NCBI RefSeq assembly: GCF_000022325.1
Contig: NC_012034.1
Location: 186,001-250,000, forward strand
From: Caldicellulosiruptor bescii DSM 6725
Lineage (GTDB): Bacteria > Bacillota > Thermoanaerobacteria > Caldicellulosiruptorales > Caldicellulosiruptoraceae
Reading direction: 5' to 3'
Length of the DNA stretch: 64,000 nucleotides
This document shows, one piece after another, positions 1 to 64,000 of this stretch. How positions within the stretch are numbered: the first letter of the stretch is position 1; each line of letters begins with the position of its first letter. The notes beneath the pieces are model-generated. The model was given only the letters and a program-made list of their open reading frames with translations. It searched no databases and was not told the origin of the DNA. Made by a program: the position numbers and the translations under genes.

Positions 1-1049
1 TTGATAAGGTCTTTGAGGCCAAAAAAGAAGCAAAAGAAAAAGCAACTGGTGTTTACAAGCATTTGATGACAGGTGTTTCTTATATGATTCCATTTGTTGT
101 CGCAGGTGGTATTTTAATTGCAATATCTTTTGCATTTGGAATTAAAGCTTTTGAGAAAAAAGGAACACTTGCAGCAGCGCTCATGGACATAGGCGGTGGC
201 AGTGCATTTTATCTCATGGTTCCAATTCTGGCTGGCTTTATTGCATTTTCGATTGCAGACAGGCCTGGGCTTGTACCAGGAATGATAGGTGGGCTTTTGG
301 CAAATAAGCTTGGAGCAGGTTTTTTGGGCGGCATTGTTGCAGGGTTTGCAGCCGGGTATTTAGTTGCATGGCTTAAGAAAACCATAAAGTTACCAAAGAC
401 AATGGAAGGTTTGATACCAGTATTGATACTTCCTGTTTTGTCAACATTGATTATTGGTTTGGGTATGATATATGTTGTAGGTGAACCTGTTGCAGCTTTA
501 AATAAGGCAATGACTGAATGGCTCAAGAGCATGAGCAGTGGCAGCGCTGTGTTACTTGGAATAATTTTGGGTTTGATGATGGCGTTTGATATGGGTGGAC
601 CTGTCAACAAAGCTGCATATACATTTGCTGTATCAACTTTGGCGGCAGGTCAGCCATCAACAATAATGGCAGCTGTCATGGCAGCTGGCATGACACCACC
701 ACTTGGACTTGCGCTTGCCACCTTGATAGCAAAGGATAAATTTACAACAGAAGAAAGAGAAGCAGGAAAGGCGGCATTCTTCCTTGGGATTTCATTTATA
801 ACTGAAGGGGCTATTCCATTTGCTGCTGCAGATCCACTGAGGGTTATTCCATCTATTATGATTGGATCAGCAGTAACTTCGGCCCTGAGTATTTTGTTCA
901 AATGTACTTTGGCAGTTCCACATGGCGGGATATTTGTACTGCCGATACCAAACGCTGTAGGAAATTTACTCTTGTATGCGGTGGCTATTGCAATAGGAAC
1001 AGTTGTAACAGCACTTATAGTTTCGGTTTTAAAGCCAAAGAAGGTTTGA
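1..1049 (+). CDS. fruA: Fructose-type PTS permease, EIIC domain (5' partial)
   Basis: The frame is open from base 3 and ends at a TGA at 1047-1049, so the gene starts upstream of the window. The visible part is a polytopic membrane protein with the fructose-family EIIC signatures: [11 protein letters not shown] in mid-protein and [18 protein letters not shown] near residue 270. EIIC forms the sugar channel and phosphotransfer site of a PTS permease, importing fructose as its phosphate. The charged run just before the first helix ([14 protein letters not shown]) looks like the linker from an EIIB domain, so the full protein is probably a fused EIIABC or EIIBC. HPr and enzyme I follow, as expected for a PTS locus. 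Fructose specificity is inferred from family. Confidence 0.88.
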
Positions 1050-1062
1050 TAAGAAGCTTTCG

Positions 1063-1092
1063 AGGCAGGTGAGTGCCTGCCTTTTCTTCTTT
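1063..1092 (+). terminator. Intrinsic terminator after the PTS permease gene
   Basis: Stem AGGCAGG (1063-1069) pairs with CCTGCCT (1076-1082) around a 6-nt loop and is followed by TTTTCTTCTTT. It lies between the permease and ptsH, so it may allow partial read-through. Confidence 0.65.
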
Positions 1093-1128
1093 CAAATAAA
1101 CTTATCATATGGCGAAGGAGGATTTTAA

Positions 1129-1389
1129 ATGGTTGAAGCTAAAGTTGTTTTAAAAAATCCAACAGGTCTTCACGCAAGGCCTGCCAGCATATTTGTGACT
1201 GAAGCAGGGAAGTTTAAAAGTGATATTTTTATTATAAAAGACGGGAAGGAAGTAAATGCAAAAAGTATTTTAAACATCTTAGCAATGGGAGCTAAAAAAG
1301 GTGATGAGATTATTCTCAAAGTTGTAGGCGAAGATGAAGACCAAGCTTTAAAACGTTTAGTGGATTTGTTAGAGAATCTAAATGAGTAA
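1129..1389 (+). CDS. ptsH: Phosphocarrier protein HPr
   Basis: This 86-residue protein has the complete HPr pattern. NPTGLHARPA carries the phosphorylated His15, and NAKSILNILAMG carries the regulatory Ser46 used by HPr kinase in low-GC Gram-positives. HPr passes phosphate from enzyme I to EIIA of PTS permeases; its Ser46-P form is the usual CcpA co-repressor. The ATG is preceded by GAAGGAGG at good spacing. It overlaps or abuts ptsI, so the two are co-transcribed. Confidence 0.97.
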   Translation: MVEAKVVLKNPTGLHARPASIFVTEAGKFKSDIFIIKDGKEVNAKSILNILAMGAKKGDEIILKVVGEDEDQALKRLVDLLENLNE

Positions 1390-1408
1390 GTTGATGGGGG
1401 TAAATAGT

Positions 1409-3061
1409 GTGGTGATAAAAGGCATTCCTGTCTCAGAAGGGATTGGTTTGGGGAGAGCAGTTGTAATCAAAGAAAGTGAATATACAATCAAAAAGACAAA
1501 AATAGAGGATACTGATGCTGAGCTTAGACGCTTTTTGGATAGCATAGAAAAAGCAAAAGAACAGATAAGGAAGATAAAAGCTGCAACTCAGGAAAGTTTG
1601 GGCAAAAAAAATGCAATGATTTTTGATGCCCATCTTTTAATCCTTGATGACCCAGAATTTGTAAATATGGTAAGAGGAAAGATAGAAGAAGGGATAAATG
1701 CTGAGTTTGCCATTGATGAGTCGGCAAGGTTTTTTGAAAATATGCTTTTGAGCTTAGAAGATGAATATATGAGAGAGAGAACAAATGATATAAAAGATGT
1801 AGCTTTGAGACTAATTAAAAATTTGAATGGAGAAGAACAAATAGACCTAAAAAATCTTCCTGAGGACAGTATTTTGATTGCGCATGACCTTACTCCTTCA
1901 CAAACAGCTCAAATAAATAAACAAAATGTGCGGGGATTTGTCACAGAGAAAGGTGGCAAAACTTCTCATACAGCAATAATTGCAAGAACATACGAAATTC
2001 CTGCAGTTGTGGGTGTAGAAGGTATAGTCAATAGGATAAAAGATGGAGATTTTTTGATTGTGGATGGGTATGAGGGGTTTGTTTATGTAAATCCTGAAGA
2101 AGATTTAATAAAGGAATATGAAAAAAAACTTGACGAAGAAAATAAGAGAAAAGAAGAGTTAAAAAGCTTTTTGTATGTTGAGTCCAAAACACAAGATGGG
2201 AAAAGGATAAAACTGTTTGCAAATATTGCGCATATAGAAGAGATTGACGCTGCCCTGAAAAATGGAGCAGAAGGAATTGGGCTTTTCAGAACAGAGTTTT
2301 TGTTCATGGATAGAAGCCAGCCACCATCAGAAGATGAACAGTTTGAAGTTTATAAAACTGTACTTGAAAAGATGGAAGGCAAGCCGGTTATTATAAGAAC
2401 TTTGGATGTTGGGGGAGACAAGAATATTTCGTATTTGAATATAGATAAAGAAGAAAATCCTTTTTTGGGGTACAGAGCTATCAGGCTCTGCTTAGGAAAT
2501 AAAGAGCTTTTTAAAACTCAGCTGAGGGCGCTTTTAAGAGCATCTATTTATGGAAAACTCAAAATAATGTTTCCTATGATAACCTGTATTGATGAAGTGT
2601 ATCAGGCAAAATGGATTATCCAGGAAGCCAAAGAAGAGCTCAAAAAAGAAAATATTCTTTTCTCACAAAACATCGAAATTGGTATAATGATAGAAACTCC
2701 TGCTGCAGCAGTTATCTCAGATATTTTGGATAAAGAAGTTGACTTTTTTAGCATAGGCACAAATGACCTTATTCAATATACACTTGCAATTGACAGGACA
2801 AATGATAAAGTGTCGTACCTGTACAATCCTTTGCATCCGGCTGTTTTGAGACTTATTAAGATGACAGTTGAAAATGCTCACAAAAGAGGCATAGAGGTTG
2901 GGGTGTGCGGAGAGATTGCATCAAACCAGGAATTTGTTCCTGTTTTGATAGGACTTGGTGTTGATGAGCTAAGCGTAAATCCTTCTAAGATATTAAATGT
3001 AAAGAAGAAAATTTTACAAACAAGGTTTGAGGAAGAAAACCTTCGTGTAAAAGAGCTCTGA
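1409..3061 (+). CDS. ptsI: PTS enzyme I (phosphoenolpyruvate-protein phosphotransferase)
   Basis: Enzyme I takes phosphate from PEP and gives it to HPr in the cytoplasm. The phospho-histidine motif GGKTSHTAIIARTYEIPAVVG is near residue 187. The PEP-binding TIM barrel follows, with LFRTEFLFMDR, GYRAIR, MIETPAAA and the C-terminal GVCGEIAS. I choose the GTG at 1409: it follows GGGGG with 8-nt spacing and begins VVIKGIPVSEG, matching the usual enzyme I N-terminus. An ATG at 1382, overlapping ptsH by 8 bp, would add nine residues and has no ribosome site. Length of about 550 residues is normal. Confidence 0.95.
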   Translation: MVIKGIPVSEGIGLGRAVVIKESEYTIKKTKIEDTDAELRRFLDSIEKAKEQIRKIKAATQESLGKKNAMIFDAHLLILDDPEFVNMVRGKIEEGINAEFAIDESARFFENMLLSLEDEYMRERTNDIKDVALRLIKNLNGEEQIDLKNLPEDSILIAHDLTPSQTAQINKQNVRGFVTEKGGKTSHTAIIARTYEIPAVVGVEGIVNRIKDGDFLIVDGYEGFVYVNPEEDLIKEYEKKLDEENKRKEELKSFLYVESKTQDGKRIKLFANIAHIEEIDAALKNGAEGIGLFRTEFLFMDRSQPPSEDEQFEVYKTVLEKMEGKPVIIRTLDVGGDKNISYLNIDKEENPFLGYRAIRLCLGNKELFKTQLRALLRASIYGKLKIMFPMITCIDEVYQAKWIIQEAKEELKKENILFSQNIEIGIMIETPAAAVISDILDKEVDFFSIGTNDLIQYTLAIDRTNDKVSYLYNPLHPAVLRLIKMTVENAHKRGIEVGVCGEIASNQEFVPVLIGLGVDELSVNPSKILNVKKKILQTRFEEENLRVKEL

Positions 3062-3083
3062 AATTGGCAGTAAAATAAAAAAT

Positions 3084-3138
3084 AGCAGGGCTGGATTTGA
3101 AATGCTAAAGTAAAAAAACAGTCCTGCTTTTTGTTTTG
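3084..3138 (+). terminator. Intrinsic terminator after ptsI
   Basis: AGCAGGGCTG (3084-3093) pairs with CAGTCCTGCT (3119-3128) with one G-T wobble, followed by TTTTTGTTTT. Confidence 0.75.
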
Positions 3139-3245
3139 GGAATACAATTTAGCATAAGAAAATAAATGAGACAAATATTGAAAAAATGAGATATAATCCC
3201 TATCACATTTTTTTTACTTTGTAAGATAATATATTATGTATTTTC

Positions 3246-3259
3246 TTCGTATATACGAA
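3246..3259. promoter_or_regulatory. Palindromic operator candidate before the CE7 esterase gene
   Basis: TTCGTATATACGAA is a perfect 14-bp palindrome ending 23 bp before the esterase start codon. Its form (TNCGTATATACGNA) resembles sites bound by GntR-family repressors such as AraR, but the regulator is not identified here. No convincing -35/-10 pair could be fixed; AT-rich hexamers lie just upstream at 3213-3240. Confidence 0.5.
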
Positions 3260-3282
3260 TATCCAAAAAGGAGTGAACTTGT

Positions 3283-4248
3283 ATGGTTTTTGAAATGCCA
3301 CTTGAAAAGTTAAAAACGTATATGGGGACAAATCCGTGTCCGCCAGATTTTGATGAGTACTGGCAAAGGGCGTTAAAAGAGATGGATGAGGTTGAACCCA
3401 ATGTAGAGATTGTCAAAGAAGAGTCAGTAGAAGCTCCATATGCTGAGTGTTTTAATATGTATTTTACCGGAGTAAAAGGAGCAAGAATAAGAGTTCAGCT
3501 TATAAAACCTAAGAAAATTGAAAAGCAATGCCCTGCAATTTTGATGTTTCATGGATACAAATGGTACTCTGGCGACTGGAGTGACAAATTTGGACTTGTT
3601 GCTGCAGGTTTCATAGTTGCTGCAATGGATGTAAGAGGACAAAATGGTTATTCAGAAGATGTTGGTGGCGTGAAGGGCAACACGGTTCAAGGACATATAA
3701 TAAGGGGTTTTGACGATGATAAAGACCAGCTTTTATACAGGCAGATTTTCTTAGATACAGCTGAGCTTGCAAAGATAATAGCTAACATGCCAGAAGTAGA
3801 TGAAAAAAGAATTGCAGCATTAGGATATTCTCAAGGTGGCGGGCTTGCTCTTGCCTGTGCAGCTTTATCTCCTTATATTTCAAGGGTTGTCTCTGTTTAT
3901 CCTTTTCTTTGTGACTACAAGAGAGTTTGGGAGATGGATTTAGCAAAAGAGGCTTATGAAGAAATAAGAACATATTTCAGATTTAGAGACCCTCTTCATG
4001 AAAGAGAAGATGAGATATTTACAAAGCTTGGCTACATAGATGTTCAGCACCTTGCAAAGTGGATAAGAGCAGAGGTTTTAATGGTTACAGGTCTTATGGA
4101 CACAATCTGCCCACCATCTACTCAGTTTGCTGCCTACAATAAAATACAGTCCAAAAAACAAATGCTCATCTACCCTGACTTTGGACATGAACAGATTTTC
4201 TACTTAAATGACAAGATATTTATGTATCTTATGGAGATGATAAAATAA
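3283..4248 (+). CDS. Acetyl xylan esterase / cephalosporin-C deacetylase, family CE7
   Basis: This 321-residue alpha/beta hydrolase removes acetyl groups from short xylo-oligosaccharides. It has no signal peptide and so is probably cytosolic. The nucleophile is Ser183 in GYSQGG; Asp273 (GLMDTICPP) and His302 (FGHEQ) complete the triad. The N-terminus (PLEKLKTYMG, CPPDFDEYW) and the RGQ motif in MDVRGQNGYSEDVGG are typical of CE7. The ATG follows AAAAAGGAG. It is a single-gene unit between two terminators with its own operator, separate from the main xylan locus at 26-52 kb but probably serving the same substrate. Confidence 0.93.
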   Translation: MVFEMPLEKLKTYMGTNPCPPDFDEYWQRALKEMDEVEPNVEIVKEESVEAPYAECFNMYFTGVKGARIRVQLIKPKKIEKQCPAILMFHGYKWYSGDWSDKFGLVAAGFIVAAMDVRGQNGYSEDVGGVKGNTVQGHIIRGFDDDKDQLLYRQIFLDTAELAKIIANMPEVDEKRIAALGYSQGGGLALACAALSPYISRVVSVYPFLCDYKRVWEMDLAKEAYEEIRTYFRFRDPLHEREDEIFTKLGYIDVQHLAKWIRAEVLMVTGLMDTICPPSTQFAAYNKIQSKKQMLIYPDFGHEQIFYLNDKIFMYLMEMIK

Positions 4249-4278
4249 AAAACTGAAAAATAGGATTTTGTATTAGCA

Positions 4279-4320
4279 AGGCTAAAGCAATACCAAAAAA
4301 TGCTTTAGCCTTTTTGTTTT
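4279..4320 (+). terminator. Intrinsic terminator after the CE7 gene
   Basis: An 11-bp perfect stem AGGCTAAAGCA (4279-4289) / TGCTTTAGCCT (4301-4311), then TTTTTGTTTT. Confidence 0.85.
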
Positions 4321-4390
4321 AAATCTAATTAAAATGTGGTATTTTATAAATATATAAATTTATCTCACAGGGAAAAGGAGGAAGTCTGAG

Positions 4391-5320
4391 ATGTTTAAAG
4401 ATTTCTTAAAAGACTCATTTTTCTTCACAAAAAGATACTATGGATACATATTTGGTCTATTGGTTATATCATTTATTCTTGGTACTTTGGCAGTTGTGGT
4501 TTTACTAATACTTGGTATTTTATTGGCTATGTTAATGGGTGTGGATATGTCTACATTAGGTTTATTAAATGATAAAAATGTTTTTCCATTTTTAAGTAGC
4601 AAATTTATTTTCTATATGATTTTAATGATTCTACTTTTTATAATGTGGGTATTGTTAGTATTAGCTTTTATCCAATATCCACTTGTAAAGACCTTTATTG
4701 AAATAACACGAGAAAAGGATATATACAAAAAACCTTTTGAAATTTTCTTTGCCGGAATAAAAGAAAAGAATCTGATGATGGGCTTGAAAATAGTTGGACT
4801 GGGATTTTTATTAACACTTATAGTTGGGTCAATCCTTTTTATAGGTATTATAGGTATAGCTTTTAGTACCAATACTGTCGATAATTTAGCACGCTTTGCT
4901 TTGATTATAATTGGTATTGTTGGTATAGTATTAGGTGTTTACCTGTTATTAAGGTTAATGTTTGCTAATGCAGCGTTGGTGGATAAAGATATAGGAGTTA
5001 TAGAAAGTATTAAAGAGAGTTTAAAGCTTACAAAGGGGAAAATGGGATTTGTAATAGCAGCTTTTGTTTATAGTATTTTGGTATCCATAGTTTTCCAAAT
5101 ACCAGTTTATATTGTTGATACATTATTTAAAACAGAAACATCTCAAGAGAGTATATTATTTATTATTTTAAGTTTGATAGGATTTGTTTTTTACCTTATA
5201 GCAGTGCCTTACTTTATTGTGTTACAGTATCTACCGTATAATACCTTGAAAAGCCATGTTGAAAATGCAAACCATATAGATAGCCAGTTTTACGGAACTT
5301 ATAATAATATTATTGGGTAA
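4391..5320 (+). CDS. Uncharacterised polytopic membrane protein
   Basis: This 309-residue protein has about six hydrophobic segments (near residues 15-50, 70-100, 135-160, 170-200, 220-240 and 255-285). A conserved-looking amphipathic stretch, VDKDIGVIESIKESLKLTKGKMGFVI, precedes the fifth. Such a motif is common in membrane proteins of the DUF975 / glycerophosphodiester-phosphodiesterase-membrane-domain type, but I cannot assign a function. The ATG follows AAAAGGAGGAAG. It stands alone between two terminators. Confidence 0.75.
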   Translation: MFKDFLKDSFFFTKRYYGYIFGLLVISFILGTLAVVVLLILGILLAMLMGVDMSTLGLLNDKNVFPFLSSKFIFYMILMILLFIMWVLLVLAFIQYPLVKTFIEITREKDIYKKPFEIFFAGIKEKNLMMGLKIVGLGFLLTLIVGSILFIGIIGIAFSTNTVDNLARFALIIIGIVGIVLGVYLLLRLMFANAALVDKDIGVIESIKESLKLTKGKMGFVIAAFVYSILVSIVFQIPVYIVDTLFKTETSQESILFIILSLIGFVFYLIAVPYFIVLQYLPYNTLKSHVENANHIDSQFYGTYNNIIG

Positions 5321-5338
5321 AAAAGAAAAAATTTCAAT

Positions 5339-5380
5339 GAGTTGCCACAATTATTTTGGTAACTCCTTAAATTTTTTTTA
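5339..5380 (+). terminator. Intrinsic terminator after the 4.4-kb membrane protein gene
   Basis: GAGTTGCC (5339-5346) pairs with GGTAACTC (5358-5365) with one wobble; a T-rich tract at 5371-5379 follows. Confidence 0.65.
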
Positions 5381-5408
5381 TTGAGATAATAAATAATAAT
5401 GTTATAAT
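5381..5408 (+). promoter_or_regulatory. Promoter of the glycan operon
   Basis: TTGAGA (5381-5386), a 16-bp spacer and TATAAT (5403-5408) form a good sigma-A promoter about 80 bp before the first glycosyltransferase. The leader has a small ACCCA/TGGGT hairpin but no recognised riboswitch. Confidence 0.65.
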
Positions 5409-5486
5409 GAATCTGACAGAATTATAACAACCCACAAAATGGGTATTATTTAATTAGAAGAAGAAAATTAGTAAAGAGGGATAAAC

Positions 5487-6293
5487 ATGAGTGCAAAAGA
5501 ATTTCCAAAAAACGAACTAATAAGCGTTATAATTCCCTGTTATAACGAGGCACAAAATATTGGACAAACACTCAAAGAAATTTATGATTATTTAGATGAG
5601 TTTGTACCTAACTATGAAGTAATTGTTGTAGTTGAAAAAAGCACAGACAATACTTTGGAAGTAATAAACTCAAGAAAAAATCAAAAAACTATCGTATTAG
5701 AGAATACAAAAAAATATGGCAAGGGATATAGTTTAAAAAGAGGTATATATTTTGCAAAAGGACAATACATACTTACCTGCGATGCGGACCTTCCTGTGGA
5801 CATAAAAAAATATTTTCTTCCTATGTTAGAACTATTAAAGAGAGATGAAAAGGTTGCTGCAGTTTTTGCCACTGCCTTAGCTATAAAAACATGCAGGAAA
5901 GAAAGAGGCTTTGTAAGAAGTATTGTTTCACTGATATTTTTTGTTTTTAGACAGTTGTTATTACAGTTTCCTGTAAGTGATACACAATTAGGTTTTAAAT
6001 TGTTTAGAGCAGATGTAGCAAAAAAGTTCTGTCAAAAAGTTAATGAGAATGGGTTTTTGTTTGACTTGATATTAACAGATTTGATGTTAAATGAAGGATA
6101 TCAAATTGAAGAAGTAAATGTAAAAGTTGTAGAAAGGAAAATCAAGTCTTCTGTTTCTGTCGCTGAAATAATAAAAACTACTTATAAGTTTTGCAAATAT
6201 ATATTGTTTACGCGTTCAAAATTACTTAGAAAATGTACAGATAAAGTTATGATAAATGATAAAAGTAAAAGCATAAAAGCTACAAGTATTTGA
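5487..6293 (+). CDS. Family 2 glycosyltransferase (polyprenyl-phosphate type)
   Basis: The 268-residue protein begins with the GT2 fold: SVIIPCYNEAQNIGQTL, then the nucleotide-sugar DxD motif in CDADLP near residue 98. It resembles dolichyl- or undecaprenyl-phosphate sugar transferases, which charge a lipid carrier with a sugar on the cytoplasmic face. This suits an operon that also encodes a lipid-linked-donor GT-C enzyme. The donor sugar is unknown. There is no C-terminal transmembrane pair; a short hydrophobic stretch near residues 145-160 may be a membrane contact. It is the first gene of the operon. Confidence 0.85.
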   Translation: MSAKEFPKNELISVIIPCYNEAQNIGQTLKEIYDYLDEFVPNYEVIVVVEKSTDNTLEVINSRKNQKTIVLENTKKYGKGYSLKRGIYFAKGQYILTCDADLPVDIKKYFLPMLELLKRDEKVAAVFATALAIKTCRKERGFVRSIVSLIFFVFRQLLLQFPVSDTQLGFKLFRADVAKKFCQKVNENGFLFDLILTDLMLNEGYQIEEVNVKVVERKIKSSVSVAEIIKTTYKFCKYILFTRSKLLRKCTDKVMINDKSKSIKATSI

Positions 6294-6313
6294 ACATTAT
6301 AGGTGGGGATAAA

Positions 6314-7429
6314 GTGAACGAACGAAATAAAGAAATTGCATATATTATTCTTGACTTATTCGTTGCTGCCGTTCCATTTTTGTATATTACATACCTTTAC
6401 AGATTAGGAGTTACAGAATTAGAAAGTTTAAAAGAAGTTGTATATGCTAATTCCCTTTTAAGTACACTTTTTTATATTTCTAACATAGTTATGTTTCTCA
6501 AAATAGAATATAATATTAGCTTCTACGCAACTGCAAAAGTAATAAGTGTAATTTCATTAATTTTAGGAATTATATTGCAAGTCTTATATCCATCTTATGG
6601 ATGGGCAATAAGTATACTTTTATTAATGGACAGTTTTGTAGTTTTTCTCAGAGGAACTATGTTGAGAGAGAAAAATTACATGAAAGCGGCTTTAATTAAT
6701 TTTCTGTTGCACACAAGTAGATTTGGGATATTAATACTGTTTCCTTTAGATGGTCTTTTGACAAGATGGATTGTATCTAATATCGGTGGATATTTGCTGG
6801 TATTGGCAATGTATTTATCTTTGATAAAGTGGATTTTTGAAAGAGAAGATAAAAATAGCATTATGAGTTTAAACATAGATGAAATTAGAAAAAGAGCTTA
6901 TTATTTACTTTTTGTAATGATAATTTTTGTAATTCAAAATATTGATCTATTAGCACTAAAGGGAATGAATTTTTATAACTTGCTTGTTTTGTCAAGGCCG
7001 TGGGGCTTAGTTGCTTATGTTGTTACAGTATCAATTGGAAATTTAGTCTTGATTAATAAAAAAACATATCCCTATTGGATTTATTTAACTGTAGCATGGG
7101 CTGGAATTTTCATTGGATATATTTCTTTGGGTAAACACATAAATTACTATCTTTTCAAAATTCCATATTCGTTTGATTTAAGTATATTACCAATTTTATT
7201 TTACCTTTTAATGGCTACGATATTATTTACAAATTACTTAAATTATGCAAAAAAGAAGCAGTTAATAATTGAACCTTTGTGCTTATTCCTATTAATTGAA
7301 GTCTTAAAAAATAAAATCTCTCTAATGAGAGAATTGAAATTTGAGGTATTAATTTTAATTTTAACATTTTTGATAATTGTTCACTTGTTTTTAATTTTTT
7401 TATATTCAACTTATAACAAATGTATGTAG
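6314..7429 (+). CDS. Polytopic membrane protein of the glycan operon
   Basis: I place the start at the GTG at 6314 because AGGTGGGG lies just before it. A TTG at 6290 overlapping the previous stop would add eight residues. The protein (371 residues) has about ten hydrophobic segments, with short loops and a C-terminal helix near residues 350-368. No family is recognisable. Its place between two glycosyltransferases suggests a role in moving or polymerising a lipid-linked glycan, but this is inference from position only. It is very AT-rich, like its neighbours. Confidence 0.7.
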   Translation: MNERNKEIAYIILDLFVAAVPFLYITYLYRLGVTELESLKEVVYANSLLSTLFYISNIVMFLKIEYNISFYATAKVISVISLILGIILQVLYPSYGWAISILLLMDSFVVFLRGTMLREKNYMKAALINFLLHTSRFGILILFPLDGLLTRWIVSNIGGYLLVLAMYLSLIKWIFEREDKNSIMSLNIDEIRKRAYYLLFVMIIFVIQNIDLLALKGMNFYNLLVLSRPWGLVAYVVTVSIGNLVLINKKTYPYWIYLTVAWAGIFIGYISLGKHINYYLFKIPYSFDLSILPILFYLLMATILFTNYLNYAKKKQLIIEPLCLFLLIEVLKNKISLMRELKFEVLILILTFLIIVHLFLIFLYSTYNKCM

Positions 7430-7472
7430 AAGAAAATCTAAAATAACAAGTTAAATATTGCGAGGGAAAGAA

Positions 7473-8552
7473 ATGAAGACTATTTTAGTGTTAACGCAAA
7501 GGGATATATACCATAAAAAAGCTGGTGGTGCAGAAAGATATTTGTTTAATGTGCTAAAAGGGTTGAGTGATCATTACAAAATCACTTGTCTGTGTCAAAA
7601 TGATGGTACTCAGAAAGATTATGAGATATATGATAATATAACGTTTATTCGAATTAAAACTAATTTAATTAGCCTAATTTTTAAAGCAATGTTCTATTAT
7701 AAAAGAAATAAGGAAAACATTGACTTAATAATTGACCATACAAATACACATCAGTTTTTTACTTTTTTATACGTTCCGAAAAATAAGAGACTATTAATAG
7801 TTCACCAGCTTGCACTTGAGATTTGGGAATATTATTTTCCAAAGTACATTGGAAAAGCGCTAAAATTACTTGAAAAACTTCTTTGGCGTCTATCATCCGG
7901 AATGGCAGTAACAGTTAGCCGGTCAACTAAGGAGGATTTACAGAGGTTTGGTTTTAAAGAAGAATTTATATGGATTGTAAAAAATTCATTAAAGCATAAA
8001 TATACTTCACTTCCACATATGGAGAAAGAAGATTTTCTTGTTAGTGTCGGGAGATTAGTTCCATATAAAAGATTTGAAGATGCAATTTATTTAGCAAAAA
8101 AAGTTAACAAAAAAATATTTATTATAGGAGAAGGTCAGGAAAATTATAAAAGAAAATTAAGAAATTATGCAAAAAAAATTAACGCAGATGTGATTTTTAC
8201 TGGATATATTTCTGAAGAGAAAAAACAAGACATAGTAGAGAAAGCCTATATGCACATTTTTCCATCTATAAGAGAAGGTTGGGGACTTGTAATAAGCGAA
8301 GCAGCTAACTTAGGGACACCTTCCTTAGTATATCCTGTTCCTGGCTGCCTGGATGCAGTAAATTACGGAAAAGCTGGTTTTGTAACAAAGAGAATAGGCA
8401 AAGAACATTTGTTGGAAAGATTTCTAACTATTAATAGGGAAGAATATGAAAGGATGAGAATTTGTGCATTTGAATTTACTTCACAGCTAAACTATAATAA
8501 ACAATGTGAAGAGTTTCAACAGGTTATACAAAGTATAATAGAAAATACATAG
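7473..8552 (+). CDS. GT4-type (GT-B fold) glycosyltransferase
   Basis: The start is the ATG at 7473, preceded by GCGAGGGAAAGAA; a TTG at 7458 is less well placed. The 359-residue protein shows the retaining GT4 pattern: an N-terminal GGAERY acceptor-site motif, the interdomain VSVGRLVPYKRFEDAI, and the C-terminal EGWGLVISEAANLGTPSLVYPVPG with the E-x7-E signature near residues 270-280. It should add a sugar from a nucleotide donor to a growing glycan on the inner membrane face. Donor and acceptor are not predictable. Confidence 0.88.
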   Translation: MKTILVLTQRDIYHKKAGGAERYLFNVLKGLSDHYKITCLCQNDGTQKDYEIYDNITFIRIKTNLISLIFKAMFYYKRNKENIDLIIDHTNTHQFFTFLYVPKNKRLLIVHQLALEIWEYYFPKYIGKALKLLEKLLWRLSSGMAVTVSRSTKEDLQRFGFKEEFIWIVKNSLKHKYTSLPHMEKEDFLVSVGRLVPYKRFEDAIYLAKKVNKKIFIIGEGQENYKRKLRNYAKKINADVIFTGYISEEKKQDIVEKAYMHIFPSIREGWGLVISEAANLGTPSLVYPVPGCLDAVNYGKAGFVTKRIGKEHLLERFLTINREEYERMRICAFEFTSQLNYNKQCEEFQQVIQSIIENT

Positions 8553-8567
8553 AGGGCTGGAGCAATT

Positions 8568-9419
8568 ATGAAGCTGGGAATTTTGATAACAACATATAAT
8601 GATGACTATATTATTTTAAGATGCTTAGATTCTATCTATAACCAACTTGATGAGATAGATTTTCCAATTTATGTTGTATGTGTTGATGATGGTTCAGATT
8701 TGCCTCTTACATATCCTCATTTTGATATTCTAAGAACTGAACATAGGGGAAGAAGCTATGCGAGAATTGAGGGACTGAAAAAAATTTTAGCTGAAAATTG
8801 CACACATTTCTTATTTTTAGATAGCGATATGGTCCTTCCACCAGGCTTTCTCAAAAAGTTGAAGACAGTAGTTGAAAATTACGATAGTGATGCTTTCATT
8901 ATCCCTGAAGTGGCTTTTAGTAGTTATAACAATTTTTGGACAAAAGTTAAGGTCTTTGAAAGAAATTTATATAGAGTAAGTTATTGCAAAGAAAGTGGAA
9001 ATATTGAAGCTGCCAGATTATGGAAAACAAATGCATTTCCGGGTTTTGTTGAAGGATTAGAAGCATTTGAAGAGATTCAGCCAACAATATTGGGTGTTAA
9101 AAAAGGTTTAAAGATTTTAAAAATCCAAGAGATTTTTATTCTTCATGATGAAAAGAAGGTAACTTTCAAAGACTTAATAAGAAAAAAGAATACTTACTTT
9201 TGTTGTATGATTGGTTCTGAAAAATGTTCAAAGTGGGAGATAATGAAAAGGTATTATTTCTTTCGTCCCCATCTTTACCATAAGGAAAATTTAAAGAAAT
9301 ACATAAGACATCCCATTTTAGCTATTGGAGTTGTGTTTATGTACCTTGTATTGACATTGAATTTTATATGGACGAGTATATCAATAAATTTAATTAGAAA
9401 AGGATTGATGGAAAAATGA
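8568..9419 (+). CDS. Family 2 glycosyltransferase with C-terminal membrane helix
   Basis: The N-terminus LGILITTYNDDYIILRCLDSI and the LDSDMVLPP motif near residue 85 identify a GT2 inverting transferase. A hydrophobic C-terminal segment (about residues 250-272) should anchor it to the membrane. RBS GGCTGGAG precedes the ATG. Its stop overlaps the next start by 4 bp (ATGA), so translation is coupled to the small membrane protein that follows. Confidence 0.83.
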   Translation: MKLGILITTYNDDYIILRCLDSIYNQLDEIDFPIYVVCVDDGSDLPLTYPHFDILRTEHRGRSYARIEGLKKILAENCTHFLFLDSDMVLPPGFLKKLKTVVENYDSDAFIIPEVAFSSYNNFWTKVKVFERNLYRVSYCKESGNIEAARLWKTNAFPGFVEGLEAFEEIQPTILGVKKGLKILKIQEIFILHDEKKVTFKDLIRKKNTYFCCMIGSEKCSKWEIMKRYYFFRPHLYHKENLKKYIRHPILAIGVVFMYLVLTLNFIWTSISINLIRKGLMEK

Positions 9420-9652
9420 GAAGAAGGGGGAGAAATGTTCTATATAAGGTAAGACGAAGGGAAAATTATGCAAAAATAGTTATAATAGCTGTATTAATAG
9501 GGTGCCTTATTTTATTAGGATGGCATACGGTTGTAAAGTCAAGTAATTGGTTTAAATCAATTATTATCGAGAACATGGACTACAACTATGGAAAAGATTC
9601 AAATAGTATCCAGCCTTATGCACCTAAAAAAACACATCCTCGAGGAGAATAA
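9416..9652 (+). CDS. Small single-pass membrane protein of the glycan operon
   Basis: This 78-residue protein has a very basic N-terminus (MRRRGRNVLYKVRRRE), one transmembrane helix at about residues 21-40 and a polar 38-residue outside tail ending near PKKTHPRGE. The basic-in topology predicts the tail is extracellular. No family is recognisable. Start/stop overlap with the preceding GT2 and tight spacing to the giant membrane protein suggest a dedicated accessory subunit of one of these enzymes. Confidence 0.65.
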   Translation: MRRRGRNVLYKVRRRENYAKIVIIAVLIGCLILLGWHTVVKSSNWFKSIIIENMDYNYGKDSNSIQPYAPKKTHPRGE

Positions 9653-9696
9653 GCTAACATTTTTTAAAAGCAGAATGAACGAGGGATAAGGATAAA

Positions 9697-12600
9697 ATGA
9701 AACAAGAAGAGATATTGCAAAGACAAAGGAAGATAGCAAAGACTATTTCGTTGATTGCTGTAGTAGTTATAATCCTCATAGATACAAAAAATATTTGGTT
9801 GAATAATGGCTTTATTATTTTCAGTGATCTTGACTTTAGTGGAATTAATGATAAAAGGTATATTGAGAGAATATGGGGTGTTTTTAATCCGCATTTTTCT
9901 TCAACCAATTTTTTTAATTTATCTCGTTTGTTTTTTATATTTCCTTTTTATGCCCTAAACTTTTTGGTCTCTTCTTTTTACAATCAAGCAATGCTTAAGT
10001 TGATAATTTTGTCTTGTTTACTAATATCAGGAATAGGTATGTTTTTATTATGTGAGTATCTATTGATAAAAACCTTCAGAGGTTTTCCTGATTATGTGCA
10101 TTATTTTGGATTAATAATACCGGCTGTGTATTATGCATTAAATCCATGGGTTATATTCAGAATTCAGCATATATTTCTTTTGAGCGGGTACAGTGTATTT
10201 CCGCTTATAATAAAAGAATTTTTGAGGTTGTATGAAATAAAGATTTTTGACTTTCAAAAAGATATTGAAGAATATCAACAAAGAAGAAGAGTTCCGAAAG
10301 AGCATATTATTATAGATGAAAAAATAAATCTTAAGGACTTCTTCAAAATAGTTTTGTACTCCATGATTGGTTCTGCAGCTATTCACTATTTTTTCTTTTA
10401 TGTCATTTTCCTTACCATATTATTTATAGGCATTATGCCAAGAATATGGAAATTAAATAGGTATTCTAAAGTTGTACTTTTGTTTTATCTAAAAAAGTAC
10501 TTTTTAATGATTTTTTTGATGATAGTTGGAAATATGTATTGGTTTTTGACATATTCTATAGCACTATTATTTGTTAATATTGAACCTCAAAATGTAAATG
10601 TGGTTGATACAATTCAATTATTTTCACGAAATAGCTCTGTACAGAATGTACTCTATTTAATTTCCTATTGGCTTCCATTTTTTAACTTAGAAATGTTTTT
10701 AGACAAAATGTTTTGGGTTGCAGGAGGAGTCTTCCTGCTTATAATTGCATACATAATATTTTATCGCTTTGGGTGGCATTTTTATGTAAGACTTTTCACC
10801 CTAGTAACAAGTCTGGTAATCTTACTCTCTTTAGGAACAAACGTTGACCCCTTAGCTGATGTATATGTTAAAGTAGTAACAAACGTTCCGATAATAGGTC
10901 ATCTCTTTAGAGACCCTAACAAAATTGTAGGTGTACTGGCTTGTTTTTTAGCTATAATCCTGGGTTTTGGAGTAGACAGAATAGTATTTTTCCTGTTAAA
11001 TGCAGGCTTTGGCAGAAAATTTGCAGTAGCTTTTGTTTTAGTCATGTTGCTTTGTTTCTATTTCTATCAAAGACCAGTTAAAATTTTCTACATCGATAAT
11101 TATTACAAAGGTGTGCCAATTCCAAAAGAATATAAAGAAATAAGTAAATATTATACAAAAGATGGTAAAATATTATGGATACCTACTATGGACAACATGG
11201 TACTTTCAAATGGCATTTCGGCTTATAGATGGAATATAAACAAGGAAATGCCTGGTTCAATGAAAGCGGCTGGGGATTTTCATGTATATGCATCTTCTAA
11301 AAATACAATATTTCAACATGAAAATAATGTAGGGACAGTTTCTTATTTTTATTCTTATTTACAGCATCTATTGGATAAAGGTGGAACTGACAAAATAGGC
11401 AGGTTATTAAAACTTACAGGTTTCAATCAAGTGGCTTATCACAGAGATGTCCAAAATCAAGAAGAGAGACAAAAGTTTAATCTTTTTGTTCTGGAAAGAC
11501 AGAGAGGAATTGTTCTGAGAAAGAAATTAGGATTTATTCACCTTTACAATGTAAAGAAGAATTCTGATAACGCTAAGGTGGACATTTACAATACCAAGGG
11601 ATTAAACCATTTTGTTCAGCTCTTTGACTTTGAAAATATACTGGGATCAAAAGGATATAATATAATCTGGTCTCAGGGTAAAAGGGAGAAATTTGATCTT
11701 AACAAGGTAAATTTAGTGGTAGGCGATAATAAATTTGATATTTTTCAACAAAATATACCTGAGAAATATATAATTTCATTATTTGACAAGATAAATACAG
11801 GAAATCCATATGTAGGTTGGGCTAAGTCAATGTGCAAGGAGTCAGATTGGTTTTGGATTCACAAAGTAAACGGTTTAAATCGTCTGCCATGGGATTATGA
11901 TTATGGTAAAGGATTTATATTCACATATACACCCTATAAAGTGGAACTTCCTCCATATAAGTTAAATAAGAATGTTGGGGAGGTTATACTCAACTCCAAT
12001 GATATTGTAAAAACAGATTTTTTTGAAATTGACAAAGAGGAGACAAATTTTAAACTTGAGATTACAAAAGATGTAATGGGCAATAGCATCTTAGCAGCGG
12101 AAGTTGCTCCCAAAAAATTTATTGGTAATGTTTTCTGGAAAATTGCAAGGTCAAAACTTATGTCGATAAAACCTGGGTTTGTAAATCTTCGGGCAGTGGT
12201 TTCCGGTGTAAATGCTGGAAAAGTTCATTTTAAACTCAAATTTTTCAATCAAAACATGAATGAATTGGGAGTGGTCTATGGTAATGTTCCGGGAGAAATA
12301 GCTGAATTTAATAAAGCACTTATAACTGCTAATGCTGTTGTACCGCCTGCAACAAAGTATATGAGGGTGGAACTTTGGCTACTTGAAGATCAAAAAACAC
12401 CAGTATATTTTTGGATTCATGACATTGAGTTAAGATATTTTTCAAGCATTTCATCTAATGAACTGAGAATAAAAATTCCTTCATATATTAAAGGAGAATA
12501 CCATCTTTACGTGAGAGCTCTGGTAAATGAGAATGGTGGGAAGGTCAAGATCAATGATACCAAAATAAACTTAAAAGGTGATGAGAACCAGTTTAAATGG

Positions 12601-13920
12601 TTGTATGTTGGTAAATATACCAGAGATACTATTGTTATAAAACCAGAAGAAGGGTTTGTACTATTGAACCTTCTTTGTGCTTTACCTGATTGGTTATATA
12701 AAAAAATTCAAAACGAAGATTTGAAGAGTAAACAAGCAATAGTATTGTTTAGCAATGAATTTGCATTAAAAGAAGGTTTTAAAGTTAAAAAAATGGATGA
12801 TTACATTATTCATCCAAATTTTGTTGATAGTCTTTTAGACGTAATAAGTGATGGGATTTATACTAAAAAAATAGATATATTAAGAAGTGATCACTATAAA
12901 CTATATTTTATAGGAAACGTTACAAGTCAAGTTACAATAACATTGAAGAATAAAGACGATAAAGTTGTAAGATTTGGATATTTGAAATTTTTTAAACTAA
13001 TTAATAATAACTTTAATGGTATAAGATTTTATGTTTCTAACAAGCCTTACTCGTACTTTTTAAATATTGAAAAAGAAGAAAATCCAAAATGGCGTTCACA
13101 ATTGTATTATATTGACCTTGGTTTTTTGAAAAAAGGGCAATATACTTTAGAGATAAAGTTTGAAAATGGAATAAAATCTTTAACAGAACCTAATGATATT
13201 CATGTTTTACGTCCAGAAGAGGTTAAAGTTAATTTAAAAGTTGACGACACTCTTTATATATTAATTTCAAACATTCTTCAAGAAAATGTGACGACTCAAA
13301 AGAAAGAAAATAAAATTTTTAGCAGCAAGTATTCAGACATATATTCTGATAAAGTAAAATACTGGCTCATCTATGGAACAAAACAGGTAGAGTCAAAAAA
13401 GAATGAGTTATATTACGTGAACTTTGATATTGAAACGAAAGGTTTGGCAGAGGTTAGTGCTAAGATTTTGTTTATGGATAAGAATAAAGTACTTTACAAT
13501 AGCCAATATATTGACATATTTAACAATAAAGGACAAAGTATATTTTCAGCTAAAAAAAATGGCTTTATCCAAATAGTATTTTTTGTGCGTAGTAACGGTA
13601 AAGAAGATGGTGTGTTTGAATTAAAGCAAATTAGATTACTAGAGATAAGTAAAATGAACAAATTTTCATCAATAGTAATTTTACCAAGTAGTATACAAAA
13701 AGGTAGTAAATTGAATATACTGAATGAAACCTATAATCCTCTATGGGAAAACAATGGTGAAAAAGCGAAACAAGTAAACATTTTCTTAAATGGTTTTTAC
13801 ACTCAAAGCAACAAATATGTATTTGGTAAAAAAATATGGATAGCTTATATATTTGGTTTACTAATATCAATTTTATATATTACAGTAAATTTGTGGTTGC
13901 TATTAAGAAGAAAAAAATAA
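9697..13920 (+). CDS. Giant GT-C-like membrane glycosyltransferase with extracellular beta-rich region
   Basis: The 1407-residue protein has an N-terminal block of about 11-12 helices (residues 15-465), a long soluble region (about 466-1370) and a final C-terminal helix (about 1373-1395). The first outside loop carries SDLDFS, fitting the acidic motif of GT-C enzymes. VPIIGHLFRDPNKIV near residues 400-415 matches the FRDPNK motif seen in large AftD/DUF3367-like and YfhO-like membrane transferases. These use lipid-phosphate sugars outside the cell. The soluble part looks beta-rich, perhaps several carbohydrate-binding-like sandwiches (FFEIDKEETNFKLEITKDV; then KPGFVNLRAVVSGVNAGKV). Family placement is moderate; acceptor unknown. 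It is last in the operon. Confidence 0.75.
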   Translation: MKQEEILQRQRKIAKTISLIAVVVIILIDTKNIWLNNGFIIFSDLDFSGINDKRYIERIWGVFNPHFSSTNFFNLSRLFFIFPFYALNFLVSSFYNQAMLKLIILSCLLISGIGMFLLCEYLLIKTFRGFPDYVHYFGLIIPAVYYALNPWVIFRIQHIFLLSGYSVFPLIIKEFLRLYEIKIFDFQKDIEEYQQRRRVPKEHIIIDEKINLKDFFKIVLYSMIGSAAIHYFFFYVIFLTILFIGIMPRIWKLNRYSKVVLLFYLKKYFLMIFLMIVGNMYWFLTYSIALLFVNIEPQNVNVVDTIQLFSRNSSVQNVLYLISYWLPFFNLEMFLDKMFWVAGGVFLLIIAYIIFYRFGWHFYVRLFTLVTSLVILLSLGTNVDPLADVYVKVVTNVPIIGHLFRDPNKIVGVLACFLAIILGFGVDRIVFFLLNAGFGRKFAVAFVLVMLLCFYFYQRPVKIFYIDNYYKGVPIPKEYKEISKYYTKDGKILWIPTMDNMVLSNGISAYRWNINKEMPGSMKAAGDFHVYASSKNTIFQHENNVGTVSYFYSYLQHLLDKGGTDKIGRLLKLTGFNQVAYHRDVQNQEERQKFNLFVLERQRGIVLRKKLGFIHLYNVKKNSDNAKVDIYNTKGLNHFVQLFDFENILGSKGYNIIWSQGKREKFDLNKVNLVVGDNKFDIFQQNIPEKYIISLFDKINTGNPYVGWAKSMCKESDWFWIHKVNGLNRLPWDYDYGKGFIFTYTPYKVELPPYKLNKNVGEVILNSNDIVKTDFFEIDKEETNFKLEITKDVMGNSILAAEVAPKKFIGNVFWKIARSKLMSIKPGFVNLRAVVSGVNAGKVHFKLKFFNQNMNELGVVYGNVPGEIAEFNKALITANAVVPPATKYMRVELWLLEDQKTPVYFWIHDIELRYFSSISSNELRIKIPSYIKGEYHLYVRALVNENGGKVKINDTKINLKGDENQFKWLYVGKYTRDTIVIKPEEGFVLLNLLCALPDWLYKKIQNEDLKSKQAIVLFSNEFALKEGFKVKKMDDYIIHPNFVDSLLDVISDGIYTKKIDILRSDHYKLYFIGNVTSQVTITLKNKDDKVVRFGYLKFFKLINNNFNGIRFYVSNKPYSYFLNIEKEENPKWRSQLYYIDLGFLKKGQYTLEIKFENGIKSLTEPNDIHVLRPEEVKVNLKVDDTLYILISNILQENVTTQKKENKIFSSKYSDIYSDKVKYWLIYGTKQVESKKNELYYVNFDIETKGLAEVSAKILFMDKNKVLYNSQYIDIFNNKGQSIFSAKKNGFIQIVFFVRSNGKEDGVFELKQIRLLEISKMNKFSSIVILPSSIQKGSKLNILNETYNPLWENNGEKAKQVNIFLNGFYTQSNKYVFGKKIWIAYIFGLLISILYITVNLWLLLRRKK

Positions 13921-13932
13921 AGTAGTATTTTA

Positions 13933-14265
13933 TTAAAATAGATAATGCAATAAACGTCCAATTAGAGAATTTTTTTCGAAATCCATAGGTGGAGTATGAG
14001 GGAAGATAAATATCATTCGAACTATCCAAACAAAAAGAAAAATTTTAACAATTAATTTAAGTGATTTATTTTTCCAGACATCAAAATCTTGCTTGGATTT
14101 TGTAATTTTAAAAAAGGCGTATATTAAAGGATACAAAATTACTATCACCCATAACGGATGGTAGTAAAATGCAGCTAAAAAATCTCCTTTTAACACAGCT
14201 AATAAAGCTCTTGTCATACCGCAGCTGGGGCAGGGGATTCCCCATGTATTTTTGAACAGACACAT
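13933..14265 (-). CDS. DUF2752 membrane protein
   Basis: This 110-residue protein carries the DUF2752 signature: PCPSCGMTRA near residues 11-20, then KGDFLAAFYYHPLW. Three hydrophobic segments follow. Function is unknown. No ribosome site precedes the ATG, and its start lies 2 nt after the stop of the DUF4234 gene, so it is probably translated by coupling. DUF2752 proteins are often found beside small membrane proteins such as TM2 or DUF4234. Confidence 0.85.
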   Translation of the reverse strand: MCLFKNTWGIPCPSCGMTRALLAVLKGDFLAAFYYHPLWVIVILYPLIYAFFKITKSKQDFDVWKNKSLKLIVKIFLFVWIVRMIFIFPHTPPMDFEKNSLIGRLLHYLF

Positions 14266-14267
14266 TT

Positions 14268-14672
14268 TTACTTATTGTTTTCAGAAGTATTAGTTGTTGA
14301 AATAACTGGACTATTTTTAGAACTTTCAAATTCCCAAACTTTGTTTAAACTTGATTGGAGAATCATAGAACTTATAATTCCAAGTCCAATGATGCTAAGA
14401 ATAAGGTTTATAACAGCATTATCTTCTGTAGGCAAACCAGCTTTTTGTTGGCATTCAACAGCAATTTTGCTATATTTAAAAATCCAATAAAACCAATAAA
14501 GACCACATGTAATTATACATAGTAAAAGTTCAAGACCTGGGCTTGTAGTATTCTTTTCTAAGTACCGTTGGGTTTCTTTTGAGGTTACATAAATCCAGTA
14601 TAAGTAATAGATACCCAAAGTGATTATTGAGAATATCAACACACCCACAACAGATCTTTTTTTACCTGGCAT
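14268..14672 (-). CDS. DUF4234 membrane protein
   Basis: The 134-residue protein has the DUF4234 features: SIITLGIYYLYWIYVTSKE and a second, related half, CIITCGLYWFYWIFKYSK. The two halves look like an internal duplication of a G-[IL]-Y-x-[LF]-YW helix. A third helix ends near residue 108 and a polar tail follows. Function is unknown. AAAAGGGGGAG precedes the ATG. The gene is first of a two-gene unit with DUF2752, downstream of two Spo0A-like boxes. Confidence 0.85.
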   Translation of the reverse strand: MPGKKRSVVGVLIFSIITLGIYYLYWIYVTSKETQRYLEKNTTSPGLELLLCIITCGLYWFYWIFKYSKIAVECQQKAGLPTEDNAVINLILSIIGLGIISSMILQSSLNKVWEFESSKNSPVISTTNTSENNK

Positions 14673-14714
14673 AAAACTCCCCCTTTTAATTGCAAATAAT
14701 ATTTATGTATATAA

Positions 14715-14758
14715 ATTATAATATTTTTCTTTGTCGAAAATAAGAAAAATATGTCGAA
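14715..14758 (-). promoter_or_regulatory. Promoter region of the DUF4234 gene with two 0A-like boxes
   Basis: On the minus strand TATAAT lies at 14720-14715 with a weak TTATTT -35 at 14743-14738. On the plus strand TGTCGAA occurs at 14732-14738 and again at 14752-14758, exactly 20 bp apart. TGTCGAA is the core of the Spo0A box. The boxes sit at and above the -35, a position used in Spo0A-activated promoters. Function is inferred. Confidence 0.4.
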
Positions 14759-14784
14759 CTTTAAAATTTAATTGAAAGTAAAGC

Positions 14785-14823
14785 AAAATAAAATGAGGCT
14801 GCTTTTAAAAAATTTTAGCAGCC
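14785..14823 (-). terminator. Terminator of the secreted-protein gene
   Basis: GGCTGCT (14797-14803) pairs with AGCAGCC (14817-14823); read on the minus strand the stem is followed by TCATTTTATTTTG. Confidence 0.65.
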
Positions 14824-14856
14824 CATTAAATTTTCTGAAAACTTATAAAAACAATC

Positions 14857-16029
14857 CTACATCTTCATTTCTTCCATTGGCAAGCCCAGCTTTTTAAATA
14901 TATTTTCTAAATTCTTCTGCATATTTTCAAAATCTTTATTAGTCAGCTTTGACATATCAGCACCTTTTGATATATCAATCTTGGGCACCTTTATATTTGC
15001 ATTCAAAGAATTTATAACACCTTTCATGTCAAACATAATCTTAAAATCATTGGAGTCTTTTAAGTAAAAGTATAATCTTTCACCTTTTAAGTTATTCTTA
15101 TCGTCTATCATCATTCTGTACTGAAGAGTAAAAGGTGGAATCTGTGGCTTTATTTCATCAATGGCATAAACAGCACTGTTAACAGCTTGAGTGTAGTTTT
15201 GGTTTACCTGATTTAAAATTTCACTTACATTTAAATCCTCAGCGTTTAGTCCTTCTCCTTCAGGTAACATCTGGGTCTGAAGAATTGCTTTTGAATCTTC
15301 AAGTATTAGTTTTAAAACTTGAAGTATAAACTCTTTTGTTTTAGTGTCATTGGCTGCTTTTGTTAAAATCACTTTTACAATTTCTAAGCTTGAGTTTTTG
15401 TTAAATTCAAAAATGACTTCGCTACAGCTCTGTTTTTTACCATCGCTAAAAACAACTTCCACTTTTTTATCAGAAGACTTAACAGCAGCTGCAAGTTGAG
15501 GCATCAAAACCGCAGCATAGCTTGCCACCAGTTCTTGAAGCTGTTTATTAGATCTTACATCAAACAATTTTGTATATTTTTCGACATCAATCTGAATAGG
15601 CATATTCTTATAAGTATCACTGAATTTTACATATAATGGTTTTGAGTAAATTTGTGGGAAGTTGTAAACAGCCAATTCTTTGTTGACGTAAACAGAACCA
15701 CTAAGGACTTGTTTGTTGTTGTAATACAAACTCAGTAACATATTGGATTCATAGTTATAAACATCAGCTACAACTCTTGCTTTTATATACGTTTTCTTCA
15801 AGAATTCTTCCAGTTTCTTATCCTCTGCTGTTGCATTTTTGCCTGCAGAAAGTCTTAAGTCAATTCTTATCTCTTCATCAACCGTTTTTGCGTTTTGTGC
15901 CTGCAGGTAAGCAATTCCAGCTTTGAAAAGGAGCGCAGAATTTGTCTGAGAATATGCAATAGAAGAAATTACAAAACTAAAAGCAACTACAAATGTGATG
16001 AGCAGCTTTATTGACCTTTTTAGTTTCAA
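14857..16029 (-). CDS. Secreted or lipid-free exported protein of unknown function
   Basis: I choose the TTG at 16029, which lies 8-9 nt after GAGGGGG; an ATG at 16050 would overlap that site. The 390-residue product begins with a signal peptide (KLKRSIKLLITFVVAFSFVISSIAYSQ). The mature part has alternating beta-like segments (VYVNKELAVYNFPQIYSKPLYVKF) and a long helical stretch near residues 195-260, ending in a charged region with MEEMKM. The pattern resembles outer-surface proteins that bind lipid or polymer, but I do not recognise the family. It has its own strong promoter. Confidence 0.75.
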   Translation of the reverse strand: MKLKRSIKLLITFVVAFSFVISSIAYSQTNSALLFKAGIAYLQAQNAKTVDEEIRIDLRLSAGKNATAEDKKLEEFLKKTYIKARVVADVYNYESNMLLSLYYNNKQVLSGSVYVNKELAVYNFPQIYSKPLYVKFSDTYKNMPIQIDVEKYTKLFDVRSNKQLQELVASYAAVLMPQLAAAVKSSDKKVEVVFSDGKKQSCSEVIFEFNKNSSLEIVKVILTKAANDTKTKEFILQVLKLILEDSKAILQTQMLPEGEGLNAEDLNVSEILNQVNQNYTQAVNSAVYAIDEIKPQIPPFTLQYRMMIDDKNNLKGERLYFYLKDSNDFKIMFDMKGVINSLNANIKVPKIDISKGADMSKLTNKDFENMQKNLENIFKKLGLPMEEMKM

Positions 16030-16073
16030 AAAAATTACCCCCTCGCGCATTTTTAGAAATTGAATATATGCTA

Positions 16074-16102
16074 AGTATATCCAAAAAATCTTCTACTGTC
16101 AA
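16074..16102 (-). promoter_or_regulatory. Promoter of the exported-protein gene
   Basis: On the minus strand TTGACA (16102-16097), a 17-bp spacer and TATACT (16079-16074) form a near-consensus sigma-A promoter. Confidence 0.7.
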
Positions 16103-16189
16103 TAATTATTTGAAATAACAGATTAATACGCCAAAGAAAATTACTAATCACTTGATTTTACACATTCTTTACAATTTAATCATACTTTC

Positions 16190-16217
16190 TTCACATTAAA
16201 GGGGTATTATAGATAAT
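16190..16217 (+). promoter_or_regulatory. Promoter of the SHOCT protein gene
   Basis: TTCACA (16190-16195), 16-bp spacer, GATAAT (16212-16217). An overlapping TATTAT at 16205-16210 has poor spacing. Confidence 0.45.
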
Positions 16218-16254
16218 GTAATCAAAAGTTAATTGAAAGGAGATGTGAATAACA

Positions 16255-16536
16255 ATGATGAGATATTTTTATAATCACTTTGATGGTCTTTGGGGACTTC
16301 ATATGATAGGAGGTTTTATTGTGGGTATTTTATTTTTAATAGTATTAGTGGTTATAATAATTTATGCTATTAACAAATTTAGCCAGTTGTATATGCAAAC
16401 AAAGAAAAATGGTATGCAATCTTTTTCGCCAGAAGACGAAGCGCTTAAGATTTTAAATATGCGATTTGCAAATGGTGAGATAACTGAAGAGGAGTATGAA
16501 AGAAAGAAACGATTGATTCAGAGTAAGCAACTTTAA
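16255..16536 (+). CDS. Small membrane protein with SHOCT domain
   Basis: The 93-residue protein has one transmembrane helix at about residues 20-43 and a C-terminal SHOCT motif, ALKILNMRFANGEITEEEYERKKRLIQ. SHOCT is a short helical domain found at the ends of many membrane proteins and thought to mediate oligomerisation. The ATG (16255; a second ATG follows at once) lies after AAAGGAGATG. The gene is single and ends in a terminator shared with the convergent rubrerythrin gene. Confidence 0.82.
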   Translation: MMRYFYNHFDGLWGLHMIGGFIVGILFLIVLVVIIIYAINKFSQLYMQTKKNGMQSFSPEDEALKILNMRFANGEITEEEYERKKRLIQSKQL

Positions 16537-16545
16537 AAAATTTGA

Positions 16546-16604
16546 GGCTGCCACATGCTATTTCTGAAAAATCTAACCAATGACTAGTGGCAGCCATTAA
16601 TTTT
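16546..16604. terminator. Bidirectional terminator between the SHOCT and rubrerythrin genes
   Basis: GGCTGCCAC (16546-16554) pairs perfectly with GTGGCAGCC (16587-16595). T-rich sequence follows on the plus strand; TTTAAAG lies beyond on the minus strand. Confidence 0.65.
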
Positions 16605-17141
16605 TTAATAATTCTCAGCTCTAATCTCAAAAAATGACTGTGGATGTTTGCAGGTTGGACATACCTTTGGAGCTTCTTTGCCAACATGCACATAGCCGCA
16701 GTTTCTGCACTTCCAAACAACAACATCATCTTTTACAAATACCTTGCCGTTTTCAACATTTTCAAGGAGTTTTCTGTATCTTTCTTCATGTTTTTCCTCA
16801 ACCTTCGCAACAAACTCAAAAGCAATAGCTATCTCTTCAAATCCTTCTTCTCTTGCAACCCTTGCAAACTCTTTGTACATTTCAGCCCACTCGTAATGTT
16901 CGCCTTCTGCAGCAGCTTTGAGGTTTTCTTGAGTGTTGCCAATTCCGTTTAAGAACTTGAAAAATAGCTTTGCATGTTCCTTTTCATTTTCAGCTGTCTC
17001 TTCAAAGATTGCAGCAATCTGCTCGTAGCCTTCTTTTCTTGCCTGTGATGCAAAATAAGTATACTTGTTTCTTGCCTGAGACTCGCCAGCAAACGCTGCC
17101 CACAAATTCTTTTCTGTCTGTGTTCCTTTCAAATCTTTCAT
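16605..17141 (-). CDS. rbr: Rubrerythrin
   Basis: This 178-residue protein has a four-helix ferritin-like di-iron domain ([41 protein letters not shown]) and a C-terminal rubredoxin-like domain with [10 protein letters not shown] and CPTCKHPQ. Rubrerythrin reduces hydrogen peroxide in anaerobes. I choose the ATG at 17141 ([12 protein letters not shown]), the usual family start; a TTG at 17153 would fall inside the GGGAGG ribosome site. It lies 24 bp downstream of perR in the same operon, so it should be induced by peroxide through PerR. Confidence 0.96.
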
Positions 17142-17165
17142 TTCAAAGCTCAACCTCCCATAAAA

Positions 17166-17588
17166 TTAAGATAAACTTTTATTTTTACAATAAGGGCATA
17201 CACCCTTATAGTAGACATAAATTTCCTCAACCTCAAAGTTTTTGTCTAAATAAGATTGAATAGGCTCTTTTTCAACTAAAAAGTCGTAAATCTTGCCACA
17301 CACCTTACACTGAAAATGACCGTGAACAGAGGTGTCAGCGTCAAACCTTGCTATATTTTCTTCGATTGTCAACATCTGAACAAGTCCTTTTTCAACAAAA
17401 AGACTTAAAGTATTGTATACTGATGTTTTAGAAAGTGTTGGAATCTCTTTTGAAAGATTTAAATATACCTCTTCAGCTGTGGGATGTGTTCTGTGTTTTT
17501 TCAAATACTCATAAACTTTAATCCTAATCAGTGATGGTTTTATACCTCTTTTTTCAAGATCCTCTTTTAAAAGATTTATATCATTAAT
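17166..17588 (-). CDS. perR: Fur-family peroxide/metal regulator (PerR-like) with probable ATT start
   Basis: The protein has a winged-helix DNA-binding domain (THPTAEEVYLNLSKEIPTLSKTSVYNTLSLFVEKG) and a metal-binding dimer domain with HGHFQCKVCGK and a second CPYC pair. That is the Fur/PerR layout. The first in-frame usual start is TTG at 17504, but it would remove helix 1. The frame is open upstream and encodes NLLKEDLEKRGIKPSLIRIK, typical Fur N-terminal sequence. Between an in-frame TAG at 17603-17601 and 17504 there is no ATG, GTG or TTG. An ATT at 17588, 8 nt after AGGGGG, is the best start (about 140 residues). The PerR identity rests on the rubrerythrin partner and the PerR box. Confidence 0.85.
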   Translation of the reverse strand: MNDINLLKEDLEKRGIKPSLIRIKVYEYLKKHRTHPTAEEVYLNLSKEIPTLSKTSVYNTLSLFVEKGLVQMLTIEENIARFDADTSVHGHFQCKVCGKIYDFLVEKEPIQSYLDKNFEVEEIYVYYKGVCPYCKNKSLS

Positions 17589-17636
17589 CTTAGCCGCCCC
17601 CTATAAAATTGATTTAAAATTAAACTGATTACAATT

Positions 17637-17667
17637 TTATTATAATTACAACTTTTGATTTTGTCAA
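17637..17667 (-). promoter_or_regulatory. perR-rbr promoter with overlapping PerR box
   Basis: On the minus strand TTGACA (17667-17662), a 17-bp spacer and TATAAT (17644-17639) form a consensus promoter. TTGTAATTATAATAA (17651-17637) covers the -10 and matches the PerR box TTATAATNATTATAA at 12 of 14 fixed positions. This predicts autorepression and peroxide induction. Confidence 0.7.
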
Positions 17668-17696
17668 TAGGATTTTAAAAATCGATTTAGTTTATT

Positions 17697-17740
17697 AAAA
17701 ACAAAAGGGCCGTATTTGTCTCACATTTACAGCCCTTTTT
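17697..17740 (-). terminator. Terminator of the alpha-glucosidase gene
   Basis: AAAAGGGC (17703-17710) pairs with GCCCTTTT (17732-17739). On the minus strand the stem runs into TTTTGTTTTT. Confidence 0.75.
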
Positions 17741-17746
17741 AGTTTC

Positions 17747-19420
17747 TTATATTTTGTATACCCTCGATTCATAAGGTTTTAAAACAATTTTTTCTTGGAT
17801 ATTGTCGTCAATTTCATAGTTACTTATCAGAAGTTCAGGTTTTTGGGTAAATATTTCATTTGGTGCTAAAAACTCGCTTTCTTCTTCAGAAAAGTTCATT
17901 ACAACAAGAAGCCTTTCATCTTCATAGCTTCTTGTATATGCAAAGATCTTTTCATCGTCCTCATAAAGCATTTGAACATCCCCATATACAATGACAGGAT
18001 GCTTTTTTCTAAGTTCAATCAATTTCTTATAGTAATAAAACACTGAATTTTTATCTTCTAAAGCTTTTTTAACATTTATTTCCTTATAATTTGGATTTAC
18101 CTTTATCCATGGGGTACCTTTTGTAAATCCTGCATTTTCAGAATCATCCCACTGCATAGGTGTTCGTGCATGGTCTCTGCTTCTTTTGTTTAAGATTTCT
18201 AAAAGCTCTTCATCTGATTTTCCAAGCTTTTTCATCTCTTTGTACCAGTTGAGTGTTTCAATGTCCCTGAACTCATCAATACTTTCAAACTTGCAGTTTG
18301 TCATACCAATCTCTTCACCTTGGTAGATATAAGGAGTTCCCTGCCATGTGTGAAGCAGGGTTGCTAAAAGCTTTGCAGACTCAACCCTGTACTCTTTGTC
18401 GTTTCCAAAGCGTGAGACCATCCTTGGCTGGTCATGGTTGTTAAGATAAAGCGAATTCCAGCCCTTGTCTTTTAAAGCCAAATACCACTTGTACATTATC
18501 TTTTTCAAATCAGTGAGTTTCCAAGGTTTTATATTCCACTTGCTGCCGCTGCAGTCCATATCCATGTGCTCAAAATGAAAGAGCATATTAAGCTCATTTC
18601 TGTCATACTCTACATACAGCTTTGCAATCTCAGGAGTTACAAATGGAGTCTCTCCCACTGTCATGATATCGTATTTAGAAAGTACTTCTCTGTTCATTTC
18701 CTGAAGATATTCATGCACCCTTGGACCGTTGGCATAGTATTTAAAACCAATCAAACCTCCTTGATTTTCATCTGGGTCATCTGGCAGTCCTTCAACTTTT
18801 GAAATGAGGTTTATTACATCCATTCTAAAACCATCTATGCCTTTGTCAAGCCACCACTTCATCATTTTGTAAATTTCTTGACGAACCTGAGGATTGTTCC
18901 AGTTGAGGTCTGGTTGCTTTACAGCAAAAAGGTGAAGGTAATATTCTCCTGTCAGCTCATCGTATTCCCAAGCAGGGCCGCTGAAAAAGGATGTCCAGTT
19001 ATTAGGAGGCCCTCCATTTTTACCAGGCCGCCAAAAATAAAAATCTCTGTAAGGATTGTCTTTTGATTTTCTGGACTCCAAAAACCATTTGTGTTCATCA
19101 GATGTGTGGTTCACAACAAGGTCCATTACAATTTTAATTCCTCTTTTGTGAGCTTCATTCAAGAGCCTATCAAAGTCTTCCATTGTACCAAACTCGTCCA
19201 TGATATCATAGTAATCGCTGATGTCATAACCATTGTCTGCATTTGGGGATTTGTAAATAGGATTTAGCCAAATAACATCCACTCCAAGTTCTTGTAAATA
19301 ATCAAGTTTTTCTATTATTCCTGGCAAATCTCCAATTCCATCACCGTTTGAGTCATAAAAACTTCGAGGATAGATTTGATATACAACAGCTTCCTTCCAC
19401 CACTTTTTGTGCAAGTCCAT
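17747..19420 (-). CDS. malL: GH13 oligo-1,6-glucosidase / alpha-glucosidase
   Basis: The 557-residue protein is a full-length GH13 enzyme. It has the N-terminal Ca-site-like DSNGDGIGD, VVNHTSDEH, nucleophile Asp201 in GFRMDVIN, acid/base Glu257 in VGETPF and Asp330 in NNHDQPR. The Val after the nucleophile (MDVIN) is the residue linked with alpha-1,6 preference in the oligo-1,6-glucosidase subfamily. There is no signal peptide, so it should cleave imported isomalto- or maltodextrins in the cytoplasm. The ATG follows AAAGGAGCAGAG. It is a single-gene unit. Confidence 0.93.
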   Translation of the reverse strand: MDLHKKWWKEAVVYQIYPRSFYDSNGDGIGDLPGIIEKLDYLQELGVDVIWLNPIYKSPNADNGYDISDYYDIMDEFGTMEDFDRLLNEAHKRGIKIVMDLVVNHTSDEHKWFLESRKSKDNPYRDFYFWRPGKNGGPPNNWTSFFSGPAWEYDELTGEYYLHLFAVKQPDLNWNNPQVRQEIYKMMKWWLDKGIDGFRMDVINLISKVEGLPDDPDENQGGLIGFKYYANGPRVHEYLQEMNREVLSKYDIMTVGETPFVTPEIAKLYVEYDRNELNMLFHFEHMDMDCSGSKWNIKPWKLTDLKKIMYKWYLALKDKGWNSLYLNNHDQPRMVSRFGNDKEYRVESAKLLATLLHTWQGTPYIYQGEEIGMTNCKFESIDEFRDIETLNWYKEMKKLGKSDEELLEILNKRSRDHARTPMQWDDSENAGFTKGTPWIKVNPNYKEINVKKALEDKNSVFYYYKKLIELRKKHPVIVYGDVQMLYEDDEKIFAYTRSYEDERLLVVMNFSEEESEFLAPNEIFTQKPELLISNYEIDDNIQEKIVLKPYESRVYKI

Positions 19421-19457
19421 CTCTGCTCCTTTCCTACAATAATGTACTCTGGGAGAT

Positions 19458-19466
19458 ATTATAACA
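19458..19466 (-). promoter_or_regulatory. Extended -10 promoter of the alpha-glucosidase gene
   Basis: Minus-strand TGTTATAAT (19466-19458) fits an extended -10; no good -35 is visible at standard spacing. Confidence 0.45.
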
Positions 19467-19555
19467 TAAATTTAACAAAAGCACTATGTATTACTTGCTA
19501 TACAAAACATTATCAGTACAAAATATACTAAAACATGCTTTTGAGGAAAAAGAAT

Positions 19556-20182
19556 TTATTTTTTTATCTCATGTTGTCTATCAGTGAGCGAAATATAAAA
19601 AGTAGCAAGTTTTTCCTTGTTTTTATATATCATTATAATTAGGTTTAAAAACCACAAAGCCAAAAGATAAACCGAAAAGTTATTCAAATAGAGATATGCA
19701 CCCACAATTGTAAAGCCAAGCACTACCATAAAAGCATCCTCTTGTGTTGTTGTACGACTGCCATGCTTTAGCTTTTTCGCTATTAAAAAGAGCAGGGCAA
19801 GTACTACCGCATAGAACAGAGAAACTTTAAAGCGAGTTGTAGCACTCCACACTCCAAATGTAGTTGCAATGGATTTTCCTCCTTTAAATCTCAAAAAAGG
19901 TGAAAATGCATGTCCTAAAATTGGTGCGATTGCAGCGGGAATAATATATGACTTTGGCAGGTATCCCTGTTCAACAAAATACACAAGGGGAAAATAACCT
20001 TTTGCAAAATCAAGAAATACTCCCAAAAGTCCAATTTTAACTCCAGCTGCCTGAATCAGATTAAAAGCTCCTGGATTTCCGTCTCCAACAGCTGTTATAT
20101 CCTTTTTGACAAGCTTTCCAAGCCAGTAGGAGAACATCAACGATCCACAGAAAAATTCCAAAAGAGTGATTGCAACAAGCAT
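19556..20182 (-). CDS. plsY: PlsY-family glycerol-3-phosphate acyltransferase
   Basis: This 208-residue membrane protein has the PlsY motifs: GSLMFSYWLGK, GDGNPGAFN, DFAKGYFP and GHAFSPFLRFKGGKSIATT. PlsY transfers an acyl group from acyl-phosphate to glycerol-3-phosphate, the first step of phospholipid synthesis. The family motif usually reads GSGNxGATN; here it is GDGNPGAFN, so this may be a divergent paralogue with another acceptor. It lies 2 bp after the stop of a membrane GT2 in a two-gene operon, suggesting glycolipid synthesis. Confidence 0.85.
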   Translation of the reverse strand: MLVAITLLEFFCGSLMFSYWLGKLVKKDITAVGDGNPGAFNLIQAAGVKIGLLGVFLDFAKGYFPLVYFVEQGYLPKSYIIPAAIAPILGHAFSPFLRFKGGKSIATTFGVWSATTRFKVSLFYAVVLALLFLIAKKLKHGSRTTTQEDAFMVVLGFTIVGAYLYLNNFSVYLLALWFLNLIIMIYKNKEKLATFYISLTDRQHEIKK

Positions 20183-20184
20183 TT

Positions 20185-21282
20185 TTATTTACCCCCTACT
20201 TTAATTTGTCTTCCTTTCCAGTAGACACTTCTAATAAACTTTACTTGATAAAAAGAATACAAAATCATTAGTAAAAAATATGCAGTAGGAATAAAGTACA
20301 GTATAGGAAGTAGAAAACCAAAATCACCTATATATATTTGGAGATATAATATCTGAATGACATAAAGAATATAGCCTATTAAAAATTTAGTTGCTAAAGG
20401 ATGATGAATGTACAGCAAAATCGGTGTTAAGAAACCTGTTAAGACAAGCCCAAAAGTCCACAGAGCAATTAAAATGACTGTTTTTGTATTTAAAAGCTGC
20501 ATGCTTAAAGCTGCACTTTTTGCAATTCCTTCAAGCTGGCTTTTCATTCCATTTGGGTACATTCTAAATGTAACAGCACCGTATCCTAAAAAATTTTCAA
20601 CTCTAATACCATTTTCGCAAAAAAGCTTGCCAAGGCTCAAATCGTCTGTTACTCTGTTACATATACGTTTGTGCCCGCCAACCTTTTCGTAGTCTTTTCT
20701 AAAAACTGCTATACATGAACCATACATACCTTTGTTCTTGCTCTTTCTTTCATAAGGTGACATAAACGCAAATACACCAAGGATATTTACAATTAGACAC
20801 AATTTTTCATAAAGCTGCTGCGTTGTATGATATGGTATAACTGAAATTGCACCATTTGTTGAAAAGAGTGTCTTTATAATTCTTTCTATACCATTTTCAG
20901 ATAGTCTCACATCAGCATCTAAAAATATCAGTATATCACCTATTGAATTTAAATACCCATTCCAAAGAGCCCAATTTTTACCTGTCCAGCCTGGAGGCAA
21001 AGGTGGATTTTTAATTAATTTAACGCCAAATTCTCTGGCAATCTTAGAAGTGTTATCTTCAGAAAAATCATCTACAACTATTATTTCATCGGGAACAGTA
21101 GTTTGACTAAAAAGACTTTTGAGCAGGTAAGGCAGATTTTTCTCTTCATTCCGAGCAGGTATTATTACTGAAATCTTCTGATTTAGTTCAAGAGAATCGT
21201 CCTTAGTGTCTGCCAGAAATATTTTTGAGAAAAGGAGAAATCCCGAAGCTATGCCCAGGATGAAGATAATAAAAAATATCAT
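20185..21282 (-). CDS. Membrane GT2 glycosyltransferase (CrtQ-like)
   Basis: The 365-residue protein has an N-terminal helix, then ISVIIPARNEEKNLPYLLKSL, VVDDFSEDNT, LDADVRL (the DxD motif near residue 110), RVTDDLSLGKLF and three or four C-terminal helices. This architecture is shared by diaponeurosporenoate and hopanoid or glycerolipid glycosyltransferases, where PPGWTGKNWALWNG is also characteristic. It should glycosylate a lipid at the membrane. Its partner is a PlsY-like acyltransferase. Substrate is unknown. Confidence 0.85.
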   Translation of the reverse strand: MIFFIIFILGIASGFLLFSKIFLADTKDDSLELNQKISVIIPARNEEKNLPYLLKSLFSQTTVPDEIIVVDDFSEDNTSKIAREFGVKLIKNPPLPPGWTGKNWALWNGYLNSIGDILIFLDADVRLSENGIERIIKTLFSTNGAISVIPYHTTQQLYEKLCLIVNILGVFAFMSPYERKSKNKGMYGSCIAVFRKDYEKVGGHKRICNRVTDDLSLGKLFCENGIRVENFLGYGAVTFRMYPNGMKSQLEGIAKSAALSMQLLNTKTVILIALWTFGLVLTGFLTPILLYIHHPLATKFLIGYILYVIQILYLQIYIGDFGFLLPILYFIPTAYFLLMILYSFYQVKFIRSVYWKGRQIKVGGK

Positions 21283-21430
21283 AAAAAAACCAGCTCCTTT
21301 TTAAAAGGGAAAGTATCGCAGAGCGTGTTTATTTATTATATTATATATCATTTGAGTTATTGTTTAAATGAAATAATATCAATAACCTTCTTTCTAACAT
21401 CTTGAGTTTACAAAAAGAAAAAATTCTCAA

Positions 21431-21460
21431 TAGTACACTTTTAAATAGTACACTTTTAAT
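21431..21460. repeat. Tandem 15-bp repeat overlapping the hyd leader promoter
   Basis: TAGTACACTTTTAAA (21431-21445) is followed directly by TAGTACACTTTTAAT (21446-21460), 14 of 15 bases identical. The second copy contains the -35 region. The arrangement suits a regulator that binds as a direct-repeat dimer. Confidence 0.75.
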
Positions 21461-21482
21461 ATTCTAAAGAATATGTTATAAT
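21454..21482 (+). promoter_or_regulatory. Promoter of the hydG leader RNA
   Basis: TATAAT at 21477-21482 with a weak -35 TTTTAA at 21454-21459 (17-bp spacer). Transcription would begin near 21489. Confidence 0.55.
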
Positions 21483-21488
21483 ATTAAC

Positions 21489-21622
21489 AAACAAAATATT
21501 TGATCCTGACTTAGAGGGCATCATGGCCTGATAAGGAGGGGAATGGGATTGATGTCAACAATAAGACATAAATCCACCTCTTTTGGCTGAAAAGGTTAAA
21601 AAGTCAGGAGAGGTGGTTTTAT
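21489..21622 (+). ncRNA. Structured leader RNA with antiterminator/terminator switch (riboswitch-like)
   Basis: A 9-bp closing stem is formed by TCCTGACTT (21504-21512) and AAGTCAGGA (21601-21609). It encloses a short hairpin at 21515-21529, an ATGTC/GACAT hairpin at 21552-21569 and G-rich 21535-21546 that can pair with CCACCTC. A competing terminator stem (21574-21588 with 21602-21616) uses the same 3' strand, so the two folds exclude each other. I do not recognise it as a known riboswitch class or T-box; the family is open. Confidence 0.6.
21574..21622 (+). terminator. Attenuator terminator in the hydG leader
   Basis: CCACCTCT (21574-21581) pairs with AGAGGTGG (21609-21616). The stem can extend inward through GGCT/AGTC to about 15 bp with three wobbles, and TTTTATTTT follows. 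It lies upstream of the coding region, so it is conditional. Confidence 0.8.
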
Positions 21623-21652
21623 TTTACCTGAAAAAGGGAATGGTGAAGCAAA

Positions 21653-21898
21653 TTGGAAAGGAGAATTGGCGTTATTGGAATTGTGATTGAAAACAGAAAA
21701 GAGGTATCAGACAAGCTCAACAAAGTCTTAAGCGATCATGGTGATATTATTGTTGGCAGGATGGGTATACCATATAAAGAAAGAGGGCTTTGTGTAATCT
21801 CGCTCATAGTTGATGGAACAACTGATGAGATTGGCGCGCTCACAGGAAAGCTTGGTAGCTTGCCAGGTGTTAAAGTAAAAAGTGCTCTTACTAAATAA
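21653..21898 (+). CDS. TM1266-type iron-only hydrogenase system regulator
   Basis: This 81-residue protein (RIGVIGIVIENRKEVSDKLNKVL, DIIVGRMGIPYKERGLCVISLIVDG) matches the TM1266 family: small ferredoxin-fold/ACT-like proteins, resembling the NikR C-domain, encoded beside hydrogenase maturation genes. They are thought to be regulators, though DNA binding is not shown by the sequence. The frame begins at a TTG at 21653 after GGTGAAG. The gene ends 21 bp before hydG, downstream of the structured leader. Confidence 0.85.
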   Translation: MERRIGVIGIVIENRKEVSDKLNKVLSDHGDIIVGRMGIPYKERGLCVISLIVDGTTDEIGALTGKLGSLPGVKVKSALTK

Positions 21899-21919
21899 AA
21901 AGTGGAGTGTGATTTTGAG

Positions 21920-23353
21920 ATGTTTAGAAAAGATGAATGGGAAAGAACTGAGTTTATAAATGACCAGATGGTCTATGATATTCTTGAAGAAGGTAGAAAA
22001 AATGTTGACAGAGCAGAAGAAATAATTGAAAAAGCTTTGCAGTTAAATGGACTTGAGCCTCAGGAGGTTGCAACCCTTCTTTATATAGAGGACAAGGACC
22101 TTTTAGAAAAGCTTTTTAAGGCGGCAAGGCAGGTAAAAGAAAGGATTTATGGCAAGAGGATTGTGCTTTTTGCACCTCTTTACATCAGCAACTTTTGTGT
22201 AAACAACTGCCGATACTGTGGTTATCACAGGTCAAATACCAAAATGAAAAGAAGAAAACTTACGATGGATGAGATACGAAAAGAGGTTGAAATAATTGAA
22301 TCTCTTGGGCACAAAAGAATTGCTCTTGAGCTTGGCGAAGATCCAAAAGAAGCGCCAATTGAATATGTCATAGATGCCATAAAAACCATATATTCTGTTT
22401 ACAAGGAAAAAGGAAATATAAGAAGAGTAAATGTAAACATTGCAGCAACAACAATTGAAGAATATAGGATGCTAAAAGAAGCAAAAATAGGTACTTATGT
22501 ACTTTTCCAGGAAACATACCACAGACCAACCTATGAATACATGCACCCCGAAGGCCCAAAGTCAGATTACGACTGGCATACAATGGCAATGGACAGAGCA
22601 ATGCAAGGTGGAATTGATGATGTTGGGCTTGGAGTGCTCTTTGGGCTTTATGACTATAAATTTGAGGTTGTTGGGCTAATCTTGCATGCAAAGCATCTTG
22701 AGGAAAGATTTGGAGTAGGACCACACACAATCTCTGTGCCAAGGATTAGACCTGCCGAGGGTGTTGAGGTGACAAAAGAAAGGTATCCTTACCTTGTTTC
22801 TGATGATGAGTTTAAAAAGATTGTTGCAATAATAAGACTTGCTGTGCCCTACACTGGAATGATTTTATCTACCCGTGAAAGACCAGGTTTTAGAGAAGAG
22901 GTAATTGACCTTGGAATATCGCAGATAAGCGCTGGGTCCTGCACGGGTGTTGGTGGCTATACTCTTGAGTATGAAGAAAAATCCACGGGTAATTTAGATG
23001 AAGACCTTGCACAGTTTGAGGTTGAAGATAAAAGAAGTCCAGATGAGGTCATAAGAACACTTTGCGAGGAGGGTTATATTCCAAGCTACTGTACAGCTTG
23101 TTACAGAAGAGGAAGAACTGGGGATTTATTTATGCAGTATGCAAAGACAGGTGACATTCAAGACTTTTGTACACCAAATGCGCTTTTGACTTTTATGGAG
23201 TATTTAGAGGACTATGGCTCTGAAAAGACAAAAGAGGTTGGGCGAAAAATTATATATGAGAGCTTGAATCAAATAAAAGATGAAAAAATGCGCAAAGAAA
23301 CTGAAAAGAGGCTTGAGATGATAAGAAATGGTGTGAGAGATTTATATTTCTAA
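21920..23353 (+). CDS. hydG: [FeFe]-hydrogenase maturase HydG
   Basis: HydG is a radical-SAM tyrosine lyase that makes the CO and CN ligands of the hydrogenase H-cluster. The SAM-cluster motif is CVNNCRYC (C93, C97, C100 from the ATG at 21920). The C-terminal auxiliary cluster ligands are in YCTACYR plus the Cys of DFCTPN, with the usual 22-residue gap. The ATG at 21920 has GGAG 12 nt upstream; a GTG at 21902 would add six residues. The protein is about 477 residues, normal for HydG and longer than ThiH. HydE and HydF are not in the window. Confidence 0.95.
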   Translation: MFRKDEWERTEFINDQMVYDILEEGRKNVDRAEEIIEKALQLNGLEPQEVATLLYIEDKDLLEKLFKAARQVKERIYGKRIVLFAPLYISNFCVNNCRYCGYHRSNTKMKRRKLTMDEIRKEVEIIESLGHKRIALELGEDPKEAPIEYVIDAIKTIYSVYKEKGNIRRVNVNIAATTIEEYRMLKEAKIGTYVLFQETYHRPTYEYMHPEGPKSDYDWHTMAMDRAMQGGIDDVGLGVLFGLYDYKFEVVGLILHAKHLEERFGVGPHTISVPRIRPAEGVEVTKERYPYLVSDDEFKKIVAIIRLAVPYTGMILSTRERPGFREEVIDLGISQISAGSCTGVGGYTLEYEEKSTGNLDEDLAQFEVEDKRSPDEVIRTLCEEGYIPSYCTACYRRGRTGDLFMQYAKTGDIQDFCTPNALLTFMEYLEDYGSEKTKEVGRKIIYESLNQIKDEKMRKETEKRLEMIRNGVRDLYF

Positions 23354-23365
23354 AGTTTTTCAATC

Positions 23366-23396
23366 AAAAAGGGGCTTATCGCATAGCCCCATTTTT
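23366..23396. terminator. Bidirectional terminator between hydG and the response regulator
   Basis: AAAAAGGGGCT (23366-23376) pairs with AGCCCC (23385-23390) plus ATTTTTG. The stem overlaps the stop codon of the convergent receiver gene. Confidence 0.65.
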
Positions 23397-23762
23397 GCTA
23401 TTTTGCTCTTCTTCAATTTGTTTTATAACATGCTCAATCGCAAGCTTTGAAAACGGCTTTCTTATAAACTCAAAAGCACCACATTTTTTTGCTTCTTTTT
23501 CAATATCTGGCTGGGAGATGGCAGAGATTATGATAATATGTGTTTCTGGCAGTATATTTTTGATGATACGCGTCGCAGTAAGACCGTCTATATCAGGCAT
23601 GGTTATATCAAGTGTGACAATGTCAGGTTTGATGTCCTCTATCTCCTCTATGAGATCTGAGGCGGAAGAAAACTCTGCTATAACCTGGTGCCCAAGTGAT
23701 GTGAAGATGTCTTTTAACATGATCCTTATAAACTGGGCGTCATCTACAATACAAACCTTCAT
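23376..23762 (-). CDS. Stand-alone CheY-like response regulator receiver
   Basis: The 128-residue protein is a lone receiver domain. It has the acidic pocket DD (residues 7-8, IVDDAQFIR), the phospho-acceptor Asp in VTLDITMPDIDG near residue 51, the switch Ser in ISAIS and the Lys of RKPF. There is no output domain, so it probably acts by protein contact, as CheY does in chemotaxis, though the partner is not in the window. The start is the ATG at 23762 after GAGGAGATTTG; upstream in-frame codons lack a ribosome site. Confidence 0.92.
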   Translation of the reverse strand: MKVCIVDDAQFIRIMLKDIFTSLGHQVIAEFSSASDLIEEIEDIKPDIVTLDITMPDIDGLTATRIIKNILPETHIIIISAISQPDIEKEAKKCGAFEFIRKPFSKLAIEHVIKQIEEEQNSKNGAMR

Positions 23763-23920
23763 AACAAATCTCCTCTTTTTGAGATTGTCAAATATTTTCA
23801 AGGGCACTATAATATATTATAATGCTTTTGCTAAAAAAAACAACACTAATTGAATAGAATTTTTTCATGTGAATAATATCTTTGTCATATTATCAATTTT
23901 GCAGACAAAGAGGTAGGAGT

Positions 23921-24643
23921 ATGCTCAGGAAGGAAAATTTAAAGATAGGAAACTACTGTATATATCAGGATACAGATTTTTTCCTGTATGGTACAGATGC
24001 TGTTGTGTTAAGCGATTTTATCCAGATAAAGAAAAATGACGTTGTAGTTGAATTTGGCACTGGTAATCTTATAATTCCAATTTTACTTTGGGCAAAAGGT
24101 AAAAAGTTCAAAAAGCTTTATGCAGTTGAGATTCAAAAAGAGGTTTGTGACCTTGCTGTGTTAAACAGGAATATCAATAATCTTCAGGATAGGATTGAAG
24201 TGATTAATGCTGATTTAAAAGATGCTCTCAAAATTTTTGGTTCTGAGTTTGCAAATGTAGTATTTACAAATCCGCCTTACAGAAAAGTAAACAGTGGTAC
24301 TATAAATCCCAACATTAAAAAAGCCATTGCAAGGCATGAAATTATGTGTACAATTGAAGATGTTGTCAGAAGCGCAATGCAGATTTTAAAATTTGGTGGG
24401 CGTTTTTATATGGTTTACAGAAGTGACAGGCTTACAGATGCTCTATACTATCTGCGACTTTACAAGTTAGAACCAAGCCTTATACGATTTGTTCACCAGA
24501 ACAAGGGAAAAGAGTCTTCACTTGTGCTGATAGAGGCCAAAAAAGGTAAACAGTGTTCATTGGTAGTTGACAAGCCACTGTTTATTGATGAAATGGAATA
24601 TTACCTTGAGATGCAAAATGATAGTAAGGATGAAAAGGCATGA
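23921..24643 (+). CDS. TrmN6-like tRNA (adenine-N6) methyltransferase
   Basis: This 240-residue Rossmann methyltransferase has the SAM-site VVEFGTGNLIIPILL and the N6-adenine motif NPPY in VFTNPPYRKVNSG. It matches the TrmN6/YabB family that methylates A37 of tRNA-Val in E. coli; the exact target here is not shown. Its start is the ATG at 23921 after AGAGGTAGGAG. It overlaps rsmI by 4 bp (ATGA), a gene order common in Firmicutes (yabB-yabC). Confidence 0.9.
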   Translation: MLRKENLKIGNYCIYQDTDFFLYGTDAVVLSDFIQIKKNDVVVEFGTGNLIIPILLWAKGKKFKKLYAVEIQKEVCDLAVLNRNINNLQDRIEVINADLKDALKIFGSEFANVVFTNPPYRKVNSGTINPNIKKAIARHEIMCTIEDVVRSAMQILKFGGRFYMVYRSDRLTDALYYLRLYKLEPSLIRFVHQNKGKESSLVLIEAKKGKQCSLVVDKPLFIDEMEYYLEMQNDSKDEKA

Positions 24644-25497
24644 GTGGAAAGCTATTTATTGTTGGAACACCGATTGGAAATTTAGATGACATGTCAAAAC
24701 GTGCTATAGACACTTTAAATTTAGTAGACTTTATTGCATGTGAAGATACACGGGTCACCATAAGGCTTTTGAACCATTTTGGGATAAAAAAGAAACTTGT
24801 TTCTTTTCATGAGTTCAGTCCAAAAGAAAAAGAAGAGAAAATTATTCATGAGCTAAAAGATGGCAAGAAGATTGCGCTTGTGTCTGATGCGGGAATGCCT
24901 CTTATTTCAGACCCTGGGTATGAGCTTGTTCGAAGGTGCATAGAAGAAGATATAGAGGTTACAGTGGTGCCAGGACCTTCTGCTTTTGTATGTGCTTTAG
25001 TGCTCTCTGGTCAGAACACTTACAGTTTTGTGTTTGAAGGGTTTTTACCCAAAAATAAGAGAGTTAAGAGAGAAAAACTTGAAAGCTTAAAATATGAAAA
25101 AAGGACACTCATATTTTATGAAGCTCCTCACAAACTTTTGGATACACTTTCTCAGATGGCTGAGATTTTTGGAGAAGAAAGAGAAATAAGCATTGTCAAA
25201 GAGATAACAAAAGTGCATGAAAGTGTTATGTTAACAAATCTTTCAAAAGCAATAGAGTTTTTTAAACAAAATCCTCCGAAAGGTGAATATGTGCTTGTTG
25301 TGAGAGGCTATGAAGATGCTAAAGAAAAAGAACAGGAAAACAATATTGAGTTAATAAGAGAAAAATTAAATGAAAAACTCTTGCAGGGATTTTCCAAAAA
25401 AGAGGCAGCAAGAATGGTTGCAGATGAGCTAAAGCTACCTAAGAACAAGGTGTACAAGATTATGGTTGAAAGCAGTGATGCGATTAAAAAAGAATAG
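24640..25497 (+). CDS. rsmI: 16S rRNA (cytidine-1402-2'-O)-methyltransferase
   Basis: The 285-residue protein has all RsmI motifs: FIVGTPIGNLDDMSKRAI, ACEDTR, SFHEF, ALVSDAGMPLISDPG, VTVVPGPSA and FEGFLPK. It methylates the 2'-O of C1402 in 16S rRNA. Its start codon overlaps the preceding methyltransferase stop, so the two are co-translated, and a strong terminator follows. Length is typical. Confidence 0.97.
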   Translation: MSGKLFIVGTPIGNLDDMSKRAIDTLNLVDFIACEDTRVTIRLLNHFGIKKKLVSFHEFSPKEKEEKIIHELKDGKKIALVSDAGMPLISDPGYELVRRCIEEDIEVTVVPGPSAFVCALVLSGQNTYSFVFEGFLPKNKRVKREKLESLKYEKRTLIFYEAPHKLLDTLSQMAEIFGEEREISIVKEITKVHESVMLTNLSKAIEFFKQNPPKGEYVLVVRGYEDAKEKEQENNIELIREKLNEKLLQGFSKKEAARMVADELKLPKNKVYKIMVESSDAIKKE

Positions 25498-25529
25498 AGG
25501 GCAGAATGAATTTTTCTGCCCTCTATTCT
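25491..25529 (+). terminator. Strong terminator after rsmI
   Basis: AGAATAGAGGGCAGAA (25491-25506) and TTCTGCCCTCTATTCT (25514-25529) form a perfect 16-bp stem with a 7-nt loop. The rsmI stop codon lies inside the stem. The convergent abrB gene ends just beyond, so it may serve both strands. Confidence 0.8.
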
Positions 25530-25555
25530 TGTGGTGTTTGTCTTCTTTTGCTCAA

Positions 25556-25798
25556 TTAGCTCTTTTTGAGTTCTTCCATGCAGTCTTTGCAGATGTTCTT
25601 GCCCTTGTAGTAGATAACATCCTTTGCATTACCGCAGAAAATGCAAGCTGGTTCATATTTTCTGAGGATTATCTTGTCACCATCAACAAAGATCTCAAGA
25701 GCATCCTTTTCAGCAATGTCAAGTGTTCTTCTAAGCTCGATAGGAAGAACTATTCTGCCAAGCTCGTCAACCTTTCTTACAACGCCTGTTGATTTCAT
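25556..25798 (-). CDS. abrB: AbrB-family transition-state regulator with C-terminal Cys4 motif
   Basis: The 80-residue protein has the AbrB/MazE swapped-hairpin DNA-binding domain (STGVVRKVDELGRIVLPIELRRTLDI) followed by CIFCG and CKDC, a likely zinc-binding C-terminus. AbrB proteins repress stationary-phase and transition-state genes in Bacillus. The start is the ATG at 25798; AAAGGAGG lies 13-19 nt upstream. The promoter is consensus, with a 0A box just downstream of the predicted transcription start, as at B. subtilis abrB. It is divergent from the xylan locus. Confidence 0.9.
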   Translation of the reverse strand: MKSTGVVRKVDELGRIVLPIELRRTLDIAEKDALEIFVDGDKIILRKYEPACIFCGNAKDVIYYKGKNICKDCMEELKKS

Positions 25799-25824
25799 TT
25801 CAAATCTTCCTCCTTTCAACAAAT

Positions 25825-25831
25825 TTCGACA
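25825..25831 (-). promoter_or_regulatory. Spo0A (0A) box in the abrB leader
   Basis: Minus-strand TGTCGAA (25831-25825) within AAATGTCGAAATT lies about 10-16 nt after the predicted transcription start. B. subtilis abrB has Spo0A sites in the equivalent place, where they repress. Confidence 0.5.
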
Positions 25832-25847
25832 TTTTTCTTACATTGCT

Positions 25848-25876
25848 ATTATACCATCGTTACAATTTTATGTCAA
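25848..25876 (-). promoter_or_regulatory. abrB promoter
   Basis: On the minus strand TTGACA (25876-25871), a 17-bp spacer and TATAAT (25853-25848) match the consensus exactly. Confidence 0.8.
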
Positions 25877-26081
25877 GGATTTTTTAAATCTTTTTACAAT
25901 AAATTTTATTCAAGCAAACAATAGCTTTTGTAGGGTTTATGTGTTCAAAAAAGGTGCACTGCTTGTTTTCTGTTTTTTTCAAAAAAATTCGATTAAATCA
26001 ATATTTATTGTATAATACAGATTAATAAAGAACAAGAAAATATAGACTGGGAATAACGTTTTAAATGAGCATTAATAAATT

Positions 26082-26098
26082 TTCGACACGATTCGACA
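26082..26098 (-). promoter_or_regulatory. Tandem Spo0A boxes between abrB and the xylan locus
   Basis: Minus-strand TGTCGAATCGTGTCGAA holds two exact TGTCGAA cores with a 3-nt gap (10-bp repeat), the layout bound by a Spo0A dimer. It sits about 280 bp from each flanking start codon. The stretch 25877-26201 has no convincing gene: a TATAAT at 26011-26016, a 28-codon frame at 26065-26151 and a small terminator are the only other signals. Confidence 0.5.
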
Positions 26099-26155
26099 GA
26101 TTAGAAATAGTATCAAATTTTGAAATAAGTAATTATAATATTAGATCGTAGGATC

Positions 26156-26179
26156 AACTTGTTCACATACAAGTTTTTT
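26156..26179 (+). terminator. Small terminator-like hairpin upstream of the xylan promoter
   Basis: AACTTGT (26156-26162) / ACAAGTT (26169-26175) with a 6-nt loop, then TTTT. It would insulate the xylan promoter from upstream transcription. Confidence 0.5.
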
Positions 26180-26201
26180 AATAAAATACACACAAAAAAT
26201 A

Positions 26202-26230
26202 TTGACTAGTAAACGCTTACGATATATTAT
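26202..26230 (+). promoter_or_regulatory. Promoter of the xylan-utilisation locus
   Basis: TTGACT (26202-26207), a 17-bp spacer and TATTAT (26225-26230). It gives a leader of about 145 nt before the first solute-binding protein. No other equally good promoter was noticed inside the locus, so it may drive many of the following genes. Confidence 0.75.
26209..26220. promoter_or_regulatory. LacI-family operator in the promoter spacer
   Basis: GTAAACGCTTAC is centred on CG and lies wholly between the -35 and -10, where binding would block RNA polymerase. The form NTAAACGNTTAN is that of LacI-family operators and also near the CcpA cre consensus, so either a xylose/xylan repressor or CcpA could bind. 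Confidence 0.65.
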
Positions 26231-26383
26231 ATAAACAAAAGAAAGTTGATTTTTAATATATTCAATTTTAAAAAAGGTTACAAAACCATTTATATAAAGA
26301 GTTTATAGGTTAAACTGCCTAATTTCTTAACAAATATAGTTTGGGCAAAATTACGTATAAATGTATCGAAGGAGATGATAGAT

Positions 26384-29239
26384 TTGTCTGGGTTTTTAAC
26401 AATTCTGAAAAGGACAAAATTTGTCATTGTATATTTACTAGTCATATTACTCATATTGCTCTGTAAAATCTCAGCATTTGCTTCAAGTGAAGTACCTACC
26501 CTTCAAGATTACCTAAAAAAAGTGGGAAATGTTGAAAGACCAAAGAAAGAAATTATAATTGAGGCAATTAATTACACAAGTTCAAGTAATGCAAGTGTCA
26601 GAAAAATATCACAATTCTATGGGCAAAAAGATGTGCTTTTATGGGAAAAAGAAGGTGGATGGTTAGAGTGGAGTGTAAATATTCCGGAAGATGGATTTTA
26701 TAATATGGCTCTTCTCTATTATCCTTTGCCAGGTAAAGGGCTGGGGATAGAATTTAGCGTATTTATTGATGGAAAAATTCCTTATAAAGAAGCCCAAAAA
26801 GTTACATTTCCAAGAGTATGGAAGGATACAACAGGAATTAGGAAAGATAAAAAAGGCAATGATTTGAGACCAAAATGTGATGAACACCAGCAATGGCAAA
26901 AAATTGATTTTATAGATACTGAGGGTTTCTATAACAAAGCTTTACCGTTCTATTTTACAAAAGGCGAACATAAAATTAGACTTATAAGTATTAGAGAGCC
27001 TATCGCATTGAAGCAGTTGATTATATATAACAGTGAGGAATTACCAACTTATGAGGAGTACATATCAAAAAGTCGTGAAAAAAATTCAAAAAATGTGTTT
27101 ATAAAAATTCAAGGTGAGAATACATATCTAAAATCTGATCCAATACTATATCCTACTTATGATAGAACCGACCCCGCAACAGAGCCTTATCATGTTTCTA
27201 AAATAAGACTTAACACAATAGGTCAGTGGAATTGGCGTTATCCGGGGATGTGGATAAGCTGGATTTTTGAAGTTCCGCAGGATGGATATTATAAAATTGC
27301 AATAAAAGCAAGACAGAATTTTGTCCGAGGGTTATCTGTTCACAGAAAGTTATATATTGACGGAAAAATTCCTTTCAAAGAAGCTGAGGATATTGAATTT
27401 CCATATAGTATTAGCTGGTATATGAAAACAATAGGCAAGAAAAATCAACCATATCTAATATATTTGAAAAAAGGTGTTCATGAATTAAGGTTGGAATCAA
27501 CCCTGGGTGCTTTTTCAGAGATTTTGAGTAGAGTTGAAAGTACCACAATAGATTTAAACAATTTGTATAGAAAAATAATAATGATTACAGGCACATCACC
27601 TGACTTGTATCGTGACTATTTCCTTGAAGAGCAAATACCAGAGCTTGTCAGTACATTAAAAAGATTAAGCAATGAGCTGGAAGAAGAAGCTGCTATGTTT
27701 GAAAAACTTGCAGGGCAAAAAGGCGGAGAAGCTGAGTTTTTAAGAAGAGTTGCTCTTCAACTCAGGAGTATGGCTGAAGATACTGACACAATACCTGGAA
27801 GATTAACAAGTTTTAGAGACAATTTGAGTGGATTATCTTCGTGGCTTGCATATAGAAGAGATCAGCCATTAGAGATAGATTATATTTTGATTACATCTCC
27901 TGAGGAAAAGCTGCCCTCGCCGACAGCTTCTATTGGTAATAAGATTGTTAATTCAATAAAAGCATTTTTGTATTCCTTTGTTGAAGATTACAATAACGTA
28001 GGTGAAGTGTATCAGGGGCAAAAGGTTATTAAAGTTTGGGTTGGCGGTGGTCGCGATCAGGCGCAGATTATAAGAGATCTAATCAATGATTCATTTACAC
28101 CACAGACAGGAATTAAAGTAAATGTTAGCCTGGTTCAAGCAGGATTAATTGAAGCAATACTTGCAGGAAAAGGTCCAGATATAGTTTTAACAGTTTCAAG
28201 GGCACAACCAGTTAATTTAGCCGCACGTGGTGCACTTGTTGATTTGAGCAAATTTAAAGATTTTAATGAAGTTAAAAAAAGGTTTGCTAAAACTGCTTTA
28301 GTTCCATATACGTATAATGGCGGTGTATATGGGCTTCCAGTTACTCAGGATTTTTATATGATGTTTTACAGAAAAGATATCTTAAAAGAGCTAAATATTG
28401 AATTGCCACGAACATGGGATGATATGTACAAAGTCATAGCAAAGCTTCAGAGATATAATCTTCAGGTTGGTCTTCCATATCAAAGGATTGACGCTCTTGA
28501 AGCAATTGATGCGGGGCTTGGTGCAAGAAATCTCTTTCCTACATTATTGCTTCAGTTTGGTGGAAGCTTTTATGACAAAACAAAAACACGAACACTATTG
28601 GATAGACCAGAAGCTGTAGCTGCATTTAAGACTTGGACAGATTTTTACACAAAGTACAATCTTCCTTTGATATATGACTTTTACAACAGATTCAGAACAG
28701 GTGAGATGCCACTTGGAATAGCACCATATACCACGTATAACCTGTTATCGACAGCTGCACCTGAAATTCGAAATGAATGGGGAATGGCACCAATACCTGG
28801 GGTAAAAAAGCCAAACGGTGAAATAGACCGTTCTACAGGTGGGTCAGGTACAGCATGTATAATATTAAAGAAAAGCAGAAATAAAGAAGCATGCTGGGAG
28901 TTTTTGAAATGGTGGACATCTGATGAAATTCAAACACAGTTTGGGAAAGAGCTTGAGATGCTGATGGGTACTGCTGCAAGATACAATACAGCAAATTTGA
29001 GAGCTTTTCAAAGACTTCCATGGAACAAAGAGGAGATAGAAAATTTAGAGACACAGTGGAAATATGTAAAAGAAATAGAGGAAGTTCCAGGAAGTTATTA
29101 CATTACAAGAAGTATAGACAGTGCATTTTCAGCTGTTGTTTATCAGGGGATAAATCCAAGAGAAAGTATGTGGAAATATACAAAAGAAATCAACGATGAG
29201 CTTGAAAGAAAGAGGATAGAGCTTAGTTTGAATAAATAA
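26384..29239 (+). CDS. ABC importer solute-binding protein with duplicated N-terminal sugar-binding-like modules
   Basis: Start is the TTG at 26384, 8 nt after AAGGAG; the ATG at 26375 touches that site. The 951-residue protein has an export signal (residues 1-36), two related beta-sandwich modules (about 55-215 and 235-375), a helical linker with a coiled-coil look (about 385-500) and a family 1 solute-binding domain (about 540-930: VIKVWVGGGRDQAQIIRDL, GPDIVLTVSRAQPVNLA). The module duplication shows in IPEDGFYNMALLYYP ... FIDGKIPYKEA versus VPQDGYYKIAIKAR ... YIDGKIPFKEA. Such sandwiches resemble CBM6/CBM35. There is no clear lipobox. It should capture long xylo-oligosaccharides for the next two permeases. 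Confidence 0.88.
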   Translation: MSGFLTILKRTKFVIVYLLVILLILLCKISAFASSEVPTLQDYLKKVGNVERPKKEIIIEAINYTSSSNASVRKISQFYGQKDVLLWEKEGGWLEWSVNIPEDGFYNMALLYYPLPGKGLGIEFSVFIDGKIPYKEAQKVTFPRVWKDTTGIRKDKKGNDLRPKCDEHQQWQKIDFIDTEGFYNKALPFYFTKGEHKIRLISIREPIALKQLIIYNSEELPTYEEYISKSREKNSKNVFIKIQGENTYLKSDPILYPTYDRTDPATEPYHVSKIRLNTIGQWNWRYPGMWISWIFEVPQDGYYKIAIKARQNFVRGLSVHRKLYIDGKIPFKEAEDIEFPYSISWYMKTIGKKNQPYLIYLKKGVHELRLESTLGAFSEILSRVESTTIDLNNLYRKIIMITGTSPDLYRDYFLEEQIPELVSTLKRLSNELEEEAAMFEKLAGQKGGEAEFLRRVALQLRSMAEDTDTIPGRLTSFRDNLSGLSSWLAYRRDQPLEIDYILITSPEEKLPSPTASIGNKIVNSIKAFLYSFVEDYNNVGEVYQGQKVIKVWVGGGRDQAQIIRDLINDSFTPQTGIKVNVSLVQAGLIEAILAGKGPDIVLTVSRAQPVNLAARGALVDLSKFKDFNEVKKRFAKTALVPYTYNGGVYGLPVTQDFYMMFYRKDILKELNIELPRTWDDMYKVIAKLQRYNLQVGLPYQRIDALEAIDAGLGARNLFPTLLLQFGGSFYDKTKTRTLLDRPEAVAAFKTWTDFYTKYNLPLIYDFYNRFRTGEMPLGIAPYTTYNLLSTAAPEIRNEWGMAPIPGVKKPNGEIDRSTGGSGTACIILKKSRNKEACWEFLKWWTSDEIQTQFGKELEMLMGTAARYNTANLRAFQRLPWNKEEIENLETQWKYVKEIEEVPGSYYITRSIDSAFSAVVYQGINPRESMWKYTKEINDELERKRIELSLNK

Positions 29240-29291
29240 TTGAAAAATATTTAAAAAGATTTTCATAATTCCATGAAGGGAGATTTTATAG

Positions 29292-30185
29292 ATGAGCCTA
29301 ATTGAAGACATAAAAAAGAATAAAGCAAGTTATTTAATGATAGCTCCATATATGTTATTATTTACGATATTCACATTAATTCCAGTTATAAGCTCTATAT
29401 TTTTAAGTTTTACAAATTACAATATGCTTCAGCCACCTAAATGGGTTGGATGGTCAAATTATATAAGATTGTTTCTAAATGATAAAATATTTTTAAAGGT
29501 GCTCAGGAATACTCTAATATTTGCATTTTTGACAGGACCGCTTAGCTATTTTATGTCTTTTTTCCTTGCATGGTTTATAAGTGAGTTCAATCCGAAGTTG
29601 AGAGCATTTTTAACACTTGTATTTTATTCACCTTCACTTGCTGGAAATGTGTTTTTCATATGGTCGTTTATATTCAGTGGCGATGTTTATGGACTTATAA
29701 ATGGATGGGCGATGAAACTTGGGATTATAGATGAGCCTATTAACTGGCTTCAGGACCCAAATTACATTTTATGGGTAATTATAATAGTTCAGCTTTGGCT
29801 TAGTATGGGTGCTGGATTTTTGGCATTTGTTGCAGGTTTTCAGAATCTTGATAGAGAACTATTTGAAGCAGGAGCAATTGACGGCATAAAAAACAGATTT
29901 CAAGAACTTTGGTACATCACAATCCCGCAGATGGCACCACAGCTTTTGTTTGGGGCTGTAATGCAAATAGGTGCATCATTTGGTGTTAGCACAGTTGTTA
30001 TGGCACTTGGGGGACTGCCAACAAGGGAGTACAGTGCAGACACTGTTGTGACTTATCTTATTGACTATGGGACAGTCAGATTTGAAATGGGCTATGCTTC
30101 AGCAATTGCAGTTGTGCTTTTTATTGCTATGCTTTTGACTAACAAGGTTATTACGTCAGTTTTGAGAAGATATTCATTTGATTAG
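29292..30185 (+). CDS. Sugar ABC transporter permease (MalF-like)
   Basis: This 297-residue protein has six helices and the permease EAA loop FEAGAIDGIKNRFQELWYITIPQMAP near residue 195, which contacts the ATPase. It belongs to the MalF/UgpA group of carbohydrate importers and pairs with the next gene. RBS GAAGGGAG precedes the ATG. No ATPase gene is nearby, so a shared MsmK-like ATPase is presumably used. Confidence 0.93.
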   Translation: MSLIEDIKKNKASYLMIAPYMLLFTIFTLIPVISSIFLSFTNYNMLQPPKWVGWSNYIRLFLNDKIFLKVLRNTLIFAFLTGPLSYFMSFFLAWFISEFNPKLRAFLTLVFYSPSLAGNVFFIWSFIFSGDVYGLINGWAMKLGIIDEPINWLQDPNYILWVIIIVQLWLSMGAGFLAFVAGFQNLDRELFEAGAIDGIKNRFQELWYITIPQMAPQLLFGAVMQIGASFGVSTVVMALGGLPTREYSADTVVTYLIDYGTVRFEMGYASAIAVVLFIAMLLTNKVITSVLRRYSFD

Positions 30186-30224
30186 TATATGTATTCTAAA
30201 TTTACAAAGAGTAGGTGAGTTTAG

Positions 30225-31088
30225 TTGAACAGAAAAGCAATGTTGGTGTGGAGAAAACAAAACAGAAGCCTTGGAGGGAATATAGTAATATTCATTATCT
30301 TAGCGGTACTGGGTATATTTATGGCATTACCGCTTGTTTATACGATAGTCAACGCATTTAAGCCATTTGATGAAATCTTTATTTTCCCCCCACGGCTATA
30401 TGTACGGCGTCCTACACTTGATAACTTTGTCTTACTGTTTCAACTTGCAACAAACATGTGGGTGCCTTTTTCAAGATATGTTTTCAACAGCTTATTTATA
30501 TGCATTGTTGGCACAGTTGGTCATATTTTCATTGCATCGCTTGCTGCTTATCCGCTTGCCAAGCATCAATTTGCGGCAAAGAGGATTATAAATGAGATAA
30601 TAGTTCTTGCACTGCTTTTTACACCGCAGGTTACATATATTCCTCTTTATATAATTATGTCTAACTTAAAGCTTATTGATACTTATGGAGCACTGATTTT
30701 TCCGGCTTGGCAAATGACTCTGGGGCTATTTCTAATGAGACAGTTCATGACCCAGATTCCAGATGCACTTTTAGAAGCTGCTAAAATTGATGGTGCAAAT
30801 GAATTTTTGACATGGTGGCGTATAGTTATGCCAAATGTTAAGCCTGCGTGGCTGACGCTTATGATTTTATCATTTCAGCAGCTCTGGAACCAGACAGGTG
30901 GTTCGTTCATATTCAGTGAAAGTTTAAAGCCACTGCCTACTCTTATGTCACAAATAGCAGCAGCGGGTATTGCTCGTGCTGGAGTTGGTGCTGCTGTTGC
31001 GCTTGTGCTAATGATTCCACCTATTGTACTTTTTATCATATCGCAAAGCAGCGTCATGGAAACAATGGTAAATGCAGGTATTAAATAG
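30225..31088 (+). CDS. Sugar ABC transporter permease (MalG-like)
   Basis: The 287-residue protein has six helices and the EAA loop LLEAAKIDGANEFLTWWRIVMPNVKP. It is the MalG/UgpE-type partner of the preceding permease. The TTG start at 30225 follows GTAGGTGAG. The two permeases and the 951-residue binding protein form one importer. Confidence 0.92.
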   Translation: MNRKAMLVWRKQNRSLGGNIVIFIILAVLGIFMALPLVYTIVNAFKPFDEIFIFPPRLYVRRPTLDNFVLLFQLATNMWVPFSRYVFNSLFICIVGTVGHIFIASLAAYPLAKHQFAAKRIINEIIVLALLFTPQVTYIPLYIIMSNLKLIDTYGALIFPAWQMTLGLFLMRQFMTQIPDALLEAAKIDGANEFLTWWRIVMPNVKPAWLTLMILSFQQLWNQTGGSFIFSESLKPLPTLMSQIAAAGIARAGVGAAVALVLMIPPIVLFIISQSSVMETMVNAGIK

Positions 31089-31138
31089 TAAATAGTTATG
31101 TTGTAATTTCTTAAACTATGAAAGTAAAGGTGAGGACA

Positions 31139-33268
31139 GTGAAAGTTGAATTAAAAAGTATAAAGAGAAGTATAGTACTCATTTTTGCCATAAGCCTAAT
31201 ATTCCAAATAATAAGTACTACAAAAGTGTACGCATATATAATTGAAGATATGCGTGAAGTTCCATATTATCAATACAATTATGATGTATATCAGCATGAA
31301 ATACCAAGCGCTGCTGGTTATTATCCAGCAAAAACCATAAGAGGAGAATATATCGGTTCAGGCAGTTTTAAAAATCCAACAGATCTATATGTTGATAACA
31401 ATAATACTATCTATATTATGGACAGTGGCAACAAGCGAGTAATAGTCTGCGATAAAGACTTCAAACTTAAGAAAATTATAGATAAATTTTTCGATTCTAA
31501 TGGAACTATTCAACTTATTGAACCAGATGGAATATTTGTCGATAAAAGTGGTTTAATTTACATATGTGATAAGGGTTCTAAACTGGTCTGGATATTCAAC
31601 CAAGATGGCAAATTAATAAGAACCATAGAAAAGCCTGTATCAGACCTGAAAGCTGCTAAAAAAGATTTTATTCCATTTAAAGTTGTTGTTGATAATGCAG
31701 GGATTATCTATGTTCTTTCTTTGGGAAGTTTTGAAGGTGCTTATATGTTTGACCAAAATGGGAATTTTTTGGGGTTTTACGGGAGCAACAAAGTAGTTGT
31801 TACATGGCAGTTATTGGTTGATAGGTTTTGGAAGAGTATTTTAACAAAAGAACAGAAAAGTTCTATGGTAAGATATTTACCAACGGAATGTACCAGCATC
31901 GACATAGCTAAAGATGGATTTATATATACCTGTTCAAATTACACTGATGTAAGCGAAGGTGAAATAAGAAAATTAAACTATTTAGGCGAAAACATACTTT
32001 GGTATAAAAAGCAAGGCAGAACAAGAGACTATGGTGATATTTCAAAATATCAGGGGAAGGAGTTGGAAGATTCATATTTTATAGATATTGACGTGACTGA
32101 TGATGGATTTATCAATGCACTTGATTATGAACGAGGACGAATTTTTCAGTATGATCAAAATGCGAATTTGCTATTCATATGTGGAGGGAAAGGTGATCAG
32201 GTAGGCACATTTAAAGATCCAGTGGCTATAGATAGTATAGCAAATGATTTAGTTGTTCTTGATAAGCTAAAAGGAACAATCACAGTTTTTAAAGAAACAA
32301 AATTAGGAAGCTTAGTACATAAAGCAACGCTGCTATATAATGAAGGTAAGTACGATGATGCAAGGCATTTATGGGAACAAGTTCACAAAATGGATTTCAA
32401 TTTTTCACTTGCACATGTAGGTCTTGGCAAAGCACTTTTGAGGATGGATAAATATTCAGATGCGATGTATTATTTCAGGCTTGCAAATGATAAAGATGGT
32501 TATTCAGAGGCAAAAGAAGTTTTAAGAAATGAATTTTTAAAAAGAAATTTTGGGGTTATAGCAACAACTGTAATTGCTATAATAGTACTTTTGTATGTAT
32601 TAATAAAACGCTTTAGAAAGCCACCTACAGCTCAAGACATTTATACTAAAAAGATCGACAAGTATAAATATCCTTTACATGTAATGCTGCATCCATTTAG
32701 AGGCTTTGAAGAATTAAAAGAAGAGAGGAAAGGTTCTGTTATAATTGCAACATTTATTGTGTTTATATTCTTTGTAACTATGGTCATAAATAGACAATAC
32801 ACAGGATTTATCTTTAATCCGTATAGACAAGATAAAATTAACATATTGTCAATATTCTCAAGTACAGTTGGTATATTTTTCTTCTGGGTACTTTCTAACT
32901 GGATGGTATCCACTCTTACTGAGGGTGAAGGCAAGTTTGGAGAAATATGGGTATTTTCGGCATATTCTCTGACACCATATATTATTTGTACTCTTTTAGC
33001 AGTTGTTATGAGTCAATTCATGATTGCAGAAGAAGCAATGTTTATAAACTTTGTAAGACTTATTGGCACCTTATGGCTTGTAATATGCATATTTAATGCA
33101 ATAAAATCTGTTCATCAGTATACTCCAAGTAAAACTATAGGCACAATAGCTTTGAGTGTTTTGGGAGTAGGAATAATTCTTTTCATTATTGTATTAATGC
33201 TTACACTGTTTGGACAGTTAATAGACTTTATCAATAATGTGTACAGCGAGATACTCCTCAGGATATAG
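31139..33268 (+). CDS. Exported beta-propeller / TPR / Yip1-domain membrane protein
   Basis: I choose the GTG at 31139 (AAAGGTGAGG just upstream); an ATG at 31118 would add seven residues. The product (709 residues) has a signal segment (about 10-33), NHL-type propeller repeats (about 60-390: NPTDLYVDNNNTIYIMDSGNKRVIVCD, EPDGIFVDKSGLIYICDKGSKLVWIF), two TPR-like helical pairs (about 405-465), a helix near 475 and a C-terminal Yip1-like membrane domain with about five helices. The propeller should be outside the membrane. It has no catalytic signature. It sits between two ABC importers and may scaffold or sense. Confidence 0.82.
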   Translation: MKVELKSIKRSIVLIFAISLIFQIISTTKVYAYIIEDMREVPYYQYNYDVYQHEIPSAAGYYPAKTIRGEYIGSGSFKNPTDLYVDNNNTIYIMDSGNKRVIVCDKDFKLKKIIDKFFDSNGTIQLIEPDGIFVDKSGLIYICDKGSKLVWIFNQDGKLIRTIEKPVSDLKAAKKDFIPFKVVVDNAGIIYVLSLGSFEGAYMFDQNGNFLGFYGSNKVVVTWQLLVDRFWKSILTKEQKSSMVRYLPTECTSIDIAKDGFIYTCSNYTDVSEGEIRKLNYLGENILWYKKQGRTRDYGDISKYQGKELEDSYFIDIDVTDDGFINALDYERGRIFQYDQNANLLFICGGKGDQVGTFKDPVAIDSIANDLVVLDKLKGTITVFKETKLGSLVHKATLLYNEGKYDDARHLWEQVHKMDFNFSLAHVGLGKALLRMDKYSDAMYYFRLANDKDGYSEAKEVLRNEFLKRNFGVIATTVIAIIVLLYVLIKRFRKPPTAQDIYTKKIDKYKYPLHVMLHPFRGFEELKEERKGSVIIATFIVFIFFVTMVINRQYTGFIFNPYRQDKINILSIFSSTVGIFFFWVLSNWMVSTLTEGEGKFGEIWVFSAYSLTPYIICTLLAVVMSQFMIAEEAMFINFVRLIGTLWLVICIFNAIKSVHQYTPSKTIGTIALSVLGVGIILFIIVLMLTLFGQLIDFINNVYSEILLRI

Positions 33269-33295
33269 CTAACCTTTTAAAAGGAGGCATATAAA

Positions 33296-35497
33296 TTGTT
33301 TGATTTAAAAAAGTATAAACTAATCAGAACAATTGGAATAATATTTGCAATAATCATTACACAAATATTAAGTTTTCAAAAGATTTATGCAGACTCTGAA
33401 ATAAGTTTTCAGAAGATTGCTGCCAATGATAGGTTAGAATTGTATGTGAATAAAAAATATGGTTATTTCAAAGTTTTAGACAAGAAAACAAATATTGTAT
33501 GGTTGAGCAATCCAGAAAATTGGAAAGAAGACACTGTTGCAGCAGGAAGTATGAAAACACAGCTTGCATCTCAACTTGTAGTAAAATATGCTTTTATGGA
33601 GTCATATGCAATTCAAACGTCAAACAGCTATGTAAGCTCTGCAATGAAAAGAGGTTTGAAAATAAAGCCAATAAAAAATGGATATATAGCCACGTATTCA
33701 TTCAAAAAAGAGGGTTTTGTAATACCTGTTGCAGTAACAATTTCGAACGACTATCTGAATATTGAAGTGTTAGTCAATCAAATTAAAGAACTTAAAAAAG
33801 AAAAATACCGGCTTGTTTCCATTATGCTCTTGCCGTTTTTTGGAGCGGCAAGTAAAAGCGATAAGGGTTATATTGTTGTACCAGACGGTTGTGGAGCTGT
33901 GATAAATTTCAACAATAAAAAAGGAGAAGAAGAGTATTCACAGCGAGTATATGGTCCTGATTATGCCTTAATTAGAGAGCCCAACACGTATGTTACGCAG
34001 TATGCAAGGTTACCTGTCTTTGGAATGAATAAGAATGATTCGGGGTTTTTGGCGGTTGTAACGAATGGAGATTCAAAAGCAATAATAAATGCCTATACTA
34101 GTGGCGTTAGAACAAATTTTAATCAAGTTTTCAGCGAATTTATCATAAGAGAACAAGACAGTGTCACATTTAGAGAAAAGCAGTGGAATGAAAAAACGTT
34201 TAATATATTTGAAGAGAACATTCCAAATCAAACAAAGTACTCTATTAGATATTATTTCCTTGACAAGAATAAATCAGACTATATTGCGATGGCTGAAAAG
34301 TATAGAGAATATCTAATAAAGGAGAAAGGTCTTAAAAAAGAAGACCAGCAGAAATTACCTTTATATATTGAATTATACGGTGGAATGAAGAAAACAAAAT
34401 ATATTGTTGGGCTACCAAGAAATGTAACAATACCATTAACTACATTTGATGATGCTATTGAAATTTCAAAGAGATTGAAAAATATAGGTATTAAAGACAT
34501 AGTTGTGAAGTATACAGGATGGTATGAAAATGGAGTGTATTATAATCTTCCCATTTCACCAAAACCCGAGAAAGTTCTGGGTGGGTGGAAAGGGTTTAGA
34601 AAAATGATAGATTACTTCAATAGAAATAATATAAAAGCATATTTTGATGTAGATTTTGTAACATTTAGAAAAGGTTCATTGTTTTATCCTCTGAATGTTG
34701 TTGCCACAAAGTCTTTGAGAAAAATGCCAGCAAAACTTATTAGATATTCACCAGCTACATGCTATGCAGATGATGATTATCCTCTACTATTTATGGTATC
34801 TCCTTCATACGTGACCAAGTTTGTTGACAAATTTATTGGATCCAAACATGCAGAGATAAAAAATATATCTATCTCAACAATTTCTAAAATGTTATATTCA
34901 GACTTTGGTTCAAAACAAATAAACAGGTTAAAAACAGAAGAGATTTTTACTAATTTGGTAGAGAAGGTGACAAAGCAGTATAATGTTTTATTAACAAGTC
35001 CAAACGGCTATTTAATACCTAAGGGAAAAGAAATAATTGATGTACCTATTTCAAGCAGCAAATTTGCAATTGAGGACTATGAAATACCATTTTATCAGAT
35101 GGTGCTAAGAGGATATATTCCTTATTCTACACCAGCAATAAACGATTATACTAATGATTGGATGGTGTTATTGAAAACATTGGAAACAGGATCATTCTTA
35201 AAGTTTACATGGACCGCGAGAAATGAGGATGAATTGAAGGAAACAATGTGTGATTTTCTCTACTCATCAAATTATAGGATGTGGTTAAATGACGTAAAGA
35301 GTATGTACAGAAAAATTTATCCTGTACTGCAACAAATAAATAATAAAAAATTCTTAGAGCACAAGGTATTAAAGGAGGGACTTGTGTATGTTAAGTTTGA
35401 TGGTGGAGTGGAGATATTGTTAAATTATACTTCATCTGACCAAAAGGTTGGAAATACTGTTGTAAAAGCAAGAGATTTTAAAGTTATTAAGAGGTGA
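33296..35497 (+). CDS. DUF5696 exported protein with TIM-barrel-like core
   Basis: The 733-residue protein starts with a TTG after AAAAGGAGG and has a signal segment (residues 8-32). An N-terminal beta-sandwich (LYVNKKYGYFKVLDKKTNIVWLSNPENW) is followed by KGYIVVPDGCGAVINFNNKK and then a barrel-like region (about 370-600). There the strands DIVVKYTGWYENGVYYNLP, IKAYFDVDFVTF and SKMLYSDFGSK look like those of clan GH-D/GH101-type hydrolases. I recognise it as DUF5696, whose function is unknown. Asp residues in FDVDF and YSDFG are candidate catalytic groups. Neighbours are two ABC importers for plant sugars. Confidence 0.82.
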   Translation: MFDLKKYKLIRTIGIIFAIIITQILSFQKIYADSEISFQKIAANDRLELYVNKKYGYFKVLDKKTNIVWLSNPENWKEDTVAAGSMKTQLASQLVVKYAFMESYAIQTSNSYVSSAMKRGLKIKPIKNGYIATYSFKKEGFVIPVAVTISNDYLNIEVLVNQIKELKKEKYRLVSIMLLPFFGAASKSDKGYIVVPDGCGAVINFNNKKGEEEYSQRVYGPDYALIREPNTYVTQYARLPVFGMNKNDSGFLAVVTNGDSKAIINAYTSGVRTNFNQVFSEFIIREQDSVTFREKQWNEKTFNIFEENIPNQTKYSIRYYFLDKNKSDYIAMAEKYREYLIKEKGLKKEDQQKLPLYIELYGGMKKTKYIVGLPRNVTIPLTTFDDAIEISKRLKNIGIKDIVVKYTGWYENGVYYNLPISPKPEKVLGGWKGFRKMIDYFNRNNIKAYFDVDFVTFRKGSLFYPLNVVATKSLRKMPAKLIRYSPATCYADDDYPLLFMVSPSYVTKFVDKFIGSKHAEIKNISISTISKMLYSDFGSKQINRLKTEEIFTNLVEKVTKQYNVLLTSPNGYLIPKGKEIIDVPISSSKFAIEDYEIPFYQMVLRGYIPYSTPAINDYTNDWMVLLKTLETGSFLKFTWTARNEDELKETMCDFLYSSNYRMWLNDVKSMYRKIYPVLQQINNKKFLEHKVLKEGLVYVKFDGGVEILLNYTSSDQKVGNTVVKARDFKVIKR

Positions 35498-35504
35498 ATA
35501 TTTA

Positions 35505-36425
35505 ATGCAAAGAACTAATTTATTAAAAATATTTCCAAAAAGAAAGCTTACTCTTAGGCAAAAAGAAGCGTTATACGGCAGATTATTTATCCTGCCATGG
35601 CTAATTGGACTTGTTATATTCTTTATAATTCCTTTTATAAATTCCATATATTACACGTTTCACAAAATAAGATTAGGCGACAATGGTTTGGAGTTTGAAT
35701 TTATTGGATGGGAAAATTATATATATGCGTTTACAAAGGACCCCGACTATTTAAAAAATTTGACATCGTCTATAACAAATATGCTGTATGAAGTTCCTAT
35801 AGTAATAATTTTCAGTGTTTTTGTTGCATATTTGTTAAAAGATGATTTCAAGGGAAGAACCTTTGCCAGAACCATATTTTTCTTTCCGGTAATTATAGCA
35901 TCAGGAGTTGTTATAACGGTATTGAAAGAAAACGTCCTTGGAAGCAACACATCAAGCATGGTGGCTTCATCTACAACAATTTTTAAGGCTGAGAATTTGA
36001 GAGCGGTTATGATAAACGCAGGTGTACCAAGATGGTTCAGTATGTATATTGTCGACATAGTAAATAAGATATTTGACCTGACATGGAGGTCTGGGGTTCA
36101 GATACTTTTGATACTTGCAGCGCTACACAACATTCCAAAAAGTTTTTATGAAGTTGCAATAATTGAAGGTGCGACAGAATGGGAGAAGTTTTGGAAGATA
36201 ACTTTTCCAATGATTTCGCCCACAATACTTGTTGCAGTCATATATTCAATAATTGATTATTTTACTGACTATGGCAACCAAGTAATGAGAATGGTTGTAA
36301 ATCAGGCGAATAACGGGAAGTTTGAATATAGTACAACTTTAGCAATAACCTATTTCTTAGTGGTTATGATAATAATTTTAATTGTAAACAGAATAATTGG
36401 TAAAAGGGTTGTTTACTTAACTTAA
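35505..36425 (+). CDS. Sugar ABC transporter permease (MalF/LplB-like)
   Basis: This 306-residue permease has six helices and the EAA loop FYEVAIIEGATEWEKFWKITFPMISP. An extended periplasmic-side loop near residues 130-190 is typical of the LplB-like group that works with large binding proteins. It pairs with the next permease and with the binding protein at 37.5 kb to form the second importer of the locus. It lies 7 bp after the DUF5696 gene. Confidence 0.9.
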   Translation: MQRTNLLKIFPKRKLTLRQKEALYGRLFILPWLIGLVIFFIIPFINSIYYTFHKIRLGDNGLEFEFIGWENYIYAFTKDPDYLKNLTSSITNMLYEVPIVIIFSVFVAYLLKDDFKGRTFARTIFFFPVIIASGVVITVLKENVLGSNTSSMVASSTTIFKAENLRAVMINAGVPRWFSMYIVDIVNKIFDLTWRSGVQILLILAALHNIPKSFYEVAIIEGATEWEKFWKITFPMISPTILVAVIYSIIDYFTDYGNQVMRMVVNQANNGKFEYSTTLAITYFLVVMIIILIVNRIIGKRVVYLT

Positions 36426-36454
36426 ATTTGATTTATGAAGAGAGGCGAGATTAA

Positions 36455-37474
36455 ATGAAAGTTGCAAGAGCAATTAAGCTCAACTATACCTTTGAAAAGT
36501 TTAGAATTACAGATGTTTCAAAGCTAGTATTCAAAAAAAATCTATTTATAGTTTTAAAGAAGCTATTTCTGTACACATTCATAATATGCATGAGCTACAT
36601 ACTATTGTATCCAATACTATTTCTAATAAGTAATGCACTAAGGGCAAAAGAGGATTTGTTTGACCCGAGCGTTATATGGATACCGAAGCATATAACTTTT
36701 AAAAACTTTGAATATGCCAATATGCTTTTATCATACCCATTGGCAATAAAAAATACGTTAATTATCCTAATTCCATCGGTTATTATTCAGACATTCATAT
36801 GCATGATGGTCGGGTATGGTTTTGCTAGGTTTAGATTTGCAGAAAGAGAGTTATTATTCGGGATATTGCTTTTTACAATTATTGTTCCAATGCAAACAAT
36901 AATAGTCCCACTTTATATGAAATTTAGATATTTTGATTTTCTTTACATTGGCAAACTTATAGGAATTTTTACTGGAAAACCAATGACAATAAATTTGCTT
37001 GATACACCTTGGCCATTTTATATACTGAATTTTTTCGGGATGGGAATAAGGTCAAGTTTGTACATCTTTGTTTTCAGGCAATTCTTTAGAAATATGCCAG
37101 TTGAATTGGAGGAAGCAGCAAAGATTGACGGATGCGGACCATTTTCAACATTTTTGAGAATAATGGTTCCTAACGCGACAGGAGCAATAATAACAATTTT
37201 GCTCTTTACAATAGTATGGCACTGGAACGACTATTATGTTTCGGCTATGTTCTGTAATGAGAATTTGCCTGTATCAGTAATGTTAACCGCACTCAACAAC
37301 AGGATGAGCATGATTCAGGATGCATATGGTTTTTCATCAGATGATATTTACCTGATTGGTTCTAATGTACTTGAAGCAGGGTGTTTGATGGTAATTTTAC
37401 CACTGATTATTGTGTATATCATTGGACAGAGATATTTTACTGAAAGTATTGAACGTACAGGTATAGTTGGTTAA
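36455..37474 (+). CDS. Sugar ABC transporter permease (MalG/YtcP-like)
   Basis: The 339-residue protein has an N-terminal extension of about 30 residues, six helices and the EAA loop ELEEAAKIDGCGPFSTFLRIMVPNATG. It is the second permease of the second importer. RBS AAGAGAGGCGAG precedes the ATG. A 10-bp hairpin separates it from the binding-protein gene. Confidence 0.9.
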   Translation: MKVARAIKLNYTFEKFRITDVSKLVFKKNLFIVLKKLFLYTFIICMSYILLYPILFLISNALRAKEDLFDPSVIWIPKHITFKNFEYANMLLSYPLAIKNTLIILIPSVIIQTFICMMVGYGFARFRFAERELLFGILLFTIIVPMQTIIVPLYMKFRYFDFLYIGKLIGIFTGKPMTINLLDTPWPFYILNFFGMGIRSSLYIFVFRQFFRNMPVELEEAAKIDGCGPFSTFLRIMVPNATGAIITILLFTIVWHWNDYYVSAMFCNENLPVSVMLTALNNRMSMIQDAYGFSSDDIYLIGSNVLEAGCLMVILPLIIVYIIGQRYFTESIERTGIVG

Positions 37475-37484
37475 AAAATTGGGC

Positions 37485-37516
37485 TTTAATCCCCATAAAA
37501 ACAGTAGGGGATTAAA
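37485..37516 (+). other. Intercistronic hairpin before the second binding-protein gene
   Basis: TTTAATCCCC (37485-37494) pairs perfectly with GGGGATTAAA (37507-37516). No T-run follows, so it is more likely an mRNA stabiliser or processing site than a terminator. Confidence 0.6.
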
Positions 37517-37548
37517 AATAAAAAACATGAATGAGGAGGTTTGAGATT

Positions 37549-39336
37549 ATGGTAAGACCAAAGATTGTTAAAAGAATTATTTCGGTTTTAGTAGCTATTT
37601 GTATGCTTGCTTCAGTTGCTTTGATTGTGGGCAAGTCTCCACAAAGAGTGCAAGCGTCATCAAAACTTGGTGACATTTCATTCTTAAGACCTGGTTTTTC
37701 TAAAGAGAGTTTAAAAAGTACTGACATTTTCAACAAAGCAGTTGCAAAGGCAATTGAAGACTATCAGAAAAAATATGGTGGAAAAGTAAACATAGTATAT
37801 TCTGACTGGAACAACTGGCAAACAAAGATAATTGCAAGGATGGCTGCAGGTGATCCAATCGATGTTATTTTTGGAGGAACCGGGACATTTCCGGCATTTT
37901 ACAACAGAGGGCTTGTACAACCACTTGATAAGTATGTTGATTTGAAAGCTCCATATATAAACAAAAGAGCAATGGACTATGCATTCAAGTACAATGGTCA
38001 CTACTATTTAGCAAGCCAGAAAGGTTCGAATGTTCCATGGCTGGTTATATATAACAAAGACTTAATGTTAGAAGAAGGTATTGATGAAGAAGAAATGCCG
38101 CTTGCTCTTTACAAGAAGGGAAGATGGAACTGGGATACATTTGCCGCACTTGCTAAGAAGCTGACAGCTGATACAAATAAAGATGGAAAGATTGATAGGT
38201 ATGGTGTAAACTTCTGGGCAGCAACAGCTATTGTATACGCAAACGGCACACAGTTTGTTAAGGTTGATTCATCTGGTAAAGGCAAGGTAAACTTTGATAA
38301 TCCAGCGCTTCAGAGAGCATTGAACTTCTACAAAAAGGGTGCAAAAGAAGGCTGGCTTGCTAGAGACTGGGATATAACAGTTTCTGGTTTGAAGAAGAGA
38401 CAAACTGTAATGCTTGTTGCACCACAATATAAATTTGATCAGGACAAGAGAGAGGTTGAAGATGAGCTTGAAGCTGCTCCATTGCCACTTGGACCAGACA
38501 ACAAGTCAGGGCTTTATCCATTCGATGCAGACGGGTATGGCATTATGAAGGGTTCAAAGAATCCAGTTGGTGCTGGAAAGTTTATTAACCTGTTATTAGA
38601 AAGCGTCCAAAAGAATCATGATGATGTCAATGCAAAAAATAGACCAAAATACTTAGTAGATTTTGTTAATAAGCTTGCAGAAAAATCTTTCTATCCAGGC
38701 TTAGGAGAGTCAATGCTTGGTATGCCACACTGGGATATATTCGGAAGAGTTGACAGTTCTGACTCTGTTGCAGCTGCATTGTCAAGTTTGAGACCTCAAG
38801 TTGAAAAGAACGTCAAAGAAGCTTCAGCTGGTGCTATTAATGCAGTTTACAAACCATTCAAGCCATTTACAATTAACTTTGAGGATGGAAAATTAGATAC
38901 ATTCAAAGTTTTAGATACATCAAAGAAGACAGTTAAACTTTCAATTGCTTCAGGTAAAGAAGCTATAAAAGGAAAATCCTTGAAGGTAACTTGGGACCAA
39001 GGAAAAGACGGTGGCGAGATTTATGTAGTAACAGCACCAGAAAAGGTTAAGATATACGGGTGGCATGACTATACTGTAAGCTTTGATGTCAAAGTCTTGA
39101 AAGCACCAAAAGCTGGCAAGACGACAGTTGTATGTTCAATCCTCAATGATACAAAACCAAATGCAACATCTTATGGCAGCATTACAAAGACAATTGATAA
39201 AGGTCAGACTGTCTACCATGTAGAAGGTAATATTACAAATATTCCAGATAACTCTGACAAGATGTGCTTGAGAATTGGCGTTCAAGAAGGAGTAGACTTT
39301 GTAATTGATAATATTAAGGTTGTAGAACTTGAATAA
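37549..39336 (+). CDS. ABC importer solute-binding protein with C-terminal CBM-like module
   Basis: The start is the ATG at 37549 after GGAGGTTTGAG; an ATG at 37531 would include the ribosome site. The 595-residue protein has a signal peptide ending near VQASS, a family 1 binding domain (about 30-430: VIFGGTGTFPAFYNRGLVQPLDKYV, VPWLVIYNKDLM, GDPIDVIF) and a C-terminal beta-sandwich (about 440-595) ending VDFVIDNIKVVELE, like CBM22/CBM4_9 modules. No standard lipobox is visible. Flanking mRNA hairpins may raise its expression over the permeases. Confidence 0.88.
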   Translation: MVRPKIVKRIISVLVAICMLASVALIVGKSPQRVQASSKLGDISFLRPGFSKESLKSTDIFNKAVAKAIEDYQKKYGGKVNIVYSDWNNWQTKIIARMAAGDPIDVIFGGTGTFPAFYNRGLVQPLDKYVDLKAPYINKRAMDYAFKYNGHYYLASQKGSNVPWLVIYNKDLMLEEGIDEEEMPLALYKKGRWNWDTFAALAKKLTADTNKDGKIDRYGVNFWAATAIVYANGTQFVKVDSSGKGKVNFDNPALQRALNFYKKGAKEGWLARDWDITVSGLKKRQTVMLVAPQYKFDQDKREVEDELEAAPLPLGPDNKSGLYPFDADGYGIMKGSKNPVGAGKFINLLLESVQKNHDDVNAKNRPKYLVDFVNKLAEKSFYPGLGESMLGMPHWDIFGRVDSSDSVAAALSSLRPQVEKNVKEASAGAINAVYKPFKPFTINFEDGKLDTFKVLDTSKKTVKLSIASGKEAIKGKSLKVTWDQGKDGGEIYVVTAPEKVKIYGWHDYTVSFDVKVLKAPKAGKTTVVCSILNDTKPNATSYGSITKTIDKGQTVYHVEGNITNIPDNSDKMCLRIGVQEGVDFVIDNIKVVELE

Positions 39337-39352
39337 TTATAAAATGTGACAC

Positions 39353-39397
39353 TTATTACAGGGCATACTCATAAAATAAGAGTATGCCCTGTAATAA
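39353..39397 (+). other. Large intercistronic hairpin after the second binding-protein gene
   Basis: An 18-bp perfect stem (39353-39370 with 39380-39397) around a 9-nt loop, core ACAGGGCATACTC. The 3' side is CAAATATTTC, not a T-run, so it should protect the upstream message or cause only partial termination before the GH43 gene. Confidence 0.75.
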
Positions 39398-39441
39398 CAA
39401 ATATTTCTAGTGTATTTAAAGTAGTGAAGGTAGTGAATCAT

Positions 39442-42400
39442 ATGAAGATTTTGAGGATGTTTAAAAATTTAATTATAGAAACAATCATTTTGAGTATGAT
39501 ACTATGGTTGTTTTTTAGTCATAACGCAAGCTTTATTTCTGCCGTAGGAGGAGAAGCATTGAGAGGGGGAACAGCTGCAACAAATCCGATAATTCTTGCT
39601 GATATTCCTGATCCTGACATTGTTAGAGTTGGAAAAGACTATTACATGGTCAGCACCACAATGCATATGACACCAGGTGTTCCAATTATGCATTCAACAG
39701 ATCTTGTGAACTGGAGGATAATTGGCTATGTTTATGACAGGTTAGAAGAAAATGATGCACATAATTTAAAAAATGGTCAAAACGTTTACGGAAAAGGGCA
39801 ATGGGCACCTTGTATAAGATACCATAAAGGTAAATTTTATGTAATATTTGCTTCATTAGATTCTGGCAAGACTTACTTGTTTAGCTCAGCGAAAATTACG
39901 GGACCATGGGAGAGGGTGGAATTTCACGAATATCTCCATGATCCAACCCTTTTATTTGATGATGATGGGAAAGTCTACATTATATACGGTAATAAAGAAA
40001 TAAGAATTAGAGAATTAACTCCAGATTTAAAAGCTTTTAATCCACTGGGACTGAACAAGGTAATTATTAAATCTAAAATTGAAGGACTTGAGGAAGGTTC
40101 ACATGCTTACAAAATAAACGGTAGGTACTACATAACAACAATTCGGTGGGAAAAAGGAAAAATAAGAGAAGAATGTATATACAGATCAGATAGAATTGAT
40201 GGGCCATATGAAGGGAAAGTTGTACTCAGTGATACCATGGGATACAAGAATAACGGTGTTGCACAGGGAGGACTTATCGATACACCGGATGGAAAATGGT
40301 TTTCAATGCTTTTTCAAGACCATGACGCAGTTGGGCGTGTTCCAGTTCTTGTGCCTGTCAGGTGGAAAAATGGATGGCCAGTCTTTGGAGATGAAAATGG
40401 TAAAGTTCCGATAAGATTTGTAAAGCCGGGCAGGAGCAGTTTTGAAACTGAAATTGTGAAAAGCGATGAGTTTTACCAAGAAAAAATAGAAACAAATTTC
40501 AGAAGATTTGAAGTTGAGAGAAATTTGGAAATTACAGCACAAGAAGAGCTTGCAGTAAACGGCGATTTTAAAAGGGGGAAAGTTGGCTGGAAAGGCAAAG
40601 ATGGTTCAAAGGTGGAAGTTGTGAAAGAAGAAAACAGAAATGTTCTTCATGTCTATTCTATTTCAGACCAAGGTACAGGAGTGCAACAAAACTTTACTGG
40701 TAAAATTATGAAAGGAAAAAAATATAAATCTGTTTTTAGAGTTAAATACACAAAAGGTGCTGAAACTGTAGAATTTGTCTTATGTGCAAGACTGTCAAAT
40801 GGAAATAATGTGATTTCCAAAGAGCTTGTAAAGGGATTGGCGCAAAAAAATGAATGGACAACAATATCTAGTATATTTGAGATTGACCAGAATTTTGATA
40901 CAATATCATTATTAGTAAAAGTTTTATCTATTGGAAATAAACAGGAGAAAGTAACCGAATTTTATGTGGACTTTTTCTCTGTAAAAGAGGTGCTTTTTAC
41001 AAGTAAAGAACCAGAACAAGTAGCACCAAATGGTTCGGTATTAAACTTGACGTGGCAATGGAATCATAACCCTGATAACACAAAGTGGTCTTTGCTTGAA
41101 AGAAAAGGCTTTCTTAGATTAAGAACTTGTGATGTGGTAAATGATATACAGCAGGCAAGAAATACGTTGACTCAGCGAACTATAGGTCCAAAATGTTCAG
41201 GATGGATACTTATGGATGTAAGTAAGATGAATGATGGGGATGTTGCTGGACTTGCTGCATTTCAAAAAGAGTATGGGTTTATCGGTGTTTCAAAGCAGAG
41301 AAACAAATATTATATAATAATGGTTGATAAAGGGAAAGAAGTTGCAAGAGAAAATTTACAGCAAATGATGGTGTATTTAAAGATTGATTTTGATTTTGAA
41401 GTTGATAAAGCATATTTCTACTACAGCTATGATGGAATTAATTGGACGAAATGTGGTTCTGAACTTGAAATGAAGTATACCTTGCCCCAGCATTTTATGG
41501 GATACAGATTTGCAATATTCAATTTTGCGACAAAAAAGCCAGGCGGTTATGTTGATATAGATTTCTTTAAATTTGAGAATAAACTAACTGGCATAAAAAC
41601 AGAAAATTATTTGAAGGCATATTTTGATAAAACTGAAATTTTACTTGATAACTCTACTGATAAAAAATATCAAGTTTCTATTTGCGTAAATTCTCTTCCT
41701 AAGAATGAAAAAATAGAACAAGTTGAACTTTTGTTGAACCATCCTGAATGGATTGATGTTGCTGGCATAAAAAAAGAAAATAAGCTGCTTGAAAATGCAA
41801 TTGTAAAAGTAATTAAAAGAGAAGCAAATCAGACAACAATTTCAATTTCTAACATAAAAAAAGAGCTTATAGACAAAGATAATAAATGGCAGAGAATAGT
41901 AAATATTCAACTAAAACAAAAAATAAAACTATCAGAGTCAAATAAAGGTGAAATATCAATTAAATCATTTGTTTTACAAACAGAGAAAGAAAAAATTAGT
42001 TATGGGAGTGACGCTGCAGTGACAAAGGTAGAATACACTGCACCTAAAGTACCAATAGGTAAAATTCCACCTAATGCAAATCCTCTAATTTCACACAAGT
42101 TTGGTGCTGACCCCGCTGTTCTTGTTTACAATGATAGGGTATATGTTTATCTTACAAACGACATTTTAGAGTATGACGCAGACGGAAATATTGTGGACAA
42201 TACCTATAGTAAGATAAATAAAATTACTGTTATTTCTTCTGAAGACCTTGTCAATTGGACAGACCATGGAGAGATTGAAGTTGCAGGACCAAATGGAGTT
42301 GCAAAATGGGCAACTCAGTCATGGGCTCCAAGCATTGCTTACAAAAAAATAAATGGCAAAGATAAATTCTTCCTGTACTTTGCAAATAACGCAAGCGGTA

Positions 42401-43458
42401 TAGGTGTTTTGACAAGCGACAGTCCAATAGGTCCATGGGTGGATCCTCTTGGAAGACCATTAATTTCAAGGTCTACACCGGGAGTAGAAGGCGTTGTTTG
42501 GCTATTTGACCCTGCAGTCTTGGTAGATGATGATGGAAAGGCATACATTTACTTTGGCGGTGGAGTTCCGCAAGGACAAGACCAAATGCCAAATACTGCA
42601 CGTGTTATGCAACTGGGTGATGATATGATAAGTGTTGTAGGAAGTGCAAAAACCATTCATGCACCATTTATGTTTGAAGATTCTGGTATTAACAAGATAA
42701 ATGGAATTTACTGTTATTCCTACTGCACAAACTTTTATGGTGGATCAAGACCACAGGGAAGTCCACCTGCTGGTGTAATAGCTTACATGATTAGTAAAAA
42801 TCCTATGGGGCCATGGGAATACAGAGGAGTTATACTCAACAATCCTGGATATTTCTTTGGAGTTGGTGGCAATAATCATCACCAGATTTTTATGTTTAAA
42901 GGTAAATGGTATATTACATATCATGCGCAAACTCTTGCAAAAGATATGGGTGCAGCTAAAGGATACAGGTCACCGCATATAAACGAGGTTGTTATTGAGG
43001 GTGATAAGATCAGAGAGGTTGTTGCGGATTATAAAGGTGTCAATCAAGTAAAGCTGTTTGATCCGTATAGACTGGTTGAAGCTGAGACATTTGCATGGTG
43101 TGCAGGTGTGTCCACAAAGAAAGCAGATGCAAGTAACAACATGTGTCTTACTGATATTAATGATGGTGATTGGATAGCTCTTTCAAAAGTAGATTTTGGG
43201 AATGCTGGAGCAAAAAAGTTTGAAGCGATTGTGAATAATGTAAATGGTGAAAGCTTAATAGAGATAAAGCTTGATTCTTTAGATGGGAGAACCATTGCAG
43301 TTGTGGAAGTCAAACATCAGCAAGAATTTTTATCCAAGTGGACAAAGGTAGAAACAAAGGTTGAAAAAGTAACAGGAGTGCATGATTTGTATTTTGTTTT
43401 CAGAGGTAAAAAACAAAATAAATTGTTTGATATGGACTATTGGAGATTTATGAAATGA
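39442..43458 (+). CDS. Exported multidomain hemicellulase: GH43 - CBM - beta-sandwich - GH43 - CBM6
   Basis: I choose the ATG at 39442 (GAAGGTAGTG upstream); frames further up run through the hairpin. The 1338-residue protein has a signal anchor (about 1-35), a first GH43 propeller (about 45-350; Asp of IPDPDIV, Asp of [11 protein letters not shown], Glu of [10 protein letters not shown]), a CBM22/CBM4_9-like module (about 364-520), a GH43-associated sandwich (about 530-740), an Ig/cohesin-like domain (about 745-885), a second GH43 (about 890-1195; [28 protein letters not shown]) and a CBM6 (about 1200-1338; [11 protein letters not shown]). It should release xylose and arabinose from arabinoxylan outside the cell. 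There are no SLH repeats. Confidence 0.92.
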
Positions 43459-43474
43459 AAGGAGTAACTGGGAG

Positions 43475-45568
43475 ATGAAAAAAAGGAAATTCAAAATATT
43501 ATATTTATTTTTAATTATAGTACTTTCTGTATCATTTATTATATCAATAGTTTTTCCATCATTTTTTAAGGCGGCACAGACAACCTCAACAAACATAAAC
43601 TTTGAAGGAAGAGACAAGTTAACATTTTTTGCATATGGCAAAGCAAAAATAACAATAGACCAAAACATAGCACAAGAAGGAAAAAAGAGTATAAAAGTTA
43701 CAGACAGGAAAAGTGTATGGGATAGCTTTGGGATAGATGTAAAAGATGTTTTACAAAGAGGAAAAACATGGGTGGTATCAGCCTATGTAAAACATAAGGG
43801 GAAGAAGCCGATAGAATTTTCAATAACAGCTATTTATAATGACGGCAGGGGGTTAAAGTACCTTCAGCTTGGTGAGAAAATTGTCATACCAAACAAATGG
43901 GACAAAATTGTTGCTAAGTGGAAACCAACGTTAAAAAACCCGATGGACTTGATTATTGCAATTCATCCAACAGTTGATAAAACAACTGCATATAATGTGG
44001 ACAATATTCAAATAATGACAGAAGAAGTTTATCAATCACAAGCTGTTGTTTTTAAAGATACATTTGAATCAAATTTGACAAACTGGCAGCCAAGAGGTGA
44101 TACTGTAAAACTAAAAATAGATAATACAAAATCGCATAATGGAAATAAGAGTCTTTATGTATCAGGTCGTTCGGCATTCTGGCATGGAGTTCAAATTCCT
44201 GTGACAAAATATCTTGTTGCTGGGAAGGTATACAAATTTAGCGTATGGCTGTATCATCAATCAATTGACAAGCAAGGTTTTGGTCTTACCATTCAAAGAA
44301 AGATGGCAAACGATGAACAATATAAATATGATTGGATAACTGGAAGCCAGATTGAAGGTGATGGCTGGGTTGAGATAAGTGGTAATTATTATGTACCAAA
44401 GGATGGCAAAATAGAAGAACTTGTATTTTGTGTTTCTTCGTGGAACCCAACATTAGCATTTTGGGTAGATGATGTTACAATATCTGATCCGTTTAAGTTA
44501 CAGGGACCTAATTATAATTTGCCGTCTTTAAAAGAGAAATATAAAGAAGATTTTAAAGTTGGTGTAGCTATTGGATATGGTGAACTTATTAGTGATATAG
44601 ACACACAATTTATCAAAAAACATTTTAACAGTATAACACCAGGCAACGAGATGAAACCCGAAAGTGTGCTAAAAGGACCAAACAACTATGACTTTACAAT
44701 AGCGGATGCATTTGTGGATTTTGCAACAAAAAATAAAATGGGTATACGCGGACATACTCTTGTCTGGCACAACCAGACACCTGATTGGTTCTTCAAAGAT
44801 GAGAATGGCAATTTTTTAAAGAAGGATGAACTTTTGAAAAGGTTAAAAAATCATATATACACAGTTGTTAGCCGGTATAAAGGCAAAATATATGCTTGGG
44901 ATGTTGTCAATGAAGCTATTGATGAAACACAACCTGATGGTTACAGAAGGTCAAACTGGTACAATATTTGTGGACCCGAATATATAGAAAAAGCGTTTAT
45001 TTGGGCACATGAGGCAGATCCACAAGCAAAGTTATTTTACAATGATTACAATACCGAAATTCCACAAAAGAGAATGTTTATATATAACATGATTAAAAAT
45101 TTGAAAGCAAAAGGTGTTCCAATACATGGTATAGGTCTTCAATGTCACATAAATATTGACAATCCTTCTGTTGAAGATATAGAGGAGACGATAAAACTAT
45201 TTAGCACAATTCCAGGGCTTGAGATTCAAATTACTGAGCTTGACATGAGCTTTTATCAATGGGGTTCTTCTGTTTATTACGCAGAGCCATCAAGAGAAAT
45301 GTTATTAAAACAGGCAAAGAAATACTATGAGTTATTTAACCTATTTAAGAAGTACAAAAATGTCATAAAAAGCGTTACATTCTGGGGGCTTAAGGATGAC
45401 AACTCTTGGCTGAGAGGAGTTTTTAACAAACCAGATTTTCCGCTTTTATTTGATGAGCATTATGATGGCAAACCTGCTTTCTGGGCGTTGATAGACTATT
45501 CAATATTACCACAAAATGCCAATTTGCCTACACCACCTGCTATTCCAAAAGTAAAGGCTAAAAAATAA
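43475..45568 (+). CDS. xynA: Extracellular endo-1,4-beta-xylanase, CBM22-CBM22-GH10
   Basis: The 697-residue protein has a signal peptide (residues 1-34), two CBM22 modules (about 38-185 and 190-345; [19 protein letters not shown] and [19 protein letters not shown] are equivalent) and a GH10 barrel (about 350-680). Acid/base is Glu480 in DVVNEAID; nucleophile is Glu588 in ITELDMS. It cuts the xylan backbone outside the cell, giving oligosaccharides for the importers. It has no SLH or C-terminal CBM, so it is probably free in the medium. It begins 16 bp after the GH43 gene. Confidence 0.96.
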
Positions 45569-45610
45569 TATTTTATCGTTTAACATTACATGATATTGGG
45601 GGAATAGATA

Positions 45611-47116
45611 ATGACATATGTAAAAATTGAACGAGGAAAAATATTTGGTGTATTTCCAGATAATTGGAAATTTTGTGTTGGTAGCGGTCGTATAGGGCTT
45701 GCGCTTCAAAAGGAGTATATGGAAGCATTAGAATATGTAAAAAAGCATATTGATTTTAAATATTTAAGAGCTCATGGTTTGCTTCATGACGATGTTGGAA
45801 TCTACCGCGAAGATAGTGTTGGGGATATGAAGCAGCCGTTTTACAATTTTACTTATATTGATAAGATATATGATTCATTTTTGGAGCTTGGAATACGGCC
45901 TTTTGTTGAGATAGGATTTATGCCGTCAAAACTTGCATCTGGAACACAAACAGTATTTTACTGGAGGGGTAATGTTACCCCTCCCAGTGATTATGGAAAG
46001 TGGGAGAAGCTAATTAAAGCAGTTGTTAAACACTTCATAGACAGATATGGCGAAAAAGAGGTTGAAAACTGGCCGTTTGAAATATGGAACGAACCAAATT
46101 TAAATGTATTTTGGAAAGATGCTGATCAAAATGAATATTTTAAGCTATATGAAGTGACAGCAAAGGCTATAAAAGATGTAAATGAGAATATAAAGGTTGG
46201 TGGGCCTGCAATATGTGGCGGGGCAGACCACTGGATAGACGATTTTTTGAATTTTTGTTATAAAAATAATGTTTCTGTTGATTTTGTTACACGACATGCG
46301 TATACAGCAAAACCCCCTACTTATACACCACATTTTGTTTATCACGATTTACATCCAATTGATTACATGTTAAACGAATTTAAAATGGTACGAGAGCAGG
46401 TAAAAAATTCACCGTTTCCAAATTTGCCGATACATATTACTGAATACAACAGTTCATACCATCCGCTTTGCCCTGTTCACGACACGCCGTTTAATGCGGC
46501 ATACCTTGCAAGGATATTAAGCGAAGGAGGAGATTATGTAGATTCGTTTTCTTATTGGACATTCAGTGATGTATTTGAAGAAGCAGATGTACCAAGGTCT
46601 CTGTTTCATGGTGGGTTTGGCCTTGTAGCTTTCAATAATATTCCAAAACCTGTGTTTCACATGTTTACATTTTTCAATGCAATGGGAAGAGATATTTTGT
46701 ATAGAGATGACCATATCTTGGTAACAAAAAGAGCAGATGGTTCAGTTGCGATTGTGGCATGGAATGAAGTTATAAGTAAAGAACAAGAGATTGAAAGAGA
46801 ATACAAGCTGGAAATTCCTATTGACTTTGAGGATATTTTTGTAAAGCAAAAATTAATTGACGAAGAACATGCAAATCCATGGCGTGTATGGATTGAGATG
46901 GGAAGACCAAGGTATCCGTCAAAGGAACAGATAAAAACTTTGAAGGAAATTGCAAAACCGTATGTTAGCACTTGCAGAATGAGAGCAAGAGAGGGTTATG
47001 TAACACTTAATATCAAGTTAGGTAAGAATGCAGTTGTGCTTTATGAGCTCAATAAAGTTAATGACGAGACGCATACATATATAGGGCTTGATGATAGTAA
47101 AATTCCAGGTTATTGA
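45611..47116 (+). CDS. xynB: GH39 beta-xylosidase
   Basis: The 501-residue cytosolic enzyme has no signal peptide. Acid/base is Glu161 in EIWNEPN; nucleophile is Glu278 in HITEYNSS. Both positions match well-studied thermophilic XynB enzymes. It trims xylose from the ends of imported xylo-oligosaccharides. A C-terminal beta-sandwich (about 345-501) completes the fold. The gene lies between the two GH10 genes and ends 19 bp before the cytosolic xylanase start. Confidence 0.95.
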
Positions 47117-47135
47117 AAAAGGAGGATATTGTATA

Positions 47136-48149
47136 ATGAGCGAAGATTATTATGAAAAGTCTACTGTATCACTTACGGAAAAATATAAAGAGTTCTTTAA
47201 AATTGGTGCAGCTGTTACAGTGAAAGATTTTGAAGGAATACACGGAAGAATTCTTACAAAGCATTTTAACAGTTTAACACCTGAGAATGATATGAAATTT
47301 GAAAGAATTCATCCGAAAGAAGATTTTTACAACTTTGAAGCTACTGATAAGATTAAAGATTTTGCACTTAAACATAATATGCAACTGAGAGGACATACAC
47401 TTGTATGGCACAACCAAACACCTGAATGGGTTTTTCGTGACAATGACAAAGAAGCACCAAAAGAGCTTGTAATAGAAAGACTGAGGGAACACATAAAGAC
47501 AATTTGCACAAGATACCGCGATGTGGTTTATTCGTGGGATGTTGTGAATGAAGCTGTTGAGGATAAAACAGATGTTCTGCTCAGAGATTCAAAGTGGAGA
47601 AGAATCATAGGTGATGATTATATTAAGATTGCCTTTGAAATAGCTAAAAAGTATACAGGAAATGGGAAACTATTTTATAACGACTATAACAATGAAATGC
47701 CATACAAGTTAGAAAAGACATACAAGGTCTTAAAAAGTCTTTTAGAAGAAGGAACTCCGATTGATGGTGTTGGCATACAAGCACACTGGAATATTTGGGA
47801 TAAGAATTTAATAGACAACCTTAAGAGAGCTATTGAAACATATGCATCCTTGGGGCTTGAAATACAAATAACAGAGCTTGATATATCAGTATTTGAATTT
47901 GAAGACAGAAGAACTGACCTATTAGAGCCCACTGAAGAGATGGTGGAGTTGCAAGCTAAGGTTTATGAGGATGTGTTTAGAGTATTTAGGGAGTATAGAG
48001 ATGTTATAACGTCAGTTACATTATGGGGGATTAGCGATAGACATACATGGAAAGACAATTTTCCGGTAATAGGCAGAAAAGACTGGCCATTGCTGTTTGA
48101 CATTGATGGAAAGCCAAAAAAGGCATTTTTCAGAATAATTGACTTTTGA
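47136..48149 (+). CDS. Cytosolic GH10 xylanase
   Basis: Start is the ATG at 47136 after AAAGGAGG; the frame also opens inside xynB. The 337-residue protein is a lone GH10 barrel without signal peptide or CBM. Acid/base is Glu139 in DVVNEAVE; nucleophile is Glu247 in ITELDIS. Intracellular GH10 enzymes of this kind cut short imported xylo-oligosaccharides. It is clearly related to the xynA catalytic domain (KHFNSLTPENDMKFE against [15 protein letters not shown]) but on a different branch. Confidence 0.95.
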   Translation: MSEDYYEKSTVSLTEKYKEFFKIGAAVTVKDFEGIHGRILTKHFNSLTPENDMKFERIHPKEDFYNFEATDKIKDFALKHNMQLRGHTLVWHNQTPEWVFRDNDKEAPKELVIERLREHIKTICTRYRDVVYSWDVVNEAVEDKTDVLLRDSKWRRIIGDDYIKIAFEIAKKYTGNGKLFYNDYNNEMPYKLEKTYKVLKSLLEEGTPIDGVGIQAHWNIWDKNLIDNLKRAIETYASLGLEIQITELDISVFEFEDRRTDLLEPTEEMVELQAKVYEDVFRVFREYRDVITSVTLWGISDRHTWKDNFPVIGRKDWPLLFDIDGKPKKAFFRIIDF

Positions 48150-48196
48150 ATTAATGAACTTAAAAAAAATAATGCTCAAAAAGGAGATAGATTTAA

Positions 48197-48994
48197 ATGG
48201 CTATAATGGAAATAAATTTTTATTCAAAGAGGCTCAAACGAAGCACAACCCTCATGGCAGTTTTGCCAGTTGATAGGTTTGATAGGAGTTTTTCGAAAAA
48301 AAGTGATGTTGACAGTTTGAAAGTACTTTATTTGTTGCATGGATATGCGGGCAATCACATGGATTGGTTGTATGGAGCTCAGATTGTAGAATTGTCTTTA
48401 AAATATAATGTAGCGATATTTATGCCTTGTGGAGAAAATAGTTTCTATTTGGATGATGAGGATAGGGAAGCATACTATAGTGAGTATATAGGAAATGAAC
48501 TTATCGAGTTTACAAGAAATGTATTTCCAATACCTGAAGATAGAGAAAAAACGTTTATTGGTGGACTTTCTATGGGTGGCTACGGCGCGTTGAGAAATGG
48601 CTTAAAATATCACAAGATATTTGGTGGGATAATTGCGCTTTCCTCAGCTTTAATAATCCATAAAATAGCTGGAATAACACCAGATTTTAAGGATGGTATT
48701 GCAAGCTACAAATATTACAGACATGTATTTGGCGACCTGTCCTCTTTGATTGGCAGTGACAAAGATATAAATGCTCTTGCCAAAAAGCTGAAAAAAGAGG
48801 GTGTAGACATTCCCAAAATTTATATGGCATGTGGCAAAGATGATTTCCTTGTTCATGAGAACAGAGAATTGTACAATTTCCTAAAAAAAGAAGAGCTAAA
48901 TGTAACGTATGAAGAAGATGAAGGTACTCATGATTGGCAGTTCTGGAACAGGTATATTTTTAAGGCTTTTGAATGGGTAGAAAAAGTCTTTTAA
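48197..48994 (+). CDS. Esterase of the EstA/CE1 (esterase D-like) type
   Basis: This 265-residue alpha/beta hydrolase has LLHGYAGNHMDW (oxyanion region) and Ser125 in GGLSMGGYGA, with Asp in CGKDDFLVH and His in GTHDWQFW. Proteins of this type are called tributyrin esterase, acetylxylan esterase or feruloyl esterase. No signal peptide is present, so it should remove acyl groups from imported oligosaccharides. It is the last gene before a terminator in the xylan hydrolase run. The substrate is inferred from position. Confidence 0.88.
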   Translation: MAIMEINFYSKRLKRSTTLMAVLPVDRFDRSFSKKSDVDSLKVLYLLHGYAGNHMDWLYGAQIVELSLKYNVAIFMPCGENSFYLDDEDREAYYSEYIGNELIEFTRNVFPIPEDREKTFIGGLSMGGYGALRNGLKYHKIFGGIIALSSALIIHKIAGITPDFKDGIASYKYYRHVFGDLSSLIGSDKDINALAKKLKKEGVDIPKIYMACGKDDFLVHENRELYNFLKKEELNVTYEEDEGTHDWQFWNRYIFKAFEWVEKVF

Positions 48995-49007
48995 AATAGC
49001 TTTTTTA

Positions 49008-49048
49008 GGGGAAGAGAGATTTTTACGCCTCCTCTCTTTCCTTTTTTT
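49008..49048 (+). terminator. Terminator after the esterase gene
   Basis: GGGGAAGAGAG (49008-49018) pairs with CTCTCTTTCC (49032-49041) with one bulged T, followed by TTTTTTT. Confidence 0.7.
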
Positions 49049-49083
49049 AAAAAATTTAGTATATGAAAGGAGAGCAAACACAC

Positions 49084-50250
49084 ATGAAAATAAATATTTA
49101 TCCAGAAATTAAGTTAGGCAAGATAAATAAATTCTGGACAAAGTGTGTAGGCAGCTGTCATGCAGCAACTGCCCTGAGGGAGGATTGGAGAAAGCAGCTG
49201 AAAAAGTGTAGGCAAGAACTTGGGTTTAAATATGTCAGATTTCATGGCTGGCTTAACGATGATATGAGTGTTTGCTTCAGAAATGATGAGGGCAAACTTT
49301 GGTTTTCATTTTTCAACATTGATTCTATTATTGACTTTTTATTGGATATTGGAATGAAACCTTTTATAGAATTGAGCTTTATGCCTGAAGCTTTAGCATC
49401 TGGTACAAAGACAGTTTTTCATTATAAGGGCAATATAACTCCGCCAAAATCCTATGAAGAGTGGGGACAACTTGTTAAAGAACTTACAAGACATCTTGTA
49501 AAAAGATATGGTAAAAATGAGGTAAGAGAGTGGTTTTTTGAGGTATGGAACGAACCGAATTTGAAGGACTTTTTCTGGGCAGGGACAATGGAGGAGTATT
49601 TTGAGCTTTATAAGCATGCAGCGTTTGCAATCAAGATAGTTGACTCTGAACTGAAAGTAGGAGGACCTGCATCAGCAGTAGATGCGTGGATTTTGGAGCT
49701 GAAAGAGTATTGTCAGAAAAATGGAGTACCAATAGATTTTATAACAACACACCAGTATCCAACAGATTTAGCGTTTAGCACAAGTTCTAATATGGAAGAA
49801 GCCATGGCAAAAGCAAAAAGAGGTGAGCTTGCTGAAAGAGTAAAAAAGGCTTTGAGTGAAGCAGAACCTTTGCCTTTGTATTATACTGAGTGGAATAACT
49901 CGCCGAGTCCGCGAGACCCGTACCACGATATTCCATATGATGCAGCATTTATTGTGAAGACTATAATAGACATTATTGATTTGCCGCTTGGTTGTTACTC
50001 ATACTGGACATTCACAGATATATTTGAAGAGTGTGGGCTAAGTTCATTGCCTTTCCATGGAGGGTTTGGACTTTTAAATATTCACGGTATACCAAAGCCG
50101 TCATATAGAGCATTTCAAATATTGAATAAATTAGATGGAGAAAAGGTAGAACTTAAAGTTGAAGAAAAAAGTCCAACTGTAGACTGCATAGCAGCTATAA
50201 ATGGCAATGAATTAGTTCTTGTTATTTCAAACCATAATGTTCCGCCTTAG
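49084..50250 (+). pseudogene. GH39 beta-xylosidase, 5' part, truncated by an IS element
   Basis: The ATG at 49084 follows AAAGGAG. The reading frame gives 388 residues and then ends at a TAG (50248-50250) inside the inserted element; the last native codons are at the 9-bp target duplication. The part kept includes the whole catalytic barrel with Glu157 (VWNEPN) and Glu269 (YTEWNNSP). The missing part is most of the C-terminal beta-sandwich, found at 51856-52151. The intact gene would code about 486 residues. It is a diverged paralogue of xynB. The truncated protein may fold poorly; activity cannot be judged. Confidence 0.9.
50237..50245. repeat. Target-site duplication, left copy
   Basis: ATGTTCCGC; the identical copy is at 51856-51864. 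Confidence 0.9.
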
Positions 50251-51855
50251 TGTAAAATATTTATAGGACATTGGATGGAAAAAAGCTCCCTCCTCTTGGT
50301 AGAAGAGAAAAAATGAAGTAGAATATAATGATGAAAAAATAAAAAAAGAAAAAGGAAAAACAAACCAAAGGAGGGAGCAAAATGACTGAAAATATTGTAT
50401 CAAAAATAGAAGAACTTTTAAAGACTTTTGAGGAAGGATTAGAGAAGATAGTGAAAAGGGAGAAGGATTTAGCGGAATATTCAATTGAACTTAAGAAGCA
50501 GTTAGACCTGATAGGCAAGGAGATGATAAAGGAAGCATGTGAACTTATAGATGAATCATTGAAAGAAAACGAAGAGAGGAAGAAGAGGTATGAAGTTGTG
50601 AGGAGAGACAAGAGGGGTTTAAAGACAATATTTGGTGATATTGAATATGAGAGAACATATTACAAAGATAAGGAAGGCAAAGGATATGTTTATTTAGTTG
50701 ATATAGTTTTAGGGATAGAGAGATATCAAAGGATAGACAATGCGGTAAAGGGAGCGATAATAGAGAGAGTAGTAGACATGTCATATGAGAAGGCAGCAAA
50801 GGAAGTATTAGGGGAGGATAGGATTAGTAGACAAAGTGTAATGAATATTTTGAAAGGGATAGATAGTAAAGAATTAGATGAAATCCAGCATAGCAAGAGT
50901 GTAAAAGGAGAGAAGAAAGTTGTAAAAGAGCTTTATATCGAGGCGGATGAAGACCATATTTCATTACAGAATGGGAAGAAAGAGATAGCGAAGCTTGCTT
51001 ACATAAATACGGGATATAAGGAAGAGAAGGGCGTTGTTATTAGGAAGGAATTAAAGGATTTGCATTATTTTAGCAGTGTAAAAGAGGATGCAGATGATTT
51101 TTGGGCAAAAGTGGGTAAGTATATTGAAGAGAATTTTGAAGTTGAGAAGATAGAAAACATATATCTTTTAGGAGATGGAGCTAATTGGATAAAGAAGGGA
51201 TTAGAGTGGATAGATGGAGCGGAATTTGTATTAGATAAGTTTCACTTAACGAAGGAGATAATGAAAATAGCAGGAGGGGATAGAAAATTATTTAATGAGA
51301 TTTTGAAAGCATTAAGAGAGAAGGATAGAGAGGGATTTGAGGCATTAGTAAAAGAAAAGATGGAGGAGGTAAAAGAAGATGAGTTAGCTAAGAGGAGGAT
51401 AAAGAAGGGAAGGAGATACATACTTTCGCACTGGGATAATATAGTATTAGAAGCAGCGAATGTTAATATAAAGGGATGTAGTGCAGAAGGGCATGTAAGT
51501 CATGTATTAGCAGAGAGGATGAGTTCAAGACCAAGAGGATGGAGCGAAGATATAGCGGAGACCATGGTAAAGTTATTGAGTTTAAAATATAATGGTTTTG
51601 AACTTATGAATGTATATTTAGAGAAGATAAAAGCCAAGAAGTCAGAAAGGCAAGAAGTTAAAGAAATAGCAAAAGGAATTATAAAGAACGGGAAAAGAGT
51701 ACGAAAAGGTACGGAAAAGTGGAATAATATACCAGTTATAGCAAATGGTAAAGTTAACCAGTTACGAAGAGCATTAAAGTCTTTGATTAGTTGTAGCTTC
51801 TATAATGCAGGTATATTCTGATAAAAATTTTTTCCTACAAACTCTTGACACTATC
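50246..51855 (+). mobile_element. ISLre2-family insertion sequence (1610 bp)
   Basis: The element is bounded by 9-bp duplications ATGTTCCGC. Its ends are imperfect inverted repeats: left CTTAGTGTAAAATATTTATAGG, right (complement) GATAGTGTCAAGAGTTTGTAGG, with AGTGT near the tips conserved. It holds a single transposase gene and short flanks. The intact ends and identical duplications suggest recent insertion. Confidence 0.9.
50382..51821 (+). CDS. ISLre2-family transposase (UPF0236)
   Basis: The 479-residue protein matches the UPF0236/ISLre2 transposase type. It has a coiled, charged N-terminus, then RRDKRGLKTIFGDIEYERTYYKDK, ELYIEADEDHISLQNGK, YLLGDGANWIKKG, EFVLDKFHLTKEI and CSAEGHVSHVLAERMSSRPRGWS, in the usual order. 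Asp/Glu residues in EADEDH and GDGANW are likely catalytic. The frame is full length with an AAAGGAGGGAG ribosome site, so the element may still be active. Its codon use is richer in AGG/GAG purine codons than the neighbouring genes. Confidence 0.93.
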   Translation: MTENIVSKIEELLKTFEEGLEKIVKREKDLAEYSIELKKQLDLIGKEMIKEACELIDESLKENEERKKRYEVVRRDKRGLKTIFGDIEYERTYYKDKEGKGYVYLVDIVLGIERYQRIDNAVKGAIIERVVDMSYEKAAKEVLGEDRISRQSVMNILKGIDSKELDEIQHSKSVKGEKKVVKELYIEADEDHISLQNGKKEIAKLAYINTGYKEEKGVVIRKELKDLHYFSSVKEDADDFWAKVGKYIEENFEVEKIENIYLLGDGANWIKKGLEWIDGAEFVLDKFHLTKEIMKIAGGDRKLFNEILKALREKDREGFEALVKEKMEEVKEDELAKRRIKKGRRYILSHWDNIVLEAANVNIKGCSAEGHVSHVLAERMSSRPRGWSEDIAETMVKLLSLKYNGFELMNVYLEKIKAKKSERQEVKEIAKGIIKNGKRVRKGTEKWNNIPVIANGKVNQLRRALKSLISCSFYNAGIF

Positions 51856-52151
51856 ATGTTCCGCTATCCCCTATAAACAGTGAAAAAATAACTGTTACAA
51901 TAAATGGTATTAGAGAATGCAAAGAAATTTATGCAGAGAGGATAGATGAATACAATGCAAATCCCAAAAGAAAGTGGGTTGAAATGGGCTGTCCAGAATA
52001 TCTGAATAATGAACAAATTGAAGAGCTGATTAAATCATCAAAAATGAAGAAAGAAGAGATATTATGGAGAGCAAAAGGCGAGAATCAAGTTGCCTTTGAG
52101 ATAAATATTTTACCCCATTCAGTTATAGGAGTTTCTATAAAAATAGTATAG
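51856..52151 (+). pseudogene. GH39 beta-xylosidase, 3' fragment after the IS
   Basis: Removing the IS and one duplication joins AAT GTT CCG to CTA TCC CCT in frame. The continuation encodes NSEKITVTINGIRECKEIYAERIDEYNANPKRKWVEMG and ends at TAG 52149-52151. It matches the xynB tail ([21 protein letters not shown] against WVEMGCPEYLNNEQIEELIK). It has no start signals and is presumably untranslated. The right copy of the duplication is at 51856-51864. Confidence 0.88.
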
Positions 52152-52215
52152 AAAAGCAGTTTCAAAAGTAATAGTTATTATGTGATTTAAGTCAGTTTTC
52201 AACTAATTTTTGGTT

Positions 52216-52244
52216 TTGACATCTCAAACAATGTCAATTAAAAT
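52216..52244 (+). promoter_or_regulatory. Promoter of the M23 gene with an inverted repeat
   Basis: TTGACA (52216-52221), 17-bp spacer, TAAAAT (52239-52244). TTGACAT (52216-52222) and ATGTCAA (52231-52237) form a perfect 7-bp inverted repeat over the -35 and spacer, a possible operator. Confidence 0.65.
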
Positions 52245-52289
52245 AAAAGTATAGTATTTTGCATATTCAACATAGTATAAATTATATAG

Positions 52290-52319
52290 AAGGGTAATTT
52301 AAATACCCTTTTATTTTTT
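52290..52319 (+). terminator. Terminator between promoter and M23 gene (possible attenuator)
   Basis: AAGGGTA (52290-52296) / TACCCTT (52304-52310), loop ATTTAAA, then TTATTTTTTG. It ends 19 bp before the start codon. Confidence 0.7.
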
Positions 52320-52337
52320 GTAGCAGGGGGTGTTCTT

Positions 52338-54086
52338 GTGGCAAAGAACCATACAAAATCTAAAACATCTGCCACAGCCACCGTTTTGGACCAGAAAAAA
52401 GCAAAGTTTGTCTCAAAAGATACAAGGGACAATGAATTCAAACCTGATTTAAAAGAGCTTTCAATAAAGAGTGAAAAACCTATTGTGCTGGCAGATGCAG
52501 AAAAAGAAAAGAGAAAATCAAAAGATAAAAAAACAATTGAGAGGGAGAATAATAGTTATTTACATAGATTTTGGAGAACTATATCTTCCAAAGTAAAACC
52601 AGCGATAATTAAGAAAATCCGCGTTTTCAAAAATAAACCAGAAAGCGTTGTTTTTTCTCACAAGCATTTTAAAAAAGATCCTCTAAAACGCTTATTTGAG
52701 GAGATATTAAGGATAATTATTGGTCTGAGGTTCATTGGCAATATAAGAAATTCAAAGGAAGGTATGCTAAAGCTAAAGATATCTGCAACGTTAGCATTTA
52801 TGATTTTTATGATTTTTGCCATACATAAAATTCCAACAACATACCAGAAGGCTTATGCAGTTTTACTCAATGGAAGCGTTGTAGGATACGTAAAGGACAA
52901 AACAGAGGCTCAAAAACTTTTCAGTAATTTGAAAGAAGAAATTTCAAGCAAGCACAGAACAGATGAATTTGTTTTTCAGAACAAACCTCAGCTGAAGGAA
53001 ATTCCGCCTGGTCAGTACAAAAGTACAAGTTTAGATAGTCTTAAAAACACCATAATAGAAAAAGGGGTTGTGCTTTTAAAAAGGTATGCGCTTTTTGTGA
53101 ACACAAAAGCTTACATGGTATTTGAAAATCCTCAGATACCACATAAAGTTTTGCTTAAACTAAAAAGCGTTTATTACAAAAATGAAGCTCAATCTGCAAG
53201 ATTTTTAGAAAAGGTTGAGATAAAGCCTGTGTATGTAAAACCAAGTGTGTCAGTTGCAACTGAAGATCAGGCGCTGACTAAAATAATGTTTGGAAAAGAT
53301 GAGGTAATAGAGTATACTATCAAAGAAGGAGATACGCTGTGGGATTTAGCCAGAAAATATGATATCTCTGTGGATGATATATTTGCCTCGAACCCGGGCC
53401 TTACTGAAAAGATAATGCCTGGGCAGAAGATAAAACTTTCCAAGATGACACCGCTTATTAACGTTGTGCTTGAAAAAGAAGTGGAGTTTGAGGATGTATT
53501 GCCCAAGCAAGTAAAAGTTATAAAATCTGAAAACTATTATACAACACAGACTATTGTAAAGCAGGAAGGGAAAGATGGAAGGGCAAAGATAAAAGCTAAG
53601 ATTGTATACATGAACGGTCTTGAGTATGACAGAAAGATACTTTTCCAGCAAATTTTGCAAAGACCAGTTGACAGGGTTGTAGTTGTTGGAACAAAAAAAC
53701 CTCCGAGATATTTTGCAACAGGAAGATTTTCGTATCCCGTATGGGGGCTACTTACATCGCGATTTGGATACAGAGGGAGAGAATTTCATGAAGGGATAGA
53801 CCTTGCTGTTCCGTGGGGTTCAAACGTGTATGCAGCTGACGGTGGCGTTGTTGAGTTTGCCGGGTGGTCAGGTGGTTATGGCAAGCTCATTATTATAAAT
53901 CACCAGAACGGCTACAAAACTTACTATGGTCATCTTAGCAGGTTTTTGGTAAGCCCAGGACAGAAGGTTGCAAAGGGGCAGCTTATTGCCAAAAGCGGGT
54001 CAACCGGTAGAAGTACAGGTCCTCATCTTCATTTTGAGGTGAGGAAAAATGGCGTACCACAAAATCCGCTTGTGTATCTGCACTAA
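52338..54086 (+). CDS. Membrane-anchored M23 peptidase with LysM and G5 domains
   Basis: GTG start after GCAGGGGG. The 582-residue protein has a long, very basic cytoplasmic N-terminus (about 1-135), one transmembrane helix (about 138-160), a linker, a LysM peptidoglycan-binding domain (about 312-375: YTIKEGDTLWDLARKYDISVDDIFASNPG), a G5 domain (about 378-450) and a C-terminal M23 domain with HEGID and HLHFEV zinc-binding motifs plus SRFGYRGREF. It should cleave peptide cross-links of peptidoglycan outside the membrane. The basic N-terminal tail of over 130 residues is unusual for the family. Confidence 0.93.
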   Translation: MAKNHTKSKTSATATVLDQKKAKFVSKDTRDNEFKPDLKELSIKSEKPIVLADAEKEKRKSKDKKTIERENNSYLHRFWRTISSKVKPAIIKKIRVFKNKPESVVFSHKHFKKDPLKRLFEEILRIIIGLRFIGNIRNSKEGMLKLKISATLAFMIFMIFAIHKIPTTYQKAYAVLLNGSVVGYVKDKTEAQKLFSNLKEEISSKHRTDEFVFQNKPQLKEIPPGQYKSTSLDSLKNTIIEKGVVLLKRYALFVNTKAYMVFENPQIPHKVLLKLKSVYYKNEAQSARFLEKVEIKPVYVKPSVSVATEDQALTKIMFGKDEVIEYTIKEGDTLWDLARKYDISVDDIFASNPGLTEKIMPGQKIKLSKMTPLINVVLEKEVEFEDVLPKQVKVIKSENYYTTQTIVKQEGKDGRAKIKAKIVYMNGLEYDRKILFQQILQRPVDRVVVVGTKKPPRYFATGRFSYPVWGLLTSRFGYRGREFHEGIDLAVPWGSNVYAADGGVVEFAGWSGGYGKLIIINHQNGYKTYYGHLSRFLVSPGQKVAKGQLIAKSGSTGRSTGPHLHFEVRKNGVPQNPLVYLH

Positions 54087-54112
54087 TAAAGGAATTTCAA
54101 GTACAAGCATAA

Positions 54113-54160
54113 AAAAGGCTGGTTGAGCTTCAAAAAAGCGACAAACCAGCCTTTTGTTTT
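54113..54160. terminator. Bidirectional terminator between the M23 gene and queC
   Basis: AAAAGGCTGGTT (54113-54124) pairs perfectly with AACCAGCCTTTT (54144-54155), with T-rich sequence on both strands. Confidence 0.85.
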
Positions 54161-54825
54161 TACCAGTCAATTTCAATTTCATATTCAATTGGGTCTTTCA
54201 CGCCCACTTTTTTAAAAGCTTCAATTCGCTCCGTGCATGTTCCGCACCTGCCACAGGCTTTTTGCCCTCCTTTGTAACATGACCAGGTTAAACTGTAATT
54301 TACTCCAAGTTCAAGACCTCTTCTGAGTATGTCTTCTTTTTTCATATCAACATAAGGTGCTTCAAGCTCAAGACCTATATAGTCAGCAAGATATAGTGCA
54401 TTTTTCATTGCCTCAACAAACTCTTTTCTACAGTCTGGATATATGGGATGGTCACCTGCGTGTGCGCCATAAAACAGCTTTTTTGCCCCAAGCGATATAG
54501 CATATGCTGCAGAAATAGAAAGCAAAACCATGTTCCTGTTTGGAACAACTGTCTGTTTCATGGTGCTGTCGGTGTAATATCCTTCTGGTACGTTCCAGTC
54601 AGGCGTTGTGAGTGCAGATGGTGCAAGCTCTGCAAAAAATGAGATATCAACAATCTTGTAAGGGATGGATAAAAGGCTGCATGTCTTTTTTGCAAACTCA
54701 AGCTCTTTTGAATGTTTTTGTCCGTACAAAAAACTTATTGCAAAAACTTCATAACCCTGACTTTTAACATCATAAAGAAGTGTTGTTGAGTCCATACCGC
54801 CAGATAACACCACAACTGCTCTCAT
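54160..54825 (-). CDS. queC: 7-cyano-7-deazaguanine synthase
   Basis: QueC converts 7-carboxy-7-deazaguanine to preQ0 with ATP and ammonia, in queuosine synthesis. The 221-residue protein has the PP-loop SGGMDS (residues 8-13), VPNRNM, YGAHAGDHPIYPDCR and four zinc-binding cysteines (C183, C191, C194, C197, in CGRCGTC). It is last of a three-gene minus-strand unit. The queE gene lies 2.2 kb away; queD is not in the window. Confidence 0.97.
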   Translation of the reverse strand: MRAVVVLSGGMDSTTLLYDVKSQGYEVFAISFLYGQKHSKELEFAKKTCSLLSIPYKIVDISFFAELAPSALTTPDWNVPEGYYTDSTMKQTVVPNRNMVLLSISAAYAISLGAKKLFYGAHAGDHPIYPDCRKEFVEAMKNALYLADYIGLELEAPYVDMKKEDILRRGLELGVNYSLTWSCYKGGQKACGRCGTCTERIEAFKKVGVKDPIEYEIEIDW

Positions 54826-54837
54826 TTTTAAAGTTTT

Positions 54838-55215
54838 TCACTCCTTTGCAGCAATAACATCAACTTCTATAAGAGCACCTGGCAAAAGCTTTGCCTCAAT
54901 GGTTGTTCTTGCAGGGAAATTCTGCGTAAAGATTGTGGAGTAAACTTCATTAAACTTTGCAAAATCCTCAAGTGAGGACAAATATACATTTACTTTGACA
55001 ACATCTTCAAAAGAAAATCCAGCATCTTTCAAAATAGCTTCAATGTTCTTGAAGACAAGCTGTGTTTGAACTTTTATATCGTCACCTTCTATTTTCCCAG
55101 ACATTGGGTTTATGGCAAGCTGTCCTGAGACAAAAAGAAGATTTCCAACCTGCACAGCATGCGAATACGGTCCAACTGGTTTTGGAGCATCATTTGAAAC
55201 TATACATTTTTTCAT
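54838..55215 (-). CDS. ridA: RidA-family reactive intermediate deaminase
   Basis: This 125-residue protein has the RidA pattern: PKPVGPYSHAVQVGNLLFVSGQLAINP, NIEAILKDAGFSFEDVVKVNVYL and the active-site Arg in FPARTTIEAKLLPGALIEVDVIAA. RidA removes toxic enamine/imine intermediates formed by PLP enzymes. GAGAGTG precedes the ATG. It lies 12 bp upstream of queC; no functional tie is evident. Confidence 0.96.
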   Translation of the reverse strand: MKKCIVSNDAPKPVGPYSHAVQVGNLLFVSGQLAINPMSGKIEGDDIKVQTQLVFKNIEAILKDAGFSFEDVVKVNVYLSSLEDFAKFNEVYSTIFTQNFPARTTIEAKLLPGALIEVDVIAAKE

Positions 55216-55239
55216 TTTAATATCACTCTCCTTGAAAGT

Positions 55240-55641
55240 TTATTCAAGCTTTCTACCGCAATAAGGACAGTACAAAAAAGTCTTTGAAACTCTTCTTTGA
55301 CAATTTGGACAAAAATCAGACCTTTCATCATCAAAACCATATTCGTTTTCGAATTTTCTAAAGAGCTCAACATCAGCAAGGGTAATTGGAGTATCAATTC
55401 CACGTTCAAGGTCTTTAGCAAGTTGCTGATTTGTAATAATATAAATTCGATTGCAACAGCTTGTTTGCAAAAAATATCTGACATTCCATCTAAAAAGTGG
55501 AATAAAGAAAAAATGAAAATAGCTATAAACTTTTAGCAAAGTATAATTTCCCTTTCTTGAACAAAAAGGACAAATTGTTACATCTATTTGCCGTATAGCT
55601 TTTGCTTTCTCTTCAATGCCAAATATACCTATAAAAAACAT
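55240..55641 (-). CDS. Zinc-ribbon protein
   Basis: The 133-residue protein has three CxxC-type motifs: CPFCSRKGN near residue 24, CPNCQRRV and CPYCGRKLE at the C-terminus. Together with the hydrophobic YSYFHFFFIPLFRWNVRYFLQ near residue 40 it resembles the small zinc-ribbon family of Firmicutes proteins with unknown function. GAGGAG lies about 15 nt before the ATG. It is the first gene of the ridA-queC unit. Confidence 0.75.
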   Translation of the reverse strand: MFFIGIFGIEEKAKAIRQIDVTICPFCSRKGNYTLLKVYSYFHFFFIPLFRWNVRYFLQTSCCNRIYIITNQQLAKDLERGIDTPITLADVELFRKFENEYGFDDERSDFCPNCQRRVSKTFLYCPYCGRKLE

Positions 55642-55782
55642 CGTAAGTTAATCCTGCTCCTCAAAAATCATTGTTCTTTTTGTATTTTATCATTTTAGGT
55701 TTTGATTTTAAAGATTTGTGATATAATTTTATTGCAGCTTGTAAAGCGCACATTAAGATGTGTGAGGAGGGTGAATGCAGAG

Positions 55783-55977
55783 GTGAAAATAATATTTGTG
55801 GGTAAAAATAAAGAGGTTGAGGTAAAAGGACCAAAGACAGTTATAAATCTTGCTAAAGAACTTAATATAACTTTAGAGGCAAACGTGTTCATCAGAAATG
55901 GTGAGATAGTTGCACCTGATGATATTTTAAATGATGAAGACACAATTGAGATTATTTCAGCTGTTTCAGGTGGTTAG
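55783..55977 (+). CDS. ttuB: ThiS/MoaD-like sulfur carrier (TtuB-like)
   Basis: The 64-residue beta-grasp protein ends in SAVSGG, the C-terminal Gly-Gly that is thiocarboxylated in sulfur carriers. Its start is probably the GTG at 55783, 12 nt after GAGGAGG. A GTG at 55771 touches that site. It lies directly upstream of the thiouridine synthase gene, which makes TtuB the best match rather than ThiS or MoaD. An activating E1 enzyme is not in the window. Confidence 0.85.
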   Translation: MKIIFVGKNKEVEVKGPKTVINLAKELNITLEANVFIRNGEIVAPDDILNDEDTIEIISAVSGG

Positions 55978-56004
55978 AAGTTTTGAAAGGAGCTGAAAAA
56001 GGCT

Positions 56005-56910
56005 TTGAAGTGTGTGAGATGTAAAGGAAAGGGCATAATTTATCTCAAACGCCACAATGCAGCTTTTTGTCAGGATTGTTTTTTATATTACTACAAAAAT
56101 CAGGTAAAGAAAAATATAAAAAGGCACAAGATGTTTGACAAAAAAGATAAGATTTTGGTGGTAATCTCCGGTGGGAAAGACAGCATGGCTCTGTGGCACA
56201 TATTGGCAAGCGAAGGGTACAATGTCACAGGGATGTATATAAACCTTGGAATTGGCCATTATTCTGACAAATCACAGCAGGTTGTGGAAAGCTTTGCGCA
56301 AAAAAACGGTCTTGAGCTTATTGTAAAAGATATTAAAAAAGAGTATGGGCTTGACATATACAAACTTTCAAAGCTTCTAAAAAGAAGCACATGTTCCATT
56401 TGCGGTTCAATAAAAAGATACCTCTTTAACAAAGTAGCATATGATGGCGGGTTTTCAGCTGTTGCAACAGGACACAACCTTGACGATGAAGCAGCAACGC
56501 TTTTGGGAAATGTACTTTCGTGGGAAGAGGGATATCTCGCAAGACAATCGCCTGTGCTTGAATCCACCCATCCAAAGCTTGTAAAAAAAGTAAAGCCGCT
56601 TTATACTCTCACTGAGCGTGAGAATCTGTTTTATGTTTTAATCAACAAGATAGAATTTTTGCACGATGAATGTCCGCATGCCATTGGTGCACGGTCAATT
56701 CTGTACAAAGAGGTTTTGAACAGGCTTGAGGAAGAAAGTCCAGGGACAAAACAGCGTTTTATCACAAGCTTTTTGGAAAAGGGCAGAAGACATTTTCAGG
56801 ATGTTTATGAAAAGGTTGAACTGAAAGAGTGCATTAGCTGCGGTCAGGTTACAACAACAGAAATTTGCTCATTTTGCAGATTTGTTCAGATTTTAAAGCA
56901 GGATGCATAA
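56005..56910 (+). CDS. ttuA: tRNA-5-methyluridine-54 2-sulfurtransferase
   Basis: TtuA makes 2-thio-(5-methyl)uridine at tRNA position 54, which stabilises tRNA at high temperature. The 301-residue protein has N-terminal zinc cysteines (C3, C6, C22, C25), the PP-loop SGGKDS (55-60), the iron-sulfur cysteines C130 and C133 (STCSIC) and C223 (DECPHA), and a C-terminal zinc finger CISCG...CSFC. Spacing of the cluster cysteines matches Thermus TtuA. The TTG start follows GAAAAAGG. Together with ttuB it supports a thermophilic host. Confidence 0.95.
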   Translation: MKCVRCKGKGIIYLKRHNAAFCQDCFLYYYKNQVKKNIKRHKMFDKKDKILVVISGGKDSMALWHILASEGYNVTGMYINLGIGHYSDKSQQVVESFAQKNGLELIVKDIKKEYGLDIYKLSKLLKRSTCSICGSIKRYLFNKVAYDGGFSAVATGHNLDDEAATLLGNVLSWEEGYLARQSPVLESTHPKLVKKVKPLYTLTERENLFYVLINKIEFLHDECPHAIGARSILYKEVLNRLEEESPGTKQRFITSFLEKGRRHFQDVYEKVELKECISCGQVTTTEICSFCRFVQILKQDA

Positions 56911-56918
56911 AATAAAAC

Positions 56919-56982
56919 GGGTTGCCAAAACCGAGAAATTACAACGCGTATAAAAACCTCTTGGCAACCCTTTTAGTTTTTA
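56919..56982. terminator. Terminator between convergent ttuA and queE
   Basis: GGGTTGCCAA (56919-56928) pairs with TTGGCAACCC (56961-56970), then TTTTAGTTTTT. The loop is long (32 nt). Confidence 0.75.
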
Positions 56983-57657
56983 CACGCCTCTGGTATTCTC
57001 TGACCAAATTATTTTGTGAAGTTGAATCTGCACTCTTGTATCAAAAAGCTTGTTTTCAATAAGAAATTTTACAATTTCAGCTGGTTTTATCATTCCAAAA
57101 ACAGGGCTGAAAAAGATATTGCACCTTGGTTTGAATGTCTTTATAATTCTTTCCGCAGTTTTTAAATCTTCATATGTGCCAACAACAAACTTGAGCACAT
57201 CTTTTTGACCTAACAAAGAGATGTTGTCAACAATCATCCTGTCTTCCATACCGCTTGATGGGCACTTGTAGTCCATGGTGATTATGGCATCTCTCGGTAC
57301 ATGCTTTATGCTTACGGATCCATTTGTTTCGATGTTGACCTCAAATCCTTCGTAAATGAGTCTGTCAATCAATATATAGATGTGCGGTTGAATAAGAGGC
57401 TCTCCACCTGTGAGAGTAACTCTTTTGATCCCGGTAGATAGAATAAAGTCCAAAAGAGCGTCGATACCAATTTGCTCATATTGAGGATTCTCATTTGCAT
57501 ACTTTGTGTCGCACCAAGAGCAGCTGAGATTGCATCCTGCAAACCGCACAAATACTGCAGGATATCCACTTCTTATACCTTCTCCTTCAATGCTCACAAA
57601 CTTTTCGACTACATTGAATTTAATAGGATTTTCGCTTTTAATGTATAAATCTGACAA
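56980..57657 (-). CDS. queE: 7-carboxy-7-deazaguanine synthase
   Basis: QueE is a radical-SAM enzyme that turns 6-carboxytetrahydropterin into 7-carboxy-7-deazaguanine. The 225-residue protein has the SAM-cluster motif CNLSCSWC (C42, C46, C49), the substrate motif SIEGEGIRSGYPAVFVRFAG and TLTGGEP. The TTG start follows GGTGAAG. It is a single gene here, apart from queC. A 15-bp palindrome TACTAAAATTTAGTA (57678-57692) lies 20 bp upstream and could be an operator; no preQ1 aptamer is visible. Confidence 0.96.
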   Translation of the reverse strand: MSDLYIKSENPIKFNVVEKFVSIEGEGIRSGYPAVFVRFAGCNLSCSWCDTKYANENPQYEQIGIDALLDFILSTGIKRVTLTGGEPLIQPHIYILIDRLIYEGFEVNIETNGSVSIKHVPRDAIITMDYKCPSSGMEDRMIVDNISLLGQKDVLKFVVGTYEDLKTAERIIKTFKPRCNIFFSPVFGMIKPAEIVKFLIENKLFDTRVQIQLHKIIWSENTRGV

Positions 57658-57712
57658 TTGATATCTTCACCCTTTTTTACTAAAATTTAGTATAAAATTA
57701 TTGTATTAAAAC

Positions 57713-58123
57713 TTAGGATAATTCAAGAATTTCTACATCAAGTCTTGAAAAGTGCTTTTTATCAAAAGTAAATATCTTATTATTTCCTAATTTAACCATA
57801 TGATGAAAAAGGTATGCATCAATAAAATCAACGTTGTATTCTTTGTAACTTTTGAGTGCAAACAGAATAACGTCTCCTTCTTCTACTTCAACACCATCAG
57901 CACATATAAAAGCACTCAGGATATCAGCTATTTGGTTCTTTGGTATCTTATAAAACCATTCTAAAGTCCATACAACTTCTGCAATTGTAATAGGTGCAAC
58001 AAGTAATTTTAATTTCCCCTGTTCTGCTTCAAGCATAATTTTTTGAGCTTTTTTAAATAATTCATGGTGGTCTTGCAAAAGATATCTTAAAATGACATTT
58101 GCATCAATCCAAACTTTTTTCAT
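57713..58123 (-). CDS. PIN-domain toxin (VapC-like)
   Basis: The 136-residue protein is a PIN ribonuclease: Asp7 in WIDANVILRYLLQD, Glu in ITIAEVVW, and Asp in VDFIDAYLFHHM and FTFDKKHF form the acidic site. Such toxins cut RNA and are held by the upstream antitoxin. The ATG at 58123 follows AAAGGAG and overlaps the antitoxin stop by 4 bp (ATGA), the usual coupling. The tRNA target is unknown. Confidence 0.92.
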   Translation of the reverse strand: MKKVWIDANVILRYLLQDHHELFKKAQKIMLEAEQGKLKLLVAPITIAEVVWTLEWFYKIPKNQIADILSAFICADGVEVEEGDVILFALKSYKEYNVDFIDAYLFHHMVKLGNNKIFTFDKKHFSRLDVEILELS

Positions 58124-58389
58124 TCTAGCTTCTCCTTTACTCTTTTGCTTACCCAAATTTCTTTTGTAATATTTGCTTCATGTTCCAGATCTGTAAACTC
58201 AATTGATGATTTCAAAGTCCCTCCAAGCTCTGATAGTTTCTTTTTCTTTATTACTTCAATTATAACCTTGCCATCATCCTGCACGGTAAAAAGTACACTA
58301 TCACCTATCTCCCCACCAATAATTTTCCTTATCTCAGCTGGCAGTTGTAGCTGACCTTTTCCAGTAATCTTTGATCTTGCTTGTATCAT
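58120..58389 (-). CDS. AbrB/MazE-type antitoxin (VapB-like)
   Basis: The 89-residue protein begins with a SpoVT-AbrB DNA-binding domain (SKITGKGQLQLPAEIRKIIGGEIGDSVLF) and has a charged C-terminal tail that should mask the PIN toxin. The start is the ATG at 58389 after AGAGGTG. It is the first gene of the toxin-antitoxin pair and probably represses its own promoter. Confidence 0.88.
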   Translation of the reverse strand: MIQARSKITGKGQLQLPAEIRKIIGGEIGDSVLFTVQDDGKVIIEVIKKKKLSELGGTLKSSIEFTDLEHEANITKEIWVSKRVKEKLE

Positions 58390-58423
58390 GAAAACACCTC
58401 TAAGATAAATTGTTCTTACCTTT

Positions 58424-58452
58424 ATTATAATCAATGATATTTAAAATTTCAA
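58424..58452 (-). promoter_or_regulatory. Promoter of the toxin-antitoxin pair
   Basis: On the minus strand TTGAAA (58452-58447), 17-bp spacer, TATAAT (58429-58424). Confidence 0.7.
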
Positions 58453-58759
58453 TGACTAATTAGATGAATCAGTAAAATGTTATTATAAATACTTTTTTGA
58501 TTCTTTCAAGTATATTAAATCTAAAAACTCACAAACTACTCATTCTTGTTGCGATTAATGGCTCAAAAAAATCCATTCTTACTGTTTTAGAAGGTTCTCA
58601 AGATCTCCCAATACAACATAAAAAAGAAAAGACTAACAAACAGACTCAAGAATACACCTAAGCTCAACTGATATGACTTTTGATCAAAATGATAATTTAT
58701 GCAATTAAACTTCTAAAACTTTGCATGTTTATAAGCAATAAAAAGTCCTGTAAATATGC
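58453..58759. other. Intergenic stretch without recognisable gene
   Basis: About 300 bp of AT-rich sequence between the two divergent promoters. I see no frame with a ribosome site, no strong hairpin and no repeat. Confidence 0.6.
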
Positions 58760-58788
58760 TTGACTTAAAGACCTAATAGAATTATAAA
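58760..58788 (+). promoter_or_regulatory. Promoter of the dehydratase-like/activase unit
   Basis: TTGACT (58760-58765), 17-bp spacer, TATAAA (58783-58788), about 35 bp before the first start codon. Confidence 0.7.
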
Positions 58789-58821
58789 AAATATAAATCC
58801 TTTTGCATGTGGATGATTCAA

Positions 58822-60072
58822 ATGAATTATATGGAACTTTACAGCAAATTATTAAATAAGCTAATTCAAAACAACAAAAACGGATATTGGCTTTTGAAAA
58901 GTGGGATATTGATTGGGAAAAACTATGTTAAGTATTTTCCAGACAAAAGACTTCCAAGGTCGTTTCAGTATCTGCACAAAATAGTCTTTGATTGGACTTA
59001 CAAAGGAATTGCAAGTAAAAGTAGTGTATGGGTAAATCTATTTGCTCCAAGTGAAATTTTACTTGCTTTTGGCTTCAATCCCATCTTTGTTGAGGCAATT
59101 TCTGCGTTTTTATCAGGACTTGATGTGGAAGACGAGCTCATCTTGAAAGCAGAAAGCCAGGGAATAAGCGAAAGCTTTTGTACTTTTCACAAAGCTTTTT
59201 TAGGTGCTGCAATTTCAAATCTTTTAAAAAAGCCGAAATTCTTGGTTGCAACTTCAAATATCTGCGATGCCAACCTAAATACATTTAGATTTTTGTCTGA
59301 GACTTTAAAACTGCCATTTTTCTTTTTAGATGTTCCCTCTGAAGATTCCAAAGAGGCAATGCAGTATTTAAAAGCACAGCTGAGCAGTATTATAAACTCC
59401 ATAGAAAAGCTGACAGGTCGAAAACGTAATCTTGACTATTTAGCTAAGATTATAAAAAAAGAAAATGCGACAAGAAAACTTATAAAGGAAAGCTTACAGC
59501 TGAGATCAACAAAAAACATTAAAACCACACTTACATTTGAGATGTTTATGCTCTATCCTTCGCATGTGTTCTGTGGCACTGACCCGGCTTTGAGGTTTTA
59601 TCAGATGTTTGTTGATGACCTGAAAAACTCAGAAGAAAGAGGCGGTAAAAGTATTTTCTTTATACACACACTTCCTATATTTGAAGAAAATTTTAAAGAG
59701 TATTTCAATTTCAGTAGCAGAATAAATGTCCTTGGGATGGACCTAAATTTCGACTTTTTAGATGAAATAAACGAACAAGATCCAATAGAAGCAATTTGCG
59801 AAAAACTTCTGAAAAATCCATACAATGGTGATTTTAAAAGAAGATTTGAGCACATCAAAACATTAATAGAAATTTTAAAGCCAGATGGAGTTTTGCAGAT
59901 ATGCCAGATGGGATGCAAACAGTCCATAGGATGCTCAATGCTTTTAAAATCGAACATTGAAACTCTGGGTATTCCATTTACCACTATAGATGTAGATTGC
60001 GTTAACAAGAAGAACAATGGCAAAGAACAAATAAGAACTCGGCTTGAAGCATTTTTAGAAAGAGTCAAATGA
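58822..60072 (+). CDS. HgdB/BcrB-family iron-sulfur protein, probable double-cubane cluster protein
   Basis: I place the start at the ATG at 58822 (GGATG 8 nt upstream); an ATG at 58807 has no ribosome site. The 416-residue protein belongs to the 2-hydroxyacyl-CoA dehydratase D-component / benzoyl-CoA reductase family. Cysteines are at 120 (ESFC), 148 (SNICDAN), 251 (VFCGTDP), 326, 361 and 365 (QICQMGC), 371 (SIGC) and 393. It is a single subunit without a second D-component gene, unlike true dehydratases. That matches the double-cubane cluster proteins known from Carboxydothermus, which do low-potential reductions after ATP-driven electron transfer. The substrate is unknown. Confidence 0.75.
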   Translation: MNYMELYSKLLNKLIQNNKNGYWLLKSGILIGKNYVKYFPDKRLPRSFQYLHKIVFDWTYKGIASKSSVWVNLFAPSEILLAFGFNPIFVEAISAFLSGLDVEDELILKAESQGISESFCTFHKAFLGAAISNLLKKPKFLVATSNICDANLNTFRFLSETLKLPFFFLDVPSEDSKEAMQYLKAQLSSIINSIEKLTGRKRNLDYLAKIIKKENATRKLIKESLQLRSTKNIKTTLTFEMFMLYPSHVFCGTDPALRFYQMFVDDLKNSEERGGKSIFFIHTLPIFEENFKEYFNFSSRINVLGMDLNFDFLDEINEQDPIEAICEKLLKNPYNGDFKRRFEHIKTLIEILKPDGVLQICQMGCKQSIGCSMLLKSNIETLGIPFTTIDVDCVNKKNNGKEQIRTRLEAFLERVK

Positions 60073-60087
60073 GGAGAGTGGCGATGA

Positions 60088-61707
60088 ATGATAGCCTATG
60101 TTTGCAAATATACTCCCGTTGAGCTGATTAAAGCTTTTGGTGAAGAAGTTTATAAGTTAGAGCCAAAAGTAGCATCGGTTGAAAATGCAGAAAGGTTTTT
60201 GCACACAAATCTTTGCAGTTTTAGCAAGGCAGTTTTGGAGTACATATTGCAAAATGATATAAAAAGAGTTGTTCTGACAGCTTGCTGTGATAGTATGAAA
60301 AGAGTATATGACGTTTTAAAAGACAAAATGGAATTTATAGATATCATTGACGTTCCACGGATGGATTTGCCTCAATCAGTTGAATATTTCTCATTTGAGC
60401 TAAAAAGGTTTAAAGAGAAGCTTTCCTACTTCCTGAAAAAAGAATTTGACAGGGAGATATTCGAAAGTGAAGTAAGAAAGCTTACTAACAATTACAAAAA
60501 TGAAGAGTGTGAAATAGCAATTTTAGGAGCACATGCAAGAGAAGATGTTGTGAAGACAGCTACCGAACTGTCAAATGGAAGGGTGTTGAATCTTACTTGT
60601 TCAGGACCGCGAATTTGTTTGCAAGATAATAAGTTTGATGGTAGTATTGAGGACTATGCAAAAATTCTTTTAAGCCTTCTGCCATGTATGAGAATGAATA
60701 TGGAGAGGGATTTTTTAAATAAGAATCATTACAAAGGAATTATTTATAACACAATAAAATTTTGTGATTTTTACTCATTTGAATATGCAAAGATAAAAGA
60801 TAGGCAAAACGTTTTAAAAATTGAAATGGACTATAGCCAAGAACTTTCTCAGCAAATTGTAACACGTATTGAAGCATTTGTAGAAATAACAGAAAAGCCT
60901 CAAATAAAATCTATGGAAAAACAAGGCCGAAAAAAATATTTTGCTGGTATTGATAGTGGCTCTACCTCCACAAAAGTTGTGATTATTGATGACAGCAAAA
61001 ACATTTTGAGCTATTATATTACAAAAACAGGATTTGATGTTATAAAAAGTGCCAAGTCTGCCCTTGAAAAGGCTTGTGAACTTGCAGGTTTGAAAATAGA
61101 AGATATTGGTTTTATTGTCTCGACTGGTTATGGGAGAATTAGCATACCATTTGCCAACCTTCAAGTGACAGAGATTACCTGTCATGCGAAAGGGATACAT
61201 TTTCTTTTTCCATCTGCAAGGACCATAATAGACGTAGGCGGACAGGACAGTAAGGTTATAAAAATAGACCAAAACGGCAATGTGGTTGACTTTGTCATGA
61301 ATGACAAGTGCTCAGCTGGTACAGGAAGGTTTATAGAATATATGGCAAGGGTTTTAGAGGTTCGAGTTGAAGAGTTTTCAAAATGGCAAGAAGGTAAAGA
61401 GGATTTGACAATTTCAAGCATGTGCACAGTGTTTGCAGAGTCAGAGGTTATAAGCTTGGTAGCTCAAGGGAAAAGAAGAGAGGATATAATAAGAGCTATA
61501 AATAAGGCTGTGGCAACTAAAATAATTTCACTTGTAAATAGAGTAAAGGCTGAAGAAGACTTTGTTTTCACAGGTGGTGTTGCAAAAAACAAAGGCATTT
61601 TTTCAGAACTTGAAAAAAGATTGGGGCTAAAACTTTTTACTCCTTTTGAACCTCAAATAACAGGAGCGCTGGGTGCGGCTTTGATTGGGCTTGAAAAAAG
61701 AGGGTAG
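60088..61707 (+). CDS. Fusion of an HgdB-like domain and an ATP-dependent activase (HgdC/BcrAD type)
   Basis: The 539-residue protein has two parts. Residues 1-275 resemble a reduced HgdB/BcrC-like domain (NLCSFSKAVLEYIL, TACCDSMKRVYDVL, DVPRMDLPQSVEYF). Residues 288-539 are a BcrAD/BadF/BadG ASKHA ATPase: FAGIDSGSTSTKVV, IIDVGGQDSKVI, NDKCSAGTGRF and SSMCTVFAESEV. The two cysteines in the last motifs hold the bridging 4Fe-4S cluster between activase subunits. It should couple ATP hydrolysis to electron transfer into the preceding gene's protein. RBS GAGGAGAG precedes the ATG. Confidence 0.85.
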   Translation: MIAYVCKYTPVELIKAFGEEVYKLEPKVASVENAERFLHTNLCSFSKAVLEYILQNDIKRVVLTACCDSMKRVYDVLKDKMEFIDIIDVPRMDLPQSVEYFSFELKRFKEKLSYFLKKEFDREIFESEVRKLTNNYKNEECEIAILGAHAREDVVKTATELSNGRVLNLTCSGPRICLQDNKFDGSIEDYAKILLSLLPCMRMNMERDFLNKNHYKGIIYNTIKFCDFYSFEYAKIKDRQNVLKIEMDYSQELSQQIVTRIEAFVEITEKPQIKSMEKQGRKKYFAGIDSGSTSTKVVIIDDSKNILSYYITKTGFDVIKSAKSALEKACELAGLKIEDIGFIVSTGYGRISIPFANLQVTEITCHAKGIHFLFPSARTIIDVGGQDSKVIKIDQNGNVVDFVMNDKCSAGTGRFIEYMARVLEVRVEEFSKWQEGKEDLTISSMCTVFAESEVISLVAQGKRREDIIRAINKAVATKIISLVNRVKAEEDFVFTGGVAKNKGIFSELEKRLGLKLFTPFEPQITGALGAALIGLEKRG

Positions 61708-61719
61708 AAATTTTCCCGC

Positions 61720-61790
61720 TTGACATGCAACTTTTGCAAGAGTAAAATATAATTCGCATCCGAAATATTTGTATCAAAAATATTCGAATA
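61720..61790 (+). promoter_or_regulatory. marR promoter and operator-like repeats
   Basis: TTGACA (61720-61725), 17-bp spacer, TAAAAT (61743-61748). Downstream lie TTCGCATCCGAA (61753-61764) and the palindrome TATTCGAATA (61781-61790). MarR proteins usually bind such sites near their own start, so these are candidate operators. Confidence 0.55.
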
Positions 61791-61817
61791 GAAATAATTT
61801 ATTATATGGTGGTGTTA

Positions 61818-62267
61818 ATGGAATTAAGAGAAAAAAAGATTAAACTTTTGAAGCTGCTGAAAGAGGTATCAATAAAAGTTCGGGATGCACTTAAATACAG
61901 AGGTGATGATGTTGAGATACCTGCTTCTCATTGGATGATTATGAGTGTTCTTGACAAAAATGGTGAGATGAAAGTTGGAGATTTGAGTAATGTTTTAGGG
62001 CTTTCCAACTCAACAGTTTCGGGAATTTTAGATAAATTAGAAAAACTTGGATATATTGAAAGATCCAGAAGTACAGAAGATAGAAGAGTTGTGTGGGTTA
62101 GAACAACTCAAAAATTTAAAGATAGTTTAAAAAAGCATTTTAAAGAAGCTGAAAAACAGTTTGAAAATTTACTCAGCAAGGCAACAGAACAGGAAATAGA
62201 TAAAATTATCGAAGGTTTTGAAACTCTTAAAAATATTTTAGACCGAGAACAGCTTGAAAAATTTTAA
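61818..62267 (+). CDS. MarR-family transcriptional regulator
   Basis: The start is the ATG at 61818 after GGTGGTG; an ATG at 61806 would add four residues. The 149-residue protein has the MarR winged helix: SHWMIMSVLDKNGEMKVGDLSNVLGLSNSTVSGILDKLEKLGYIERSRSTEDRRVVWVRTT, including the wing DRR. MarR proteins are dimeric repressors released by small molecules. It lies 19 bp upstream of an ABC exporter gene and probably controls it. Confidence 0.93.
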   Translation: MELREKKIKLLKLLKEVSIKVRDALKYRGDDVEIPASHWMIMSVLDKNGEMKVGDLSNVLGLSNSTVSGILDKLEKLGYIERSRSTEDRRVVWVRTTQKFKDSLKKHFKEAEKQFENLLSKATEQEIDKIIEGFETLKNILDREQLEKF

Positions 62268-62286
62268 CAAAAAGGGTGATAGCAAG

Positions 62287-64000
62287 TTGAAAAGAGTACT
62301 AAAATACCTAAAACCTTATACTTTGCTTGTATTAGCAGCAATTTTGTTCGTATTTATTCAAGCCATGAGCGAACTTACATTACCAGATTATATGTCAAAG
62401 ATAGTTAATATCGGAATTCAGCAAAGTGGTATTGAAGATGCAACACCAGAGGCAATATCGAGTTCTACTATGGAAAAGGTTCTCTTGTTTATTCCACAGA
62501 GCAAAAAAGATGAGATTCTTTCTATGTACGAACTTGTGACAAAAACTTCTTCTGACTATGAAAGTTATAAAAAGAAATATCCAATATCATCCAAAGAAGA
62601 TATTTATGTACTAAAAACAAAAGATAAAGAAAAAATTGATAAAATCAATGTTGACATGGGCAAGGCAATTTTGGCTGTTGCAGGAATAGAGAAGATGAAA
62701 AAAGAGGCGAAAAATGGAGTTATTAACTTTAACGGCAGGCAAATACCTGCAAATATTGACCTTTTTGCCTTATTAAAACAACTTCCGCAGCAGCAGATAT
62801 ACCAAATTCAAGAGGAGATAAACAAAAAGTTTTCATCACTTGGCGACAATATGATAGTTCAGGCCGCAGCCTCTGCAATAAAAGATGAGTATAAAAAAAT
62901 TGGTATAGATATAGGCAAAAAGCAGACAATGTATATCATCAGGATGGGTCTTTTTATGCTTCTTTTGACATTGATTTCAGCAATCTCAACCATTTTAGTT
63001 GCATTTTTTGCAGCAAGGTCTGCAGCTGGTGTTGCAAGAGATTTGAGAAAAGATGTATTTTCCAAGGTTGAAAGCTTTTCTATTGAGGAGTTTGATAAGT
63101 TTTCGACAGCATCACTCATCACAAGAACGACAAACGACATCATGCAAATTCAGATGCTTTTTGTAATTGGAATAAGAATGATATTCTTTGCACCTGTGAT
63201 GGGAATTGGAGGCGTGTTCAAAGCACTTTCAAAGAGCCATTCAATGTCGTGGATCATTGCGCTTGCTGTGATTGTACTTCTGGGGCTTATCATGATTTTG
63301 TATGCCATTGCAATGCCAAAGTTTATGATTATGCAAAAGCTAATAGATAAGCTAAACCTTGTGGCAAGAGAAAATCTGTCTGGTATCATGGTTGTTCGTG
63401 CATTCAACGCACAGAAGTTTGAAGAAGAGAGGTTTGACGAGGCAAATAGGGATCTTACAAAAGTAGGTCTTTTTGTTAACAGGGCAATGGCAATGCTTTT
63501 CCCGTCCATGATGTTTATCATGAACGGTGTGACGCTTTTGATTGTATGGGTAGGTGCTCACTATATTCAAAATTCGAGCATGCAGGTTGGTGACATGCTT
63601 GCGTTTATGCAGTATTCTATCCAGATAATCTTTTCGTTCTTGATGCTTTCAATGCTCTTTATTCTTGTTCCAAGAGCTGCTGTTTCTGCAAGACGTATTG
63701 AAGAGATTCTTATAACAGAGCCTACAATTAAGAATCCTGAAAAACCTGAAAAATTCAAAGAAGATATGAAGGGTATGGTAGAGTTTAGAAATGTATCATT
63801 CAAATATCCAGGCGCAGAAGAGTATGTTCTGCAAAATATAAATTTTAAAATCTTGCCTGGTCAGACAGTTGGAATTATTGGTAGAACAGGAAGTGGCAAG
63901 AGCACACTTGTAAACCTTATCATGAGGTTTTATGATGCAACAGAAGGTCAGGTTTTGGTAAACGGCGTTGATGTTAAAAAGGTAAGGCTGGAAGATTTAA
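62287..64000 (+). CDS. ABC-type exporter, permease-ATPase fusion (3' partial)
   Basis: A TTG at 62287 starts a long frame that runs off the window. The first 330 or so residues are a six-helix transmembrane domain of the type 1 exporter fold, with an unusually long first extracellular loop (about residues 45-210) that holds charged helical sequence. The ATPase domain then begins with the Walker A motif GRTGSGKST near residue 533. It resembles YheI/YheH- or MdlA/B-like half-exporters that work as heterodimers. A second half-exporter gene probably lies beyond the window. Control by the preceding MarR gene is likely. Confidence 0.9.
   Translation, partial: MKRVLKYLKPYTLLVLAAILFVFIQAMSELTLPDYMSKIVNIGIQQSGIEDATPEAISSSTMEKVLLFIPQSKKDEILSMYELVTKTSSDYESYKKKYPISSKEDIYVLKTKDKEKIDKINVDMGKAILAVAGIEKMKKEAKNGVINFNGRQIPANIDLFALLKQLPQQQIYQIQEEINKKFSSLGDNMIVQAAASAIKDEYKKIGIDIGKKQTMYIIRMGLFMLLLTLISAISTILVAFFAARSAAGVARDLRKDVFSKVESFSIEEFDKFSTASLITRTTNDIMQIQMLFVIGIRMIFFAPVMGIGGVFKALSKSHSMSWIIALAVIVLLGLIMILYAIAMPKFMIMQKLIDKLNLVARENLSGIMVVRAFNAQKFEEERFDEANRDLTKVGLFVNRAMAMLFPSMMFIMNGVTLLIVWVGAHYIQNSSMQVGDMLAFMQYSIQIIFSFLMLSMLFILVPRAAVSARRIEEILITEPTIKNPEKPEKFKEDMKGMVEFRNVSFKYPGAEEYVLQNINFKILPGQTVGIIGRTGSGKSTLVNLIMRFYDATEGQVLVNGVDVKKVRLEDL

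Follow-up and report, generated by a model that had tools for sequence, protein, structure and literature searches.

The leader upstream of the TM1266-hydG gene pair of Caldicellulosiruptor bescii is very probably an attenuator built on a conserved hairpin. Judged from the comparison of related leaders, its conserved core is a hairpin with two tandem G.A loops on the 5' side of the closing stem P1, and not P1 itself. In our fullest explanation of this system, to which we assign a probability of roughly 0.5, TM1266 decides between the alternative folds of the attenuator.

Leader anatomy

The window, a stretch of 64,000 nucleotides, carries on its plus strand a gene for a TM1266 family putative regulator of 81 aa (21653..21898; TIGR03959, 118.8 bits vs a cut-off of 60.8; PF21699, NikR_C), followed by hydG, encoding the H-cluster radical SAM maturase (21902..23353; TIGR03955, 660 bits). 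The pair is known in the literature as Athe_0168/0169, and its position directly downstream of the leader is consistent with the proposal that the leader controls the TM1266-hydG unit. A pattern search located a Rex-type palindrome, TGTTATAATATTAACA (21474..21489), which is invariant in 12 genomes and lies over the promoter -10 element (TATAAT, 21477-21482). For the C. bescii orthologue, a Rex site 181 bp upstream of the start has been validated by EMSA, and deletion of rex shifted expression of the operon by only about -0.2 log2 (PMC6391272). Since Rex binds the promoter, yet its deletion is nearly neutral, a further layer of control is plausible; post-initiation control, for instance by a leader attenuator, would fit the weak rex effect, as other explanations may. 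This operator, the hairpin at 21504-21541 and the Shine-Dalgarno (SD) sequence with its short open reading frame (ORF) are additions to the earlier reading of the leader.

The architecture originally predicted for the leader was recovered in full. The 9-bp closing stem P1 is formed by nine Watson-Crick pairs between a genus-specific 5' strand (21504..21512, plus strand), which overlaps the 5' strand of the hairpin, and the 3' strand AAGTCAGGA (21601..21609, plus strand), which by pairing and the genus alignment overlaps the 3' arm of the terminator. The terminator consists of a 5' arm kept across the genus (CCACCTCTTTTGGC; 21574..21587, plus strand) that forms 14 pairs, three of them G.U, with 21603-21616, a 15-nt loop and, after the stem, TTTTATTTTA; in the fold, the 3' arm GTCAGGAGAGGTGG and its T-rich tail span 21603..21626 of the plus strand. 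P1 and the terminator both use GTCAGGA (21603-21609), as had been claimed. The G-rich strand, said to be able to mask CCACCTC, can pair through AAGGAGG (21533-21539) with CCTCTTT (21577-21583).

None of 200 dinucleotide shuffles folded as stably as the leader (z = -5.05), and much of this stability likely comes from the terminator. When the transcript was extended to 21609, its lowest-energy fold comprised P1 and the antiterminator, and at 21612 the terminator prevailed, which supports the predicted geometry as a transient state. An intrinsic terminator thus competes with an alternative fold within the window, and P1 in turn competes with the hairpin at 21504-21541. The original description of a riboswitch-like attenuator holds for the anatomy and for the competition between terminator and alternative fold; the element is not centred on P1, and sensing may fall to a protein, TM1266, in place of a metabolite.

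The leader occurs in each of the 12 genus genomes, always with P1, the terminator and the G-rich strand. Their alignment shows almost no change in the hairpin strands, in either terminator arm or in the 3' strand of P1, and a segment of variable length in between, a pattern that fits strands predicted to serve two helices. As the core hardly varies, the genus data alone give no test of covariation. The same scarcity of changes would suit a plain terminator whose fold-back stems arose by chance and regulate nothing, but about 30 families share the hairpin, with compensatory changes in its stem and a single gene neighbourhood, and we regard this explanation as extremely improbable.

A tandem-GA hairpin as the conserved core

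The hairpin (R2 element; 21504..21541, plus strand) reads CCU-GA-CUUA-GA-GGGC, a 6-nt loop and GCCU-GA-UAAG-GA-GGG, and is identified by an R2 match, by covariation across families and by the minimum free energy fold of the early transcript. The R2 match covers 21504-21542 with 35.5 bits, and the hairpin is present here as a single copy. Searching with R1, a covariance model of the complete leader, retrieved two diverged homologues, L058 and L059, which come from a second family within the class, are the closest relatives outside the genus and each precede TM1266-hydE; they keep the hairpin, as UCCUGACUU(A/U)(G/A)AGGG...CCUGA(U/C)AAGAAGGG, and the terminator, and lack the P1 3' strand, so P1 was rejected as a general feature. 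Another R1 match, L060, lies inside a rimI-like coding gene and was put down to chance, as were 28-bp side matches, the one inspected (L016) lying inside coding sequence.

The same architecture was found in unrelated sequence upstream of TM1266 in other genomes, often as two tandem copies, with the consensus of a hairpin of ~38 nt, CCU-GA-N4-RA-GGN...NCU-GA-N4'-RA-GGR, that includes the two tandem G.A loops. Structure-pattern candidates occurred in 28 of 72 upstream regions, compared to 6% of first-order Markov controls. In an ungapped alignment of 20 sequences, whose members had been picked partly for pairing and whose loops had been trimmed, 96% of cells pair and double changes affect 51 cells vs 15.8 after shuffling. 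Because this choice was biased towards pairing, the test was repeated on sites that sequence anchors alone had selected (YCUGR ... RAGGR, pairing not required): the flanking four-base stems paired at 2.90 of 4 positions, compared to 1.58 in permuted sites (maximum 2.12 in 2000). Held-out sites, from loci outside the model, gave 2.71 vs 1.69 permuted (0/2000). Covariation is thus present across families in the hairpin stem; P1 is invariant in the genus and so offers none, and its 3' strand is missing in L058 and L059. Fixed U.G pairs beside the G.A steps argue for an RNA rather than a DNA palindrome. The tandem G.A steps may resemble k-turn-like or antiterminator-protein sites, which we take as a lead only. 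An ANTAR-type hexaloop was rejected on inspection, since loop length differs among members.

A strand with two predicted roles

The 3' strand of the hairpin, UAAGGAGGGG (21532..21541, plus strand), is both an SD sequence, followed in 12/12 genomes by a start codon 8-12 nt past GGAGG, and an antiterminator strand that pairs with the terminator 5' arm. The leader ORF behind it (21543..21590, plus strand) can start at ATG 21543, TTG 21549 or ATG 21552, is in frame in 12/12 genomes and ends at TGA 21588-21590. It comprises 10-15 codons, has a perfect SD throughout the genus and closes with ...STSFG at the junction of terminator arm and loop. An ORF running to this stop was found in 12/12 genus genomes vs 0/12 in each other frame, and shuffling of the variable segment yields one at ~0.08 per genome; the genomes are related, and the values were not multiplied.

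Ribosome-mediated attenuation alone, in which translation of the leader peptide is sensed and the hairpin is a passive brake on the SD, would draw on this SD and on the ORF that ends in the terminator in 12/12 genomes; short ORFs of a similar kind were also seen, by inspection, in L062 and L080. Within the one genus (12 genomes), however, the peptide varies outside STSF, a stretch dictated by the terminator sequence, and many class members have no such ORF. Some place the element directly on a gene: upstream of ECF genes (L162, L164) and of Peptostreptococcus hydG, the element's 3' strand is the gene's own SD. The sequence conservation of the hairpin also exceeds what masking of an SD needs, and we consider this explanation improbable.

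In nearly all TM1266 leaders tested, an intrinsic terminator follows shortly after the element. The element's 3' strand together with the next bases pairs more strongly with its own terminator arm than with those of other leaders (means of -10.6 vs -9.2 kcal/mol; permutation p = 0.005); in several leaders (L062, L074, L085, L087 and L099) the strand has no special pairing to its own arm.

Distribution over maturase loci and transporters

R2, a 35-nt model of the double-GA hairpin only, by which degenerate forms are missed, gave matches in 87 of the 398 genomes searched in the phylum, with E-values from short calibrations. The downstream gene was annotated by tblastn for 83 placements, taking the nearest gene within 700 nt, and 70 of them lie at most 700 nt upstream of TM1266 (35), hydG (22), hydE (12) or hydF (1). 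The genomes with these placements come from about 30 families of anaerobic bacteria (66 genomes, 32 families in a list compiled by hand). Of the others, five precede an ECF substrate-binding component (PF12822), one an SsuC-like permease, in a cluster that also holds an SsuA/NMT1-type binding protein, and seven none of these genes. The hairpin is therefore a conserved, structured leader element common to functionally related genes.

Among named records, the element stands upstream of hydG in Desulfosporosinus and Lutispora MAGs (L026, L027, L023); the matches in Peptostreptococcus (L033, L034) are weak (E 0.08-0.25), with the complementary stem CAAA/UUUG kept on inspection. At non-Bacillota hydG loci (Syntrophorhabdus-type, Synergistaceae, Bacteroidota), R2 gave no match. 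PF12822 ECF components were observed directly under the element or beside a TM1266 gene under it (L162, L164, L213, L215, L217; L175, L192), and the substrate of these transporters is perhaps linked to H-cluster assembly. At L170 (genome G180), an SsuABC/NMT1-type ABC transporter is preceded by a near copy of the TM1266 element of the same genome.

Several TM1266 loci depart from the common arrangement. L085, L097 and L105 carry a second element past TM1266 and ahead of the hyd gene that follows it, an arrangement that allows separate control of the two genes within a cluster. Element-less TM1266 genes follow right after coding sequence at L064, L068, L069, L073, L078, L081 and L112, the upstream product at L068 being DivIVA-like; in genomes G026 and G034, TM1266 without an element of its own likewise follows a gene whose translated product is DivIVA-like. 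At L092, L098, L104 and L109, a different motif (e.g. UUCGUCCCG...GAAGGCG before a terminator) lies upstream of TM1266 and is possibly a related variant outside the R2 model.

TM1266 as the candidate sensor

TM1266 resembles the C-terminal domain of NikR, with one solved relative (2nzc), and at 81 aa it is too short for a separate DNA-binding domain. In a sample of 149 genomes, a hyd-adjacent element was found in 0 of 15 genomes that encode hydG but lack a confident TM1266 (two of these show sub-threshold matches) vs about 38 of 59 with TM1266, a hand count that includes weaker matches (Fisher p = 3e-6, relatedness ignored). About 20 of these 59 genomes have no detectable element. TM1266 was also present in 41/41 further element-bearing genomes (relatedness ignored), in many of them on another contig or far away. 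The regulator gene is thus present wherever the element is, in counts uncorrected for relatedness, as protein-dependent attenuation would have it. This co-occurrence, often unlinked, and the lack of room for a DNA-binding domain favour TM1266 as an RNA-binding factor, and we give it an even chance of being the hairpin's partner and sensor, which makes it the leading candidate on comparative grounds. Alternatively, TM1266 may just be carried along with the regulon.

A metabolite or metal riboswitch would assign these observations differently: the hairpin, often in tandem, would itself bind a small molecule of H-cluster assembly or uptake, and TM1266 would merely be a regulated neighbour. The strong sequence conservation around the G.A steps, the tandem copies, as in some riboswitches, the presence of both transcriptional and translational platforms and the transporters among the targets all speak for this possibility. 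At about 35 nt, though, the conserved core is small and, apart from the G.A steps, has few unpaired bases that are conserved, nor would a riboswitch account for the element's strict association with TM1266 genes at unlinked loci. We hold a riboswitch to be possible, at about one chance in three.

Proposed mechanism and significance

We propose that the tandem-GA hairpin marks the regulon by which many clostridia mature the H-cluster, the active site of [FeFe]-hydrogenase. The folded hairpin would hide its 3' strand and lead to termination (OFF), and the open hairpin would lead to readthrough (ON), a polarity that we infer, as we do the nature of the signal and the binding of RNA by TM1266. Once exposed, the strand could recruit a ribosome to the leader ORF, which ends inside the terminator arm, and could also pair with that arm, both events blocking termination; P1 would be an extra stem of this genus that aids the ON fold. 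TM1266, alone or with a maturation-linked ligand, would bind the hairpin and so choose between the folds. A single rule would then cover the terminator and SD platforms: the folded hairpin masks the strand and expression drops. The general form of this proposal, to which we lend a little less than even credence, is an undescribed RNA class for which TM1266, as an RNA-binding sensor with a NikR-like ligand domain, reports on H-cluster assembly and regulates the maturases, together with the importers linked to them, through attenuation and SD sequestration.

None of the papers found describes how cells adjust the supply of maturases to the demand for [FeFe]-hydrogenase, and a regulatory RNA common to about 30 families would give a direct handle on the control of that supply. 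The proposal also gives TM1266, by annotation no more than a putative regulator family, a function that can be tested, and the linked ECF and ABC transporters point to imported substrates tied to H-cluster assembly.

Comparison with known RNA families and systems

In line with the original prediction, no Rfam 15 family tested matched the element. An Rfam 15 search of the window gave no riboswitch or leader family above the gathering threshold, and searching the leader at E up to 10 gave only weak matches (best 17.1 bits vs 46.7 needed). A resemblance to RT-6 (17 bits) rests mostly on the genus-variable segment and was rejected, and the window leader has no T-box match. Across 20 related loci, the sole Rfam match was an unrelated T-box leader near a TM1266 gene at L068 (1236-1445, minus strand), and permissive filters yielded nothing relevant at four loci. 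Neither the open-access literature searched nor Rfam holds a report of a structured RNA tied to hyd maturation genes.

Among known systems, the element is close in outline to the LicT/SacY-RAT, PyrR and TRAP systems, in which a short leader hairpin with non-canonical pairs is set against a terminator in several operons and the regulator gene often lies in a controlled operon. It differs from them in that its sequence and shape are not known to resemble their binding sites, the candidate protein is NikR-C-like, the element also masks an SD, and the binding of a protein is a proposal. Tandem or dual-aptamer riboswitches (of the glycine and guanidine-II type) likewise place two similar small units in tandem before a terminator or SD, whereas our element has no Rfam match and its window copy is single. 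The leaders of ribosome-mediated attenuation, such as those of bmrCD and trp, share the short ORF ending in a terminator arm, but here the SD is part of a hairpin that is conserved and covaries, and a leader ORF is missing from many class members.

Follow-up and report, generated by a model that had tools for sequence, protein, structure and literature searches.

The window analysed here is a stretch of 64,000 nucleotides of Caldicellulosiruptor bescii DSM 6725 (contig NC_012034.1, positions 186,001 to 250,000), and it holds a same-strand run of genes encoding, in order, a large solute-binding protein (SBP), the permeases perm1 and perm2, an NHL-TPR-Yip1 membrane protein, a DUF5696 protein, the permeases perm3 and perm4 and a second SBP, followed by GH43, GH10 and GH39 genes (Table 1). 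A XynR operator is located upstream of the first gene of this run. The first-pass annotation, made from the sequence alone, had placed the DUF5696 gene between two importers and xylanases, and Pfam assignments bear this out, with permeases and SBPs on both sides and the GH43, GH10 and GH39 genes downstream. Two permeases and an SBP are encoded together, as in CUT1 ABC importers. No ATPase gene was found in the import cassette by the Pfam scan; MsmK has been described as the shared ATPase (PMC8579813).

Table 1. Features of the DUF5696 gene, its product and the surrounding operon (positions in the window)
Feature	Position	Strand	Basis
XynR operator, xylan degradation locus; exact match, once in the window	26205..26224	+	operator from PMC12285236, Table 1
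Large solute-binding protein of 954 aa; C-terminal half holds the SBP domain	26375..29239	+	Pfam
ABC permease perm1	29292..30185	+	Pfam
ABC permease perm2	30225..31088	+	Pfam
NHL-TPR-Yip1 membrane protein, constant upstream partner	31118..33268	+	Pfam, adjacency, seven hydrophobic segments
DUF5696 protein, GH129-type fold, 733 aa, TTG start	33296..35497	+	ORF list, Pfam, AlphaFold2 model
N-terminal hydrophobic segment, residues 1-32, probable signal peptide	33296..33391	+	hydropathy peak 9-27; low-confidence helix in model
N-terminal beta-sandwich, residues 38-322	33407..34261	+	AlphaFold2 model
Most conserved segment, residues 191-222 (GY..VPDG.GA...VYG.D), holding D197 and D222	33866..33961	+	column conservation
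Barrel domain, eight strands, residues about 356-640	34361..35215	+	AlphaFold2 model
Trp409, past barrel strand 2	34520..34522	+	W in 105/111
Ser527, where GH129, GH101 and relatives have their catalytic nucleophile	34874..34876	+	fragment model ending at 528; column acidic in 10/111
Asp536, nine residues beyond the nucleophile position	34901..34903	+	D in 99/111
Arg544, nearly invariant	34925..34927	+	R in 110/111
Asn570, past strand 5, at the GH101/GH129 acid/base place by spacing	35003..35005	+	N in 105/111
C-terminal beta domain, residues 686-733	35351..35494	+	AlphaFold2 model
ABC permease perm3, constant downstream partner	35505..36425	+	PF00528, adjacency
ABC permease perm4	36455..37474	+	PF00528
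Second solute-binding protein	37531..39336	+	Pfam

Previously, this operon has been described as xloEFG-X-GH129-axoFGE-xynF-xynE-xynD-xyn10A-xynX-xynB and as xylan-induced (PMC8579813), and the permeases and SBPs flanking the DUF5696 gene belong to its CUT1 importers XloEFG and AxoFGE. GH129 is listed at the operon place of the DUF5696 gene in Table 3 of that paper. Because the DUF5696 gene takes this place, a glycoside hydrolase label is already in print, and the proposal of the first-pass annotation that the enzyme was an unrecognised one cannot be maintained. The fold family, the GH129 label, the induction by xylan and the control by XynR are all known. In its accessible text, PMC8579813 treats the two importers with GH129 and X between them and proposes no transporter role for GH129. 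Our literature search, which covered few subscription journals, returned no paper naming DUF5696 and none on a missing nucleophile or on the partnership of NHL-TPR-Yip1 proteins with permeases.

Several other features of the window were observed. The first 560 or so residues of the 954-aa SBP match no Pfam family. In the NHL-TPR-Yip1 protein, a single chain combines an NHL beta-propeller, TPRs and a Yip1 domain with several membrane passes; many relatives have two ORFs in its place. A GH39 beta-xylosidase gene of this operon is broken up: a part of 395 aa (49063-50250) is followed by a UPF0236 (transposase-like) ORF (50382-51821) and then by a remnant that matches the GH39 C-terminus (51942-52127). 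In addition, the ORFs at 9697-13920 (1407 aa, + strand) and 14857-16050 (397 aa, - strand) have no Pfam match at E 0.001.

The DUF5696 gene is present as a single copy in the C. bescii genome. The ORF, as well as all three sequence strings quoted in the first-pass annotation, is present in the DNA, and an AGGAGG-like ribosome site lies 5' of it. Residues 122-728 match PF18952 (DUF5696) with an E-value of 2.9e-183 and a score of 611.1 bits against a curated cut-off of 25.6. Based on the hydrophobic segment at residues 9-27, it is most likely that the protein is secreted; by-eye reading puts the signal peptide cleavage after YA.

To describe the neighbourhood of the gene across relatives, we used two sets of loci: set one comprises the best 80 of 581 confirmed DUF5696 stretches and hence leans to close relatives, and set two comprises 20 more divergent regions hand-chosen from profile matches in 15 genomes. 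A gene for an NHL-TPR-Yip1 protein adjoins the DUF5696 gene upstream in all 99 loci with upstream sequence (79/79 in set one and 20/20 in set two). In set one it is directly adjacent in 75 loci, separated by one called ORF in three, and also present in L118, which was counted after removal of a start-site artefact of ORF calling; L055 has no upstream sequence. In set two, L149, which ORF calling had likewise made an exception, was counted by tblastn. Similarly, an ABC permease gene is found downstream in all 96 loci with downstream sequence (77/77 and 19/19, respectively). In set one, the permease follows in 76 loci and in L107, where an opposite-strand ORF precedes perm4, and the other three loci are contig ends.

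The remaining parts of the cassette are less constant. The large SBP occurs in 67 of the 80 cassettes of set one and in 14 of the 20 of set two, where the first permease pair and the large SBP are found together in no more than 14 regions. Six regions (L152-L156 and L158) contain only the NHL protein and DUF5696, plus the second permeases where the contig allows. The constant core thus consists of the NHL protein together with DUF5696 and the second pair of permeases. Further downstream, where 94 of 187 ORFs were scanned, the 25 families listed out of 89 included GH26 (12), GH10 (11), GH43 (4), GH95 (4), GH38 (3) and solute-binding proteins (12).

The AlphaFold2 model of the DUF5696 protein, based on a 44-sequence alignment, has a mean pLDDT of 91.3 and a pTM of 0.90 and consists of an N-terminal beta-sandwich, an eight-strand barrel and a C-terminal beta domain; our alignments A2 and A4 drew on 43 of the 80 loci. 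The top Foldseek match is 5opq (E 3.4e-32), followed by NagBb and then by GH101, GH36, GH13, GH31 and GH97 structures. VIA-align gave Z 29.3 for 5opq (576 residues, rmsd 4.1) and Z 28.9 for NagBb 5wzn (564 residues), both matches spanning model residues 38-733, and the next best entry reached Z 20.3. The sequence profile alone recovers DagB/ZgGH129 (5opq/8rzg) at E 2e-9 and NagBb (5wzn) at E 3e-6. Since two independent methods, structure matching and sequence profiles, agree, the GH101/GH129-type fold is supported, as the first-pass annotation had supposed in describing a beta-sandwich and a TIM barrel of the glycoside hydrolase kind. Among the matches listed for the four families that it had named for comparison, GH129 structures stand first and match over the whole length, and GH101 and GH36 score lower. 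GH36 stands lower in the VIA-align list, GH31 appears in the Foldseek and fragment-model lists (a family missing from the VIA-align structure lists is not thereby excluded), and both presumably place the nucleophile column at Ser527. The barrel strands that the first-pass annotation had read from the sequence were partly right: AYFDVDF forms strand 3 and VVKYTGW strand 2 with its loop, whereas KMLYSDFG is located past strand 4 and not on it in the model.

The family-level profiles were less informative. The protein has no match to PF11308 (Glyco_hydro_129) at E up to 1. This profile gave zero matches anywhere in 299 genomes including C. bescii, and the genome search therefore does not show absence. 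Pfam Glyco_hydro_101 does not match the protein either, and PF12905 was not found in the C. bescii genome. A search of plasmids and viral contigs with the ZgGH129 fragment found no relative, and PADLOC gave no match.

Each of the solved relatives shares some features with the DUF5696 protein and differs in others. The 3,6-anhydro-D-galactosidase DagB/ZgGH129 (ZGAL_3152; 5opq, 8rzk), which its authors proposed to place in a new family and not in GH129 (PMC5698469), has the sandwich, barrel and C-terminal domain in common with it, but carries the nucleophile D486 where the DUF5696 protein has Ser527, at 15% identity. The GH129 alpha-N-acetylgalactosaminidase NagBb (5wzn) also matches over the whole length, but has the nucleophile D435 at this place, at 11% identity. 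The GH101 endo-alpha-N-acetylgalactosaminidases (5a55, 2zxq) share the fold and the nucleophile register; however, they are larger, reach only Z 18-19 and retain D764 and E796.

The nucleophile position was located by folding residues 38-528 alone (pLDDT 91.0), so that the last residue reports its structural partner and the superposition reads the end of the truncated model. Residue 528 of this fragment pairs with residue 487 of 5opq and of 8rzk, 436 of 5wzn, 464 of 9ayu, 790 of 2zxq and 765 of 5a58. The nucleophiles are D486 in DagB and D435 in NagBb (PMC5698469), and nucleophile mutants occur among the matched structures (8rzk D486N, 9ayu D463A and 5a58 D764N). Because residue 528 pairs with the residue following the nucleophile in each structure, Ser527 superposes on D486, D435, D463 and D764. 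The pairing with 2zxq 790 likewise presumably fits the nucleophile of EngBF. The GH36 and GH31 rows of the same superposition end at 479, 483 and 406, which presumably fits the nucleophiles of AgaSK, LaMel36A and YihQ. An hhalign comparison of A2 with three GH101-type barrels also sets Ser527 opposite the nucleophile Asp in the L133 protein, at a probability of only 11 and E 0.0028 and with an unreliable alignment at strand 5. Judged from the superposed model, the DUF5696 protein has lost the GH129 catalytic nucleophile.

Conservation was examined in a 116-row alignment of the window protein, the 80 loci of set one and 35 of the 50 loci L001-L050 (of the 15 left out, four were not DUF5696 and the rest were repeats or near-copies), which was reduced to 111 rows by merging rows at least 98% identical. 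In these 111 relatives, column 527 is R in 45, S in 22, G in 11, A in 6, D in 6, T in 4, L in 4 and E in 4, with other residues in the rest. Within a Ruminococcus group, L068 has D at 527 and neighbours 71-80% identical have S, G, V or A, whereas D536 and N570 are constant in 15 of 15 sequences. Because column 527 drifts in this way among such similar proteins while D536 and N570 are fixed, it behaves as an unconstrained site. The acidic residue present at 527 in 10 of the 111 rows counts against the reading of a lost nucleophile; none of these rows is also acidic at 570.

Neither of the nucleophiles suggested in the first-pass annotation agrees with these data. The FDVDF motif offers D451 and D453, which are Asp in only 64 and 31 of the 111 relatives, and the superposition places the nucleophile at Ser527. 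The Asp of YSDFG, D536, is well kept but lies nine residues beyond that position. Conserved acids at strand ends, on which the glycosidase proposal had been made to depend, are lacking at strand 4, where Ser527 stands, and elsewhere D536, D594, E630, D197 and D222 are conserved.

Besides the residues counted in Table 1, the barrel columns G413 (106 of 111), Y572 (106), D594 (98), P598 (111), G606 (111), N616 (109) and E630 (91) are strongly retained, as are D197 and D222 of the N-terminal sandwich (107/111 each). Conservation is highest in the loops that follow strands 5 and 7 and in the N-domain loop 191-222; its mean is 0.637 for segment 191-222 against 0.462 across the whole sandwich. Loop conservation was 0.458 at the catalytic face and 0.421 in the other group, the latter comprising only 19 residues; the catalytic face is therefore not singled out, and a pocket role gains no support from loop conservation itself. 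The GH101 acid/base E796, which is mutated in 5a59, sits past strand 5, and so does Asn570. The spacing between residues 527 and 570 is 43 residues, with an uncertain profile alignment at strand 5; the acid/base of NagBb is presumably E478, which would give the same spacing of 43 between its nucleophile and acid/base. Judging by this spacing, Asn570 probably stands in for a lost acid/base.

We propose, with moderate confidence, that the DUF5696 protein is a secreted GH129-fold protein without the nucleophile and would grip glycans outside the cell as a subunit of a CUT1-type ABC import cassette. Because the nucleophile is lost at Ser527, and probably the acid/base at Asn570 as well, hydrolysis by the GH129 mechanism is not expected. 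Its place would be the cell surface, close to the membrane-anchored NHL-TPR-Yip1 scaffold, with which it may be in contact, and it would hold the ends of oligosaccharides uncut in the former active-site pocket, putatively formed by Trp409, Asn570, Tyr572, Asp536, Asp594 and the N-domain loop 191-222. In this way it might raise the local supply of oligosaccharides and help to pass them on to the SBPs and permeases. Glycan enzymes that change beside a fixed DUF5696 gene are what an importer part predicts, and not what a trimming enzyme for one linkage predicts. The outside trimming enzyme envisaged in the first-pass annotation is thus a poor fit, as the nucleophile is lost and the neighbours that stay constant belong to the importer, in contrast to the variable enzymes.

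A broader proposal, which we advance more tentatively and with somewhat less than even expectation, is that the DUF5696 family as a whole consists of pseudo-glycosidases turned obligatory subunits of a composite Gram-positive importer, in which the dead GH129 site acts as an oligosaccharide docking pocket. Such an importer would comprise the NHL-TPR-Yip1 scaffold, DUF5696 and one pair of permeases, to which a second pair and a giant SBP are often added. The SusD-like lipoproteins of Bacteroidota offer an analogue for this kind of glycan docking at an importer. CAZyme pipelines can count DUF5696 proteins as GH129, implying breakdown of mucin or carrageenan in plant-fibre eaters. If the proteins are indeed non-catalytic importer parts, the GH129 reading would be wrong for a widespread family, with at least 581 candidate stretches, and they would represent an additional protein class in Gram-positive glycan import.

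The main rival, which we consider less likely, is an active glycosidase or transglycosidase that relies on a new set of catalytic residues, either D536 with D594/E630 or D197/D222 contributed by a second monomer. The conserved carboxylates D197, D222, D536, D594 and E630 could form such a set, and the loops following strands 5 and 7 and the loop 191-222 are the best conserved. The active site of the second monomer of DagB receives D202 from an N-terminal-domain helix, and activity is lost when D202, D486, E517 or E531 is mutated (PMC5698469). Because a protein of the same fold uses an Asp of the second monomer, relocated acids are not far-fetched. If DUF5696 pairs as DagB does, segment 191-222 could line a pocket, and this keeps relocated catalysis under consideration. 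However, D536 is replaced by N, H, A, Q or E in 12 of the 111 relatives and E630 by A, S, V or D in 20, and the linked enzymes and glycans vary while the gene stays, which hardly suits a fixed hydrolytic specificity.

Less probable still is a role of DUF5696 in scaffolding or assembling the importer without any remaining glycan binding, in which case its conservation would reflect surfaces that touch the permeases and the NHL-TPR-Yip1 protein. The fixed gene partnership and the location of the best-conserved segment in the N-terminal sandwich, outside the barrel, are consistent with this role, but the polar and aromatic residues at the barrel mouth would then hardly be expected to be retained as they are (W409 in 105, N570 in 105, Y572 in 106 and N616 in 109 of 111). 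An ordinary GH129 enzyme of the alpha-N-acetylgalactosaminidase or anhydrogalactosidase type that trims side chains, in line with the label in PMC8579813, is very improbable: although the solved structures nearest to the model belong to GH129 or resemble it, Ser occupies the nucleophile position here, 101 of the 111 relatives have no acidic residue there, and the linked genes serve xylan and other glycans. The least probable role is that of a sensor whose pocket detects released oligosaccharides, with signalling or gating of the importer left to the membrane partner. The beta-propeller, TPRs and multi-pass Yip1 domain of this constant partner speak for such a role, but Pfam finds no known signalling domain in either protein.

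Some proteins at the borders of the family were also observed. GH101-like proteins are encoded at L136 (61-2691) and L133 (1417-2733), in one genome in which several DUF5696 genes are present as well. Their matches to PF12905 are at 1e-16 and 6e-21, respectively, and the L136 protein also matches PF18952 at 1.1e-3. These two proteins may be links between GH101/GH129 and DUF5696. Sub-threshold matches of the DUF5696 profile to GH13 and DUF6259 barrels were rejected as shared barrel sequence only. The DUF6259 protein at L028 (580-2568) reaches E 2.5e-5 against the barrel part of this profile, and DUF6259 may represent a further family of unassigned glycosidases with a barrel.
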